64,000 nt of DNA from Cristatella mucedo (Eukaryota; Bryozoa; Phylactolaemata; Cristatellidae): contig WPIO01000181.1 of the NCBI GenBank assembly GCA_009760855.2, positions 368,001 to 432,000 of the forward strand, given 5' to 3'. Below are positions 1 through 64,000 of the stretch, one piece after another. Position 1 is the stretch's first letter, and the number at the start of each line of letters is the position of its first letter. The notes under the pieces are model-generated. The model was not told the DNA's origin and ran no database searches. It saw nothing but the letters and a program-made list of their open reading frames with translations. The position numbers and the translations under genes are program-made.

Positions 1-863
1 CCAAGGTAAGGACGTCCAAAGTCTAATGTAATAATCCCCACTTAAAGTGCTCACCTTGCTTCTCAGAGTAAACGCTCATGTTCACATTGTATTTTCTAAT
101 ACGCAGATCAATTATATGGAGTTTGTGGGACATTCTGGATCCCATTTTTGGCGCATTTCTCCATGTGAGAGTGAATCATCTACTCCTTACCTTCTGCGGT
201 GCAATACCTTTCATTAATGGTAAACCAAATATATACCTTCCCTGAAAGAGTTCTCTTGCTCTGTTTGCGTGAGTACTAAAGTTGCTCAGGGATTTTGTTG
301 ATCCGAAAGACGCGGCGAAGAGTTTTTTAAAATAATTTAGTGACGCTTTCACTAAGTAATTTTTCGTTATTTCTCGGTAAATTGCTAAGCACGTCAAAAG
401 TGCACCTGCTAGTTGAAAGAAACCTCTCGAGATCTATATAAAACATTTTACTCACCATTCTTTTACTCAGCGATAAAATAGAAAAACATTTTCATGTAAG
501 CTACGCACCTGTACAGTTAGAACTACCTACACGAGCTGCTCTGTTGTACTATGTCCGCATTATTCTTCGGTAATAGATTTAGATTAATTAGATGCATTCT
601 ATGTGAGAGAATCTTCTGTCTAAAGTCAGCCTAATAGATAAACTAAAAAACCTCAAAACTTCATAACCCTGACTTCGGCACCAAAGTTATTGTTGAACCA
701 GTGGTACTTTCTGTTTACTTTAGTTGTAAGGGATTAGAAAAAGGCAAACCGTACCCATGACAAATTTTGCCTGGTGTCTTTTACCTACTTTATCTTGCAT
801 TAGACATATTGAGACAGATGAAATTAGTCCTCATCCATTAAGAGATAAGCATGTAATTCCAAG

Positions 864-864
<1 letters not shown>
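1..864. other. Intron-like sequence without recognised features
   Basis: I see no gene here. The first bases, CCAAG|GTAAGG, look like the end of an exon and a strong donor, which could be the preceding LRR exon of the gene, but five bases cannot prove it. Confidence 0.35.
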
Positions 865-909
<45 letters not shown>

Positions 910-917
910 CGCGCGCA
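865..917. repeat. (CA)n passing into (CG)n microsatellite
   Basis: A run of about 15 CA units changes into alternating CG and GC. Both halves are alternating purine-pyrimidine tracts that favour Z-DNA. Confidence 0.9.
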
Positions 918-1308
918 CATATTGGTCATATATATCCATAGTGGGTTCAAGTCCTAATTCGCGAACGATTATTTCCTGTCTACTTGATCTTAATTTTTTA
1001 CATTACGGTGTGACTTTCGATAAGGTGACTAATCGGTGAAAATCCTTCGGAGATCTTTCTTCAGTTCGTACGCTCCCAAATCCATCGAACTAACATTGCG
1101 ATATCTTCCGACTTGACCACAGTTGAAAAGAAGCTAAAACTTTGCCTGTTCATGACAGCATTTCCTCCGTTCCACTAAATGGCCCTACTTTCTTCTGCTT
1201 TTGTGCTGTAACTCTGAATATTTTCACTAACCAATCGACGTGCTTCCTTTCAATCATCTCTAAAGTGCCTGGAAAGAGAGTTTTCTGTTGCACAAAGTAA
1301 GTATTTTA

Positions 1309-2050
1309 TAATAATAATAATAGGAACAAGCTTGATAAAGTGGAATCAGAGAACTCAATCTCTTTCTAGGCGCTTTGCATTTTCTGCAAAGGAATGGCTA
1401 TTGAATGGTGAGTGGCATTATGCTTGATAAGCAACATAAATAAACATGGTTAAGGGTGACATGCACAGGGTCAGCATGCAAGTGTGATTAATGGCAACAT
1501 GCACGGAATCAGCAGGCATAAGAACATAAAGAACAAATCACAGGGACCCACTAAATGCTGTCGTTAATAAGTGTGTTTTAATTTATTTTAAATGTAGTCA
1601 ACTCAGGGGATGTCGTGACGCAAGTCGGAAGTAAGTTCCAGGTTTTGGGAGCATACGAACTAAATGCACGGTCTCCTAAGGATTTGAGGTTCATACGAGG
1701 TATAAGTAAACAGTTAGTTTTGGAAAAGTGGGTGGTACGCTGCTTGGCCTGATGGGGGAGTAGATCTAATAGGTAGCCTGGAGCCAAAGAATGAAGGGAC
1801 CTACACGTGAGCAAAAGAACCTTGAAGTCGATCCGTTGTTTGACTGTTAGCCAGTGCAGGTCGGCAAGAAGTGGTGTGATGTGGCAACTGCGACGCTCGC
1901 GACGGAACGATTGCAATAACTGCCGTCGACGTTGGAGGAATGTGCTAGCTAACGACCTTTTTATAGATGCAAAATTGTGTAGCGATCTCATCAGTTTTTC
2001 TTCGGTCACAGGAATATTTTTGGCAATTGTTCATATTAGTTGGCTATCGT
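1309..2050 (-). mobile_element. LINE-A 3' fragment (L2/CR1-like), 5' truncated
   Basis: On the minus strand the element ends with the family 3' stem-loop and ATT tail (read on + as AATAATAATA near 1309). Inside, 1578-2009 encodes the end of the reverse-transcriptase ORF, with CHITPLLADLHWLTVKQRID and a C-terminal PKTWNLLPTCVTTSPELTTF. The N-terminal part of that frame is diverged. It is an inactive remnant in the first visible intron. Confidence 0.8.
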
Positions 2051-2172
2051 TCATGTTATCGTAACCTAAGAAGCCCTCGAAATAAATAAGACAATTGCAG
2101 CATCGTGATCAGCTAAAGAGAAAAATGTGACCAGAAAGCTGAGGTTTAGATATCAGCAGTGGATAATAGATT

Positions 2173-2173
2173 T

Positions 2174-2214
<41 letters not shown>

Positions 2215-2223
2215 CAACTATAT

Positions 2224-2315
<92 letters not shown>
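2173..2315. repeat. (CT)n-(AT)n microsatellite with CAACTA interruptions
   Basis: About eleven CT units run into roughly 120 bases of alternating AT. It is interrupted twice by TATATCAACTATATA and ended by the complementary TATATAGTTGATA, so it can fold into a cruciform. Directly after it the 16-bp unit GTGATACGTTATCAAA is partly duplicated. Confidence 0.9.
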
Positions 2316-2318
<3 letters not shown>

Positions 2319-2336
2319 GATACGTTATCAAAGTGA

Positions 2337-2690
2337 TACGTTATCAAAGATGCTAAGCAGCTTGTTGAGCACATTGAGAAGAATGAATGGTCAGACATAT
2401 TTCAGTCGGGATTCGACCGACGCCACTGATTCCACTGAAACTGCTCCTCTCCATATGACCAACGACATCCTAAGCAGCAACGGAGATCTTAATGTTACTG
2501 CCATGGATCTGTTTGATTTATCGAAGGCATTTGAAATTTTATATCGCAATATGCTACTAGAACCGCGGAGAAGAAAACTTGGTCTGCCAGACTACGCACT
2601 GGCATGTTTCACATCGAACTTGTGCGATCGTTTCAACATCCGTTTCGTGTCTCATAAGCGCAGCAGATCGCTTAGTAAAGACTCTTAGCT
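2337..2690 (+). mobile_element. LINE-B reverse-transcriptase fragment
   Basis: An open stretch (2317-2688) contains an FSRDSTDATDSTETAPLHM segment followed by NDILSSNGDLNVTAMDLFDLSKAFE. This corresponds to the conserved FQSGFRxxHSTETAL...LLDLSAAFD block of L2/CR1 reverse transcriptases. The order and spacing match the better LINE-B copy at 34060. The copy is truncated on both sides and no catalytic YADD is present. Confidence 0.65.
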
Positions 2691-2699
2691 GTTCTACTT

Positions 2700-3808
2700 A
2701 GTAATACTGAAGTGCAACCCTCATTCAGTTCTCATAATTTACAATTCCTATTAGATAAATGCTCAAAGTTTAAATTCTTCACGAGGAAGACTGGTTCTGT
2801 AGCAAGCCACATCGTCACCCGTGTCTAAGATTAGAGACTGCACACCGCGGTGGCTTGCTAAATATCTAACTCGTTCTGTCGACATGTCTGAATTAGATCA
2901 GCATGAGGTGAAGTGTTCAGAATTTAGTTAATATCGGAGAAGATCGAGCGCCAGCTGGGGAGACAATTTTATCGAGTGTGTGACCTTTGCTGCGACTTCA
3001 GTCATGCGCTTGAGCAACCAGAGAAAATTAGTTTAGCCAGAGCAAGAGATACATCTCATTAGGCATCATTAGGTCAGTTGTCAAAATATAGGTATAAGTT
3101 CCCCAGAATTAGTTAAAGATCGACTACATACGCATAGGCTAGAAAGGAGATCAGAGAAAAGTAAAAACGTAAAGGAACATTTATTACCTCGCGCGAAATA
3201 CATTGCTGTCACAATTGGCATCTTAATGCTTGACTGAATCAAAATAGTTAAACCTAAAGACTAATTTTCGGGGACTGCAATGGCTTGATCTATAGGGAAG
3301 AACGGATGGTATCCACCAATTCTCCACTAGTTGATTGATTTCTGGCTTTGAAAGAAGGAAGCCTGTTGTCATGGTATCGGTTATTGGCTGGCAGTGAATT
3401 TATTTAGGCCAAGGCTCAGTCAAAGCAATGCGGTCTAACGCTTTGTCACAAATAATACTGCATATAATCTAATTAGGCTGCACATTGAGCTAGGGATCCA
3501 AAGGCAGGCTTTACGATTGGCCGCTGGGGTTTTAGTAGGCCCGTTGACCATTAAGTTAGAGTGATTCACAACTGCTCTTGAGCAAGAGCTTGCTGAAGGC
3601 TCTAGACATGCTTGATCTCAGTGAAACAAAATCAGTTCCGGCCTATTGCACTCTTTACTGTAAAGAGATAAATAATTTTTTAGCATTATCTCAAGGAAGT
3701 TACCAGGGTTTTTATTAGAAATGAGTTCCAAGAGCTGAATTGCATACTAAATCCATAGCCCTATTTAACATTGTATTGTTAATTAGTGAATCTTCCTCTT
3801 CTTTTCAG
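2700..3808. other. Intron sequence, nothing recognised
   Basis: Roughly 1.1 kb of mixed-composition DNA with frequent stops on both strands. I see no repeat-family signature other than the polypyrimidine tract that leads into the exon at 3809. Confidence 0.4.
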
Positions 3809-3877
3809 CATTGGGTCTTCTCTGCTCCATCGTGCGTGCTTACATCATTACCGGAAAACTTTGGAAATTTTCTAATG
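3809..3877 (+). CDS. Exon: single degenerate leucine-rich repeat
   Basis: This 69-base phase-0 exon sits behind a strong polypyrimidine acceptor (CTCTTCTTTTCAG) and ends at a GTATGT donor. It encodes exactly 23 residues. The second half, VLTSLPENFGNFLM, fits the LxxLPxxFxxL part of the LRR consensus. The first half (HWVFSAPSC) keeps hydrophobic residues at positions 4 and 6 and a Cys where the consensus has Asn or Cys. Its length and phase equal those of the next two exons, which is the main support. A SINE-A copy begins only about 35 bases beyond the donor. It could be a decayed exon that is skipped in the mRNA. Confidence 0.7.
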
Positions 3878-3912
3878 GTATGTAGTATTGTTACATGAGA
3901 TGTGTACATGCA

Positions 3913-4122
3913 GCCGTGATGGCTGACTAGGTAAGGTGGTTGCTTTTCACGAACTCGGCCCCGAGGTCGTGGGTTCAAATACTGTGGTGGGCGATTCTTT
4001 ATCGCCACTGCAAGCGGTGGTGATAGCCATAAAGGCTCTTCTGTCGCTATACAAAAAGAAGCTGTTAAGTCAGCTGGTATTTATTTATTAAGTCAGCTGG
4101 TATTTATTTATTATTATTTATT
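3913..4122 (+). mobile_element. SINE-A (tRNA-like head, ATTT-type tail), copy 1
   Basis: Head GCCGTGATGGCTGACTAGGTAAGG resembles a pol III box A region. It is followed by the family's internal palindrome, a box B-like GGTTCAAATAC, the body CTTTATCGCCACTGCAAGC, and a tail AAGTCAGCTGGTATTTATTT that is duplicated in tandem here. It sits directly downstream of the 3809-3877 exon. Confidence 0.8.
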
Positions 4123-4899
4123 TATCCTTCAAGATTCTACACAATATTATAACGAGTTCTAACATAAAGTTTTATCGTAATACTTGTTGAAGCATTTTGT
4201 TAATTTGGCTTGAGCATGGTTAACAGCTAAAGAGCGATAAGAACCACCTTTATTTAGCGCTACATGCTAGGCTAATAAGTCATCACTGTCAGTACGTCAG
4301 CTGCTCTTTGTTATCCACCTCACTTTAAGTGCACGAAATAAAAAATTTACTACAGTACAACAGTGCAAAAACATTAATAATCATAACCGCTGATTTTCTT
4401 TTAGAACGATAGCTACATTTCTGCACAGGCTGCCTCCCGAAGGCCTATTCTAAGCTGCTCCGAAACTTAAAGAAAATGGCGGCTGAGGGTTTCTTTTATA
4501 ATTACTTTGTGAAAAGCTTAGCGTTAATTTGAAGAATACTTTTTTCGCCAGTCATAAATCTGCAAATACATTAGAACCAGCTCTAAATAGCTTGGATAAT
4601 CTTTCAGTTGTGAAACATGAAATTGACAGTCTTTCTCTTCGTTCTCCCTGCTATTAGTTCGACAACAGACACGATGGCAAACAAGTATCTATCACGCAGT
4701 ATTACATGAAGGTTAGGAAGGCAAGTATTCAGTAAAGTGGTACAAAATAACCTACCTATTCTAGGCAGTGCCCATTATTCGTGTAGATCACTTTGCAGCC
4801 CTTGCTTCTCAGGTAGTCAGTTCAAAAAAAAAAGCTGCAACGGGTAGCACTGGCGGCAAACACATGCGGATCTCATTCAGTATACAATATGTGCTCTCA

Positions 4900-6750
4900 T
4901 CCACATCTAAAGTCATATGTGAATAGCGATTCCTCAAGATCCTTGAAGTAGATGCTGTCCATGCGAGAGCATCTTCATCGCCTTGAAGCTTGTCAATCTT
5001 TCTTACGACCTGCCAGAATTCGTAGAATGCTACAATAAGACACACCATGATGATGAGATGCTCGACGAGTTTGCACTTCTGACGAAGCGCACAAGATTGT
5101 TACCAAGATTGCCCATGGTTACTGTAGTTCGTACCTGTTCCTCCAGGCAAAGGCTATGTCTAGCTTCTGTAAAAAATATGTTGAATCGCAGGTGCACAAC
5201 CCAAAAATCCTATGTCTACCATTAACCACCCCCTTTGCGGCTCTCAGGTCACTTTCTTAACTTGTGGCTGATTCTAGCTGATCTCACTTATCGAAAGTCT
5301 TTGTCAGCCACACAGGGAAGATCAAAGAGTCCATTCCTAAGGTGGCTGCATCCTTTCCGGAATTCTGTCTCTCAATAACCACCCCATAGGACTCTGCTCC
5401 CACAATTTCGTGCAGCATCTTGATGTATACATTCAAGGAGGCCGCGAGTGACCGAGTCCTAAATTTCATCATCCAATCACAGAAAACAACTAGTCCTGTA
5501 GACCCTATACCCATGGTGCTACTTCTACGATTTATAGATCTGTTGCTGCCTTGCACATATTATATAAAGACCTTGGCTTCAGGTCATGTCCCGGCCCCTT
5601 CCAAAAAACTACTCTCTCCCTCCTTCTGATGTGATTGCCAGGCACAACCTAGACTTCCAGTTCTATGCCGATGACGCTCACTTGTACCTTTGCTTTGGTC
5701 CCCACCCCTATATCGCGTCCAATTCTAAAGCCTCCCTTGCTTCGTTTATTTCTGAGATCAGAATATGGATAGCAGCAACTTTTTTAAACTGAATGAAGAT
5801 AAACAAACTTATTATTATAAGTAAACCAAGTATAACTAAGATAATGACATCCTTATCGCTCAAAATGAGTCATGCCAGCACATCTCCTGTTGCATCTGCA
5901 CGAAACCTAGCTGTCCTGTTCGTATGTGCCCTTGCACTAAGCGACCAAATAAACTATTTAGTACAGTTTGCCTACTTTCACTTACACAACATCGCTAATT
6001 ATTTTGGGCTATCTTTGAGGGGGATACTGCATGAAAATTTGTCCATGCATTTGTGACATCCCGTCTGGACTTCCCTAACTCAGTGATTGTTGGTTTAGCA
6101 GCTTTTGCAATAAGGAGCTGACAGTTGGGGCAAAACTCTGCAGCTGGGTTCGCCTGTCGGGAGAGTAGCAGTTTATGCGTCGCACAACTTCTCGCCGACC
6201 TACACTGGCTTCCAATCAAGTAAAGCGTCGAATTTAAAGTTCTGCTACTCACGTTTAGGTGCCTTCATTCTCTGGCTCCAGCCTGCTCATCAGAACTACT
6301 CCGCAACTAAGCTAGGCATTGTGCCACCTGGTTTTCTGAATTACTTCGCTTAGCAATACCTCATCCGAACCCAAATACTCTGGAGATCGTAACCATAGTT
6401 CGTATCCTCCTATAGCCTGGAACTCACTTAGGAGTGACGTCATGCCACCCCCTAGTTAGACTACATTTTTAATGAAGCTAAAACGTTCCTGTTTTTGACA
6501 GCATTAGGCAGTTACTTGTGATTTCTTAGTTATGTGCCTTTGAATTCTGAGTCTGTGCATGCTGGCTCTAACCAAACTTACACGTAGATACTGTGGATGT
6601 CTGCCTAACTATGTTTTACTTGTTACCACTGTGCTTGCTACTACTAAGCAATTGGTCAGTCTTTCTTTACAGCACAAGTAAAGTGCCTAGAAAGAGATCA
6701 AGGCTCGGCGGGCGCTATACAAACTTTCTAAGTACTTTTTATACTATTAC
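4900..6750 (+). mobile_element. LINE-A copy, 5' truncated and heavily mutated
   Basis: From about 4980 the segment reads as linker and RT sequence: YNKTHHDDEMLDEFALLTKR (around 5030), PSDVIARHNLDFQFYADDAH (around 5610-5690, with the YADD catalytic site) and STSPVASARNLAVLF near 5880. Parts between these are deleted, so 5590 jumps from the PAPFKK region to the YADD region. It ends with the family stem-loop near 6682-6725 (AAGTGCCTAGAAAGAGATCA). The 5' limit is uncertain. Confidence 0.75.
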
Positions 6751-7299
6751 TAGATTCCAGACTATTCAGACTGCAAATATAGATGTGTACGTAGTATACA
6801 TACATTTTTGGATTTCTTGCAGCTGCTAATATGAAATAGCATAGGTCACTGAAAGGATTTCAGATGATGAGGTAGTCAAATAATTCACGTAATTGACTTT
6901 ATGCTCATGTGGGCATTAATGTTAATAACAGTGCTATTGATAATAATATGTCATTTGCATAGCACCACAATAGGCTTTAATCTCTACCCATATGCCTTCC
7001 AACTAGCAGCTGGAGATTAAGTGTTTACGGATTAGAGGCACGCTTTGTGTTAACCATGCAAAAGCAAATGCCGTACTTTTGCCAGCAAGCTAACAAAACA
7101 AAGACATCCAGTATATGCTATGTGCATGTATATGTATATGTATAAGCTAGTATGTACTAAACAAAGACACCAATAGCGAGTGTTTGTTAATACCCCTGGC
7201 TTAAGTTGTCTACACTGAACGGTTTTTTAATAAAAGTATATTGCTAGATCATCTAGCGGGAATATGGCTGCTAATACTTGATTCTATTTCTTGTTATAG
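6750..7299. other. Intron sequence before the LRR exon
   Basis: AT-rich, with a short ATGTATATGTAT stretch near 7125. Nothing else is recognised apart from the acceptor tract of the exon at 7300. Confidence 0.4.
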
Positions 7300-7368
7300 C
7301 TGTCGACTTTGAACCTTTCGGGTAACAATCTGAAGGAGCTGCCTTCGAGTATGAAATACCTTATCAGC
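7300..7368 (+). CDS. Exon: single leucine-rich repeat
   Basis: This 69-base phase-0 exon is preceded by TTCTTGTTATAG and followed by a GTAAGT donor. It encodes one complete 23-residue LRR that starts LSTLNLSGNNLKELP, a textbook match to LxxLxLxxNxLxxLP. It follows the degenerate repeat exon and precedes another 69-base LRR exon, so each repeat here has its own exon. LRRs of this short type form the curved ligand- or partner-binding part of ROCO proteins. It is too short to show as an independent reading frame, and is recognised by motif plus splice sites. Confidence 0.9.
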
Positions 7369-9637
7369 GTAAGTAGGAGCATGCAAACGGCTGGCTATAT
7401 TGGCACATAGCTCGTGTAGCTAATGCTGTCAATAGTTTCGGTCGGCTAAAATCCAATTTAAATTTAAGGAAAAATTAGGTCCGCTGGCTTCACCTCAGAT
7501 GACATGCTGGAAGTGCACTTTCTCGCTTAATAATCAAGCCGCTAAAAGCCTTTACATTATAGCCAAGCCGAAACGATTGTGCTGTGAATATCCACAGTGA
7601 AGCGAATCTCAAGAAATAATTCTCAGTCCTTCAGGCGGTTGTGAAATGGAGAAGTAGGAAGGCTTTAAAAAGATCGGACAGCGTTTGGTTCACGAATCAT
7701 ATATTAATCAGTAGACTTCACTTTGACATTGGCCAGATCTGTTGTAAACTGATTTCACAATATCGCAAAAGCTGAACCTTTAAATTTTTTTCTAAAATAT
7801 GCTAGCTTTTTAAATAACAGGATATCCAGTTGATTCCATATTCTGGATCCATAATCTTGATCTAAATGATGCAATCTCTTATCTAACTGAAGAGAAACTT
7901 GATATTTCACCCTGTTATCCTATGTTCTATAGCTCAATTTGCCCAAGGATTTTCGTTCACGAGATGCGAAAGCCATGAATGGTTTTCCACTGAATTGTAA
8001 TGAGGTTTTGTAGACCCACAAGTTTAGGGTCATAACTCAGATCTAAAAGCCGCCACTTTTTGAGGAAAAAATCTAACTCGCCTCTGTATGAAACGGCATT
8101 CTAATATTTAGTCTCCCATCAACATTTTAATTGTGAATTAACTTCTCCCTACTGCATACTCTGACTTTTTTGCAATCGTACACACGTCAATCATGAAAAT
8201 TTTGAATTGAGGTTCTAACTGGATAGAAAGAAATCTTAGGCGATTGAACATATTGAGGGTTAATTTTTGAACTCGGTTCCTTGGTCAAAGAATAAAACAA
8301 AATAAAATCATATGACCCACAACGGATGGAGTACAAACTGTAGACGTAGCAATACATCTTTAATTTTTTAAATCACTCCATCAAGGTTATAGTACTTGGG
8401 TCTGTTAAACAGCTAGCACGATAGGAAGCACAATACTAGTAACCAGTATTCAGATAGCCAGATTGGAGTGAGAAATAGATAGGAATACAACTTTTACCAG
8501 CTTGTGTTAGGATGGCAGTAGGTTGAAGTGAGAGTTGATGCCACCACCGAGTAGAAGATCATTTTTGAACAGGGTATGTTGATTGATGGCAACGATACGC
8601 GAGGTAAGCTAGCCAATTCACTTTGAGTATATGACTTACCTATCTCTGAGTAATACTTCAAGTAGACGTACATTTTTGCAGCGTCATTGAATGCGAGGAA
8701 GAATCATATGCCACCGAGGTGTGAATTAAATATCTGCTGCGAGGGATTTGTCACCGTTCGATTGAAACACAGTGATGGACCAACACACAAATACAGCTGT
8801 GCAATATCTGCATACAATTTAAAGCCTACAGCGTGTTTTGCAATTCTTTCGATGAGTGAGAAGGGATTTTAATTTTGAAACGAAGCGCACCTATATCCCT
8901 AAAGTACCCAGTAACTTAAAGGTGAACCCGATAGCCATTTACCGATGTGACGCATTTTGAAAAAAATATCTAAATTAGAAAGAACCTGAACCATAGCAGT
9001 GCAGTGTCAGTGATTGTCAGGCGGAAGTCATGAAATGAGTGAAAAAGACTGGGTGATAAATGGCAGCAAACGCTACCAAAAAATCAAATCGTAACTAGCC
9101 AAAAAAGTATACCCAATTTAGAATTCCTGAGAAGGCCGTTATATAATAGCAACAGTGCTGCATTTACAGAGTGATTATCTTTTCTAAGCGACTAAAACTA
9201 GTGTGTAAGGTTTGTGGTTCCAATTTAAGCGGTCACATGCTTCGCCAAGACTATTGCTAATGTCTTATGTAAGAGCTGCAATTATAGATTGGACAGCGAG
9301 ACTGAACTTTTTCTTGCCCAGCGTGGACTTTACAATGCTTGGCTTGATAGCAGCTTCTGTTGAGAATTCAGAGAATTCAGTTGTAAACATAGATGTCGAG
9401 AGATATTTTTTATGCTATTCATGACAGGCTGGAAGAAATTTAGTGGCATCAGAAAAGAGGTGCAGGTCAGGTGCAGGTCAAGGGATTAGTACTGTTAATC
9501 AGACTGGGAGATAAACCCTAAATAAGTTCAACAGTGGGAAGGACTTGTATTAAGCAAGCATGAGGAACAGACGAGGTTTTTGTTTCTTTGAGACCCGCCT
9601 TTCTGAAGCTAACTATCTTGCAGGCATGGAAGCTAGA
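7369..9637. other. Intron sequence, nothing recognised
   Basis: About 2.3 kb with no long reading frames. I looked for further LRR exons (69-base units with AG...GT borders) and found none in frame. Confidence 0.4.
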
Positions 9638-10913
9638 AACTATGCCATGGGTGGGCAAACTTTTTGACTCGTGGGCCGCAATAGTTTCTAAAATTTGACA
9701 GAGGGGCCGGGCCAGAATAGGAGAATGGTGCGTCTGTGCGAAATAGTATAAATTAAATGTAAAAACCATTACATGAAAAGATTTGGCCTTGAACAGGCAG
9801 CAAAACACCATTTTACTTAGTTTATTGTTTAAATTGTTTTACAGATTTATTAATTTAATAAGTTAGTAATAAACTCCGTTTTAGTTTCAGTGGGAACAGT
9901 GTGGTTGGTCGTCTTTTTGCTAGTGCATCAGTGTCTGGCGTTATATTTGTTGTGGTAATTTTCAAGATAGATTCGAGGTGTTGGTCAGTTAACTTGGATC
10001 TGTGACGGACTTTGTTGATGCTCATGACGCTGATGAGCCAAACAACGTCAGCATCTTCTGTGCCATCCTCCGGAGGTTTGGAAACGTGGCTTCGTTAAGT
10101 GAAGCATACAAGTCGTTCAGTTTAAGAGAGTTGAACTTCTCCTTTAATACAGAGTCAGACTGAAGATCTATCAGTTCCAACTGCAGCTCCTGTGGTGCTG
10201 TTTCAGGGTCTTGTGACAGGGGACAGGAACCAGCTGAAGTAACTTTTTAATTTTTTCAAAGTCACAGAAACGACGGCAGAATTCTCCGTGCAGGTCGTCC
10301 GTGATTTGCTGCATTTATGCGCGTTTCGGGTCGCCTCTTTCTTCATGGCTAGTGTGGGGAAATGAGTGAAAGATTTGTTTGAAATTTGTCTGGACAAAAG
10401 AGTCAACTTGGATTTAAAGGCCCTAACATTTGTGTACATGGCATGCACAAATTGATCATTCCCATTTAGCTTGGTGTTCAGCTCATTCCTGTGTAAAAGT
10501 AGGTCCACAGCAAACGCAAAGTCACAAAGCCAGTTCTTGTCACTTAGCTACGGAAATTTTTCGTATCTCCCTACTAACTCCAAAAATGCAGTGATCTTCT
10601 CCTTAAGCTCTCACACTCTTTGAAAGACTGCCCAAACTTAGCCAGCACACACGAGAGTGGTAAATTAAGTCCTGGTGATCTGCATTGGTTTCTTCCAGGA
10701 ACGCAATAAACTGACGATGCTGAAGTCCCCTTGCTCGTATAAAGTTAAAAGGTTTTACGACTAGATTCACAACATGATTTAGCTGCAATTTAGACTTACT
10801 CAGAACTTCCTGATGAATGATGCAGTGAAGGAAATAAAATCCTGACCAGGATTTTCCTCTGTAAATTTTTCCTGCAGTCTTTCTAGCAGCCCAACGTTTT
10901 CCCAGTTAAATTT

Positions 10914-11260
10914 GGCGAGCCTGGAACTCCCTCCCGACCTGGGTCAGAACATCCCCTGACCTGACCACATTTAGAAAGAACTTAAAAACACATATTTAGG
11001 ACAGCATTTAGTGGGTCCCTGTGGTTTGTCCTTCATGTGCTTATGTGTGTTGACACTGTGCATGCTGCCACTAACCACACTTGCATGCTTACCCTGTGCA
11101 TGTCACCCCTAACCATATTATTCAATTTGCTTATCAAGCATGATTTTACTCACCATTCAATTGAATTTCCCGTTGCAGCAAATGTAAAGCGCCTATAGAG
11201 AGATTAAGTTCTCTGGGGGCACTTTATCAAGTGCATTATTATTATTATTATTATTATATC
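10914..11260 (+). mobile_element. LINE-A 3' fragment nested in the hAT element
   Basis: It starts within the ORF C-terminus (LELPPDLGQNIP in a shifted frame; TFRKNLKTHI-type end), continues through the 3' UTR (ACCACACTTGCATGCTTACC) and ends with the stem-loop GTAAAGCGCCTATAGAGAGA and (ATT)n at about 11234-11258. hAT transposase sequence resumes right after the tail, showing that the LINE inserted into the transposon. Confidence 0.85.
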
Positions 11261-11444
11261 CATACTAGGTGACATTGGCAAGTTTACTCTAAGGTAGCTT
11301 CATCCTCTCGATGACCGCAGACACCTGGTTATACAAGTAATCTCCCCTTCGTTTTTTCTTTCATGGACTCCATGATAAAATATTCCTCTGTGACCTCAAA
11401 ACTGTCGCTAATCCCTCGGATACAAATTAGGAGCTGAGCAGTAA

Positions 11445-12035
11445 TGTAATGTAATGTATCTCCGTCTGTAACTCCACAAAGTTATAAAGACTATGTGGGT
11501 GTTACGCGGGAGAGTTTTGTATAGCACACTCACAGCCTAAACGGCTTTCGGTACGCATTCGGTAGCCATCAAACTTCATCTCACGCAACGAAGAGAAGGT
11601 GGAAAGCATAGCAGAGTCAGGAGAGCATTTTAGGTAGTGACTAGCATGGAAGTAGCAGCTCAGGACCGCTAAAAAGAATGAGCCATAGCGGCAGTAGAAG
11701 AGCAGTTGTCGTTGCGTGAAAATTGTGGAAGCAGTTGCGGTTCAACAGTCTAGGACCTGCAGAGCTAAAGCATCTGTCGTCGCCAGCGGTCTTTAAGCGG
11801 GAGCCAAACCGTGGTGGGCCTTGTGGGTAAGCGTAAGAACTTTGCATTGCATCCGTTGCTCAACAGGCATCCATCCTAGCTCTTTCAGCAAAGGACTCAC
11901 GTGCTCAAACCTCTGGGACTTGAAGACTAGCCTTGCAGCCATATTCATTGTCAACTTCTGTGGCCTAGTTGCTTTCTTAGGTATCGCGACCAAAAGGAAA
12001 TTAGAATAATAGGCCGAGACGAGTGCATTTGTGAT
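11445..12035 (-). mobile_element. LINE-B 3' fragment nested in the hAT element
   Basis: On the minus strand it ends in a pentanucleotide tail seen on + as GTAATGTAATGTAATG. It encodes the end of a reverse-transcriptase ORF: RPQKLTMNMAARLVFKSQRF, ELGWMPVEQRMQCKVLTLTH, then RLKTAGDDRCFSSAGPRLL. It splits the transposase between its N-terminal part and the core. Confidence 0.85.
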
Positions 12036-12131
12036 GTTTGCAAGCCCACAAATAAACTATAGTTGGCCTTAGTTAGGATGTAATAGTTAAACATAAAATG
12101 ATCATCTTCAAATAATAATAATGCAATAAGG
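12031..12131. repeat. ~100-bp direct repeat, left copy
   Basis: It starts GCATTTGTGATGTTTGCAAG and ends AATAATAATAATGCAA. The right copy at 13128-13234 is nearly identical (one difference seen by eye). The copies lie about 1.1 kb apart, one inside and one outside the hAT transposon. Confidence 0.85.
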
Positions 12132-13023
12132 AGCTAGTTAAATCTTTTGCAAGTCACTGTGGAAGACAGCTCCTAATCTTGGATAGTGATCGGACGTGAT
12201 GGCTAGCTGTAGTGTCTTTTAAGTAGTTACTTTTATCCAGTGCTAGTGAATAAAACATAAAGGACTCCGGCTTTTTGTTTGATTTGCTGGCTATATCTTC
12301 GTCAATCTATTCCACACGGCGAGTCACAGTTCTGCGAGATAAACTGATTTTTTTAAAATTTGCCTTAGCTCTCCGGAGACAAGAGACCTGCTGTCTCAAC
12401 CATGCATTCTCTTAAAAATTTGCCTTCGGAGAAAGGCTTACTGGCCTTTGCTAATTGAAATCCCAGCAAAAAACATGCCTTAGTACTTGACTCTTGAATC
12501 GCAGTTTGTCTGTGAAAAAGGTTGTCAATCTCTGAGCTGTAGCCGCCCGTTCTTGTGGAGATGTTGACTGGCGTAGTTTGAATGTTTTGGGGCAAAATGA
12601 TGGATGATTTTGTATTCTTTATAAACTGCTACAGTTTCTTGGCATATCAGACTTCCAGCTGTTGATCGGACTTCAGTGAACAAATACTTTGTAGTCCACT
12701 CTTTATTGAACTCTCGGCACTCACTGTCTATTTTTCTTTTCGTCGGTCCGCTCATTTTTACTGAAGGGCTGAAATTACAAAGCGACAAAATGAAGTAGAG
12801 AGTAATGCATCACAGCAAGGGTCAATGTCTTCGGGGTCAATGTCGTCGGCCATCTGCAGGGAAAAAATGGGAATTACAGCTAGGTAAAATGATTCCGGTG
12901 TTTTATAATAAAGTTTACTTTAATAATAAAACGTGGACGAGTTGAGTTCGGCGGGCCGGATTGAAAAGCCCAACGGGCCGTATATGGCCCGCGGTCCGTA
13001 GTTTGCCCATGTCTGAACTATGG

Positions 13024-13135
13024 TCTGCTAAATCTATGCCAGGAGCCTTCAACTTGGAGCGCCACATATGTACTAAGACAGCAGCGCTTAAGAAGAAGGC
13101 TGGTGGTAGACATAAGGATTTTCGGATTGTGCATT
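13024..13135 (-). mobile_element. LINE-A internal fragment
   Basis: The minus strand reads VHNPKILMSTTSLLLKR, homologous to VHNPKMLISTINYLLKR in the copy at 26264. This is the linker upstream of the RT domain. The fragment abuts the right target duplication of the hAT element. Confidence 0.7.
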
Positions 13136-13234
13136 TGTGATGTTTGCAAGCCCACAAATAAACTATAATTGGCCTTAGTTAGGATGTAATAGTTAAACAT
13201 AAAATGATCATCTTCAAATAATAATAATGCAATT
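13128..13234. repeat. ~100-bp direct repeat, right copy
   Basis: It matches 12031-12131 almost perfectly. Here its AATAATAATAATGCAA end continues into the stem-loop of a minus-strand LINE-A, so the repeat includes that LINE's 3' tail. This suggests that the right copy is the original. Confidence 0.85.
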
Positions 13235-13995
13235 GTATAGCGCGCTCAGAGAACGTATTCTCTTGTCTAGGCACTTTACGTGTGCTGTAAAGGAAGCACG
13301 ACCGCGTGGTTAGTGGTAAATGTACCATATCAACATACCTAGAACGTTGGTAGCAAGCAAGGTGTCGTCGCGCATGAGCAGACACATGACAAATCACAAG
13401 CACCAACTGAGTAATATGATGAATCAGTGCTCTTTCAGCTTCTTTTTACATTTTTTTCGTCAAGTCAGAGGATGTCTTAAAGTCAGTCAGGAGTGAGCTC
13501 CACGCTTTGGGAGGGTTCAAACTGAAGGCACGGTCTCCTTAGGATTTGAGGCTGGTTAAAATCGCTACTAAGCGACTTGAGTCAGAAAAGCAGGAACGAT
13601 GCCTAACACGGTCGGGGAGTAGCAATGATAGGTGGCCTGGAGCCATAGAGTTAAGGGACCTCAATGTGAGTGACGAAATCTTAAAGTCTAGAAGCTGCTT
13701 GAGTAGGAGCCAGTGCAGGTCGGCGAGAATTTTTGCGATGTGGTAACCGCGACACTCACGACAGACATGTCTAGTTGCAGTGTTTTGTAACACCTGTCGG
13801 CGCCTGGTTGCACATGCTGGAAGACCTGCGAACAGTGAGCTACAGAAGTCGAGGAGGGCTGCCGCAAATTTATGGACTAGCTTAGATTTGGTATTCCTGT
13901 CTAAGCAGTGACAAAGATTTTCAATGCTATATAGCTGAAAGCAGGGGACCTGAGGGTGGAGCTGAAATGGTCATCTAGTAAAAGGTCATTCAGGA
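13222..13995 (-). mobile_element. LINE-A 3' half
   Basis: It begins on + with the tail AATAATAATAATGCAA and the stem-loop read in reverse (TCTAGGCACTTTACG). Then 13539-13793 encodes TRHVCRECRGYHIAKILADLHWL and a degraded C-terminus. 5' truncated and frameshifted. Confidence 0.8.
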
Positions 13996-15748
13996 AACGA
14001 CATGAAATAGCCATATTTGTCAATAGTAGTCATCCAGTAGATGCTCTTGTTCTCCGAGGGCTCAGCTTCAAGCATGCTGGCTCAGCTTCGTCAACAAGCT
14101 ACTGCATTATTGATCCAGCGAAGTCCGAGTCATTTGTTTATAGTTCAATAGCTGGGTTCACACTTCAGCATTGCAATCGTACTCAGACACCTTAGTTTTA
14201 GAGTATTTATAGCCTGGTTTAGTCTTATCTCCTGCATTGCTAAAATGAATTATATCACGTTTTCTGGAGCTGCTTATCAAATCGTATATGTTCATTGTCT
14301 TGTGTATATACGACATCTGTTTGTGCGACAATTAACGAACTGCAGTTTTCTAAATAATTCTCGGAAATCATTGCATTTAGTTTTATAACTTCTAAATAGT
14401 CCTGACTGAGCTGGATATTATAGCTATGAATGAGCTATAAAGACCCACCCAATAGCAATAATAATTTATCGATCTATGTCACTCCTCATCAACAACGTTA
14501 ATGGCCTAGAAGCACCAAAGTAAAGTATTGCAAGCTGCTTTTTTGCGCGGGTTTTTTAAACGACTACATTGCTGAAATTTGGCCATGTTCTGTGACTCCA
14601 GGCAGTACCCAACCAGACTAGCTAGAAAAAGAAACTGATTAGGTTACATGGGGCACACATGGAGTGCAATTGGAGCTTTTTTGGGGGCTTGCGATACGAG
14701 TTAATCAGTCATGGTCCAAGATGGTTTTGCTGTTCACCATGCTTCCGTTATAGTATGTTGGCAGACGGCCGGATGCCTTCCAGCCGATCTGAACTACTCT
14801 TGAATTGAAATGGCATAACTGTATAATTTCAGCGTTTAAACTCGGTATGGCCTGCATTTCTAGACGAATGATTCAATAGGGCTTACTCAACTATCGTCGT
14901 ATTGAGAAAATTGATTGGGCCCAGGAGGAGACTACCACCTCGTCTGCACTCTGCTTTTGTGTTTTAAGTAGCCGTCAAATAAGACTAAATATATTAACAT
15001 TCACTTAAAGATTTCCTCAAAAGCCTGCTTAATAATTGAGATTAAACCAAAAACTAAAAAGGAGTAAAAACATAAGATGGAGCATCTGGAGCTTCCGTGC
15101 ATATTGTTCTCAGAAAATATCACATTTTATAATGGAAATCAGCTTCTGGTGCAGATAAAAGGATAAAGCATACAAACTTAAAAACTAAATGTCATGCTTA
15201 AATTGAGCTACCATACGACAACTTAATTTACGATTTTCGTAAGCAGATTACTTGAGAAGCAGTGTAATTGATCATCTTGGTCATCAACACATACTAAGCG
15301 TCTACGCACAATTATGCTGCTTTGTTTTGTCGTTGATGAAAAAAGCAAAGCCTCTCGGTAAGTATAAGTTCCAAGCAATTAGGCTTATATGAGACAGAGG
15401 TAGGAATTTAAATGAAAAACAGCCACGGAATGTCGCAAATACATTTTTAACATAAACCACCGTAATGCAATCCAGGATTTATTTCATATTGATTTCAATA
15501 AAGAATATCAACTTGGTGACGGCACAACACGGTAATAGAAGACATTTTCAAAGAGTCAGCTATATTAAAGTTTACCTACTGCCAAAAATTGTGAACACTG
15601 TGCCCAAGATTTTTATAGACAAATGGATCAGTGTATGGGCAAAGTTCTGAAAAACTTTAAGATATTCATTTTTTAAATACGTTTTATGTTTCATTCGGTG
15701 TCAGTACTCCAAGATCTCAAAAGAGAAAAATGCGCTTTCTCTTTGCAG
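13996..15748. other. Intron sequence, nothing recognised
   Basis: About 1.7 kb of AT-rich, stop-rich sequence before the LRR exon at 15749. No repeat family or additional exon is seen. Confidence 0.4.
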
Positions 15749-15817
15749 CTTCAAATTTTGAACTTATCTGGCAACCGTCTGACCTCGATTCCAGACGGCT
15801 TCAAGGATCTGCAAAAG
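15749..15817 (+). CDS. Exon: single leucine-rich repeat
   Basis: This 69-base phase-0 exon is bounded by the acceptor TTTCTCTTTGCAG and the donor AAAAG|GTAAGT. It encodes one 23-residue LRR that begins LQILNLSGNRLTSIPDGF and ends LQK. It keeps all hydrophobic positions, the Asn and the Pro of the consensus. It lies about 8.4 kb from the previous exon. The intervening intron carries a hAT transposon and LINE fragments. Codon use and repeat type match the neighbouring LRR exons. Confidence 0.9.
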
Positions 15818-15910
15818 GTAAGTGCGAAATAATTGCGTCTGTGTACACCTTTGATAATGATTATCCTCATATATCTCGATGCTCTCAATTTCCTGATCGC
15901 TTAGAGCCTT

Positions 15911-17590
15911 AATAATAATAATAATAATAATAATTCACTTGATAACGCGCCCTCAGAGAACTTAGTCTCTCTCTAGGCGCTTTAAATTTACTGCAAAGTG
16001 AAATGCAATTGAATGGTAAGTAAAATCATGCTTGAAAAACAAACGAAATGAATAATATGGTTAGGGGTGACATGCACAGTGTCAGCATGCAAATGTGGTT
16101 AGTGGCAGCATGCACAGTGTCAGCACGCATAAGCACATGAAGGACGAATCACAGGGACCCACTAAATGCTGTCCTAAATAGGTGTGTTTTTAGGTTCCTT
16201 TAAAATGTGGTCAGGTCAGGGGATGTTCTGACGCAGGTCGAGAGGGAGTTCCAGGCTTTGGGAGCATATGAACTAAATGCACGGTCTCCAAAGAATTTAA
16301 GGTTTTTATGAGGTATTTCTAGACTGTTGGACTCCGAAAAGCGGGTGGTACGATGCTTAGCCTGATGGGGTAGTATATCTGAGAGATAGGCTGGAGCAAT
16401 AGAATGAAGGGAACTAAAAGTGAGCGACAAAATCTTGAAGTCAATCCGTTGCTTGACTGGTAGCCAGTGCAGGTCGGCGAGAAGTGGAGTAATGTGGCAA
16501 CTGCGACGCTCACGGCAGACAAGTGTAGCTGCCGAGTTTTGCACCAGCTGCAATCGCCTGATCGCACATGCTGGTAGGCCAGTAAGCAGTGAGTTGCAGA
16601 AGTCGACACGGCATGTCACGAATGCATGGACCAACTTAGATGTGGCATCTTTATCTAAACAAGCCCGAATTTTAGCAATGTAATGAAGCTGAAAATAGGC
16701 AGACTTGATTGTGGAGCTGATGTGGTCGTCTAACGAGAGGTCACTTTGGAACATGACACCTAGATTTCGAGCTGATTCAACAGTAGATATGCTTGCAGAG
16801 CCAATTTTGAGAGTCAGCCTTTCCAATTTCTGAATCACGCTGAGTTTGCCCATAACTAGTAGGTTAGTTTTATCATCGCTTTGTTTTGGAAAATTTTCTT
16901 CCATCCATGTGCGAATGTCATCAATACATGCCGCAAGTTAGTTAAGAGAATTCGAGGTGCTCGAAGGCTTGGAGTGATCAAAGCAAAGGTACAACTGAGT
17001 GTCATCCGCATAGAAGTGAAAGCCTAGATTGTGCTTGGCAATCATATCAGCAAGAGGCAGAGTATAAACCGTGAAAAGAAGCCGACCTAGCACGAAGTCC
17101 TGAGGTACTTCATATTGCAGAGGTACCTCGGATGATCTTTGTCCATTCACGTCAATACACTGGAGTCTCCCACTGAGATAGGACCTGAACCACTGCAGAG
17201 CAGTGCCAGTGATGTCCAGGCGAGATGAGAGGCGCTCTAGAAGAACTTTGTGATCGATGGTTTCAAAAGCTGCCGAAAGATCGAGCAAAACATGCAGAGA
17301 CACTCTACCTATGTCTGCATTCCTAAGTAGGTCGTTGTATACCCGAAGCAATGCTGACTCTGTGGAGTGATTAGCTCTAAAGCCAGACTGGAACTTACTA
17401 GCAAGGTGTGAGGTTTCGATATATGAGTTCAGCTGGTTCGCCACGACCCGTTCGAGTGTCTTTGATAGGAATGGTACAAGGGAAACTGGGCGATAGTTGC
17501 TCAAGTTCTCTTGGTCAAGTGTAGCTTTCTTGAGAAGTGGCCTGACTACAGATTTTTTGAAAGGTGCTGGGACATGACCAGAGCCTTAGG
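15911..17590 (-). mobile_element. LINE-A copy with nearly continuous RT frame
   Basis: It begins on + with (AAT)n, then the reverse-read stem-loop (GCGCCCTCAGAGAACTTAGT) and 3' UTR, then the RT ORF at 16200-17504, and is truncated near 17590. It is one of the two best-preserved LINE-A copies in the window. Confidence 0.9.
16200..17504 (-). pseudogene. LINE-A reverse transcriptase, one in-frame stop
   Basis: The frame starts with SNYRPVSLVPFLSKTLERVV, followed by FQSGFRANHSTESALL, LLDLSAAFETIDHKVLLERL, a degraded GVPQGS motif (YEVPQDFVLG), the catalytic FYADDTQLYL, and the thumb and C-terminal region CHITPLLADLHWLPVKQRID. A single stop at 16935-16937 separates 16938-17504 from 16200-16904 in the same frame. 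The FTVYTLPLADMIAKHN block is intact. The glycine of GVPQG is Glu here, which together with the stop points to inactivity. No endonuclease domain remains. Confidence 0.9.
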
Positions 17591-18239
17591 AACTTTGAAA
17601 AGATTTTGCAGCTGGCGTCTTCTTAATTTCTCTAATGGACACCAACGCTAATGATCAATTCAGATCATTGCCAATAAAAGGCGTTGTCAACTACGTAAAA
17701 TGGCATTGACAGTAACAGTGACCTGATTATATATTCGGGCATCATCAGCGAAGTGGCACGCTCATTGCTTTGGTTGGCTGAAGGTGCTTCTCACGGTTTC
17801 ATGTGAAAAATAGAACTTCTTTTGCCTGGACGACACCGCTTAGCAGCGTAACTTTATTCTGCAACCAATTTATTATTAAGCTATTTAGTTTGGTTTGCTA
17901 ATGAAGGGTACAGGTATATCTTTTTTAAACCCCCAAAAGTTTACTTAGACTGCTGCCTTCTCTATCTAAATTCTATGTATACCCAATAGACTTTCTAAGT
18001 TTGTCTAAACATCCTATCTACTAGTAATGAGAATAAATCTTGAATCGCACCCGCTTCTGCATGCAGAAAAGGCTTCTGTTTAGTTGGAGGTTAGATTGTG
18101 GGTATAGATGACATTTTGACTGGTGCAGTAAGTGAGATGACCAAGCACACTGTTTCTCTATTAATCTGCTTAAGAAAACGTTAAACTAAGTTGTCGTAGG
18201 TTAGCTCGAGTTAAGCATGACGTTTAGTTTGTACGAGGA
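17591..18239. other. Intron sequence, nothing recognised
   Basis: No coding potential or repeat signature seen. Confidence 0.4.
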
Positions 18240-18645
18240 CCAGCAAACAAGCAGAGATACTCTACCTGTCGGCATTCCTAAGTAGGTCGTTCCATCAAGT
18301 GATTAGCTCTAAAACCAGACTGGAACTTACTAGAAAGGTTTGAAGTTTCAATATATGAGTTCAGCTGTGTAGTTTTACGCTCCGACAGCCTTACAGCGAC
18401 GGTACAGAAGCACCTTCGCGTCCAAGAACAACTGTGTATCTATGGGCTCGCAGCTCGACGGGCACGACTGTCCTCTCCTGTGCCTCAGTTTTCCCTCATC
18501 TGTAACGCAGCCTCAATCCAAACATAGACCCATAAACCCATAACCATCAATATAACATATGTAAACTCAATAATCAATAAACCCGCAATAAACCGTCAAA
18601 CCACAAACTGGTCTGCCGTGACTCGTTCCAGGGCCTTGATGTCTT
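18240..18645 (-). mobile_element. LINE-A RT fragment split by a 238-bp insertion
   Basis: 18245-18367 and 18606-18640 are adjacent parts of the LINE-A minus-strand RT region (the FRANHSTE to LNSYIET block). They resume at the same point (CAGCTG / AACTGGTCTGCC) after the insertion at 18368-18605. Confidence 0.75.
18368..18605. mobile_element. Candidate solo LTR (TG...CA, 5-bp direct repeat)
   Basis: The inserted 238 bp begins TGTAGTTTTACG and ends AAACCACA. It is flanked by AGCTG (18363-18367) and AACTG (18606-18610), a 5-bp duplication with one mismatch. It interrupts a recognisable LINE-A frame, so the limits are well defined. It holds AATAAA-type hexamers near its end. TG...CA ends plus a 5-bp duplication are typical of retrotransposon LTRs. 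No second copy is in the window, so a non-LTR origin remains possible. Confidence 0.55.
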
Positions 18646-18689
18646 AGATGGCCGTGAAACAGGTCGAGTGCTTTATTATATTGAATTAG

Positions 18690-19245
18690 TCTGTAGATGT
18701 CAACTCTGGCTATGTTAGGCTTGTCGTCAATGAGCTTGCTACCACTAAGCATTCAACCATGCTTCTTTTGCATAGTATGTCAATTGCCTAGAAAAAAATT
18801 GTTCTTTGAGCGGGCTGTACAAATTTCTTCTCATTATTATTATCTCAGTGGGAGACTCCAGAATATTGACGGAAATAGACAAAGATTGTCCGAGAAACCA
18901 CTGAAGTATAAAATAATAATAACACATTTGATAAAGCATCCTCAGAGAACTCAATCTCTTTCTAGGCGCTTTGTATGGTGTATCAACCTCTGAAATACGG
19001 GGTATCGTAGGGTCTGTGCTTGGTCCCGTTCTTTTACGGTCTATACTCTTGCCGATGTAATTGCCAGGTGCAATTTAGACCGTAACTTCTAAGCAGACAG
19101 CATTCAGTTGCACCTTCGCTTCGCCTTTGATCCCTTTCAACCATCCAGCACTTTAAATTTCTACAATGTAAATATGCCTAGAAAGAGATTGAGTTATCTG
19201 AGGGTGCTTCATCAAGTGAATTGATATTGTTATTAACTCCTTCAC
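18690..19245. mobile_element. Mosaic of LINE-A fragments in both orientations
   Basis: From left to right: a + 3' end (18690-18840, ending in ATT repeats), a short + RT piece (18845-18905, LSGRLQNIDGNRQRLSE), a minus 3' end (18906-18975, AATAATAATAAC then stem-loop), then + RT sequence again (18978-19090, resembling VYTLADVIARCNLD), and a + 3' stem-loop (19165-19240). The pieces suggest insertions into one another. Confidence 0.7.
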
Positions 19246-19259
19246 TGCATGTATCGATA

Positions 19260-20255
19260 AAATCCGCACAGGGATGGCAGCGAGCTGTCGTAAATTGAAT
19301 GGCGATACAACCAACCTATTAGTTATGGGCAAATCAAGTGTGGTTCAGAAGTTGGAAAAGCTAATACTCAATATCAGCTCTACCAGCATATCCCCTGTTG
19401 AATCTGCACAAAATCTAGATGTCCTCTTCGAATATGACCTTTCATTAAACGACCGAGTCAGCTCCACAGCCGATTCTGCCTAGTTTTCGCTACATAACTT
19501 TGCTAAAATTCGGGCTTGTTTAGACATGGTTACTACATCTAAATAGTTCTTTGCATTTGTGACATCCCGTTTTGACTTCTGTAACTAACTGCTTGCTGGT
19601 CTGCGGGCATGTGCACTCAGGCGCTTACAGTTGGTGCAAAACTCTGCAGCTAAGGTTGTCTGTCATGATGGTAGCCGTAGCCGCATCACACTATTTCTTG
19701 CCGACCCGCACTGGCTACCAGTCAAGCAACGCGTCGACTTCAAGGTTTGGTCGCTCACTTTTAGGTACTTTCAGTCTTTGGCTCCAGCCTACTTATCAGA
19801 TCTACTCACCCACTCGGTCAAGCATCGTACCTGGTTCTGTGAATCGAATCGTGTAGCTACCCCTCGTAGGTGTCTCAAATCCTTTGGATAAGATGCCTTT
19901 AGTCCTTAAGCTCCCAAAGCCTAGAAATCACTTCCGACTTGCCGCATGACATTTCCTTACTCTAAAATATTAAAAAAGATGCTCAGCACGCATTCACCGG
20001 GTTCATGCGATTTATTCTTTGTCTGCTCATGGGTGCTGATACCGTGCATGCTGCCACAAAGTATCTTTGCAGGCTGACCTCCTGGCGTATGTCACCTCTA
20101 ATGTTAATCTAACCTCTATGTCATGCTTGTTGTCATTGAGCTAACTACCACTAACCATTCGCCACGCTTCTTTTGCAACAAATGTAAGGTGCCTAGAAAG
20201 AGATTGAGCTATCTGCGGGCGCTATACCAAATGTATTGTTATTACTATTATTACG
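19260..20255 (+). mobile_element. LINE-A 3' half
   Basis: 19274-19483 encodes GDTTNLLVMGKSSVVQKLEK and LNISSTSISPVESAQNLDVL. 19572-19891 contains the CRITLFLADPHWLPVKQRVDF-type block in a broken frame. The 3' UTR and stem-loop (GTGCCTAGAAAGAGATTGAG) lead to ATT-type repeats at about 20237-20250. Confidence 0.85.
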
Positions 20256-20289
20256 TTTGCCGAAAAACGCTGCTCCGGAACATACTAGC

Positions 20290-20440
20290 ATGCCATTTCT
20301 AACCATATTATGCTAGTTGTAATTAAGCATGCTACCTACCACTAACCTAGGTTTCCTTCGAAAAATAAGTAAAGCGCCTAGAAATAGTTAAGTTCTCTAT
20401 TTGCGCCATAGAAATCTGTTCTTGTTATTTTTTATTAGTA
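20290..20440 (+). mobile_element. LINE-A 3' UTR and stem-loop fragment
   Basis: CTAACCATATTATGCTAG, CCACTAACCTAGGTTTCC and GTAAAGCGCCTAGAAATAGT match the 3' end of the family. The far side of the stem is mutated (TTTGCGCCATAGA). Confidence 0.7.
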
Positions 20441-20524
20441 GTTAAACCCTTAACGTGAGCGGGGGTCAGGTACGTGAGTCGTAAGAGAAAATGCCTCAGC
20501 CGGAGAGCGACATTCGGCTCAGAC

Positions 20525-20652
20525 AGGGTCGGCTGGGCCAAGGGTCAGCTGGGCCAAGGGTCGGCTGGGTCAAGGGTAGGCTGGGTCAAGGGTCAGCTTG
20601 ATTAAGGGTCGGCTGGGTCAAGGGTCAGCTGGGTCAAAGGTCGGCTGGGTTA
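20525..20652. repeat. Minisatellite, 16-bp unit x 8
   Basis: Eight tandem copies of a unit like AGGGTCGGCTGGGTCA. Variants are GGCCA, GGTAGG and one diverged copy, AGGGTCAGCTTGATTA. Confidence 0.9.
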
Positions 20653-20787
20653 TCAAAGTGAACGTTACAATCACCCTGTAAGTGTTAAGGATGAAAAGGC
20701 TGTAAAGAGAGCGGGAAATTTTGAAATAAAGAAACTAGAGATACACGACCAAATGGATGACTATTGACACAGGCGATGACTAACCGT

Positions 20788-20966
20788 GAGCCGTGATGGC
20801 ACACCAGGTAAGGCGGTTGCTTTCACGACCTCGGTCCCGAGATTGTGGCTTCAATTCCTGCGGCGGGCGATTCTTTATCGCCACTGCAAGCGGTGGCGAT
20901 AGCCGTAAAGGCTCTTTTGTCGCTATACAAAAGGGGGCTGTTTAATAAGCTAGGATTTATTTATTT
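20788..20966 (+). mobile_element. SINE-A, copy 2
   Basis: Head GAGCCGTGATGGCACACCAG, palindrome CACGACCTCGGTCCCGAGAT, box B-like GGCTTCAATTCC, body TTTATCGCCACTGCAAGCGG and end AGCTAGGATTTATTTATTT. Confidence 0.85.
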
Positions 20967-21753
20967 AACCGAAGGACTAATGACGAGAAATTTAATGGGG
21001 GCTGCTTCAACGGGGACTGCAAAAGGCTTGTGTGGTATGAGCGAAAGTTGTTACTCCCTAGCTAGTTCTAATTGACTTCGGTAAATGAAAGAAAGAGATG
21101 CCGGTAGCAGTGGTGTATTTTGTTGTTGTACAGTTATTCGATTTCAGCCTATTTTCTGTCTCCCACTTTCCGCCAGTCTAGGGCGTTTTCAAGAATCATA
21201 TTATGCATATTCGAGTTTGTATGGCATGCACAATTTGCTTTTTATTGGCACATCTTGAGAGTGAACCTAGGGATTGCAGGAGAAGAGATGACTAATAACT
21301 TAAGTAATTTACTGCACTCTATTTAGCGGAAGCTGTATCATCTGTATTGTGCTGGCATTAATCAGCATTATAATTAAGTAATACCCGAAATTAGACATTA
21401 GAGGAAATTGTCTCTTGAAGAAAAAAGTCATAGGCAATTTTTCTTTTGTAAATTCACTGCGTACGAATTCGGCTATTTGGTTCTTCACGAATTCAAAGAA
21501 TAATTTTAACAAATATCCATGCATAAATAATGAGCTTTATAATTGCATAGAGTCTTGAACCATTTTAGATTTCCTAGCAACCTTAAGTAGGCTATTTTAT
21601 CTAAATATATTGAAATTAAGCGCGCGTGGAAAGCGTTTTGCCTCTCAAGTCTCATCACCATTCAAGTTGAAGCAGTCGAGGTCACAATATAACACACACA
21701 TATGCTTGTGATAATGTTTTAGATAGCATATATATATGTATATATATATATAT
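20967..21753. other. Intron sequence, short AT tract only
   Basis: No gene or family recognised, except alternating AT at about 21728-21756. Confidence 0.4.
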
Positions 21754-21893
21754 ATTTGTCATTTGTATAGCACCCTAAGAGAACCGAATTCCTACCCAGG
21801 TGCTTCACGTATGCGTCAGGGTTTGAGCCCACGACCTTGGACAGACCTTGACCGGGGCGAGCACCATAACGACTTCGCTAAACCGGCTGCTTC
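21754..21893 (-). mobile_element. SINE-B (LINE-A type 3' end), copy 1
   Basis: On + it starts with the tail side TTTGTATAGCACCCTAAGAG (stem-loop) and ends with head sequence CGAGCACCATAACGAC. It carries the shared central segment CCACGACCTTGGACAGACC and TTTGAGCCC, a box B-like match in reverse. Confidence 0.65.
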
Positions 21894-23608
21894 ATAGAGT
21901 TTTTCATCTGCTGCATGGTGGATTGCTTAGCCAAAAATTCCAAGTCGCATTTGTGGCTTACCTAAAACTATTGGGTTGGTCTCATTGTTGTTAAACTTCA
22001 GGAACGCAGCGGCATTTAAGATATGAACAATGTCACCGATGCAGGCTGCAAGGGAAGGTAGCGACTTTTCTCCAAAGCAAGGCTATCAAGGTTTGAATGA
22101 TTAGTGGACCTAAGTGACGACGATTTAGAAAGCAAGTCCAAGATTGTGCTTGACATTCATCGGGTAGAGGGAGAGTACACCCCTCTTTTAAAAGTCTGGC
22201 TGGACACACTGAAATAGAAGAATTGGTTAGACTCAACCAACTATTTACACGAAAAAAATATTGGTTCTCATAAGACAAAGCAGTCAATGTTCGCTACTAT
22301 TTTGTACTTTGTGGGGTTTGAAATTGCAAAGCAGTGAGTTGGAATGTAGATCGGGGATTTGAGCTTGGAAATTTTAGGGACTGTAAAGTTCGCAATAATT
22401 TTAATTGTTTCTCAGTAACAATTAAATTAAATCAGTTAATTCAATTTATTTAATTATAAGAACACCAATCTTCCAATGCCATGCGTTTATAAAATGCTAC
22501 ACAAACAAACCGGCGAGCAAACGAAACGCCGGGCTCGTGAGCCGGCCCACAGGCAAGCTTCTAGCACGCTAGATCGACAGCCCTTTCGAGCGAGCAGTCA
22601 CGCGCCTAGCACTTCCCCCCTCCCTGGTGAAGAGAGCTCATTGGGCAGTAATCTGGCTGTGCAATCGCTGCGGGCGCTGTTAGCTGCAAGCTTTTCCCTT
22701 ACTGAAAGTCAACTGGCTTTTACAGGCACTGTGTAGCTCTCTTCCTGTAATAAGCACATCGTCAGCTTTAGACAGAATCATTAAAGTAATGGTCTTAACT
22801 AACCCAGACGGAGTGCTACTCTTAAATTAAGCAATGGAGCGGCGAGCTGTAATCTGGTACTGGGGGAAAGTCCTACAACAGTCGTAATGGTTCAGTTTTT
22901 GGAAATTCGCGTATTAAAGTTATAAATGCAATCCAAAAGTTTGGTGTTTGACCGATGACAGGATCAATAAAGTTATTATGTAAAACCTATTTACATCGAA
23001 AGTAGTACATAGAGCTCAAAAAATAATTTTCTTTGAAAAATAACATCACTCGAACTGCGATTTTATGGTGAACTCTGTAAATATAAGCTACTCTGACCTA
23101 AACAGACTCGCAGAACACCACTTTAAAACATAAAATAACGCTAATTTTTTGAAATTTTCTCACGCCTCCTCGAGCTCAGCAGGCAGACTGATAGCTATAA
23201 CACGATTAAAAAGCGTAAACCCGATGTAGCTCAACCTGTGGAAAACGGCCAACAACTTCCCTAACTCCTCATTTACATGCCAGAAATATGTTTACATTGG
23301 TATGTTTACATTGTCTCACAAACCGAAAGTGAGTTGTGGTCCAAACATGATCTCTTAACGATCCAAGACGAGTCCTTCGGTGGAATGTGGTATAGCCATC
23401 TGCAAACTTCCTGTAAGACCCTTCAACGGATGAACATAGGATGTTTCTAAATATTTGTAAATGTAATTTAATAAGTTATTGTCTTTATAAAGTTGTGTAA
23501 TTGAGCCATGGGCAGCTGGTTCTAAGGAATGACTAACTGTACTAATATAATGAAACTGACTAGTAAGATTGTAAGATGAGTTCAACTTAGACAGTAGCTT
23601 AGCTTATA
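21894..23608. other. Intron sequence, nothing recognised
   Basis: About 1.7 kb. An open stretch at 22476-22736 has no recognisable domain and unremarkable composition; I treat it as chance. Confidence 0.4.
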
Positions 23609-23788
23609 AACAAATCCTAGCTGCTTAAACAGCCTCTTTTTGTATAGCGACAGAAGAGCTTTTACGGCTATCACCACCGCTTGCAGTGGCGATACAGGAT
23701 CGCCCACCACAGTAATCGAACCCACGACCTCGGGACCGAGGTCATGAAAGCAACCGCCTTACCTAGTGCGTGCCATTACGGCTCACCA
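23609..23788 (-). mobile_element. SINE-A, copy 3
   Basis: The reverse complement of the family: ACAGCCTCTTTTTGTATAGC, body, AATCGAACCC (box B reversed), the palindrome GACCTCGGGACCGAGGTC, and head ending GGCTCACC. Confidence 0.85.
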
Positions 23789-24347
23789 AGTTTTGTGATG
23801 CCGTCGCTCGGCCAAGTCAGGTTAGCGCTCGCGGCCGAAAGACCCGCGGCTCGCTCTCCCGACCAGCCAAGACGACGAGGAAAGCTTATGGGCGACTAAT
23901 TGCTTGCTAGTCTTTGATAGCAATGAAAGATGAGAGATAAGAGTCATTTACTGAGATTCTAGACATATAAGAGCGGACTCACAATTAATGGCCTAGGCAA
24001 TTTGGCTGCAATTCCGCGAAATTCTCTGGAGAGCTGTACTAGCTAAATCAAGTGCGAGCTGAAGACTCGATTGCTCGGGGAAGCTACGTTGTAATTTTTA
24101 TTTTTTAAGAGTACTGTGGACTGTTTGTGATTATCCGGCTATGAGTTTCTTGGTCATATATTTGCCTCCTTAGATTATTCGCTGTCGATAATCTAAAGTT
24201 CGTGCGAAACAAATGCAAAGGTACTGACCACATGCTGATGGAATAGGAGCTGTGATAGCTAAAATATACAATGCTCATACACCGTTTCGTTGCGTTTCGG
24301 TAACTCGCTTTCAGCCTTAGCTCATATGAAGCTGCTTTACTTTATAG
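23789..24347. other. Intron sequence before the two-LRR exon
   Basis: Nothing recognised other than the acceptor of the exon at 24348. Confidence 0.4.
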
Positions 24348-24488
24348 CTGGAAAATCTTGACATAAGTGGAAATCTGGAAATTACGCAATTTCCTTCCGT
24401 CATTTCCAAGCTTCGCAGTCTCGTAATACTGAATATTGCATTTTGCAATATTTCCAAGTTACCAAACAAAATCGACCAACTTCGATCA
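24348..24488 (+). CDS. Exon: two leucine-rich repeats
   Basis: This 141-base phase-0 exon lies between the acceptor GCTTTACTTTATAG and the donor TCA|GTAAGT. It encodes 47 residues, read as a 24-residue repeat starting LENLDISGN followed by a 23-residue repeat starting LVILNIAFCNISKLPNKI. The length is a double unit plus one codon, so the intron between these two repeats is absent or was lost. The second repeat has Cys next to the consensus Asn. No other complete exon is visible in the introns on either side. Confidence 0.9.
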
Positions 24489-26263
24489 GTAAGTGCTACA
24501 CACAAACTCTTATAGTTCCGGCTCGCTCCGTTAGGAGCACTGCTAAATGGGCCTGCTCGTATAGCATTGTCAATATCTATCTTTTCTCGGCTGCCAGCGG
24601 TCGCTCTTCTGTCAGAAGTTACATTTGCATATTGCCTGTTTCGTGGACGCTTAGATAGTTTTATTCTCCATTGTAATTGGAGACTTTTGAATTTTGACAG
24701 CTTTTCAAGCAAATGTGAGATGTCCGAGAAGTGCTCTAATTTTTCAAGTGTCCAGTTTTAAGCTCTTTTAATAGCTTCAACTTGTTAAATCGCTTGGTGG
24801 ATGCTAGAAGTTGAGTGAGAAGCGTGAAATCCACTCGCGTCTTCAGATAGGTTTTCATATATACACGGTGAAAGATTTGCTCATTCCAATGAGACAAAAA
24901 TTTAGATATTTTAATCGATACAATTTATCCTAATGAAGCTTATGAATTTATAAATCCTTGACAGCAAGTCGGCATTTCGGCTTGATTAGTGACCGAGCTT
25001 AGGAGGCTAGGCATCTGTACGATCTCTATTTAACTGAACGATAGAAACTAAGCTAGAACGTAAAGTCATAGCCTGGTTCAGGGGTAATGCCTATTTACTA
25101 TGCATGCAGGCAACTTCAGTGAGGCATGAGGAAAAAGTGGATTTTACAGTCGAATCGTGTCTATAACCCCACGCCTCAGTTGGTTTTGTTTTAGTATTCT
25201 CCAGACTTCACCGCAAGCAATAGTTGATACATGAGAAATGAGGCTGAATCGCGCGAGATATCAAGGAATAGAGGAGGAATTCTTGAAATGGGCTGCTTGT
25301 TTAGCCGCACAAAAGAACTTAATCTCTATCTAAAACCTTATAGAACTTGCTGCAAGAGAATCAGTATCCAAATGAAAATCAGAGGGACACTCATGGCCAC
25401 CGGGTTAGTAAAATAAAGTGGCTAGTACTAACATGCTATTATTCATGCACAGCTAACTATCCTGGCAAAAGGCACGCAGAATAAAGACAGGATACGAAGG
25501 GAGCATGACCTGGAAATGTGTGTCTTCAGCTAAGACCTTAACGATTCAATCGAGGTCATTCCACACATTCTGAGTAGCTACAGCTCTAACGACTGAATCG
25601 GTACCATACGAAAAAATCCAAAATAGGATGTATTTCCAAATGGCATATCCAAAATAAAAAGCGGTCTCGATTGCAGTAGTTCAGCCGTAGTGCATGGAGT
25701 TTCGGATTTAGCGAAGAAATGATCTGTGAAGCCTCTGTGTGATAAAGGACCTGCACACTACGGATTGAGTTGGCGAAAATACTCGTAGCATGGGGCTCCT
25801 CGCACGTGTTTAAAGCTTCGGTGTAAATTTGTTGCTAATGTGCACGAGCCGAATTGCGATGTGCTGCGGATTACATCATATGCTTATAATTCCGAATTTG
25901 GCGCAAAGGTGCAATCAGTTCGTGTTTAGTATTTAGCAGCAAGAGAACCGCTGCTAAACTGACTGGGTCCCGGCAAGTGGGGAAACTCCTACGTTTTGTA
26001 GGAGAAACACTTACATCATAAGGGAAACTCCCACGGTTTTTAGGGAAACTCGCGGGAGCTGTAAGCGACGCATCTCTGGAAACTAGTAAATAGCTTTTAA
26101 TGTATGCACGGCCATCATCGGCAGGTGCAATTGAAGCAGTATTTCCGAATTATAGAGTCAACTAACGTCGTCTCCCATGCGAATGAATGCCGAGAGATAA
26201 TTTAATTTCGTGTTGAGCATTTAGCAGCCTAAGATTGCGAAATATCTTTTTTTTCAATCAGTA
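24489..26263. other. Intron sequence with small direct repeats
   Basis: No gene seen. Around 25980-26056 the motif GGGAAACTC occurs three times, and a CTCCTAC/GTAGGAG hairpin lies at 25987-26005. The rest is featureless to me. Confidence 0.4.
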
Positions 26264-28215
26264 GTGACTGTCGCTCGACAGGCATGCAAAGACTGCTGTA
26301 GATCGTACCAATCAATCCTAGCAAAGGCCAAGTCTAGCTTCTATACACAAATTCTTGAATCGCACGTGCACAATCCAAAAATGCTGATCTCGACAATCAA
26401 TTATCTCCTCAAACGCTCCCAGGTTAGCTTCTTACCAAATGATCCTCGTGATAATCTAGCTGATCGCTTCTCAAGCTTCTTTGTCAAGGTGATAGACATC
26501 ATCTCAATGTTTACACTTAAGTAAGTCACTAGTGATGTCGTCCTGAAGTTCGTATCGCAATCAAAGAAGACAACAAGTCCTTTCGACCCTATTCCCACTG
26601 TCCTGCTCCCAAGTTGCATTGATCTGCTGCTTCCATGCATAACTAACATCATTAATATGTCATTAGCCTCAGGTCATGTCCCAGCACCTTTCAACAAAGC
26701 TGTAGTCCGGCCACTTCTCCAGAAAGCGACACTAGACCAAGAGAACCTAAGCAACTACCGCCCAGTCTCCCTTCTACCATTCTTATCAAAGACACTGGAA
26801 CGGGTCGTGGCAGACCAGCTGAACTCATATATCGAAACCTCACACCTTGCTAGTAAGTTCCAGTCTGGATTTAGAGCTAATCACTCCACAGAGTCAGCAT
26901 TCCTTAGTGTATACAACGACCTACTTAGGAATGCAGACATGGGTGGAGTGTCTCTTCTTGTTTTGCTCGATCTTTCGGCAGCTTTTGATACCATCGATCA
27001 CAAACTTCTTCTAGAGCGCCTCTCATCTCGCCTGGACATCGCTGGCACTGCTCTGCAGTGGTTCAGGTCCTATCTCAGTGGGAGACTCCAGTGTATTGAC
27101 GTGAATGGACAAAGATCATCCGAGGTACCTCTGCAATGTGGGGTACCTCATGGCTCCGTGCTAGGTCCGGTTCTTTTCACGGTTTATACTCTGCCTCTTG
27201 CTGATGTGATTGCCAAGCACAATCTAGGCTTTCACTTCTATGCGGATGACACTCAGTTGTACCTTTGCTTTGATCACTCCAAGCCTTCGAGCACCTCGAA
27301 TTCTCTTAACTCACTTGCGGCATGTATTGATGATATTCGCACATGGATGGAAGAAAATTTTCCAAAACAAAACGATGATAAAACTAACCTACTAGTTATG
27401 GGCAAACTCAGCGTGATTCAGAAATTGGAAAGGCTGACTCTCAAAATTGGCTCTGCCAGCATATCTACTGTTGAATCAGCTCGAAATCTAGGTGTCATGT
27501 TCCAAAGTGACCTCTCGTTAGACGACCACATCAGCTCCACAATCAAGTCTGCCTACTTTCGGCTACCTCACATTGCTAAAATTCGGGCTTGTTTAGATAA
27601 GGATACCACGTCCAAGTTGGTCCAGGCATTCGTGACATCCCGTCCTGACTTCTGTAACTCACTGCTTACTGGCCAACCAGCATGTGCAATCAGGCGATTA
27701 CAACCTGTGAAAAACTCTGCAGCTAGGCTTGTCTGTCGTGAGCATCGAAGTTGCCACATCACACCACTTCTCGCCGACATGCACTGGCAACCAGTCAAGC
27801 AACGGATTAGCTTCAAAGTTTTTCCGCTCACTTTTAGGTCACTCTTTCTTTGGCTCCAGCCTATATCTCTGATCTACTCCTCCACCAGCTCAAGCATCGT
27901 GCCACCCACTTTTCGGAATTCAGTAGTTTACCAATACCCCGTGCAAACCTCAAATCCTGTGGAGACCGTGCATTTAGGTCGTATGATCCCAAAGCCTGGA
28001 ACTCACTCCCTACTTGCGTCAGAACATCCCCTGACTTGACCACGTTTAAAAAGAACTTAAAAACACCTATTTAGGACAGCATATAGTGGGTCCCTGTGAT
28101 TCGTCCTTCATGTGCTCATGCGTGCTGACACTGTGCCTGCTGCCACTAACCACACTTGCAGGCTGACCCTGTGCATGTCATCCCTAACCATGTTATTCAT
28201 GTTGGTTATCAAACA
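26264..28215 (+). mobile_element. LINE-A, best-preserved copy
   Basis: It starts in the linker region (ARQACKDCCRSYQSILAKAK), runs through the complete RT domain and C-terminus, and ends in the 3' UTR at about 28215, where another LINE-A begins without an intervening stem-loop. There is no endonuclease domain, so it is 5' truncated. Confidence 0.92.
26657..28039 (+). CDS. LINE-A reverse transcriptase ORF (460 codons open)
   Basis: This frame encodes the polymerase of an L2/CR1-like non-LTR retrotransposon, which would copy its RNA into DNA at a nicked target. RT blocks are in order: LSNYRPVSLLPFLSKTLERV (residues about 30-50), FQSGFRANHSTESAF, LVLLDLSAAFDTIDHKLLLE, GVPHGSVLGPVLFTVY and the catalytic FYADDTQLYL (YADD at bases 27239-27250). 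The thumb and C-terminal block CHITPLLADMHWQPVKQRI follows. A one-base deletion near 27835-27845 shifts the frame. The true C-terminus (MAPAYISDLLLHQLKHRATH to TTFKKNLKTPI) continues in the frame at 27850-28074. The upstream linker is also frameshifted, so the element is defective although the RT core is open. Confidence 0.9.
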   Translation: MSLASGHVPAPFNKAVVRPLLQKATLDQENLSNYRPVSLLPFLSKTLERVVADQLNSYIETSHLASKFQSGFRANHSTESAFLSVYNDLLRNADMGGVSLLVLLDLSAAFDTIDHKLLLERLSSRLDIAGTALQWFRSYLSGRLQCIDVNGQRSSEVPLQCGVPHGSVLGPVLFTVYTLPLADVIAKHNLGFHFYADDTQLYLCFDHSKPSSTSNSLNSLAACIDDIRTWMEENFPKQNDDKTNLLVMGKLSVIQKLERLTLKIGSASISTVESARNLGVMFQSDLSLDDHISSTIKSAYFRLPHIAKIRACLDKDTTSKLVQAFVTSRPDFCNSLLTGQPACAIRRLQPVKNSAARLVCREHRSCHITPLLADMHWQPVKQRISFKVFPLTFRSLFLWLQPISLIYSSTSSSIVPPTFRNSVVYQYPVQTSNPVETVHLGRMIPKPGTHSLLASEHPLT

Positions 28216-29095
28216 CTCACCCTGTCCTGCTCCTACGTTGCATTGATCTGCTGCTGCCATGCATAACTAGTATCTTTATTATGTCACTAGCCCCAGGTCA
28301 TGTACCAGCACCTTCCAAAAAAGCTTTAGTCAGGCCGCTACTCAAGAAAGCGACACTAGACCCAGAGAAATTGAGCAACTTCCGCCCAGTCTCTCGTCTA
28401 CCGTCTTTCTATCAAAGAACTGGAACGAGTCGTGACAGACCAGTTGAACTCATATTGAAACTTCAAACCTTACTAGTAAGTTCCGGTCTGACTTAAGAGC
28501 TAATGACTCTGCTGAGTAAGCATAGCTTCGGGTGTACCACGACCTACTTAGGAATGCAGACATGGGTAGAGTGTCTCTGCTTGTTTTGCTCCATCTTTCG
28601 GAAGCTTTTGAGACTATCAATCACCAAGTCCTTTTGAGAGCCCTCATCACGCCTGGGCATCACTGGCACTGCTCAGCACTGGTTCAGGTCCTATCTCAGT
28701 GGGAGACTCGTGAGTATTTATGAGAATGGACAAAGATTATCCGAGGTACCTCTGGAATATGGGGTACGTCAGTGCTCCGAGCTAGGTACGGTTCTTTTCA
28801 CCGTTTATACTCTGCCTCTTGCCGATCTGATTGCCAAGCAGAATCTAGGCTTTCACTTCTATACGGATGGCACCCAGTTGTCGCTTCGATCCCTCTTAGG
28901 CCTCGTGCAATTATCGCGTAGTTTTCAGTTCTCCATATCAAAATTTTAATAGATTAGTGTAGGTTTTATGTCATCCAATCTGCCAGTATTTTGTTTACAT
29001 TTTAGCTGGTTGAATGCTTTCTTTGATGCAAATGTAAAGGGCCTAGAAAGAGATCGAGTTCTCTGAGGGAGCAATAACAGATGTATTCTAATTAG
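28216..29095 (+). mobile_element. LINE-A second copy, joined to the previous one
   Basis: It restarts with the pre-RT sequence (TTGCATTGATCTGCTGCTGC; MSLAPGHVPAPSKKALVRPL), then frameshifted RT pieces (28532-28723 LLVLLHLSEAFETINHQVLL; 28710-28949 VYTLPLADLIAKQNLGFHFY). The catalytic site is changed (YTDG in place of YADD). After a deletion it ends with the 3' stem-loop AAAGGGCCTAGAAAGAGATC near 29034-29075. Confidence 0.85.
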
Positions 29096-29396
29096 TGTAA
29101 TGTGTGACTTGAAGATCATGAGGCATCGTGTTTAAATCACTCGTTGAAGAGTGACTCTACCCAATCGAGCGGGCCACAATCTCGTCCTCAAGTATGCGTT
29201 TGTTGAGGCGCCATCGCAGGAAATAAAGCCGATGCATTTTAAAATTGATTTTAGTGACAGTTGAGAGTACTCGGTGGTTGTTTGCAGTTTGTAACTATTA
29301 TGTTGGCTGAATGATATTAATAGGATTTTGCTTGCATTCTTTCCAGACGACGTGTGCTTGAGTCACAGATCCAAAAGAAAGGGTCGCAAATGTTGA

Positions 29397-29550
29397 TTTG
29401 GTGTGGCCCAGTGGATAAGGTGCTCGCCACGACCAAGGTCTTGCCGAGGTCGTGGACTTGAGCCCCGAGGCATATGTGAAGCGCCAGAATAGACATTAAG
29501 TTCTCTTATGGCGCTATAAAAATGAATTACATGTTTATATTTATTTAAAG
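29397..29550 (+). mobile_element. SINE-B, copy 2 (best copy)
   Basis: The head TGTGGCCCAGTGGATAAGG matches a tRNA box A region. The centre CACGACCAAGGTCTTGCCGA is shared with SINE-A, and GGACTTGAGCCCC stands at the box B position. The 3' part AGCGCCAGAATAGACATTAA and GTTCTCTTATGGCGCT is the LINE-A type stem-loop, followed by an A/T-rich tail. Confidence 0.75.
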
Positions 29551-29599
29551 AGAACATTTAGCCGCCTGCTGCGTTATGCTAGATACTAAGGAATAAGGT

Positions 29600-29760
29600 A
29601 ATAATAATAATAATAATAGTGCACTTGATAAAGCGCTCTCAGATAACTCAATATTTTTCTAGGCGCTTTACATCTGCTGCAAAGGAAAACGCAATTGAAT
29701 GGTGAGTAATATCATGCTTGATAAACAACATGAATAACATGGTTAGGGGTGACATGCACA
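29600..29760 (-). mobile_element. LINE-A 3' end fragment
   Basis: AATAATAATAATAATAAT tail, reverse-read stem-loop (GCGCTCTCAGATAACTCAAT) and 3' UTR up to GGGGTGACATGCACA. There it stops and SINE-B sequence (AGGTGCTCGCC) follows directly. Confidence 0.85.
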
Positions 29761-29880
29761 AGGTGCTCGCCAATAACGATCAGGGTCGTGGGCTCGAGCC
29801 CAGCGGCATTTTCGAAGCGCTTGGATAGAGATCAACTTCTCTAAGTTCGCCATACAACTGAGTGTCATTTATTTCAACTA
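29761..29880 (+). mobile_element. SINE-B, copy 3, head partly missing
   Basis: AAGGTGCTCGCCAATAACGA, GGGCTCGAGCCC at the box B position, then the stem-loop GAAGCGCTTGGATAGAGATC. The first ~25 bases of the head are absent where it joins the LINE-A fragment. Confidence 0.65.
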
Positions 29881-29900
29881 CGAATTTATTAGTAGGAGCC

Positions 29901-29930
29901 GGAAGCATTCGAGCTCCCTCGAATGCTTCC
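29901..29930. repeat. Perfect 13-bp inverted repeat (hairpin)
   Basis: GGAAGCATTCGAG and CTCGAATGCTTCC are separated by CTCC. Confidence 0.95.
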
Positions 29931-30334
29931 GAGGAGCTCGTGAGCTTGCCTACGTGAGCCGGGCAACCGCAAGGTTTTTCGACAAGATAAGATGTGATAG
30001 TGCTTCCCCTTAATGCAGTGCATGTTACTGTCACAAACTCGCCGGCAAAGGAATTTTACGGTAATCGAATGGCAGGACTTGCATTGCTCGCGACTGGCAT
30101 TGCTCGTGACCGTATTAGTCCTTTGCGATGCGCTACAGCAAATGGCGGCGACGCACGAATCTGCTCACATTAGCAAACTGGTGGCGACGATTCGCACGAC
30201 GATTCGTCGTCTCAGCGACGTACTTATATTGCGGGTAGCAGCTGCAATGCACTCATGGCGCGCCGACAGTAACGGAATGCAACAGCAATAAAGCAGTGAA
30301 CCCATAATTTAGTTAAACGAGTCCGTTTTTCCTT

Positions 30335-30415
30335 TGCAGCAAATGCAAAGTGCCCACAAAGAAACTGAGATTTCCGACGGCGCATAATCGAGTGTATTAT
30401 TATTATTACAATTAT
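30335..30415 (+). mobile_element. LINE-A 3' stem-loop remnant
   Basis: GCAGCAAATGCAAAGTGCCC, a mutated stem-loop (GACGGCGCATAATCGAGTG) and ATTATTATTATTAC tail. Confidence 0.75.
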
Positions 30416-31101
30416 ATTCATACGCGTAGAAAACTCCACTCGAAAACCGCGGAGGATTACAGTTATCCAGAAGCAGCCGTAGTGAACGAGTGTCTTGCAC
30501 GGAGCAAGAGCCACCTCTCTCGCTGCCGACCGGTGCGAAGCCTTGGTGGGGGGCGAGCTCCCGCCCGGCTCAAATGCTAAAATGCAAGTGATTGCCGGGT
30601 GCATGACTTACGCATCAACACCGCCTAAACAGGAATTGTGTTGCAAGTTACTCGATAGCCGCTAAGTCCACGTTCAGCATTTGGTCTGTCAATTATTCTT
30701 CGCCAGAAAAATCATTAGGTTATATCCCGGCCAACCGCCATAAACCTGTCTTCGTAAGAGTGTATCAGCTGGTTTCCGGTTTAAACGACCTGATTTTAAA
30801 CTAATATTTCATCGTCATTAACTCGCCTTGGAACTTGATGATAGGGTCCGTGCTCCAAACTCTACTTGTCATTAGAAAACGGAAAGCCCCTATAGAGTCG
30901 CGTGCCAATTTTTATTAACACGTAAGTCTTGCTGCGCTTAAAGCAACGGGCTTAGTTCATTATCAGTCCTGCGGTTTCCGGTTAGGCGTACGCCTTGCCT
31001 ATCGCATTTGTATCTTACCAAGAGCGCGAAAAGGCCGCAGTGACATTTTTTTTCTGTACTCGTCTCTGTGTAAAATTGGTTAAAGCTTAAATATTTTGTA
31101 G
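30416..31101. other. Intron sequence before an LRR exon
   Basis: Nothing recognised. Confidence 0.4.
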
Positions 31102-31203
31102 CTAACCCATATATTGGCTGGAAACAACCGTTTCGATGGTTTTCCCATCAGAACGCTGAAAATGAAGTCACTAACTGCGCTGGACCTTTCCAACAACTTC
31201 GGG
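31102..31203 (+). CDS. Exon: one and a half leucine-rich repeats
   Basis: This 102-base phase-0 exon runs from the acceptor AAATATTTTGTAG to the donor GGG|GTGAGT. It encodes 34 residues: a 23-residue repeat starting LTHILAGNNRFDGFP, then LTALDLSNNFG, the first part of the next repeat. The remainder of that repeat is supplied by the following large exon (GRSVNRITELPVDL). The joined repeat is about 31 residues, seven or eight longer than its neighbours. The extra residues fall exactly at the exon junction, so an alternative junction or a natural loop insertion is possible. Confidence 0.85.
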
Positions 31204-31564
31204 GTGAGTCCGAATTGAATATCGCTTCCCTTAAAAGTGCACGCAAAGTGCACCCCTTGCCATTATGCATGCATCCGTTTCATTCTCAAAAAACCGATAG
31301 AACAGTTTACAGAGGTTTCCATGGCACAGCTGCACAGTGACTCAAGAATGATGCAGTCGCGTTAATTGCTAATACCGACGCCGCCAAAACTGTGAGAAGA
31401 AGACGACAGAGCCCGATAGGCCTCACGGATCTGAATGGCGGTGCGTTCTTTATCTCAAAGCTTGACTCCAACGTGCCATCCTAGTTACATGAAACCAAAT
31501 TCAGCGTCATTCCAATTGCAGAGGTTATGATGGGGGTAACGGTAGCACGTAAAAACTTGATATC

Positions 31565-31840
31565 AATAATAATTCATTTGTATGGCGCGCTTAGAATTTA
31601 ATCTCTTTCTAGGAACTTTACATTTGCTTCACAAGAAGCATGATTGAATGGTTAATGGTAGCAAGCTCAGTGTCAATGAGCATAACATTGTTAGAGGTGT
31701 TATGCATAGGGTCAGCATGCGAATTCGGTTAGTGACAGCATGCACAGTTTGAACTCTCAAAAGCACGCAAGGTAAGAGTCACGTGGACCCACTAAATACT
31801 ATGATAATATAGATGCGTGTTTAGCTTCTTTAACTCAATC
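31565..31840 (-). mobile_element. LINE-A 3' UTR fragment
   Basis: AATAATAATTCATTTGTATGG, stem-loop remnant (TCTTTCTAGGAACTTTACAT) and 3' UTR words GGGTCAGCATGCG and GCATGCACAGTTTG in family order. Confidence 0.8.
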
Positions 31841-32879
31841 CTCTGCTTAATATTGCGTTTATTCGATGCTTTTCTTTGTAGCCGAGTATTTGGATGCATT
31901 TAAATAATTATCTACGGCTCTGCCATGGATTTGAAGCGCTATATCTAGAGCTTTCTTTTCAAGGCGTTTTTCGCTTCTGCCGTATAATTAGCGGTTCGTC
32001 ACTGTTTCCTCTTCGTTGTGAGACGCTAGCAGCTGCACCTTCACTTTGTCGTATTTGGAATACGAATTGTCGTACACGGAATCCATAAATAGGGAGGACA
32101 AGCAACGCACCAACTTGGAGTACACTCTCGTTCGTACAGCTCATTTTCTCTATTACAATTAAGCACCACGAAAATACTAAAATCGCTTGTTTAGCTCCCT
32201 AATAAACTCAATATTTACGTTGGTACTTTAAAAGTTGCCGCAAAAGAATCAGTAACCAAGAGCTTATATAATTCAAGGTATTTCGCTTAGAAAAGCACGC
32301 AAAACTACTTAAGTATAACAATGTAATGTAATTTATCTTCGTCTGTTACTCCGCAAAGCCACAAAGACTAGGATCCTGAGGATATGGGTGATATGAAGAA
32401 GCAATGAGCTCTTCTATATTGCAATCACTTTAAAATAAAAATGCAATGATGTGCTAGTAAGCTAGCAGGACTCAAACCACCAAGAACCTGGGTTGAGAAA
32501 GGTGAGCACATTGCCCATGGAGTACGACCTTTCGTCCCAAAAAGGTCGGCTGATTAAACTGGCTCATTATTATTGAGGTAATGAGCCTGATAGCTGACTT
32601 GCTGCAAACCCACTTGCTGCAAGCAATATAGAATTTCGTAGTGCTGGTTTTGAACAGAGATCTGATTCGTCAAGTGCTAGCTCCTTACCATGCAACTAAG
32701 ATGTCAGTCGCTAATACATTATTTCAGTTCCCAAACGGACTCTTTTAAATGCCCTAATAAAAATTGATTGCTTAATTTTCTTAAGCAAGGGAAAAACTGA
32801 AATCGATCAGCATTGGGTGACGAAATTTTATATGCATAAGCAATATAAGACTTTGCATCTCTGTTCGGTGAAGGCTGGA
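31841..32879. other. Intron sequence with a LINE-B tail remnant
   Basis: A LINE-B 3' end (minus strand, AATGTAATGTAA then TCTTCGTCTGTTACTCCGCA) is at about 32320-32375. The rest is unrecognised. Confidence 0.5.
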
Positions 32880-33335
32880 CATGATCTGAGACACTGTTCA
32901 AGCCCTCCAGCACGTCGAATTCTCTCAACACCCTTGCTGCATGAATTGATGACATCCGCCCATGGATGGCAGAACATTTTCTTAAATTGAATGATGATAT
33001 AAACCATCTTACTAGTTATGGGAAAACCAAATGTGATTCGGAAATTAAAAAGGTAACGATCAAAATCGGTTCTGCCAGCACATCTCCTATTGAATCAGTA
33101 TGAAATCTAGGTGTCATGTTCCGAAGTGAACTTTCATTAGACGACTACATAGCTCCACAGTCAAGTCTGCCTACTTTCTCCTAGATAACATTGCTAAATT
33201 CGGGCTTGTTTAGGCAGGGATACCACATCCAAGTTGGTCCATGCAATTGTGACATCCCGTCTTGAATTCTTTAACTCGCTGCTGGCTAGTCTGCCGGCCT
33301 GTGCGATCAGGTGCTTACAGCTAGATATTAACAAA
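32880..33335 (+). mobile_element. LINE-A RT C-terminal fragment
   Basis: The nucleotide sequence follows the family from TCAAGCCCTCCAGCACGTCG (after the YADD region) through ACTAGTTATGGG to the GCGATCAGGTGCTTACAG segment. Indels break all frames. Confidence 0.75.
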
Positions 33336-33495
33336 TTGCTGGCCGATGCTAATGCCTCACTCTCCAAATATTAACGGCTTGGCCGACAAGTTTTTAGCCT
33401 TCTTTACTGAAAAATTGTGCTCATTCATTCCTTTATAATGCCCTCTCTGACTAAAGCAGTTGTTTATTCGCAACATGTGACTATTCTTAAGAGAT

Positions 33496-33840
33496 AGTAG
33501 TAGTAGTAATAGTAATAATGCACATGATAAAGCGCCCTCAGAGAACTCAATATCTTCCTAGGTGCTTTACATTTGCTGCAGAGAGAATCGCGATTGAATC
33601 GTGAGTAATATCATGCTTGATAAACATCGTGAACACTGTGGTTAGGGGTGACATGCACAGGGTAAGCATGCAAATGTGGTTAGTGGCAGCATGCACAGTG
33701 TCAGCAAGCATAAGCACATGAAGGACGAATCAGAGGGACCCACTAAATGCTGTCCTAAATAAGTGTATTTTCAAGTTCTTTTTAAATGTGGTCAGGTCAG
33801 GGGATGTTCTGACGCAGGTCGGGAGGGAGTTCCAGGCATA
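33496..33840 (-). mobile_element. LINE-A 3' end fragment
   Basis: Degenerate AGT/AAT tail, reverse-read stem-loop (AAGCGCCCTCAGAGAACTCA), the full 3' UTR and the first bases of the ORF C-terminus, ending at GGGAGTTCCAGGCA. Confidence 0.88.
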
Positions 33841-34059
33841 TTACGAGGTCAGTCCATGTGATCTGATTAACTTAATAAGAACTAGTAAACCGAGTTCATC
33901 TGCTGAAGACTCAATACAACCCCATCTGTGATCTTTACTGGCAAAAAACTTAGCCTAGCCATAACCAATATTTTAATGCTTCTTTTGGAAAAGGAGTTGT
34001 ACGCAAGTCCTACTAATCGGACATCGTTATACCACACTTAAAAACCTTAGGTTAGATTC

Positions 34060-35550
34060 AAAGGTTCTTGCAAACTATCACAAAGTTTCCCTTCTTTCCT
34101 TTTGTAAAATTTTCTGAACCAACTGTCTCTAAGTGGCTTGTAGCACATACGGAAAAGAATAAATTGTCGGAACATTGTCAGTCGAGATTCAAACGGCAAC
34201 ACTCCACTAAAGCTGCTCTCCTCGGCGTACCCAACGCCATCCTATGCAGCAACGATGACGGAAATGTCACTGCCCTAGCCCGCTTGATTTTTCAGCTGTC
34301 TCTGACTCTGAAGATCATGATGTCTTACTTGAACCACTGAGAACAATAATCTGGGAGACGAGGAACTGGCGTGGTTTAACGAATACTTGTCTGGTCATGC
34401 TTAATCCGTGTCGTATGGCAGTCATGTAACATCCACCCAGACCAGTCACCCGTGGAGTCCCACAGGGGTCCGTCCTCTGTTATTTAATGTTTTTCATTTA
34501 CAATAAGACTGTGGGAATTATGATTTGGGTTCATGGAATAGGCTATCCCTTTTATGCTGACGATATGTAGTTGCATTTTTTCATTTCAACTGTCGGAGAC
34601 TGTTGCAGCGACTAGAAAACTGGTTGCCTGCCTTGCAGAAATTCAATCGTGGGTGTCGGTAGATTTCCTGTACCTAAATTATGATAAAACTGAACTGCTA
34701 GTCGTGCAACTACGCAAGCGTACGGCTGGATTAGAAAACTTGCTCTTCTAATAGATCATGCTGTTGTGTGACCATTAACGTGTGCTCAAAATTTTGCTGT
34801 CGTCTTCGAAATGTACCTAAATATTGAAAGCTTCGTAAGAAGAATATTTAGCTAGCTTCTTATTTCTGTCTTAGCTAGATTGGTGTGATTTCCCTTTTAT
34901 CTTGGCAGCTGCAAAAAGCCACATGGCCTCTGCGGTTGGTGATGACAATCGCTGCAAGGCTAGTTAACAAATCCCAGAAGTTTTACCACGAGTCTCCTTT
35001 GCTAAAAGAAAAGCTTGGGTTGGCTTCCGGTTCATGTACGGATGCAAAGTTCTTACGCTGACTTGAAGGCCCGCCACGGCTTGGCTCCTCTATAGCTAGC
35101 TAGCTGAACTGGTGCACTAGTTTCAGCCTCCTCATGCTCTGAGGTCCTGCACGGACAATAAACTAGCTGTTCCATTCCTCTGCGTTAAGACTGTTGGCGA
35201 CAGAAGCTTTTGCTCTGCAGATCTTAAGCTGTGGAACTCACTTCGACCGTTTCTATCCAACGGCGTCTACTCTCCTGTTACCGACTGAGGCTCATCCTTT
35301 CCAGTCGTCCCAAGCTGCCACTTCCATGCTACTCACTGCCTCAACCACCCTACCACCTCAGCGGGTTGTACGCAATATACTTGTCACTTTTTCTTTGTTC
35401 CTTCACATGAAGTCTTTTGGCTACCCAATGCATACCGACAGCGGCTTAGGCTGTGAGTGTGCTATGCAAACCATCCGGTGTAACGCCAACTTTGCCTTGG
35501 GGGTTTTGAGTAGTTTCAGACCGAGATACATTACATTAAATTTGAATGTC
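34060..35550 (+). mobile_element. LINE-B, longest copy
   Basis: Frameshifted RT: SRFKRQHSTKAALLGVPNAI with SNDDGNVTA (34068-34340), GVPQGSVL around 34446, FYADD near 34550, then NYDKTELLVVQLRKRTAG (34554-34751). The C-terminal part at about 34920-35380 reads as degraded homology to the copy at 11445. It ends near GAGATACATTACATT (35522-35536), the family's tail. Confidence 0.8.
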
Positions 35551-35724
35551 ACTCAGCGGCGACCTCGAATCTTTGAATGTAGAAGAACTCACAACATGGT
35601 ATCCCTTAAATTTTAAGCTGGTTATAGGCTAAAGCTGGTTATCACTAAATTAATGGGCTGGCCATAGCTAAACTACTCGATTCAGAAGATCTGGTCGTAT
35701 GAAGCAAAGCCTGATAACAAATAG

Positions 35725-36172
35725 AATAATACTTTTGATATAGCGCCCTCAGAGAAATCAGTCTCTTTCAAGGCACTTTAAATTTTATGCAAATGAAGCA
35801 CGGTCAAATGGTTAATTGTAGCATGTTCAATAACCAACAAGAATTACACGTTAAGGGGTGACATGCACCGGGTCAGCATGCAAGTATGTTTAGTTGCAGC
35901 ATGCTCAGTGTCAGCACGCATAAGCACATACAGGACAAATCACATGGAACCAATAAATGCTGTTGTACATACATGCGTTTTTAGTTTGTTTTTAAATGTG
36001 GTCAAGTCACGAGATGTGTCGCAAGCCGGGAGTAAATTCCAGGATTTGAATAAAGAATACTGCGTAAAGTTAGACCAAATCAAGAGTTAGGAGGAACTAA
36101 GATTTGGTGGTTTGAATTCGGCGATTCACTTGAACTGGAGCTAGTGCACATTGGTGAGAAATAGTGTGAGGT
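35725..36172 (-). mobile_element. LINE-A 3' fragment
   Basis: Reverse-read stem-loop (GCGCCCTCAGAGAAATCAGT), 3' UTR (GGGGTGACATGCACCGGGTC) and a degraded ORF end, joined to LINE-B at about 36172. Confidence 0.8.
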
Positions 36173-36405
36173 AATGTATTGTATATCAGTCTGCAACTCC
36201 ACAAAACCATACAGATTATGTGGATGTTATGCTAGAAAGTTGTGTATAGCTTACTCACAGCCTAAGCGGCTTTCGGTGCGCATGCGGTAGCCAACAGACT
36301 TCAGCTCACGCAACAAAGAGAAAGTGAGAAGCATAGCAGAGTCAGGAGAGCAGTTGAGGTAGTGAGTATCATGGAAGCAGCAGCTCAGGACCGCTGAAAA
36401 GAATG
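36173..36405 (-). mobile_element. LINE-B 3' fragment
   Basis: GTAATGTATTGTATATCAGT tail, then TGCAACTCCACAAAACC, CTAAGCGGCTTTCGGTGCG and GGTAGTGAGTATCATGGAAG, parallel to the copies at 11445 and 59770. Confidence 0.8.
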
Positions 36406-36699
36406 TACCAATACCTCGCTGTAGAGTTAGTTAATTTAATTAACGGATTGGGGAAAATATCATCCGATAGACCTTGAGAAGTGAGTTGTGCCGAAACCGA
36501 CTAATTCAAATGCCTTTTTCTTACAGCATACCGTTTGCTGCTCATATATCTCATGTACGTACAGCCCTCCTGAAACTCAGCTGAGCTAGATGCTCCACAC
36601 TTGGAGCTAATAGAAAACCTGCTCGTCACGTAGAACGTCACGCGTAACATGTTTGATTCGCAGACGCGGCTCGCTCCTCAAGCAGCCACCTCTGCCTCC

Positions 36700-36829
36700 C
36701 AGCTGGTGATCTGAAAATGACCTTTCAGCTCATGACACGACAACGATCTTCCAGCTTGCGACCTGACCAAGAACGCCCAGCTGCCGTCCTGACCGTAGTC
36801 TTCCAGCCAGCCACCTGAACATGACTGAT
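36700..36829. repeat. Degenerate minisatellite, 26-bp unit x 5
   Basis: Units start CAGCTGGTGATCTGA, CAGCTCATGACACGA, CAGCTTGCGACCTGA, CAGCTGCCGTCCTGA and CAGCCAGCCACCTGA at exactly 26-bp spacing. Confidence 0.85.
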
Positions 36830-37097
36830 TCCACACACGGGCTTGCTAGGCTTTTTCACTTTAGGGAACGTTGTCAGTTGTCGCTGGTCGTTGTCTGAGC
36901 TCCGGAGTCATGTTTTCCTAAGATATTGTTTCACTTTCCTCGCTGGCTGCATTCAGTGACCCGCTTTTAATCGCTGCTTCAACTGCTGCCATTAGCCGTT
37001 TTGAGAAACCGTAAAGCTCCTTCCTAAATTAAACTAGACGTTTGCTGTCTTTTTTTCTCTAGCTCTCGGTAAGCCACCATTCCGGTTATTTTATACG

Positions 37098-38120
37098 TAT
37101 GATAATGATAATACATTTAATTTAGTGCCCTTAATCTCTTTCTAGAACATTTTAAAGTTGCTGTGTAGGAAGCATGATCGAATAGTCAAGAGGTGGCATG
37201 CCTTATGACAATAGGCATATCGTGGTTAGGGGTAATATGCACAGAGTCAACATGCACATAGGGTTAATTGTAGCGTCGGTAAATGCAAAATGGTAAATGC
37301 AATGTCAGCAAGGAAAAAGCAGGTAAAGGAAAAGATTACATGCACCCACTAAGTGCGGAGATAAATAAATGCATTTCAGTTTAAATGTTGTCAAGTCGGG
37401 GGATTCTGTGATACAAGTCGGAAGGAAATTCTAGGCATTTGGACCAAGCGAATCGAAGGCACGGTCTCGAAAGAATTTGAGGCTAGTACGAGTTATAGTT
37501 CAACGATTTGATTCCAAAAAACCGAGTGGTACGATGCTTAGCCTGGTGGCGGAGTAGATCTGATAGGTAGCCTGGAGCGAAAAATAAGGTACCGAAAAGT
37601 GAGTGACAAGACCTTGAAGTCGATCAGTTGCTTGACTGGGAGCCATTGCAGGTTGGCGAGAAATGGTGTGATGCGGCAACTGCAATGCTCGCAACAGACA
37701 AGCCTGGCTGCTGAGTTTTGCACAAGCTGTGAAATCAGACGATTGCCTGATTGCACAGACCGAGAGACCATCAGGCAGTGAGTTACAGAAGTCCAGACGG
37801 GATGTCGCAAATGCATGGACGAATTTATATGTGGTATCCTTTTCTAAGCTGGCTCCAATTTTAGAAATGTTACCTAGCTGAAAGTAGGCTTACTTGGCTG
37901 TGGAGTTGGTGTGGTAGTCTAGTGAAAGGTAACTTTAGTTTAGGACGCTTTAGATTTCATGCAGATTCAACCGAATGTATTCTGAAAGAGCCGATTGTGA
38001 ACGTTAACTTTTCAAATTTATTTATCACACTTAGTTTGCCCACAACCAGTAAGATGGTTTTATCATAATTCAATTTAAGAAAGCTTAATCCCATCGTGTA
38101 TTAATGTCATCATTGGCCCT
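37098..38120 (-). mobile_element. LINE-A 3' half, old copy
   Basis: Degraded tail and stem-loop at 37098-37160, 3' UTR, then ORF pieces 37538-37816 (CRITPFLANLQWLPVKQLID, QLVQNSAARLVC) continuing to about 38120 (GATTAAGCTTTCTTAAATTG, the LKLN/DDKT block reversed). Confidence 0.82.
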
Positions 38121-38649
38121 CTGTAGTTCTAAGCAGCCGAACAAACATAATTCTCACAAAGAGTGATCATCAAATGCTTTCCTTCTCAAGACTGTATCAC
38201 AGCAAGTGATCAACCTCAATTTACATAGGCAATAATGATGAATCTAGCTGACTATCTTTTACGTACGGAATATTATACGAACAGTGGGTGTGCTGCTGCC
38301 AGCTGTTAAGTTTTATTTCATATTTTGAAGACGTAGAAAGGCTGCTAAATGGAAGAGTTCCAACCAACCACTAATTTATGCTACGTAAATAAAAGCACTC
38401 TACTGACTGATTCCATTTGTATGATGATATAGAGATTTGTTATCGGAAGGTAATTGCAGTAACTTTCAGGCATGCTATTATTAGATCACGAATCGGTCCT
38501 GTATCCGAGGCATCCGATCAGTTTCGCTAGAGAAATCTCAGGCTACCTGAGAGCTTTCTTATTTCACTATCGACTGAGCTGCCGCATTCCCTATGCTACT
38601 AAGTCATTGGTTTTGCAATACTCATGGTATAACAATGTTTTAATTGCAG
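38121..38649. other. Intron sequence before the Roc-COR exon
   Basis: Nothing recognised except the acceptor tract at 38630-38649. Confidence 0.4.
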
Positions 38650-40579
38650 GGAAGAAGTGTCAATAGGATAACAGAGCTTCCGGTGGATTTAGCAGAGAAG
38701 CCTGCTTCGCTTCAGATCTTGAACGTTTCTGGCAATGCTTTAAAATTACCACCAGAGGAGATATGCGTTCTGGGTTTGCCGGCTATTAGGCAATATCTGA
38801 AAGATTTTCGTCAAGGTGGAAGGCCCTTCTGTGACGACAGCATTTATATGCTGGGTGACACTGGAGCCGGCAAATCCAGCTTGGTTAGGACCCTGAAGGA
38901 AAACAAGCCGTGCGCCACGAACGAAGAAGACCGTACGCGTGTTCTGCAGCAAGACTTTGTAAAAATTGGTGACTATAACGTGAACATTAATGACTTCGGC
39001 GGTCACGAAATCTACCAAGCAGTTCTGCCCATATTCCTCCCTCCTAAAGGTCTTGGAATCTTGGCTTATGACTTGTCGCATTCATGGGAAGTTCAAAAAA
39101 ACAAAGTCCGTCGATGGATGACAACTGTCATCTCTAGATCGCCAGGGATGCATCTCATCGTAGTCGGAACCCATGCAGACCTGCTGGACGAAAGTGTTAG
39201 AGCCGAAAAAACTAATGCGATGCAAGCGTTTGTCAAAGACACATTTGCTACTGCTAGGGCTGAATGTGAAAGGTTAATTCTTAACAGTGAGAGTAAATCA
39301 ACTTCTTCCAGTTATGGAAAAGCATATTCTGGCGCGAATGCTCCCTCATCAGAAGACCTTAAAAAGTTCTTTCCATCGACCAGCGCGGCATCAGAAACGT
39401 CTAGTGGCCCGCCGCAAAAAAATTACGAAGACATCCTCAAGCAGAACCTACGAGACTTACAATCATCAAGTCAGGTCGTACTTAGCTTCAGCTGCAAGGA
39501 GGCCAGGGCAGGTGACGGCATTGAAAAGCTAACAAAGATAATTACGGAAAAAATAAATCGCGGTGGGCAGATGCCGCATTCTTGGATAAAGTTTATGGAG
39601 TCCCTACTTGGCTACAGAGGCTCGGACGCATTGACGTGTCTTTCGATGGGGAAAGTGAGATCACTTGCTGGGCCCATTTCTGTGCAGCCAGAAGCACTTG
39701 TAACCATACTTCGCTACCTCGCTAGTACCTCACAAATTATTTGGCTCGAAGGACGCCAAAAGCTTGCCGATTACATTTTCCATCGAATAGAAGTGGTTCT
39801 GAATATCTGCAAGGCAGTGTTGCATCATAGTTTGCCTTCAGACAACGACATGCTGGCTGACGACTTTCGCAAGTACAACACCGGTCTAATTACAGACCCA
39901 CTGCTTAAACATCTGCTCAAGGAATACGAGCAAGGTGACGATATTGCCAGGGAGCTTCTGCAAACTTTCAACGTGTTATGCAGAGGATATGGAAACGCAA
40001 GCCTTTTCATGATCATTCCATGCCGCCTTCATGACGATGAAGTTGAAGTTAAATCAAATGTCAACCTAGAGGATGCATTGACCAATATCTTACCAATCGT
40101 TCGCGTCAAGATCAAATTTTTCACTTTGATAATTCCGCACGCCCTATTCGAGACAAGCCTTGCGTCTCTGCTGAATGATATCAGTGCTTCTGGAAAAGCT
40201 GAGCCTGTATATTGGAGAAACGGGCTATGGTACGAGATGGATTCCTTACAACTTCGATATGAGCGAATTGAGAACGGCGTTGAAGTAAGAGCCGTTGCTG
40301 GACCAGATGGTCACCTGCAGGACCTGTGGAAGGAAATGCACTACTTATTGGGCTTAATCGCCAAGTACATACTCGATACTTGGCCTGGAGCGATGCCCAC
40401 AGTCCGCTTTATTTGTCCGACTAGTATCTATACATCCTTCAATCAGGAAAACGATGCTCACGGTCGCGATACTGATGTACAAGAACTTCGTAGCGATGAA
40501 GAGCCGAAGGTTTCCAGATTCTCTTGCACGAGTTGTGGACAGTGGATTCCGCGAGCCTTTTTATTCAACTGTAAACCAG
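38650..40579 (+). CDS. Exon: last LRRs, Roc GTPase domain and COR domain
   Basis: This large exon runs from the acceptor TTTTAATTGCAG to the donor CCAG|GTTTGT, 643 codons plus one base. It first completes two LRRs (LQILNVSGNALKLPPEE, exon residues 21-37). The Roc GTPase follows. Its P-loop is GDTGAGKS (exon residues 69-76, bases 38854-38877), switch II is DFGGHE (115-120), the guanine-recognition motif is THAD (174-177) and a G5-like SCKEA lies at 281-285. Between THAD and G5 is a serine-rich, probably disordered insert (about 210-265). COR starts near MPHSWIKFMESL (308-319), and its C-terminal half includes IIPHALFE and the WRNG stretch. The Gln usual after the DxxG glycine is His here. The exon end carries CTSCG and a later Cys. 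ROCO membership is clear; the biochemical activity is inferred. Confidence 0.95.
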
Positions 40580-40830
40580 GTTTGTCTGTCAATCTCGATT
40601 TTATTTACTGGTTACTTTTTCATACTACACTTATCCCGTTGGTTTCCTATTCAAGTATCTGTGAGCGACTTTTGCAGCATGGATTAAGTAAATGCACATG
40701 ACATTTTAAGAACGTATGCTCTTGGGTTTTCTTACCTAGTGACCTATTACTTCTTAACAATGAATGAAATTTCATAGACAATCTATATTATCCCCATGAA
40801 AGAAAACTTTTACTGTCAACATCTTTTTGG

Positions 40831-41014
40831 TGAGCCGTAATGGCTCACTTGGTAAGGCGTTTGCTTTTCACGACCTCGGCCCCGAGGTCGTAGGTTCGAA
40901 TCCTGTGGTGGGCGATCCTTTATCGCCACTGCAAGCGATGGTGAGAGCCGTCGAGGCTCTTCTGTCGCTATACAAAAAGAGCCTGTTAAATCAGCTAGTA
41001 TTTATTTATTTATT
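40831..41014 (+). mobile_element. SINE-A, copy 4 (best copy)
   Basis: Head TGAGCCGTAATGGCTCACTT, perfect palindrome CGACCTCGGCCCCGAGGTCG, box B GGTTCGAATCC (exact pol III consensus), body TTTATCGCCACTGCAAGC and tail TATTTATTTATTTATTTA. Confidence 0.92.
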
Positions 41015-41029
41015 TAATAATTATTAGAA

Positions 41030-42990
41030 TGCTACAACATGACACTTGCTGAGGTATTTAGCGAGATTGTACGTCTGACTTTGGGCAATGTGCACCCTCG
41101 CCAAGACGGTCTGTGGTTTACCATAGATATTAAACTTGTTATGTCCCATAACCACAAGTTTGAGAAAGCGTGTAAATGACAAGGACTGAATGGCCATCGT
41201 AAGCACACGAAAACAGCTGTACATGATATCAATTAATCCTAGAAAATGCCAAGTCTAGCTTCTGAAAAATATTGTTGCATCACAGATGGACGATCCAAAA
41301 ATGCTAACTTCTGCCATCAAACATATCCTTACCGCTGGCAGGTTGAATCTAGCCGATCGCTTGTCTAGCTTCTTTTTCAGCAAGCTAGACAAGATCAGAG
41401 AGTCCATCTCTAAGGTTGCAGCATCCCCTCTCGACTCCTGTCCCTCAATAACATCAACGAGAGCATCCTATCCCTCAAGTCCATGCACTAACTCAATATC
41501 TCCATTTAAGAAAACCACGATTGACATCATTCTGTAATTAATCTCCCAGTCAAAGAATGCTTCTATTTTTCTAGACGCTACTTCCATTCTCATACGCCTA
41601 CGATGCATAGATCGTACGATGCCATGCTTAGCTCACGTAATAAATATGTCCTTAGCATCAGGTCATGTCACTGCACCTTTCAAAAATATTTTTTGAAAGG
41701 TGTGAATTAAAAAAAAGAAAACTTTGACCCAGAGAAATTAAGCAACAAAACTCCAGCTTCCACCCTGCCTCCTTCCACCGTATCTATCAAACACACATTG
41801 TGGCAGACCAGCAGAACTCTTATGTTGAAACCTCAAACCAAGCAAGTAAGTTTTAGTTTGGATTTAGAGATAATCCCTCCGAATACTCAGAATTGTTTAG
41901 GCAGTATAAAGAACTTCACAGGAATGCAGTTTTGTTTAAAGTCTCTCCGCTTTCTTGCTTGATCATTCCCCAGCATTTGATGCTATTGATCACAGTCCTT
42001 CTGGAAAGCCTCTGATCATGTGTGGCCATCACTGGCACTGCATGGCAATGGTTCAGATCTTATCTTATCTTAGTGGGCGACTCCAGAATATTAATCTGAA
42101 TGGATAAATATCATCCGAATTACCACCGAAGTACGGGGGACCCCAGGGCTCAGTGCTTGGTCCTCTTGATTTCAGAGTCTATGCTATTTCTGTAGCCGAT
42201 GTGATCAGCAGGCACAATCTTGGCTTTCACTGCAGTGCAGATGACACTCAGCTGTACCTTCGCTTTGATCCCTTCCAGCCCTCAGCCACGTCTAATTCTC
42301 TACACACCCTTGCTGCATGTATCGCTGACATCTGCATATGGATTTAAACACACTTTATCAAATTAAATGATGGAAAAATCAGCTTACTTATTATGGGCGA
42401 ACCAAGTGTGACTCAGCAACGGGAAAGACTATCGCTCAAAATCGGCTATTCTAGCAAATCTCCTGTACATCTGAGCGTATTCTAGGTTTCCTGTTCCTCC
42501 GTGAGCTTTCAATAGATGAGCACATCTGCTCCACTCAATTCCAGTCCAGTCTGCTGCAGTCAACTCTGCCTTCTTTCAGGTGCATAACCTTGCTAAATTT
42601 GGGTGTGCTTAAACAGAGATACTACATTCAAATTGGTCCATGAGTTGGTAAAATCCTTCTGTACTTCTGTTATCCACTGGTCCAGCAACTCAGGCAGTCA
42701 GGCGCTTACAGTCGGTGCAAAGTTCTGCAGCTAGACTTGTCTTTCAAGAGATTCGAGGTTACTACGCCATACCACTTCCTGTCAGGCTGCACTGGTTCGT
42801 AATCAAGCAGCGTATTCTTCAATGGTCTTCTTCTTTTTTTATTTCTCTTAGGCCTCTTTATTCTCTGGCTCTAGCCTACCTGTAAGAACGACTTACTCAG
42901 AAGGCATGCATCGTACAGATCACTGCTCTACATCTAATCGTTTAGATAAATCTCGTATGAACTTTGAAACCTTAGAAGTCCATGGTTTTA
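41030..42990 (+). mobile_element. LINE-A copy, heavily mutated
   Basis: It starts in the linker (YNMTLAEV; RQDGLWFTIDIKL). 42153-42347 encodes VYAISVADVISRHNLGFHCS followed by ADDTQLYLRF, so the YADD motif has become SADD. ORF pieces continue to about 42980. The SINE-A copy 4 tail abuts its left end. Confidence 0.82.
41674..41702. repeat. 13-bp inverted repeat inside LINE-A
   Basis: CACCTTTCAAAAA pairs with TTTTTGAAAGGTG across a three-base centre. The second arm is an inverted copy of the element's own CACCTTTCAAAAA. Confidence 0.85.
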
Positions 42991-43065
42991 TTTTTAAAAG
43001 ATCGGACTACTCTAACCTTTAGGCCAGATACGGCTTAGCTATTACTCCAGTCCGGCCTAAGGCCC

Positions 43066-43229
43066 CTATAATAATAATAATAATAATTCACTTGATAAAG
43101 CGCCCTCAGAGAACTTAATCTCTCTCTAGGCGCTTTACATTTGCTGCAAAGTGAAATGCAATTGAAATTAAATAAAATCATGCTTAAAAAACAAACAAAA
43201 TGAATAATATGCTTAGGGGTGACATGCAC
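43066..43229 (-). mobile_element. LINE-A 3' end fragment
   Basis: AATAATAATAATAATTCACT tail, stem-loop (GCGCCCTCAGAGAACTTAAT) and the start of the 3' UTR, stopping at GGGGTGACATGCACAG. Confidence 0.88.
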
Positions 43230-43393
43230 AGCCTACGTAGTTATGTATTGTTCAATCCGGCGTAGTTGAATTGCCACCATTTTATTCCTCCGTCATTGCC
43301 ACTGATTGCAGTTCGCAATGTGGGCCGCGTTTAAATTTTGAACCGATGTCAAGAGCTTGTATGGAACAAAAGTGCCTGACCAGGGAGGAATTA

Positions 43394-43726
43394 TAATAAT
43401 AATGCACTTGATAAAGCGCCCTCAGAGAACTAAATCTCTCTCTAGGCACTTTACATTTGCAGCAAAGAGAAATGCAATTGAATGACGAGTAATTTCATGC
43501 TTGATAAACAAGCAAAATGAGTAACATGGTTAGGGGTGACATGCACAGGGTCAGCATGCAAATGTGGTTAGTGGCAGCATGCACAGTGTCAGCAGGCATA
43601 AGAACGTGAAGGACGAATCACAGGAACCCACTAAATGCTGTCCTAAATAGGTGGGTTTTTAAGTTCTTTTTGAATGTGGTCAGGTCAGGGGATGTTCTGA
43701 AGCAAGTCGGGAGGGAGTTCTAAGAT
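43394..43726 (-). mobile_element. LINE-A 3' end fragment
   Basis: AATAATAATGCACTTGATAA tail and stem-loop, the complete 3' UTR with its repeated GTCAGCATGCAA / GTCAGCAGGCAT words, and the ORF end. Confidence 0.9.
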
Positions 43727-43864
43727 AATGTCAATTCCTATACATGCCATGTGCGTCTGTTTCGACTGTTTGCTTGCTTATTTTGCCACACCAAATCCGC
43801 CAGGCTCACTTCTTCAGGTCCAATGTGCCCTATCGACCTCCTAAAATAACCTAGTATTGAAAAA

Positions 43865-44212
43865 TCTTTGCCGGCCCTTGCTTTAGTTCGTATGAGCCCA
43901 AAGCTTCATTTACTTCCGGCTTCCCCTGATATGACGATATTTAAAAAGAAGCTTAATCACGCATGCATTTAGTTGGTTCTTGTGATTCGCCATTTTCGTG
44001 CTTATGCGTGCTGAAACTGTACCTGCTGCTATTAACATATCTATAAGTTGACCCTGTGCATGCGGCAAATCACAGCGTTACACTGATGATATTGCGAGTA
44101 TTACCTACAATTAATTTGGCCATGGCTTCTTTACTACATCTGCAACGTGCCTACCAAGAGATCCAGCTCTCTGTGAGTGCCAAATAAACGTATTATTATG
44201 ATTATAATTAAA
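43865..44212 (+). mobile_element. LINE-A 3' end fragment
   Basis: ORF end (GACGATATTTAAAAAGAAGC), 3' UTR, mutated stem-loop (GTGCCTACCAAGAGATCCAG) and ATTATTATGATTATAATT tail. Confidence 0.78.
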
Positions 44213-47200
44213 GTTAAATTTGGTGAACTAAATTGTTTGATAAGGTCTTAAGGCCATGCCGCCAGGGGCATTTGACCTTATCATCACTGAAACTCTTAGA
44301 TGCTGCTTTTTGCTTCTGGTTTAAATCGTTTCACCATTTGCATCTGGCCATTGCTCTCTATAAAGATTTTTTAATGTTCACTTGTTTACTATTGTGAATT
44401 TCAATTGCTAATTGAAGAACATTTGGGACCTGAAAACTTGAAAATTGCGAAAGATTTTCTGGAGAAACTTCGTAAGTACTTTTGCTTAACAAAATTATCA
44501 GTACTGTAACAATGTAAAATGGTGTCAGGTTTATAGACTGCAAAGTAGCTCTTGAGTTGAGTCCTAAGGCATTTATCACGTGCAGGAATTAAATGTAAGG
44601 CATCAAGCATTTTGTAGAATGCAGCTGACTTGACCGCAGCGAACTGCATATCCATACCCCACCATTTGTGATTGCACGCCTCGCTTCCGTGAGCGCTTAG
44701 GGTAAGAGCTATGTTGAAAACTCCGTGATAGCACCGGCTGATGAATTAACACTAGAGCTTGAGTAATTCAACAGCCTCATTGATATAGCGGAGGGAAAGT
44801 CATAGTGATTCACCGCTTCCATTTGGCTAAATAAATAGTTGCAGCACAACTCGAAACCACAATGGCTGTGATGAGGAAGAACCTAAAGGTAGCACTTGCT
44901 AGTATTTTATACAGTCCTTTACGTGTTTTTCCAGCGGATAAGAGGCATTTTGCTTATATCCCGCATTAAATTGTTGAGCTTTGTGTGTAGAGTGTACTTG
45001 CGAAAAGTTCTCCTGCGAGTAACATTTGCTTCGTGGTAGGAAAAATGCTAGCTTGATCTAAACAAACGGAACCTTACATGCCTATGTAAACTTACATGCC
45101 CAGCTGAAGAATGTTCGGTTAGAGAATGGTGGCGTGGATTAAGTGGTTCAGGTTTCTTAGAGCTTATGTAAAATGGAAAACTTTAAAATTTTTTGTTCGA
45201 AGTCTTTAGAATGAAAATGGCAAGGCTTTTGTATGGACCCAAAGAGAATCTAATCTCTGTTCACAAGCCCTAAATTCGCTGTGCCAGAAGAATGAGCTAT
45301 CGAAAGAATTCTTTTTTGAAAATTCAACACAGGGCTTAAAAGCCTAGGCTTTGAAGTGCCACTAAATTTCCTTCAGACGGATCCCGGTGAATTCATCAAA
45401 TGAACATGGAAGTGTACAATTACGAATGTAGTGATAAATTGCGACCATTCTCCCTCTGTCCACTGATCCTGGAATCTTAGACTTTAAATGGCCGCTGTAC
45501 AGTACTGTACTTGAGTTCTGAGCACCAGGGTGGTTTCTAAATGTATGCACATACTCTAACTTCAATTTAATGCCGAGATGCAACCGTCGCATCTTACTGT
45601 AACCAGCGATTGAAGTCCGAAAATAAAGCAAACTGACTTCAGTCCAGGTTCAGGACCACAAATAGGCCGCCTTGACCGAAGCTGTGAATCTAGCGAGCAG
45701 CCGGAAGGACTGAACGCAAGCCTTTGCGCCGAATGAACCAGTTGCTGCTGATGCGTTTCTCTAGATATTGACCGACCGAAGCTTTTCCCCAGCTCACTTC
45801 TGAAACGCACTCACTTCCTGGGCTGCTTTCACTGTGCAGTCTGAATGCAGTCATCTTCATTGCATGTTCACAGAAACGTTGCCTAGCATAGCTAAAATAA
45901 GCTGTGCTAAAATGCTCCTTTTCTGAAATCCGTTAACAGTAAAGCAGCACAAATAGCGAGGTAGTGGGTCTTTTCAGATACCGGAGATTGCCCGCAAGGG
46001 TGCATCTATCATCTACAGCTGGGGCAGCCTCCAAGCACCGCTAGCCAGTCATTGATGCTGGTATAGCGAAGCTAGGAAAGCGGAGAAGCAATCACGAGCA
46101 TCGTTACATCAATATCGATTTCGTGCCATTAACTCGGTACATTTTATTTATGAGCCGCAGAGGCGAGGCACTCGCGTACAGAGCTGCAGGCCGCAATACA
46201 CTGCTCACATCGAGGCACCGGATATCTGAAGCTGCGTCGTCGCACAAAAAAGCTCATTGACATGAAGGGGCGAACATTCACGGCATTTAATTCTCAACGA
46301 AACTAATACCTGCACACCGTGCCATGTATATATCGTCGCACGCTCAAGCATTGGCTTCCCAAGACAAATGTGCAGAGAAAAAATGGTCGGAACGAAGAGA
46401 GTATGGGATAAAAGAGAAGTCGTCCCCGTCATCAGAATGTGTGAGACATGTGGCATGTAGCACTGTCGGCCTTACTGAACGATAATACAAATAAAGCCAC
46501 GAATAAATCACGGTTTCTCATTGAGTTTTCAATTAGAGCTGTTAACTACCGCGTGACACTCGGTGGAGATGCTATCAGCAGCACTATCGCAGATCGTTAG
46601 AGTAACGGAACCCGACAACCAAACATCGGTCGTACGGATCAGCAGTTTTTACAGTAGGCCTCGTCGAGAGTTACTGCAGCCCCGTACTCCTAGGTGGTAA
46701 ACGTCGGCACAGGAAGACTAATCGCTCTGTTGATCATGTGACGACTTAAGGCTCAGTTGCAAGACCCGAGAATGTTGTCAACAACTTTGCACCTGCGCTA
46801 CATTGGTAGGATAATCTTTAAGGCCACCTCTTAGATTGACCTTTTAGATTGACCTCTTCAATTGACCGTGATGCAGTTATTACAGTTATCCGGCTTGCGT
46901 ACCTTTTTCTTAGTCGCAGCATACATTTTAAAGGACTGCTTGTTTTTCGAGGAATTTACTTTAAATTATCATAACTATTTCGACAGTCATTTAATGCAGG
47001 CTTTAAATAGTAGCTTCGTTTTTGAATTCTAAATTTTGGCAGAGCTGACACCTTCTTAAACTTTCAGAGCCTCAATTCTGCAAGCAGCGCCTTACTAATT
47101 CAGTCAAGATTGAATCCATGATTCATTCTCAATGCGATCCAACGTAGCCTCGAGCTATGAAACCTGAATAACATGATGGTAGCGTGTCCTCGGCAATGAT

Positions 47201-47464
47201 TTAACACTTTATGAAATCAAATGCCACACGTGCTCTAAAGAGGCTTCTGATCTAAAGTCTTTCGCCTTCGAGCGCAGCCTAATAATAATGCTAAGCCCAG
47301 CACAGATGTTTGATTGATATCGATAAAGCTAGCGCCTTGAAGAAGCGAGTCGTAAATTATGCAGCCATACAAATACACCTGTCGGCGATGAGCACACTAG
47401 TATTCAAGAATGCATTTACTTTATCAACATGTCCGTGTTCTTAACATAGAGCGATACAGACTGA

Positions 47465-47466
<2 letters not shown>
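44213..47466. other. Intron sequence, nothing recognised
   Basis: About 3.2 kb, the longest stretch without an identifiable feature. Several short open frames lack any domain or repeat homology I can see. No splice-consistent exon fits the phase-1 to phase-1 requirement between 40579 and 48235. Confidence 0.4.

Positions 47467-47556
<90 letters not shown>
47467..47556. repeat. (GA)n microsatellite
   Basis: About 45 GA units followed by a G run; homopurine on the + strand and able to form H-DNA. Confidence 0.97.
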
Positions 47557-47562
<6 letters not shown>

Positions 47563-47569
47563 CATGTGT

Positions 47570-48234
47570 GTGATGCACCAGCATATCGTATAACTCACGT
47601 CGATGCTCAGTAGCAGATCTGAGTATTTTTTACTGCCACTGATTGTAAAAAGCCTGCAGCTTATCATGGTCTATTTTTTACGCAAATTCCGAATGCCTCG
47701 ATGAGTAGTACGGCCAAGGCTGCGATTCTTGGTATCGAAAACGAATGTCTATACTTAGCAATTTCCAAAAAAATTTGGAGCCTGTTGAAAATGCTTTGGT
47801 TTGCATCACACCACCAGCCTGGTTATCGCTACATATGTACAGTGCGTCCGGAGTTTTAACCACAAGCCAGTGCTCATCAAGTTTTCTGTCCTGAAATAGT
47901 TGAGTATTTGTAGTGGTACTTCGCAGCAGTAACCTGGTTACCCCTACGTATGTGCAGTAAGTCCGCGTTAAAAACGATAATGTAAAAGCAATTGAAGGTC
48001 AGCAATTCAGCTGTCCTTGAATAGTAATGCCATTCACTGGAACTAGGCGTGCGATTTGGATTCTCGTCACTCTCTTAATTTTCTATATAAATCATAGGTA
48101 CGGCGAGTCTTACGAAACTTCTCAGTTAGTAAATGCCTCAGATTTTCCAAATTACTTGGAATCTCTGCAACGATCGGCAATTTTATACGGAATATGTTTA
48201 GCAATGTCGAAGCGTTTTCTTGTCTTCTTTTTAG
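47570..48234. other. Intron sequence before the CARD exon
   Basis: Nothing recognised. An open frame from 48027 enters the exon at 48235 but crosses its acceptor, so I read the upstream part as intron. Confidence 0.45.
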
Positions 48235-48416
48235 GTGCCGAGAAAAAGCGAAGCGAAAATCCTGCAGAACGCATCCACCAGCCAGATTTGATTACGAGAT
48301 TCGTTGCTGCACTGCCGGAGCTGGCAAACAGGATGGACGGAAGCGCGACTTCACAAATGGCCCTTAAATTATATGCATGTGGGATAATAAGCGAAGACCA
48401 AATGGAGGAAATTGAG
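48235..48416 (+). CDS. Exon: N-terminal half of a CARD
   Basis: This 182-base exon lies between the acceptor TTTTCTTGTCTTCTTTTTAG and the donor ATTGAG|GTGCGA. Its first two bases complete the glycine codon split at the end of the Roc-COR exon, and it ends on a full codon. It encodes a charged linker (AEKKRSENPAERIHQ), then DLITRFVAALPELANRM and ALKLYACGIISEDQMEEIE. The pattern of a hydrophobic helix followed by a Gly-Ile/Val-Ile-(S/T)-E-(E/D) turn and an acidic helix is characteristic of CARD helices 1-3. A death or DED fold is less likely because of this turn. The upstream in-frame extension is intron sequence. Confidence 0.85.
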
Positions 48417-48852
48417 GTGCGATTGCCGCTCTGTGACATTGTCTGCGCCTGCATTTAGAGCCTGAGCCACTGTGCGCGTGTGCGTCCTGTGTCTGTCCAA
48501 GCCAGCAGCTGAGGCGAAAAATACACCTAAGAAGCACACAGTTTCAGGATGATTGATGAGAGTTAAAATATCATTGCCATGCGCATACATTCTATTTGGG
48601 GATGCAGGCGTGAGCAATTACGACATTGCTAACTGTGCGCTACGAATAGCTCTATAGCTGTGAATGGCTCGAACGGCTATTGAAATCCTGAAGCTAGTTT
48701 AGCTGCTTTGAGAAGAATTCATAAGACTGTAATAGTCAAAATGTTAACTGTTCATTTCATTCAGAACGAATAGGAAAAGGTGTTTATGGACATTAGGGTT
48801 TGCTGCAAGCGTGCAGGCAGTAATGGTGGCATAATCTTTCCCGGCGCCGTTC

Positions 48853-49060
48853 ATCGGCAACTAACCACATTTGCATGCTGACCCTGTGCATGACCCTGTG
48901 CATGTCATCCCTAACCATGTTATTCATTTTGTTTGTTTATCAAACGTGATTTTACTCTCCATTCAATTGCATTTCTCTTAGCAGCAAATGTAAAGCGCCT
49001 CGAGAGAGATTAAGTTCTCTGAGGGCGCTTTATTAAGTGCATTATTATTATTATTAATAT
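48853..49060 (+). mobile_element. LINE-A 3' end with the clearest terminal stem-loop
   Basis: 3' UTR (CTAACCACATTTGCATGCTG), then the stem-loop at 48991-49032. TAAAGCGCC pairs with GGCGCTTTA and an inner AGAGA/TCTCT, followed by TTAAGTGCATTATTATTATT. Confidence 0.92.
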
Positions 49061-49185
49061 CTGCCACCTGGCCCCAAGAATTCTTACCGCTCGCACCATA
49101 CGTCTGAACCACTCAAAATTACAGCTTCGTCGACATTAAAGTGAACAACCCATGAGGCTTCCTGTGGGCATGCGAACGTATATGA

Positions 49186-49256
49186 GATATAAGATATATA
49201 CGGTATCAGCACGCACGATACGATCGTGCGTGCTGATATAATATATATCTTATATC
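49186..49256. repeat. Long hairpin, two perfect 15-16 bp stems
   Basis: Outer arms GATATAAGATATATA (49186-49200) and TATATATCTTATATC (49242-49256). Inner arms TATCAGCACGCACGAT (49204-49219) and ATCGTGCGTGCTGATA (49223-49238). The loop is ACG and there is one 3x3 internal bulge. Confidence 0.95.
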
Positions 49257-49259
49257 GTG

Positions 49260-49845
49260 TATGCGTGGGATTATCGTATTCCACATCGTATCGTTTTGTA
49301 TCGTATCGTATTGCACATGGCGTTCAACAGCAGACCTGGATGCCGCTCCCTCTGCCGGGGCTCTTGAATTGAGTGCCTCCCTCAGGAAGGCTAGACAAAG
49401 TGTGCGAGAGAAGGTCAAGGTCCGGTCTACAACGAGTCGTGTTTATTGTTTCAAGCCACTAACCAAGATCTCCCGACAGCGCTTAAATCAATTGCTGCAA
49501 TTCAATAGTCATGCGGCATGCTGCAGCCCGAAGGGCCACTCTTAAATCGCGTCTGCGAAGTGCTCGTTCCATATTCGGTTTTACCATCTTATGATATGAA
49601 TTAATTCTTGGCGATGCCTTGAGATGTTTGCCGCAATCAAGACTGAGCCGAAGTCACTAGCAGCGCGATCAAAACAAACGCCACTCCAACAGGCTTCCTT
49701 TTATTTCACACCAGAAGGTCTATTAAACTTGATTCGCTGTATTAGCAATTGCGGCTTGTTCCTCGGTGAATTGCTGTCATCTTTAAGCGCTCTTTCGAAT
49801 CTGTTGTCCCGTCTCCTTAAAGCAAGCTTAAGCAAGCAAGCTTAA
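49260..49845. other. Intron sequence, nothing recognised
   Basis: Contains short CGTATCGT repeats just right of the hairpin; no family recognised. Confidence 0.4.
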
Positions 49846-49985
49846 TGCTAGCAATGTTTGTCGTCAGCTAGCAATGGCTGTCGTAAGCTAGCAATAGCTA
49901 TCGTGAGCAAGCTATGGCTATCACCAGCTAGCTATAGCTGTCGTAAGCTAGCTGTAGTTTTTGCAAGCTAGCGGTTGCAGCCGTG
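49846..49985. repeat. Minisatellite, 20-bp unit x 7
   Basis: Seven units like AGCTAGCAATGGCTGTCGTA at exact 20-bp spacing, diverging towards the ends. Each unit carries the palindrome AGCTAGC(T). Confidence 0.9.
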
Positions 49986-50820
49986 CTTGATCGTCCTCGA
50001 TGGTACAAAGATTTGCTTCTTTCATATTTTCTCCTGTTCTCCATTCGGGTCTGTATCCCAGCAATAGTTCCTTTCTCATGCCAGGTGATTCAAACTTTAA
50101 TTTGGGTAACTCCTAACTAACTCTCTCTGCCGCACCCATGTGAGAAACTTCGCTCAGCTGCTGCTTCCTCTTCTCCAACGACTCACGTGCAGAGCCTAAA
50201 TGCGCATCAGAGTTAGTCGTTCTCGGTCGTCAGTGATTGTGTGCTGCTAACGCCTTCTATTGCCGCATTCTTCTCGTCTGACCGCATGCGGATGTTTTTC
50301 TATTTGCCGTACGTATCCCCTTCGGTGTAAAAATCGTCTGACAACTTACGAATTGCTGATTTGCTAATTTGCGAAAGTCTGCTCCTCTGTCTGAGCATGA
50401 AATACGCCCTGGCTCAGATATCCTGCAGTGGTCAGCAGATGTTGTTCTAGCCAGGCATTTTATGTGCAAACTTAAACCAGCATTCAAAGATACATACAAG
50501 GCATACAGCAATCAAAAGCAACAAAGATAAGGACTGACTAATAAGGCTCGGCTGGCAGATACGGGCTATTGTAGGTTTTCCACAATCTCAGTGGCAAAAG
50601 GCGATTGCACAGTCCTAAAGATTTGAGCTTGACCGTAAGCAGTCTTCTCGACCTCACTCCAGTCAGCACAGCACCCTGCGATCGTTGCACTGAACGGTTT
50701 TTTTCCACGAGCAGCAAGACAGACACAATCAGCGAGTCCTGCCCCGAGATGACATACTAGTTAGAGTCTTCACCTTCACTCGTTGCACAACCCCAGTTTT
50801 AGCCGCCAAGCCTCCTAATA
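49986..50820. other. Intron sequence, nothing recognised
   Basis: About 0.8 kb without identifiable features. Confidence 0.4.
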
Positions 50821-50821
50821 A

Positions 50822-51110
50822 TGCCATGGTAATAATTATAATGATACATTTGCACAGTACCCTCAGAGAACCGTGTCTCTCTCTCTCTCTCTCTAGGCAC
50901 TTTACAGATGCTGCGTAAAAAGTATGACAGCGTGTTTGATGTTAGCATCCGAAAACAGCAGGCACAGCGTAAGCAATTACATTCATGCGTAGGACGAATC
51001 CCAAAGACCCAGCAAACGCTGCAGAAAAAGGTGCGTTTTCAGTTTCTTTTTCAATTTCGTCATGTCAAGGCACGTTGTGATGTGCATCGGTAGTGAGTTC
51101 CAGGCGTTGG
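50822..51110 (-). mobile_element. LINE-A 3' end fragment with CT expansion in the stem-loop
   Basis: AATAATTATAATGATACATT tail, ACCCTCAGAGAACCGTG, then CT repeats in place of the inner stem, AGGCACTTTACAGATGCTGC and a degraded 3' UTR. Confidence 0.78.
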
Positions 51111-51244
51111 TTTATTATCAGGTTGATCCTTTGATTGCTCAGTATAAGGAGACGGCTAGCAACTTTAGACACCGTAACCACTGCTCTCCTTCGGAGGTGC
51201 CTCGATACACTGTTGCCCGGCTTAACTGGGATAGCTAAAGCCGT

Positions 51245-51690
51245 CCTTAGCTACAGCTTATGTCGCAGCATCTTTCAAAGAAGCTATTGGTAGAGTTATC
51301 TCATTAAGAAATTAATACCAGACCAGAAGAAAGTATTCAACTCCTTCTCACTTACGCCTTTACTGTCGAAAACACTGAGTGGAACAAGTAATAGCGGATT
51401 ACTTTAAAATTGCATTGCAATATCAAAGCTAGAAAATACGATCCACACTCTGGTTTTATTAAAAATTACTCCACAGCGTCAGCGCTCTACCGTCTCTGCA
51501 AAATGAATGAACTTTTCATTATGGATGACTTCGTTAGTGTCTTACTAGTTCTACTAGATTCCGTGGCAGCTTTTCACAGTTGATCTCTAAATTTAATTTG
51601 AGTGCCCAGCGCCTTGCCTAGGCATCCCAGACACTGGGCGATAATGATTTTAGGTGTAATCTCTTTGGTTAAAGTAGAGGGTACATGTAA
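51245..51690 (+). mobile_element. LINE-A RT N-terminal fragment
   Basis: Degraded homology to the PAPFKKA, LLSKTLE, HSGFxxNxSTxSAL and LVLLDxxAAF blocks, in the family's order and spacing. Confidence 0.65.
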
Positions 51691-51827
51691 ACGGCCAAAC
51701 ATCTGACTACATATCTTCCGATTTAGTCGCTGAGAGACTTTCAGAAGCATCAATAGCCCTAGCCAATCTTATGTATTGTGCATTGTACTCTCTTTTTCTT
51801 TCCCAATCTCGGAGCGCTGTCCGTGTC

Positions 51828-52012
51828 TCTGTCTCTCTCTCTCTCTCTTTCTCTCTCCAATCCACTTTGATTTGCTCTCTCTTACTCATTTCTCTACCTT
51901 AAAAGTCTGCCATTTCTCTTCCCTCTCTGTCTCTGTCTCTCTCTGTCTCTCTCCTCTCTCTCTCCTCTCTCTCTCTCTCTCTGCCTCCCTCCCCCTTTCT
52001 CTCTCACTCTCC
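51828..52012. repeat. CT-rich imperfect microsatellite
   Basis: Several (CT)n runs broken by GTCTCTGTCTC and CCTCC, about 185 bases of homopyrimidine-rich DNA. Confidence 0.9.
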
Positions 52013-53166
52013 CTCTGCTATTTGTATCCTTTACTCGGCTTTACCTCTGCTGCTCAGTCCTCCCTACGATCTGTCATCATTGGTAAATAGCTACAACACG
52101 ACACTAGCTGACACGCTAGACGAGTTTGCACCTCTGACAAAGCGCACTGTGCGCCCTCACCCAGACGGCCTATGGTTTACCACAGACATTAAACTAGCCA
52201 GGTCTACTAAGCACAAGCTTGAAAAAGCATACAAATGATCAGGACTGACTGTCCATCGACAGGCTTATGAAGACTACTGTAGGTCGTACCAATCGATCCT
52301 AGCAAAGGCCAAATCTAGCTTCTGTAAAACCATTGTTGAAACACGGATGCACAATTCAAAAATGCTGATGTCGACGATCAACCATCTCCTCAACTGCTCT
52401 CAGATTAGCTCCTTACCTGATAATCCTTGTGATGATATAGCAGATCGCTTCTCTCGATTCTTTGTGCCGAAGATAGACAAGATCGGGGAGTTCATCCCGG
52501 CGATGACAACATCCCCCTAGAATGTTGTTCCCCAATTCCTGGCTGGACCTCAATGTCTCCATTTAAGCAGGTCACTAGTGATCTCGTCCAGAAGCTCATA
52601 TCGCAATCAAAGAAGACAACAAGTCCTCTAGACCCTACTCCCACTGTCCTGCTTCTACGTTGCATTGATCTGCTGCTGCTATGCATAACTAAGATCATTA
52701 ATATGTCATTAGCCTCAGGTCATGTCCCAGCGCCTTTCAAAAAAGCTGTAGTCAGGCCACTTCTCAACTTCTCAAGAAAGCGACGCTAGACCAAGAGAAC
52801 TTGAACAACTACCGCCCAGTCTCCCTTCTACTATTCCTATCAAAAACACTGGAACGGGTCGTGGCGGATCAGATGAACTCATATCTTGAAACTTCAAATC
52901 TTGCTAGTAAGTTCGAATCTGCTTTAGAGCTAATCACTCCACAGAGTCAGCATTGCTTCGGGTATACAACGACCTACTTAGGAATGCAGACATAGGTAGA
53001 GTGTCTCTGCATGTTTTGCTCGATCTTTCGGCAGCTTTTGAAACCATCGATCACAAAGTTCTTCTAGAGCGCCTCTCATCTCGCCTGGGCATCACTGGCA
53101 CTGCTCTGCAGTGGTTCAGGTCCTATCTCAGTGGGAGACTCCACAGAATTGATGTGAATGACAAAT

Positions 53167-53338
53167 AACAAATCCCAGCTGATTGAACAGCCTCTTTTTG
53201 TATAGCGACAGAAGAGCCTTTACGGCTATCACCACCGCTGGCAGTGGCGATAAAGGATCTCGCCCACCGCAGGAATCGAACTCACGACTTAGGTCGTGAA
53301 AGCAATCGCCTTACCTAGTGAGCCATCACGGCTCACCA
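53167..53338 (-). mobile_element. SINE-A, copy 5, inserted in LINE-A
   Basis: Complete SINE on the minus strand. LINE sequence on both sides repeats ATGTGAATG(G)ACAAA (53150-53164 and 53339-53353), the target duplication. The internal palindrome is partly deleted. Confidence 0.9.
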
Positions 53339-53794
53339 ATGTGAATGGACAAAGATCATCCGAGGTACCTCTAAAATATGGGGTAACTCAGGGCTCCGTG
53401 CTAGGTCCGTTTCTTTTCACGGTCTATATCCCCCTTGCTGATGTGATTGCCAAGCACAATCTAGGCTTTCGCTTCTGTGCGGATGACACTCAGTTGTGCC
53501 TTTGCTTTGATCCCTTCCAGCCTTCAAGGCCCTCGAATTCTCTCAACTCACTTGTTGCATGTATTGACGACATCCGAACATGGATGGCAGAAAATTTTCT
53601 AAAACTAAAAGGTGATAAAACTAACTTATTAGTTATGGGCACACCCAGTGTGGTTCAGAAATTGGAAAGGCTGACGCTCAAAATTGGCTCTGCCAGCTTA
53701 TCTCGAGTTAAATCAGTTAGAAATTTGTTCCAAAGTGGCCTCTCGTTAGATGACCACATCAGCTCCTCATTCAAGTCTGCCTACTTTCTGCTAA

Positions 53795-54148
53795 TAACAA
53801 TAATAATAATAATGTACTTGATAAAGCGCCCTCAGAGAACTTAATCTCTTTCTAGGCGCTTTACATTTGCTGCAAAGGGAAATGCAATTGAATGGTTAGT
53901 AAAATCATGCTATAAAAACAAACAAAATGAATAATATGATTAGGGGTGACATGCACAGGGTCAGCATGCAAATGTGGTTAATGGAAGCATGCACAGTGTC
54001 AGCACGCATAAGCACGTGAAGGACGAATCACGAGGACCCACTAAATGTTGTCCTAAATAGGTGTGTTTTTAAGTTCCTTTTAAATGTGGTCAGGTCAGGG
54101 GATGTTCTGACGCAGGTCGGGAGGGAGTTCCAGGCTTTGGGAGCAGCT
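53795..54148 (-). mobile_element. LINE-A 3' end nested in a + strand LINE-A
   Basis: AATAATAATAATAATGTACT tail, reverse-read stem-loop, the full 3' UTR and ORF end up to CCAGGCTTTGGGAGC. The host LINE stops at TTTCTGCTAA and resumes at CAGCTACACAAC, so about GCTA is duplicated. Confidence 0.9.
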
Positions 54149-54915
54149 ACACAACAATGCTAAAATTTGAGCTTGTTTAGATAAGGATACCACGTCCAAG
54201 TTGGTCCATGCATTTGTAAAATCCCGTCTTGATTTCTGCAACTCTCTGCTTGCTGGCCTACCGGCATATGCAATCAGGTGATTATAGACGGTGCAAAACA
54301 CCGCAGCTAGGCTTGTCTGTCGTGAGTGTTGCCACATCAAACCACTTCTCGCCGACCTGCACTGGCTACCAGTCAAGCAACGGATTGACTTCAAGGTTTG
54401 TCGCTCACTTTTAGGTCACTTCATTCTTTGGCTGCAGCCTATCTCTCAGATCTACTCGCCCACCAGGCCAAGCATCGTACCACCCGCTTTTCGGAGTCCA
54501 GCAGTCTAGAAATACCTCATAAAAACCTTAAATTCTTTGGAGACCGTGCATTTAGTTTATATGCTCCCAAATCCCGGAACTTCCTCCCGACTTGCGTCAG
54601 AACATTCCCTGACTTCACCACATTTAAAAAGAACTTAAAAACACACCTATTTAGGACAGCATTTAGTGGGTCCCTGTGATTCGTCCTTGATGTGCTTATG
54701 CGTGCCTACACTGTGCATGCTGCCACTAACTACATTGGCATGCTGACGCTGTGCATGTCACCCCTAACCATGTTATTCATGTTTTTCAAGCATGATATTA
54801 CTCACCATTCAGTCGCGTTTCCCTTTGCAGCAAATGTAAAGCGCCTGGAAGGAGATTGATTTTTCTGAAGGCGCTTAATCAATTGCATTGTTATTGTTAT
54901 TATTGTTATTATTAT

Positions 54916-55345
54916 TATGAACACTAACTTTCTTCAGTGGTCACCGGGGCGATCACTGTTTGGGCAGTCTTTTTAAAGTGATTTGAGTGCCCGCGTTTCA
55001 GAAAAAAAGACACTGCCTCGATATTTTCAGCTAGCTTTTCAAAAGTGTTATCGAAATCGATCGATTTCATCTCACTATCGTCGATATGTATACTTAATTT
55101 GGCATCATAAGTGGAATGCATGATATTTAAGTACATTCTTGTCGAGTGATGACAACCCCTTTACCACATATTTTTAGCCACGTTTATTTTCTCAATTTAA
55201 ACCATATTATTTCGCCGGTTGTATCGCAATGTTGGTTGTTTCTGCATTTCAAGTACTACAACTACTAATGGCTATCAGGGTTTCATAACTAGGCTTGCAA
55301 AAATAATCTTAAAAGAAAATGGTAGCCACTACTTGAGGCAAGGTT
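54916..55345. other. Intron sequence, nothing recognised
   Basis: Short AT-rich stretch without family signature. Confidence 0.4.
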
Positions 55346-55351
55346 GATAAT

Positions 55352-55352
<1 letters not shown>

Positions 55353-55383
<31 letters not shown>

Positions 55384-55404
55384 GAGCCTTATATATATAT
55401 ATAT

Positions 55405-55445
<41 letters not shown>
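55353..55445. repeat. (CT)n-(AT)n microsatellite
   Basis: CT units followed by AT repeats interrupted by AGAGCCTT and ACAAAT, directly abutting a LINE-A 3' UTR at 55446. Confidence 0.9.
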
Positions 55446-55449
<4 letters not shown>

Positions 55450-56775
55450 GGACGAATCACAGGGACCCACTAAATGCTGTCCTAAATAGGTGTGTTTTTA
55501 AGTTTCTTTTAAATGTGGTCAGGTCATGGGATGTTCGGACGCAGGTCGGGAGGTCGTTCCAGACTTTGGGAGCATACGAGCTAAATTCATGGTCTCCAAA
55601 GGATTTAAGGTTTGTACGAATTATGTCCAGACTTTTGGATTCCGAAAAGTGGGTGGTACGATGCTTGGCCTGATGGGGTAGTATATCTGAAAGATAGGCT
55701 GGAGCCATAGAATGAAGAGACCTAAAAGCGAGTGACAAAACCTTGAAGTCAATCCGTTGCCTCACTGGTAGCCAGTGCAGGTCGGTGAGAAGTGGAGTAA
55801 TGTGGCAACTGGGACGCTCACGACAGACAAGCGTAGCTGCCGAGTTTTGCACTAGCTGCAATCGCCTGATCGCACATGCTGGTAGGCCAGTAAGCAGTGA
55901 CTTTCAGAAGTCGAGACGGGATTTCACGAATGCATGGACCAAATTAGATGTGGTATCCTTATCTAAACAAGCCCTAATTTTAGCAATGTTATGAAGCTGA
56001 AAATAGGCAGACTTGACTGTGGAGCTGATGTGGTCGTCTAACGAGAGGTCGCTTTGGAATATGACACCTAGATTTCGAGCTGATTCAACTGGAGATATGC
56101 TGGCAGAGCCAATTTTGAAAGTCAGCCTTTCCAATCTCTGAATCACACTGGGTTTGCCAATAACTAGTAAGTTAGTTTTATCATCGTTTATTTTAAGAAA
56201 ATTTGCTGCCATCCATGTGCGGATGTCATCAATGCATGCATCAAGTGAGTTTAGAGAATTTGAGGTGCTCGAAGGCTGGGAGGGATCAAAGCTGAGCTGT
56301 GATGGTACACTAGGTAAGGCGGTTGCTTTCACGACCTTGGTCCCGAGGTCGTTGGTTCGATTACTGCGGTGGGCGATTCTTTATCGCCACTGCAAGCGGT
56401 AGTGATAGTCGTAAAGGCTCTTCTGTCGCTATACAAAAAGAGGCTGTTTAATCAGCTAGGATTCATTCATTCATTCAAAGCAAAGGTACAACTGAGTGTC
56501 ATCCGCATAGAAGTGAAAGCCTAGATTGTGCTTGGCAATGACATCAGCAAGAGGGAGAGTATAAACCGTGAAAAGAACCGGACCTAGCACAGAGCCCTGA
56601 GGTACTCCATATTTTAGAGGTACTTCAGATGATCTTTGTTCATTCACGTAAATACTCTGGAGTCTCCCACTGAGATAGGACCTGAACCACTGCAGAGCAG
56701 TGCCAGTGATGCCCAGGCGAGATGAGAGGCGCTCTAGAAGTACTTTGTGATCGATGGTATTAAAGCTGCCGAAAG
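55446..56775 (-). mobile_element. LINE-A copy lacking its 3' stem-loop
   Basis: It starts in the 3' UTR (AAGGACGAATCACAGGGACC), then ORF 55457-55861 (CHITPLLTDLHWLPVRQRID to TFKRNLKTHLFRTAFSGSL), 55904-56270 (DDKTNLLVIGKPSVIQRLER) and, beyond the SINE, 56478-56775 (YADD region, GVPQGSVLG reversed). The terminal stem-loop is replaced by the AT microsatellite. Confidence 0.9.
56292..56475 (+). mobile_element. SINE-A, copy 6, inserted in LINE-A
   Basis: Head TGAGCTGTGATGGTACACTA, palindrome ACGACCTTGGTCCCGAGGTC, GGTTCGATTAC, body and a CATTCATTCATTC tail. GATCAAAG on the left and TTCAAAG on the right mark the target duplication in the LINE. Confidence 0.9.
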
Positions 56776-56839
56776 ATATGCAGGCTATTGCTTATGCTTT
56801 TTTCAAATATGTTGTTGTTCATAGCGCTGCATGCAAAAT

Positions 56840-56938
56840 ATCGAGCACTGCACATGTAAATCGCCTAGAAAGAGATTGGATTCTCTGAGGGCGCTTTATT
56901 AAGTGCATTATTATTATTATATTAATATATTATTATCA
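56840..56938 (+). mobile_element. LINE-A 3' stem-loop fragment
   Basis: GTAAATCGCCTAGAAAGAGA, GGGCGCTTTATTAAGTGC and ATTATTATTATATTAATA tail. Confidence 0.85.
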
Positions 56939-57266
56939 CTGTGTCGTACATGCTGAATTATTGTGAGCTACAGGTCTTTCCACATTTCAGGCATTGTGCA
57001 GAGATACCCGTACTAGTTGGGGGAGCGCGGTTATAACAGTAGCGACATTGTAAACACTCTCATTTCTAATGCTTTGATTATAACTTTGTGCTTTCAAGAT
57101 AAGAACTAAGCGGCTAGCATGCTTAACGGGCAACCCAAATTACGTGGCTTGTAGATTTGCAATCTTGCTAGGCAGAGTGTGCGATTTGATTTCTTGACAG
57201 TTCGTTTATATTTAGTTTGTCTTCCCAATTGTTATCAGCGTGAATTCCCCTGCATTTTTGCCACAG

Positions 57267-57416
57267 GCTGAACTTACACAATTCAAGATGGCAAGAAATC
57301 TTATTCTTAAAGTGAAACGTAAAGGTTCTTCGGCGATTGCTACATTTCTGACAGAACTGTCTTTAGACGTTGGACTTAAAGATCTAGCAGAGTCTATTCT
57401 TAAGGATACACCGTGA
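57267..57416 (+). CDS. Terminal exon: C-terminal half of the CARD and stop
   Basis: This 150-base phase-0 exon has the acceptor CATTTTTGCCACAG and ends in a TGA at 57414-57416. It encodes 49 residues that read as CARD helices 4-6: KMARNLILKVKRKGSSAIAT, then FLTELSLDVGLKDLAESIL. This matches the CARD pattern of a basic helix ending in (R/K)-(R/K)-G, a short hydrophobic helix and a final L-A-x-x-(I/L)-L. Together with the preceding exon it gives one complete CARD of about 90 residues at the protein's C-terminus. The phase match and the helix order across a 9-kb intron are strong evidence that the two exons belong together. Confidence 0.87.
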   Translation, partial: AELTQFKMARNLILKVKRKGSSAIATFLTELSLDVGLKDLAESILKDTP

Positions 57417-57820
57417 CAAAGGTGAATGCATTGTAAGCGAAACATTATATAATTACATAAACATCACGCAAACAGATTCCGGCTTAGCGATTTGGCATTA
57501 AAAGATAGAGCTGACGTTCCACGTAACCTCGCCTTCCAATGAAATACAGTCATCGGTCAAAGCAATGCGAGTACATTCTGCTGGATGAACGAGCCTACGT
57601 TGTACGTCTTTGTGATTAATCTATATTCTCTTTTTGTGCGAGCTAATGGCAACATTATCTCTAGAACTGAATTGCACTGTAATATTTGAGTCGAGATCGC
57701 TCAGAGTTTCAGCTTTGGCATTTTTTTCAGAATTTTACGCTTAGTCAGTTTTGAGTGTCAGCCGCTCGTCAAGCTGCCGATCAGAAGCCCAGTGCTGTTA
57801 CGATTCTGTAATTGCACAAC

Positions 57821-57826
57821 AATAAA
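57821..57826 (+). promoter_or_regulatory. Candidate poly(A) signal AATAAA of the ROCO-CARD gene
   Basis: AATAAA lies about 400 bases after the stop codon and is followed within 40 bases by GT/T-rich sequence (TTCCTTTGTTTTGG). It is the first canonical hexamer I see downstream of the stop, so a 3' UTR of about 0.4 kb is inferred. Confidence 0.5.
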
Positions 57827-58014
57827 GTTGTGGACATATGCACTTTCCTTTGTTTTGGAGTTACTCACTAAGTTACCAAAATATTTAGTGATAGCGACAA
57901 CTAATAAGTAACGAGCTCGAGGATTTCAGTGAAACACGAGGTGAAAAGACGGCTGTCTGTAGGTCCTTAAGCGGATTTGTGAGTGAAAGATCTATATCAG
58001 CGTCAGTCAGCATC

Positions 58015-58085
58015 TGTAAAGTTCTAGAACGAGAATGAGTGCTGTACGGGCGCTTATCCAATGTATCATTATTATAATTATAATC
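58015..58085 (+). mobile_element. LINE-A 3' stem-loop remnant
   Basis: GTAAAGTTCTAGAACGAGAA, GGGCGCTTATCCAATGTATC and ATTATTATAATTATAATC. It lies downstream of the host gene's poly(A) signal. Confidence 0.6.
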
Positions 58086-58429
58086 ACAGATAATCAGCGA
58101 TAGAATTGAGCTTGTTGGAAGCACTGTTTGATTTGACCAAAGAGCCAAACTCTGCGTTTGTCATTCATGAATCTATTTCAGAAGTTCTTTTGAAGGTATC
58201 CGATATTTTATTAATGCATAGGTTAAATCTAGTGTGTTCTTTGCACTGAATTTGATGTAAGGATTTTCTAGTGTTATCCCGACAGGGCGCACTGTGAGCA
58301 TTTTCAGAAATTTGAAATCATATTCCGCACTGTTCTCTTGCAGCGATTGGGTGCTTATATGGAAAAGCTAATTCTAGGAACACAATTTGCCAGGAACATA
58401 GTGCAGCCACATAGTTTCAACCAATTGTG

Positions 58430-59260
58430 CACGTACATCTACATGAAATGCACATCAATCGATTGAAACGGCTCTGGAAAATTCCTTAATCTACTGAAAT
58501 CCACCATAAGTTGACGGGAAACGGGTTGTGCGGAGCTCCCATTCCCATTGCATATACTAGTTCGCCGGTTTTAATGTGCACCCACGTAATTTTAGCCGAC
58601 TGTGAGAACTACGATCTCGGCTTATAAGTGGCAATTGATAAAAACTCCTTGCGCCCATAATGCAATCCACTGTCAACTGCCACAAGTAGCCGGGAAATCA
58701 ACTATAAGAGGCTGCATATTGCATTCAATCTGCCTTGGTAAGTTCTTCACGTAATGCTAAGTCGTTACGTAAGGTTAGCCGATTGCCAATGTACCATCTT
58801 CACAGGCACTGCATGGTAATTGACAGCAATGGCCAGGCACACATGGCCTCCACTGTGATTCCTCAGAAATTACCGGAAATTGGCTAGATGCAACTCAAGT
58901 TTTCTTTGTCTAGTTAAAGGCTCATTGTGTCAAGTGCAACCAAAGTGATCTTAACCCATTGCGTAGGTACAATCTCAGGCAGATCTTTCGACTGCAATAG
59001 CCCACATGAATACTGCAATCAATTGAAATCCACCTCTAAATTCCCAGACAGCTTGGGCGAAGCTCCTAATACTTGAATTTCATGCATTAGAATTTTCGTT
59101 TTCATGTGTGATCAAAGCACACTTCGTGTCATCGACCATATTAGTTCTTTGGGAATGCAACAGTAATTAAGGGCAGTGGCACGTGCAAGCATTACTATTT
59201 ATTCTTAGCCGCTGTAAATCTACCCGAAATTGTCTGGGTGTAACTAACAATATGATTCAT
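58430..59260. repeat. Diverged tandem repeat, period about 165-190 bp
   Basis: A recurring block occurs near 58494 (TGAAATCCACCATAAGTTGA), 58658 (TGCAATCCACTGTCAACTGC), 58845 (CTCCACTGTGATTCCTCAGA), 59024 (TGAAATCCACCTCTAAATTC) and 59212 (GCTGTAAATCTACCCGAAAT). The first and fourth blocks also share GGAGCTCC/GAAGCTCC and an ATGTGnnnnCA downstream. Similarity is weak. Confidence 0.4.
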
Positions 59261-59769
59261 GTGCAATACACTTGTATTCAAGTACTTTCAATTATTTGAA
59301 GATTCGGGCAGTTTTTTATCTAGTAAGTGAGCTGTAAAGATCCGGGCTATTACTTAAATACTCAGGTGCGAAAACATTCTCGCAGATTGGCTGCCGCTGT
59401 GGTGGCTGTAAATTCGTGCAGATAATATCAGGGTTCTTATGAAGAATCCCTATTTTGTGCTCGTGCGAAGCAGACGGCAAAGCAGACCGATTTGAGTCCA
59501 TTACAATCACTGCTGAGCGATATCGACGGGCAGCTAAGGCCGGTTGTTCGGCCTACACGAGTAGCCGACCTTCTTAGTAAAACTTAGGCTCTTTGGAATG
59601 TTCCACGGTTTATGAGAAAAAACAGAATCTGGTGGCTTCTATTTCTCTCCAGACAAGACAGGTCATGAGCAATCTTGGCGGGACAATATCTCACTAAATC
59701 CACACAAACCAAGAGCATTTGCATTTCTGTATGATTGCAAATAAGTATTTTCACACGCTTAGCAAATGT

Positions 59770-60262
59770 GTGTATGCGTGTATCTCCGTCTGTAACTCCA
59801 CAAAGTCATAAAGACCATGTGGGTGTTACTCGGGAGAGTTTTGCATAGCGCACTCACCGCCTAAGCGGATTTCGGTACGCATTCGGTAGCCAACAGACTT
59901 TGTCTCGCGCAACAAAGAGAAAGTGGGAAGCATAATAGAGTCAGGAGAGCAGTTGAGGTAGTGAGTAGCATGGAAGTAGCAGCTCAGGACCGCTGAACAG
60001 GATGTGCCATAGTCGGCAGTAGAAGAGTAGTTGTCGTTGCGTAAGAATTGTGGAAGCGAGCTCCGCAGTCTAGGACCTGCAGAGCTAAAGCTTCTGTCGC
60101 CGACGGTCTTTAAGCGGAGGAATGGGACAGCTACTTTTTTGTTTTCCACGCAGGACCCGAGGGCGCGAACCGGCCGAAATTGGTGCAGCAGTTCAGCCAG
60201 GCGCGAAGGAGCCGAGCAGCCGTGGCCTTGGCCTTGTGGGTCAGCGCAACTTTAGCATGCAT
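59770..60262 (-). mobile_element. LINE-B 3' fragment
   Basis: Starts on + with GTATCTCCGTCTGTAACTCC. It encodes RLKTVGDRSFSSAGPRLRSS on the minus strand and ends near CTTGTGGGTCAGCGCAAC. A GC-rich insert at about 60125-60215 is not in the copy at 11445. Confidence 0.82.
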
Positions 60263-60414
60263 AAGTCTACGGCTTTCGTCATTCTTTTCGTCCTGCCGAA
60301 ACGCAGCGCAGGAGCTCCAGCGCTTGTTGTTGTACCAAGAACGCCGAGAGCGGTAAGAACGCGTCCGTCGCGTTAGGCGACAGTGCTCGTATGACGGAGG
60401 CGCGAGACTACAAA

Positions 60415-60535
60415 GATTTCATGTAACGCATTTCCGTCTGTAACTTCACAAAGTCGCAGAGACCATTCGGAGTATTACGCACGAGAGCTTGGTATAGCTC
60501 GTTCAAAGCCGAAGCGGCTTTCGGTGAGCACATAG
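60415..60535 (-). mobile_element. LINE-B 3' terminal remnant
   Basis: GTAACGCATTTCCGTCTGTA, ACTTCACAAAGTCGCAGAGA and GAAGCGGCTTTCGGTGAGCA correspond to the family 3' end. GC-rich sequence follows. Confidence 0.7.
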
Positions 60536-60609
60536 GGGGATCTCAGGCCGAATGGCCGAGAACTTCCGCCGGATGGCCATGGCCAAACCACTAGCATTAG
60601 GCCGCCCCG

Positions 60610-61130
60610 AGCCTGGTCTAAATTATAGGACGACAAAATCAACTTAATAGCTGAGGGAAAACTAGGCGTGATTCAGAAATTAGGAGACCTCATTCTCCGG
60701 ATCGGCTCTACTAGCATATGTCCTGCTGAAAATCTGCATGTAATCTGGGTTTCCTCTACCACAGTGAACCTTCAGACGACCTTATCAGCTTCACAGTCAG
60801 GTCTGCATGCTTTCAGCTACATAACATTACCGGGATTAGGAGTTGCTTATACAGGAATACCACATCTAAGTTAGCCCATGCATTTGTGACGTCCCGTCTT
60901 GACTTCTGTAACTCACTCTTTGCTGGTCTTTCGGCGCTTGTTGTCAGACTTTTACAGTTGCTGCAAAACTCTCTGCTAACCTCGTCTGTCGTTCGTGTCG
61001 CATTTGCCACGTCACACCATTTCTCGCCGATTTGCACTTGCTCCCAATCAAGCAGTGCATTGACTTCAAAGTTCTGTCACTCACTTATAGGTCCCTTCAT
61101 TCTCTGGCTCTAGCCTACCTATCACAATTA
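60610..61130 (+). mobile_element. LINE-A RT C-terminal fragment
   Basis: 60668-60874 and 60886-61113 are frame pieces (IQKLGDLILRIGSTSICPAE; TSRLDFCNSLFAGLSALVVR), ending in the LADLHWLP block. Confidence 0.8.
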
Positions 61131-61739
61131 CGGTTGTCCCTCGCCACTTCGTGCTTTGACTCTCGCCGCTTCAGGTTATCGAGTTTTTTCAAATCTATTG
61201 ACTAAGAAGTTGATCGCTATAGCGAAAATAACACAGCCTGCGCTTGATCGTCTGAGTCAATTGTGCACCCCTGTATTGCAATTAAAGTTACAATTGCTGT
61301 AAGTATGGGCTGTAAGCCTATGTATTCGACTACCCCTGCAAATCCTCCAGGGCCAGGTTCAGCCGTTTGACCAATCATTGCGTGTGGGCACAAACGTTTT
61401 TCCAAAAAGTCGGGTGAGGTGAAACTAAGCCAATCAGAGTGTACTGTTCACAGATTGGCTATGCTGGTGCAATTAAATATAGGATAATAGCAATAAATTT
61501 GCAACTTCTAATGTTTCTTATTTTCTCTTATTTTGTCTAATATATTGGGCACTCACAGTGTAATAGTGAATAAAAGGGCGTCATTTCATCTCCAGATGGC
61601 TCAAATAATATTTAAAAACCGTATTTATCGCGAACAGGTTGTTTATGCTCAAACTACGAAAATATTCTATTTCCAAATAGAGCATCAAATTTTTGGAAAT
61701 TCACATCGCTGTATAGTCTGGAACTGATTAAGCACGATA

Positions 61740-62084
61740 AACTAGGGACGACTGTTTTAACCCACCAAGCGAAGCGTCCTACAACCCGCTGTTCTGACTC
61801 GAATCGTTTAGCCATACCGCGTACGAACCTCAAAACCTTTGGAGAGCATGCCTTTCGTTAGTATGCTCCCAAAGCCTGGAACTCACTACCGACGCACGTC
61901 ACAACGTCCACTGACATGACGACATTTAAAAGGTAGCTTAAAACGCACCTGTTTATTTCAGCATTAGGTGGATCGTTGTTACACGTCCTCTACGTGCAGT
62001 TACCTGCCTACACAATGCCTGCTGCTTGCGGATGCTACCACCAAACGTTGGGTAATGCTTTATATGCAGCATCCGTAAAGAGCT

Positions 62085-62131
<47 letters not shown>

Positions 62132-62160
62132 AGTTATCAGGGGGCGTTATAAAAATATAC
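61740..62160 (+). mobile_element. LINE-A 3' end with expanded (GA)n in its stem-loop
   Basis: ORF end (ATTTAAAAGGTAGCTTAAAA) and 3' UTR, then GTAAAGAGCTTAGAGAGAGA with a 44-base GA run at 62086-62129, then TTAGTTATCAGGGGGCGTTA. The inner AGAGA of the stem-loop has become a microsatellite. Confidence 0.82.
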
Positions 62161-62161
62161 A

Positions 62162-62385
62162 AATAATAATAATAATAATATTGCACTTGATAAAGCGCCC
62201 TCAGAGAACTTAATCTCTTTCTAGGCGCTTTACATTTGCTGCAAAGTGATACGCAATAGAATAGTAAGTAAAATCATGCTTGAAAAACAAACAAAATGAA
62301 TAACATGGTTAGGGGTGACATGCACAGGGTCAGCATGCAAATGTGGTTAGTGGCAGCATGAACAGTGTCAGCACGCATATATATA
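62162..62385 (-). mobile_element. LINE-A 3' end fragment
   Basis: AATAATAATAATAATATTGC tail, intact reverse-read stem-loop and 3' UTR to GTCAGCACGCATA. Placed tail-to-tail with the preceding + copy. Confidence 0.88.
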
Positions 62386-62404
62386 TGATTATTATTATTA
62401 TTAT

Positions 62405-62690
62405 TATTATTGTATGCTCCCAAAGCCTAGAATTCACCACCAATGCACGTCGACATGACATGTCGAACTTTAAAAAGAAGCTTAAAACGCACGTGTTTAT
62501 TACAGCATTTGGTTGGTCTTTGTGATTAGTCCTTTGTGTGCATGTATCTACTTACACTATGGCTCCTGCTTGCGTATGCTACCACCAATCATTTGGTAGT
62601 GCTTTCTATACAGCATCTGCAAAGTGCCTAGAAAGAGATTCAGTTCTCCGATGGCGATTTATAAGTGCATAATTATTATTGTTCTTACTA
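62405..62690 (+). mobile_element. LINE-A 3' end fragment
   Basis: Starts at TATGCTCCCAAAGCCTAGAA after an ATT run, includes the ORF end, 3' UTR and stem-loop AGTGCCTAGAAAGAGATTCA, ending in ATTATTATTGTT. Confidence 0.85.
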
Positions 62691-62982
62691 TTGGTCATAG
62701 GGCTGAAAGAGCCAGGTTTTTTAACCTCCAGATGCACGTGTCGGTCATATCATACATCAGCAGCACCGGCTAATGAACCGTACAGACTAAGGCGGCGGCG
62801 AATGACCAACCAGGCTAAAGTTAACGACAGCCACCCACGCTCAAGAAGGCCCGGGGCGAGCACAGCGGCGCACGGCAGCCCGGTGCTGCAGACGACCGAG
62901 AGAATCCCAGAAGCCCCTTTTCTGCCTCCGGCGTGAAGCGGCTGGGAAGCGAAGCTGAAGAAAGTGTCTCGCCTTGTGCTTG

Positions 62983-63362
<380 letters not shown>

Positions 63363-63704
63363 CTTCGGCTAAAACCACGCATGTGAGCAGAACTCATACA
63401 ACTGCTACGTTCTTGGGATTGAGTACTATAATCACTGGGCCAGCGTAAAAAACAGCTCCGACCTTTCAGATGGAAATCTGGTGAAATGCAGTGCGTCATC
63501 CGGACTCCTCTACATGGCAACCGCAGCCGACAGGCAGCCAATAGGCAGCCAGCAGGTGCCCGGCTGCTGCCACCGAACCCTGCTTACAGGCAGCTCGTCA
63601 GTGGGCTTTAAATGCGTGGAAAAATATTTAAATACGATATTTAAATAGTATTACATTTTATATCTTTCAGAAAATCTAAAATTGCTAAAAGTACACATAC
63701 TATT

Positions 63705-63805
63705 TATAATTATGCATTTTATAAAGCACCCTCAGAAAACTCAATCTCTTTCTAGGCGCTTTACATTTGCTGGAGAGGAAGCACGATCGAATGGTTAGTG
63801 GTGTA
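63705..63805 (-). mobile_element. LINE-A 3' stem-loop fragment
   Basis: ATTATGCATTTTATAAAGCACCC-type start, reverse-read stem-loop (TCTTTCTAGGCGCTTTACAT) and GAATGGTTAGTGG, then unrelated GC-rich sequence to the window end with the palindrome GCGCCTAGGCGC. Confidence 0.8.
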
Positions 63806-64000
63806 ACGCCGAAGGCTCGGCGGGGTAGGCTTGACCTGCTGCTTACCTAGCGGCGTAGCCTAGCGCCTACTGCCGTTCGGTGCGCGCCTAGGCGCAATAA
63901 GCTGGCCGCCACGAAACGAGCGTTTCTTGCGCTGACCCGCTTACCGTTACTAAAGGGGGTCGTGAGTCCGCGGCGTGAATTGGAAAGCGAGACACACAAA

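Follow-up and report, generated by a model that had tools for sequence, protein, structure and literature searches.

Gene structure and the identity of the C-terminal tail

The 64,000-nucleotide stretch of the genome of the bryozoan Cristatella mucedo analyzed here (the window) raises the question of whether an animal ROCO GTPase can end in a CARD that is encoded by separate exons downstream of its Roc-COR exon. We propose that the exons concerned very probably belong to the 3' portion of a ROCO gene of animal type, with a predicted LRR-Roc-COR-CARD architecture and CARD output. Three of these exons join in frame, and a candidate poly(A) signal follows them:

38650..40579, + strand: Roc-COR exon, with the last LRR, the Roc GTPase, the putative COR and a C-terminal Cys motif, ending in phase 1; assigned from the Pfam Roc match (9.5e-12), PDB matches to the LRRK2 Roc, the COR family profile and a donor shared with paralogs
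48235..48416, + strand: linker and first half of the CARD, entered in phase 1 and left in phase 0; three paralogs have a homolog of this exon
57267..57416, + strand: second half of the CARD and stop, terminal exon; three paralogs have a homolog of this exon, which in one appears to be frameshifted
57821..57826, + strand: AATAAA, candidate poly(A) signal, by sequence match only

The sequence-only reading had joined these exons in phase at 40579/48235 and 48416/57267, and its coordinates, splice dinucleotides, phases and stop all stand: donor 40579 leaves in phase 1, acceptor 48235 enters in phase 1, the 48416/57267 junction is in phase 0, and the stop codon of the terminal exon ends at 57416. 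The residue range it gave for a CARD search, about 800-903, does not apply because the gene starts 5' of 38650, LRR exons being present upstream. Together with those LRR exons that lie in the window, this part of the gene comprises seven exons that read through 870 codons, the stop counted, without an internal stop and with AG/GT at all boundaries, and a spliced LRR-Roc-COR-CARD product would be expected from it. Its introns span 3.4-14 kb and contain LINE fragments.

The joined tail of 110 residues matches the Pfam CARD model (2e-7, 31.3 bits against a cut-off of 23.9; profile positions 18-72 of 85) and has no match to the Pfam Death model. Singly, the first half matches no Pfam family and the second recovers CARD at an E-value of 0.15; the CARD cut-off is passed only after joining, and the earlier claim that the joined exons spell a CARD is supported. 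Consistent with this, a phmmer search of the PDB with the joined tail recovered nine sequences up to an E-value of 10, all nine from CARD proteins (including NLRC4, RAIDD and APAF1), these matches being weak (best E 0.087); NCBIfam returned no families for the tail. On the strength of these profile comparisons, we conclude that the joined tail is a CARD, with a predicted death fold.

We then examined the splice sites and coding potential. The score of acceptor 48235 is unsurpassed by any of the 4,257 AGs in the window, and the donors at 40579 and 48416 fall only in the top 4.4% and the top 1.9%, respectively. When codon usage is learned from the Roc-COR exon, the CARD exon at 48235 scores +0.221 bits per codon and that at 57267 +0.197; none of the 1,370 overlapping stop-free intron windows reaches either value. 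In an exon-pair scan with a CARD HMM built from five sequences and with splice-score thresholds, the 48416/57267 pair outscores all others among 1,879 + strand pairs, with 27.2 bits against 10.6 for the runner-up, the best of 392 - strand pairs reaching 2.5 bits. A wider scan admitted any AG/GT 3' of 40579 in phase, giving 95,083 exon pairs; the top seven all contain 48416/57267 (26.9-27.5 bits, next 15.4) and vary only in the first acceptor, 48235 being fifth at 27.2 bits. As this junction heads both pair scans, a chance join of the CARD exons is rejected. On the + strand of introns 40580-48234 and 48417-57266, Pfam (E up to 0.1) found only reverse transcriptase and low-complexity matches, and hence no other + strand gene; no kinase was matched after COR on the + strand of both introns, a scan that a kinase split over short exons could escape. 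Rfam gave no matches in the window and the tRNA scan none.

The Roc-COR core and the LRR array

The Roc-COR exon contains two regions of interest:

38842..39180, + strand: Roc domain, PF08477, exon residues 65-177 (Pfam)
39517..40494, + strand: putative COR region, approximate and divergent (family profile comparison)

The Roc domain lies above the Pfam cut-off (45.6 bits, cut-off 27), the top PDB matches of the exon are to the Roc of LRRK2, and the translation retains an intact P-loop (GDTGAGKSS) and an intact GTHAD motif, which we take to be a GTPase motif. Neither NACHT nor NB-ARC was matched by Pfam on this exon, where only Roc and Ras lie above cut-off and matches above about E 0.1 were mostly filtered. 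Within the family described below, all 16 members scanned have a Roc match (E up to 0.1), and five of the 16 a COR-A match at the same threshold (best 0.0012).

The COR of the window falls below the Pfam cut-off (COR-B, 16 of 27 bits, E 0.011), and in a single-sequence COR comparison eight of 100 shuffles scored as high. We further compared a family profile with an alignment of 33 bacterial COR sequences using hhalign. Of the 29 paralog loci retrieved (L105-L133), the profile comprised 15, with repeats of one locus, broken and partial loci and C660, whose match came in two pieces, left out; the alignment retained 33 of 84 loci after removal of near-copies, plasmid loci and loci without a long clean match. 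The match scored 30.6 (E 0.0027, with a probability of only 11%), was co-linear over 268 columns, and was equaled by none of 60 column shuffles. This moderate profile support leans towards a COR directly after Roc, which would be expected to adopt the COR fold and to dimerize.

Upstream of the Roc-COR exon, the gene proved larger than first claimed, with LRR exons at 3809-24488 and upstream of the window. These exons are mostly 69 bp long, in phase 0, with one repeat each:

3809..3877, + strand: single-repeat LRR exon of 69 bp, phase 0-0; acceptor 7.1, donor 3.4, codon usage only -0.049, less certain than the other exons
7300..7368, + strand: single-repeat LRR exon of 69 bp, phase 0-0; in the joined LRR_8 segment
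15749..15817, + strand: single-repeat LRR exon of 69 bp, phase 0-0; in the joined LRR_8 segment
24348..24488, + strand: two-repeat LRR exon of 141 bp, phase 0-0; its acceptor scores weakly

When exons 7300-24488 are joined to the start of the 38650 exon, the segment matches Pfam LRR_8 at 1.5e-21, and the LRRs directly adjoin Roc. A run of LRR exons at -52.4 to -38.9 kb, upstream of the window, may belong to this gene or to another, and the candidates for the first exon of the gene are two, both weak.

A family of paralogs in the same genome

Searches of the 572-Mb genome from which the window derives recovered about 30 Roc-COR places, a figure that also counts fragments and broken copies. The Roc-COR frame is uninterrupted in 16 loci, the window among them, and several members have stops. 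In all 15 distinct loci whose match reaches residue 643 (18 of 30 rows, three rows being repeats), the window included and some being near-copies, the Roc-COR exon ends at the same residue, in phase 1, with CCAG/GT.

We read the downstream DNA of four paralogs. Three of them have a CARD tail that is split over two exons, agrees with the window in its phases and shares the strand of the Roc-COR exon. In C660, CARD exons of 173 and 150 bp begin 5.2 kb downstream, in phases 1 and 0, and jointly match CARD at 4.3e-12 (46.3 bits); in C150, the pair begins 13.5 kb downstream (2.8e-11, 43.7 bits); in C107, the first CARD exon lies 8.6 kb downstream and the second has an apparent frameshift, up to which the joined exons match CARD at 1.9e-6 (28.2 bits). 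In the fourth, C114, no CARD exon was found within 8 kb downstream, a span shorter than the distance to the CARD of C150. The five-sequence CARD HMM ranked the C660 pair first of 86,970 (13.0 bits) but gave no hit over the initial 10 kb of C107 and C150, nor in C114, the CARD exons of C107 and C150 having been located by similarity to tails already known. A genome-wide search with the CARD tail of the window recovered the window only and so also overlooked the tails of the three paralogs. With E-values up to 0.001, unsplit CARD exons were found at only seven places in the 572 Mb and Death exons at 11, none of the latter on contigs with a listed Roc-COR match, a search that split Death exons escape.

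The order LRR-Roc-COR-CARD read from the single locus is supported, with at least three paralogs bearing the same split CARD; because of these three, a chance join or an unrelated neighboring gene is unlikely. In a tree of the family (midpoint-rooted for drawing only, and with C660 added to the tree only) the four CARD-bearing genes are scattered, with four label changes, as expected if the CARD tail is ancestral; the tree is used for this scatter only, its placement of the window beside L105, both on long branches, being possibly false. We tentatively propose, with somewhat less than even confidence, that up to about 30 loci encode inflammasome-type LRR-Roc-COR-CARD receptors, with Roc rather than a NACHT ATPase as the switch, a CARD inherited with the same splitting intron, and LRRs diversifying through the shuffling of single-repeat exons.

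Functional predictions

The architecture suggests signaling receptors that depend on another kind of switch than is usual. By analogy with LRR ROCO and NLR proteins, the LRR array would bind a ligand or partner and restrain Roc-COR. Changes between GTP and GDP in Roc might then alter a COR-mediated dimer, as is known for bacterial Roco proteins, and the C-terminal CARDs, freed or clustered, could seed CARD-CARD assembly, which is established for CARDs in general, with a caspase, a kinase or a Bcl10-like adaptor. GTP cycling, ligand sensing, a CARD partner and an immune or cell-death output would all be features of such a receptor; that its input is microbial sensing we consider about an even chance.

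CARMA1 is a CARD protein. LRRK1 is reported to bind it physically and to boost NF-kB activation (PMC4863158), which favors the somewhat unlikely alternative that the LRR-Roc-COR-CARD protein is instead a scaffold for apoptosis or NF-kB signaling in stress or development; however, the presence of about 30 loci, several with stops, and of one LRR per exon resembles diversifying families, an indirect argument, diversification having been proposed for the ROCO genes of brown algae in PMC11378527. That the gene in the window is a decaying or silent family member appears very unlikely: the stops in several relatives, the frameshift in C107 and the LINE fragments in the introns would fit such a fate, but the stop-free run of codons across seven properly bounded exons and the intact P-loop and GTHAD motif speak against it. 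Finally, a separate small gene encoding only the CARD, 3' of an LRR-Roc-COR gene that lacks a CARD and reads through donor 40579 to a stop at 40701 is highly improbable and is rejected, for although the Roc-COR frame is open to that stop and the frame 5' of 48235 is open with ATGs, the coding signal falls from +0.221 to -0.124 bits per codon in the same frame 5' of 48235, no AG in the window betters that acceptor, the Roc-COR exons of three paralogs are followed by phase-matched CARD exons, and the donor is common to every distinct locus that reaches it.

If the receptor reading is correct, animals would have used two unrelated nucleotide switches to build CARD-signaling receptors, and a ROCO with a CARD would offer a direct route to how changes in the Roc-COR dimer drive output, a question that, to our knowledge, is still open for LRRK2. 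It would also represent an animal counterpart of those bacterial LRR-Roc-COR proteins with TIR, CHAT or effector-associated domains at the C-terminus.

Comparison with known systems

NLRC4, NOD1 and APAF1 likewise combine a sensor, a nucleotide switch and a CARD in one chain, and the CARDs of NLRC4 and APAF1 are among the nearest PDB sequences to the tail studied here. However, NLRs and APAF1 use a NACHT or NB-ARC ATPase whereas the present gene uses Roc, and its domain order is the reverse of that of NLRs, in which the CARD is N-terminal and the sensor C-terminal. The Roc-COR core is shared with LRRK1/LRRK2, MFHAS1 and DAPK1, and LRRs precede it in the LRRKs and MFHAS1. The CARD of the present gene takes the place of WD40, a death domain or no domain at all in these proteins. 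In the LRRKs a kinase follows COR, in place of which we find a CARD and a stop; in MFHAS1 nothing follows LRR-Roc-COR. DAPK1, with a kinase before Roc and no LRR, also ends in a death-fold domain, which there is a death domain; in the present gene an LRR adjoins Roc and the tail matches CARD.

The sequence-only reading implied more novelty for the ROCO-CARD fusion than is warranted: Trichoplax adhaerens has been described as having ROC-COR proteins that carry CARD and death domains (PMC4104024), a precedent that reduces the surprise. Compared by description only, that invertebrate resembles the present case both in the ROC-COR and CARD combination and in its many ROCO genes (at least 17). The fusion is hence not new, and the less expected part is that several genes form a family in which each LRR has an exon to itself. 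Among other animal ROCO proteins joined to immune adaptor domains, those described in sea anemones carry TIR, or kinase, Death and TIR (PMC5094078), and those in Aplysia carry TIR (PMC9334734); the adaptor is thus TIR or Death, not CARD. The brown-algal LRR-ROCO genes, proposed to be immune receptors, likewise form an expanded family whose exons each encode a single LRR, the exon length being 72 bp in Ectocarpus and 69 bp in the present gene, but belong to a different lineage and, as described, encode LRR-ROC-COR without a CARD (PMC11378527, PMC4104024).

Bacterial LRR-Roc-COR proteins (L002, L004 and others) are 20-25% identical to the Roc-COR exon of the window and show the same order with an output module at the same end, the modules being CHAT, TIR or EAD rather than CARD. 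The tails compared came from 75 of 83 matched loci with a long uncut tail (seven were short and one cut), plus L004, added by hand with its EAD11 known beforehand, as was the CHAT of L002. This tally is not a survey, because nearly all loci (the plasmid ones excepted) are relatives of one cyanobacterial protein; within it, 19 of 76 tails match TIR_2, two CHAT and one EAD11.

Exon structure of the CARD tail

The sequence-only reading had proposed that three exons encode a Roc-COR protein ending in a CARD:

38650-40579, + strand, Roc-COR exon
48235-48416, + strand, first CARD exon
57267-57416, + strand, second, terminal CARD exon

Their boundaries are AG/GT, in phase 1 and then phase 0, and the frame is kept through to a stop at the end. 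The Pfam search suggested as a check of the tail returned CARD at 31.3 bits (cut-off 23.9), the match spanning profile positions 18-72 of 85 within the 110 residues of the last two exons joined; taken singly, exon 48235-48416 matches no Pfam family and exon 57267-57416 matches CARD at E 0.15. All nine PDB sequences retrieved with the tail at E up to 10 are CARD proteins, the matches being weak (best E 0.087), and the alignments to NLRC4 and RAIDD cross the splice junction gap-free. The observation of a Roc-COR region joined to a CARD is correct, with more support than could be known from reading the sequence.

Since a reader can choose exons so as to build a domain, pairings of an internal with a terminal exon that keep the phase were scored with a small CARD HMM made from five PDB sequences. 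Under splice-score thresholds the claimed pair tops the 1,879 pairs of the + strand (27.2 bits; runner-up 10.6), and the best of 392 pairs on the - strand reaches 2.5 bits. When every AG and GT 3' of 40579 is admitted (95,083 pairs), the top seven all use 48416/57267, the first acceptor alone varying; acceptor 48235 gives the fifth (27.2 versus 27.5 bits), and the next other pair scores 15.4. By splice score, none of the window's 4,257 AGs exceeds acceptor 48235, acceptor 57267 lies in the top 0.2%, and donors 40579 and 48416 fall in the top 4.4% and 1.9%, respectively. A codon-usage model trained on the Roc-COR exon scores both CARD exons as coding, at a level attained by 0 of 1,370 overlapping intron windows, and its score falls below zero immediately upstream of 48235.

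Roc, probable COR and LRR regions

The Roc domain is clear (Pfam 9.5e-12), its closest PDB sequences being LRRK2 Roc. The putative COR of the window gene has no Pfam match above cut-off (COR-B, 16 of 27 bits), and when it is compared as a single sequence, 8 of 100 shuffles do as well. Aligned with 33 bacterial sequences, the whole Roc-COR region is co-linear at a probability of 97.8, a signal carried by Roc. A COR profile of 16 family members scores 30.6 over 268 co-linear columns (E 0.0027, probability only 11%), which none of 60 shuffles reached, and five of the 16 members give sub-threshold COR-A matches; a COR is likely present. In 14 of the 16 aligned family rows COR is followed, where the exon ends, by a Cys-x2-Cys motif, the other two rows ending before it; bacterial LRR-Roc-COR proteins also carry Cys residues after COR-B.

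A repeat scan located further LRR exons, all phase 0:

3809, + strand, 69 bp, one repeat; weak by codon usage
7300, + strand, 69 bp, one repeat
15749, + strand, 69 bp, one repeat
24348, + strand, 141 bp, two repeats; poor acceptor score

Those from 7300 onward, together with the start of 38650, match Pfam LRR_8 at 1.5e-21. More LRR exons precede the window (positions in window coordinates):

-2682, -4785, -6934 and -10210, LRR exons of 69 bp
-21927, LRR exon of 78 bp
-23462, LRR exon of 144 bp

Phase and type suggest that the window and upstream exons form one gene, which would then span 81 kb or more; no 5' end was located for it. A further run of LRR exons (-52415 to -38935) may belong to the window gene or to a neighbor; the genome search with the Roc-COR exon lists no second Roc-COR match on this contig.

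A family of ROCO paralogs

Across the 572-Mb genome the Roc-COR exon yields 68 matches, 23-50% identical (self excepted), at about 30 separate places, some being fragments and several containing stops; in 15 paralogs the frame is uninterrupted over the matched length. Of 30 rows examined, 18 extend to residue 643; they represent 15 distinct loci, counting the window and some near-copies, and at every one of these the exon terminates in CCAG|GT, phase 1.

Downstream DNA was read for four paralogous loci. At C660 an acceptor 5.2 kb downstream opens a 173-bp exon, followed after a 198-bp gap by a 150-bp terminal exon (joined, CARD at 4.3e-12); at C150 a CARD exon pair begins 13.5 kb downstream of Roc-COR (2.8e-11). 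At C107 the first CARD exon lies 8.6 kb downstream, and the second, at about 1684-1840 of the locus DNA (L138), has an apparent frameshift; the first joined to the part of the second that precedes the frameshift gives CARD at 1.9e-6. C114 has no CARD exon within 8 kb downstream. The CARD-tail phases are identical in the window gene, C660, C150 and C107. The window's tail served to find the C660 exons and the first exon of C107; tails already found served for the C150 exons and the second of C107. An unaided exon-pair scan ranked the pair of C660 highest among 86,970 (13.0 bits) and found nothing for C114 or for the initial 10 kb of C107 and C150. As unsplit CARD exons occur at 7 places in the genome, it is very unlikely that three CARD neighbors are there by chance. 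The four genes with a CARD lie scattered over a tree built from 17 Roc-COR rows (4 label changes), which fits a CARD tail that would be ancestral in the family, a prediction for its unread members. Part of the family looks decayed, given the C107 frameshift and the stops in several Roc-COR matches.

Precedents and possible function

A ROCO-CARD fusion has published precedent: Trichoplax, with at least 17 ROCO genes, is reported to have ROC-COR proteins that carry CARD and death domains (PMC4104024). In sea anemones ROCO is joined to TIR, or to kinase, Death and TIR (PMC5094078), and in Aplysia to TIR (PMC9334734); brown algal ROCO genes, proposed as immune receptors, have a single LRR on each exon (PMC11378527, PMC4104024). 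In the accessible portions of the open-access literature we found no description of an LRR-Roc-COR-CARD family with such a gene structure.

Bacterial LRR-Roc-COR proteins carry output modules at the same end as the CARD here: among 76 tails scanned, 19 match TIR_2, two CHAT and one EAD11, the EAD11 tail and one CHAT tail having been known before the scan. These tails support a sensor-switch-output layout and no particular function. Two such proteins are encoded at plasmid loci, one with a C-terminal CHAT (caspase-like) domain (L002, 1623-6227) and one with EAD11 (L004, 2355-5477).

Gene anatomy together with homology speaks for LRRs of a sensor type, a GTPase whose partner is a likely COR, and a CARD. 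By analogy with the dimer behavior of bacterial Roco proteins and with CARD biology, GTP-dependent changes in a dimer might expose or cluster the CARDs. A receptor role is plausible.

Other features

The introns contain LINE-type open reading frames, recognized by likeness of translation only except where stated:

16200-17585, - strand
26525-28039, + strand
53293-53844, + strand; Pfam RVT_1 at cut-off near 53.3-53.6 kb
55457-56380, - strand

Two similar tRNA-like stretches (about 3912-3997 and 40831-40917), unmatched by ARAGORN or Rfam, are perhaps a tRNA-derived SINE. At 62985-63361 a 7-bp repeat, AGGGTAT, occurs in 33 copies adjoining a (TA)77 run. Elsewhere in the genome, CARD and Death exons lie 5-9 kb apart on contigs C45 (621461 and 626730) and C133 (2148147 and 2156474), possibly representing CARD-Death adaptor genes.
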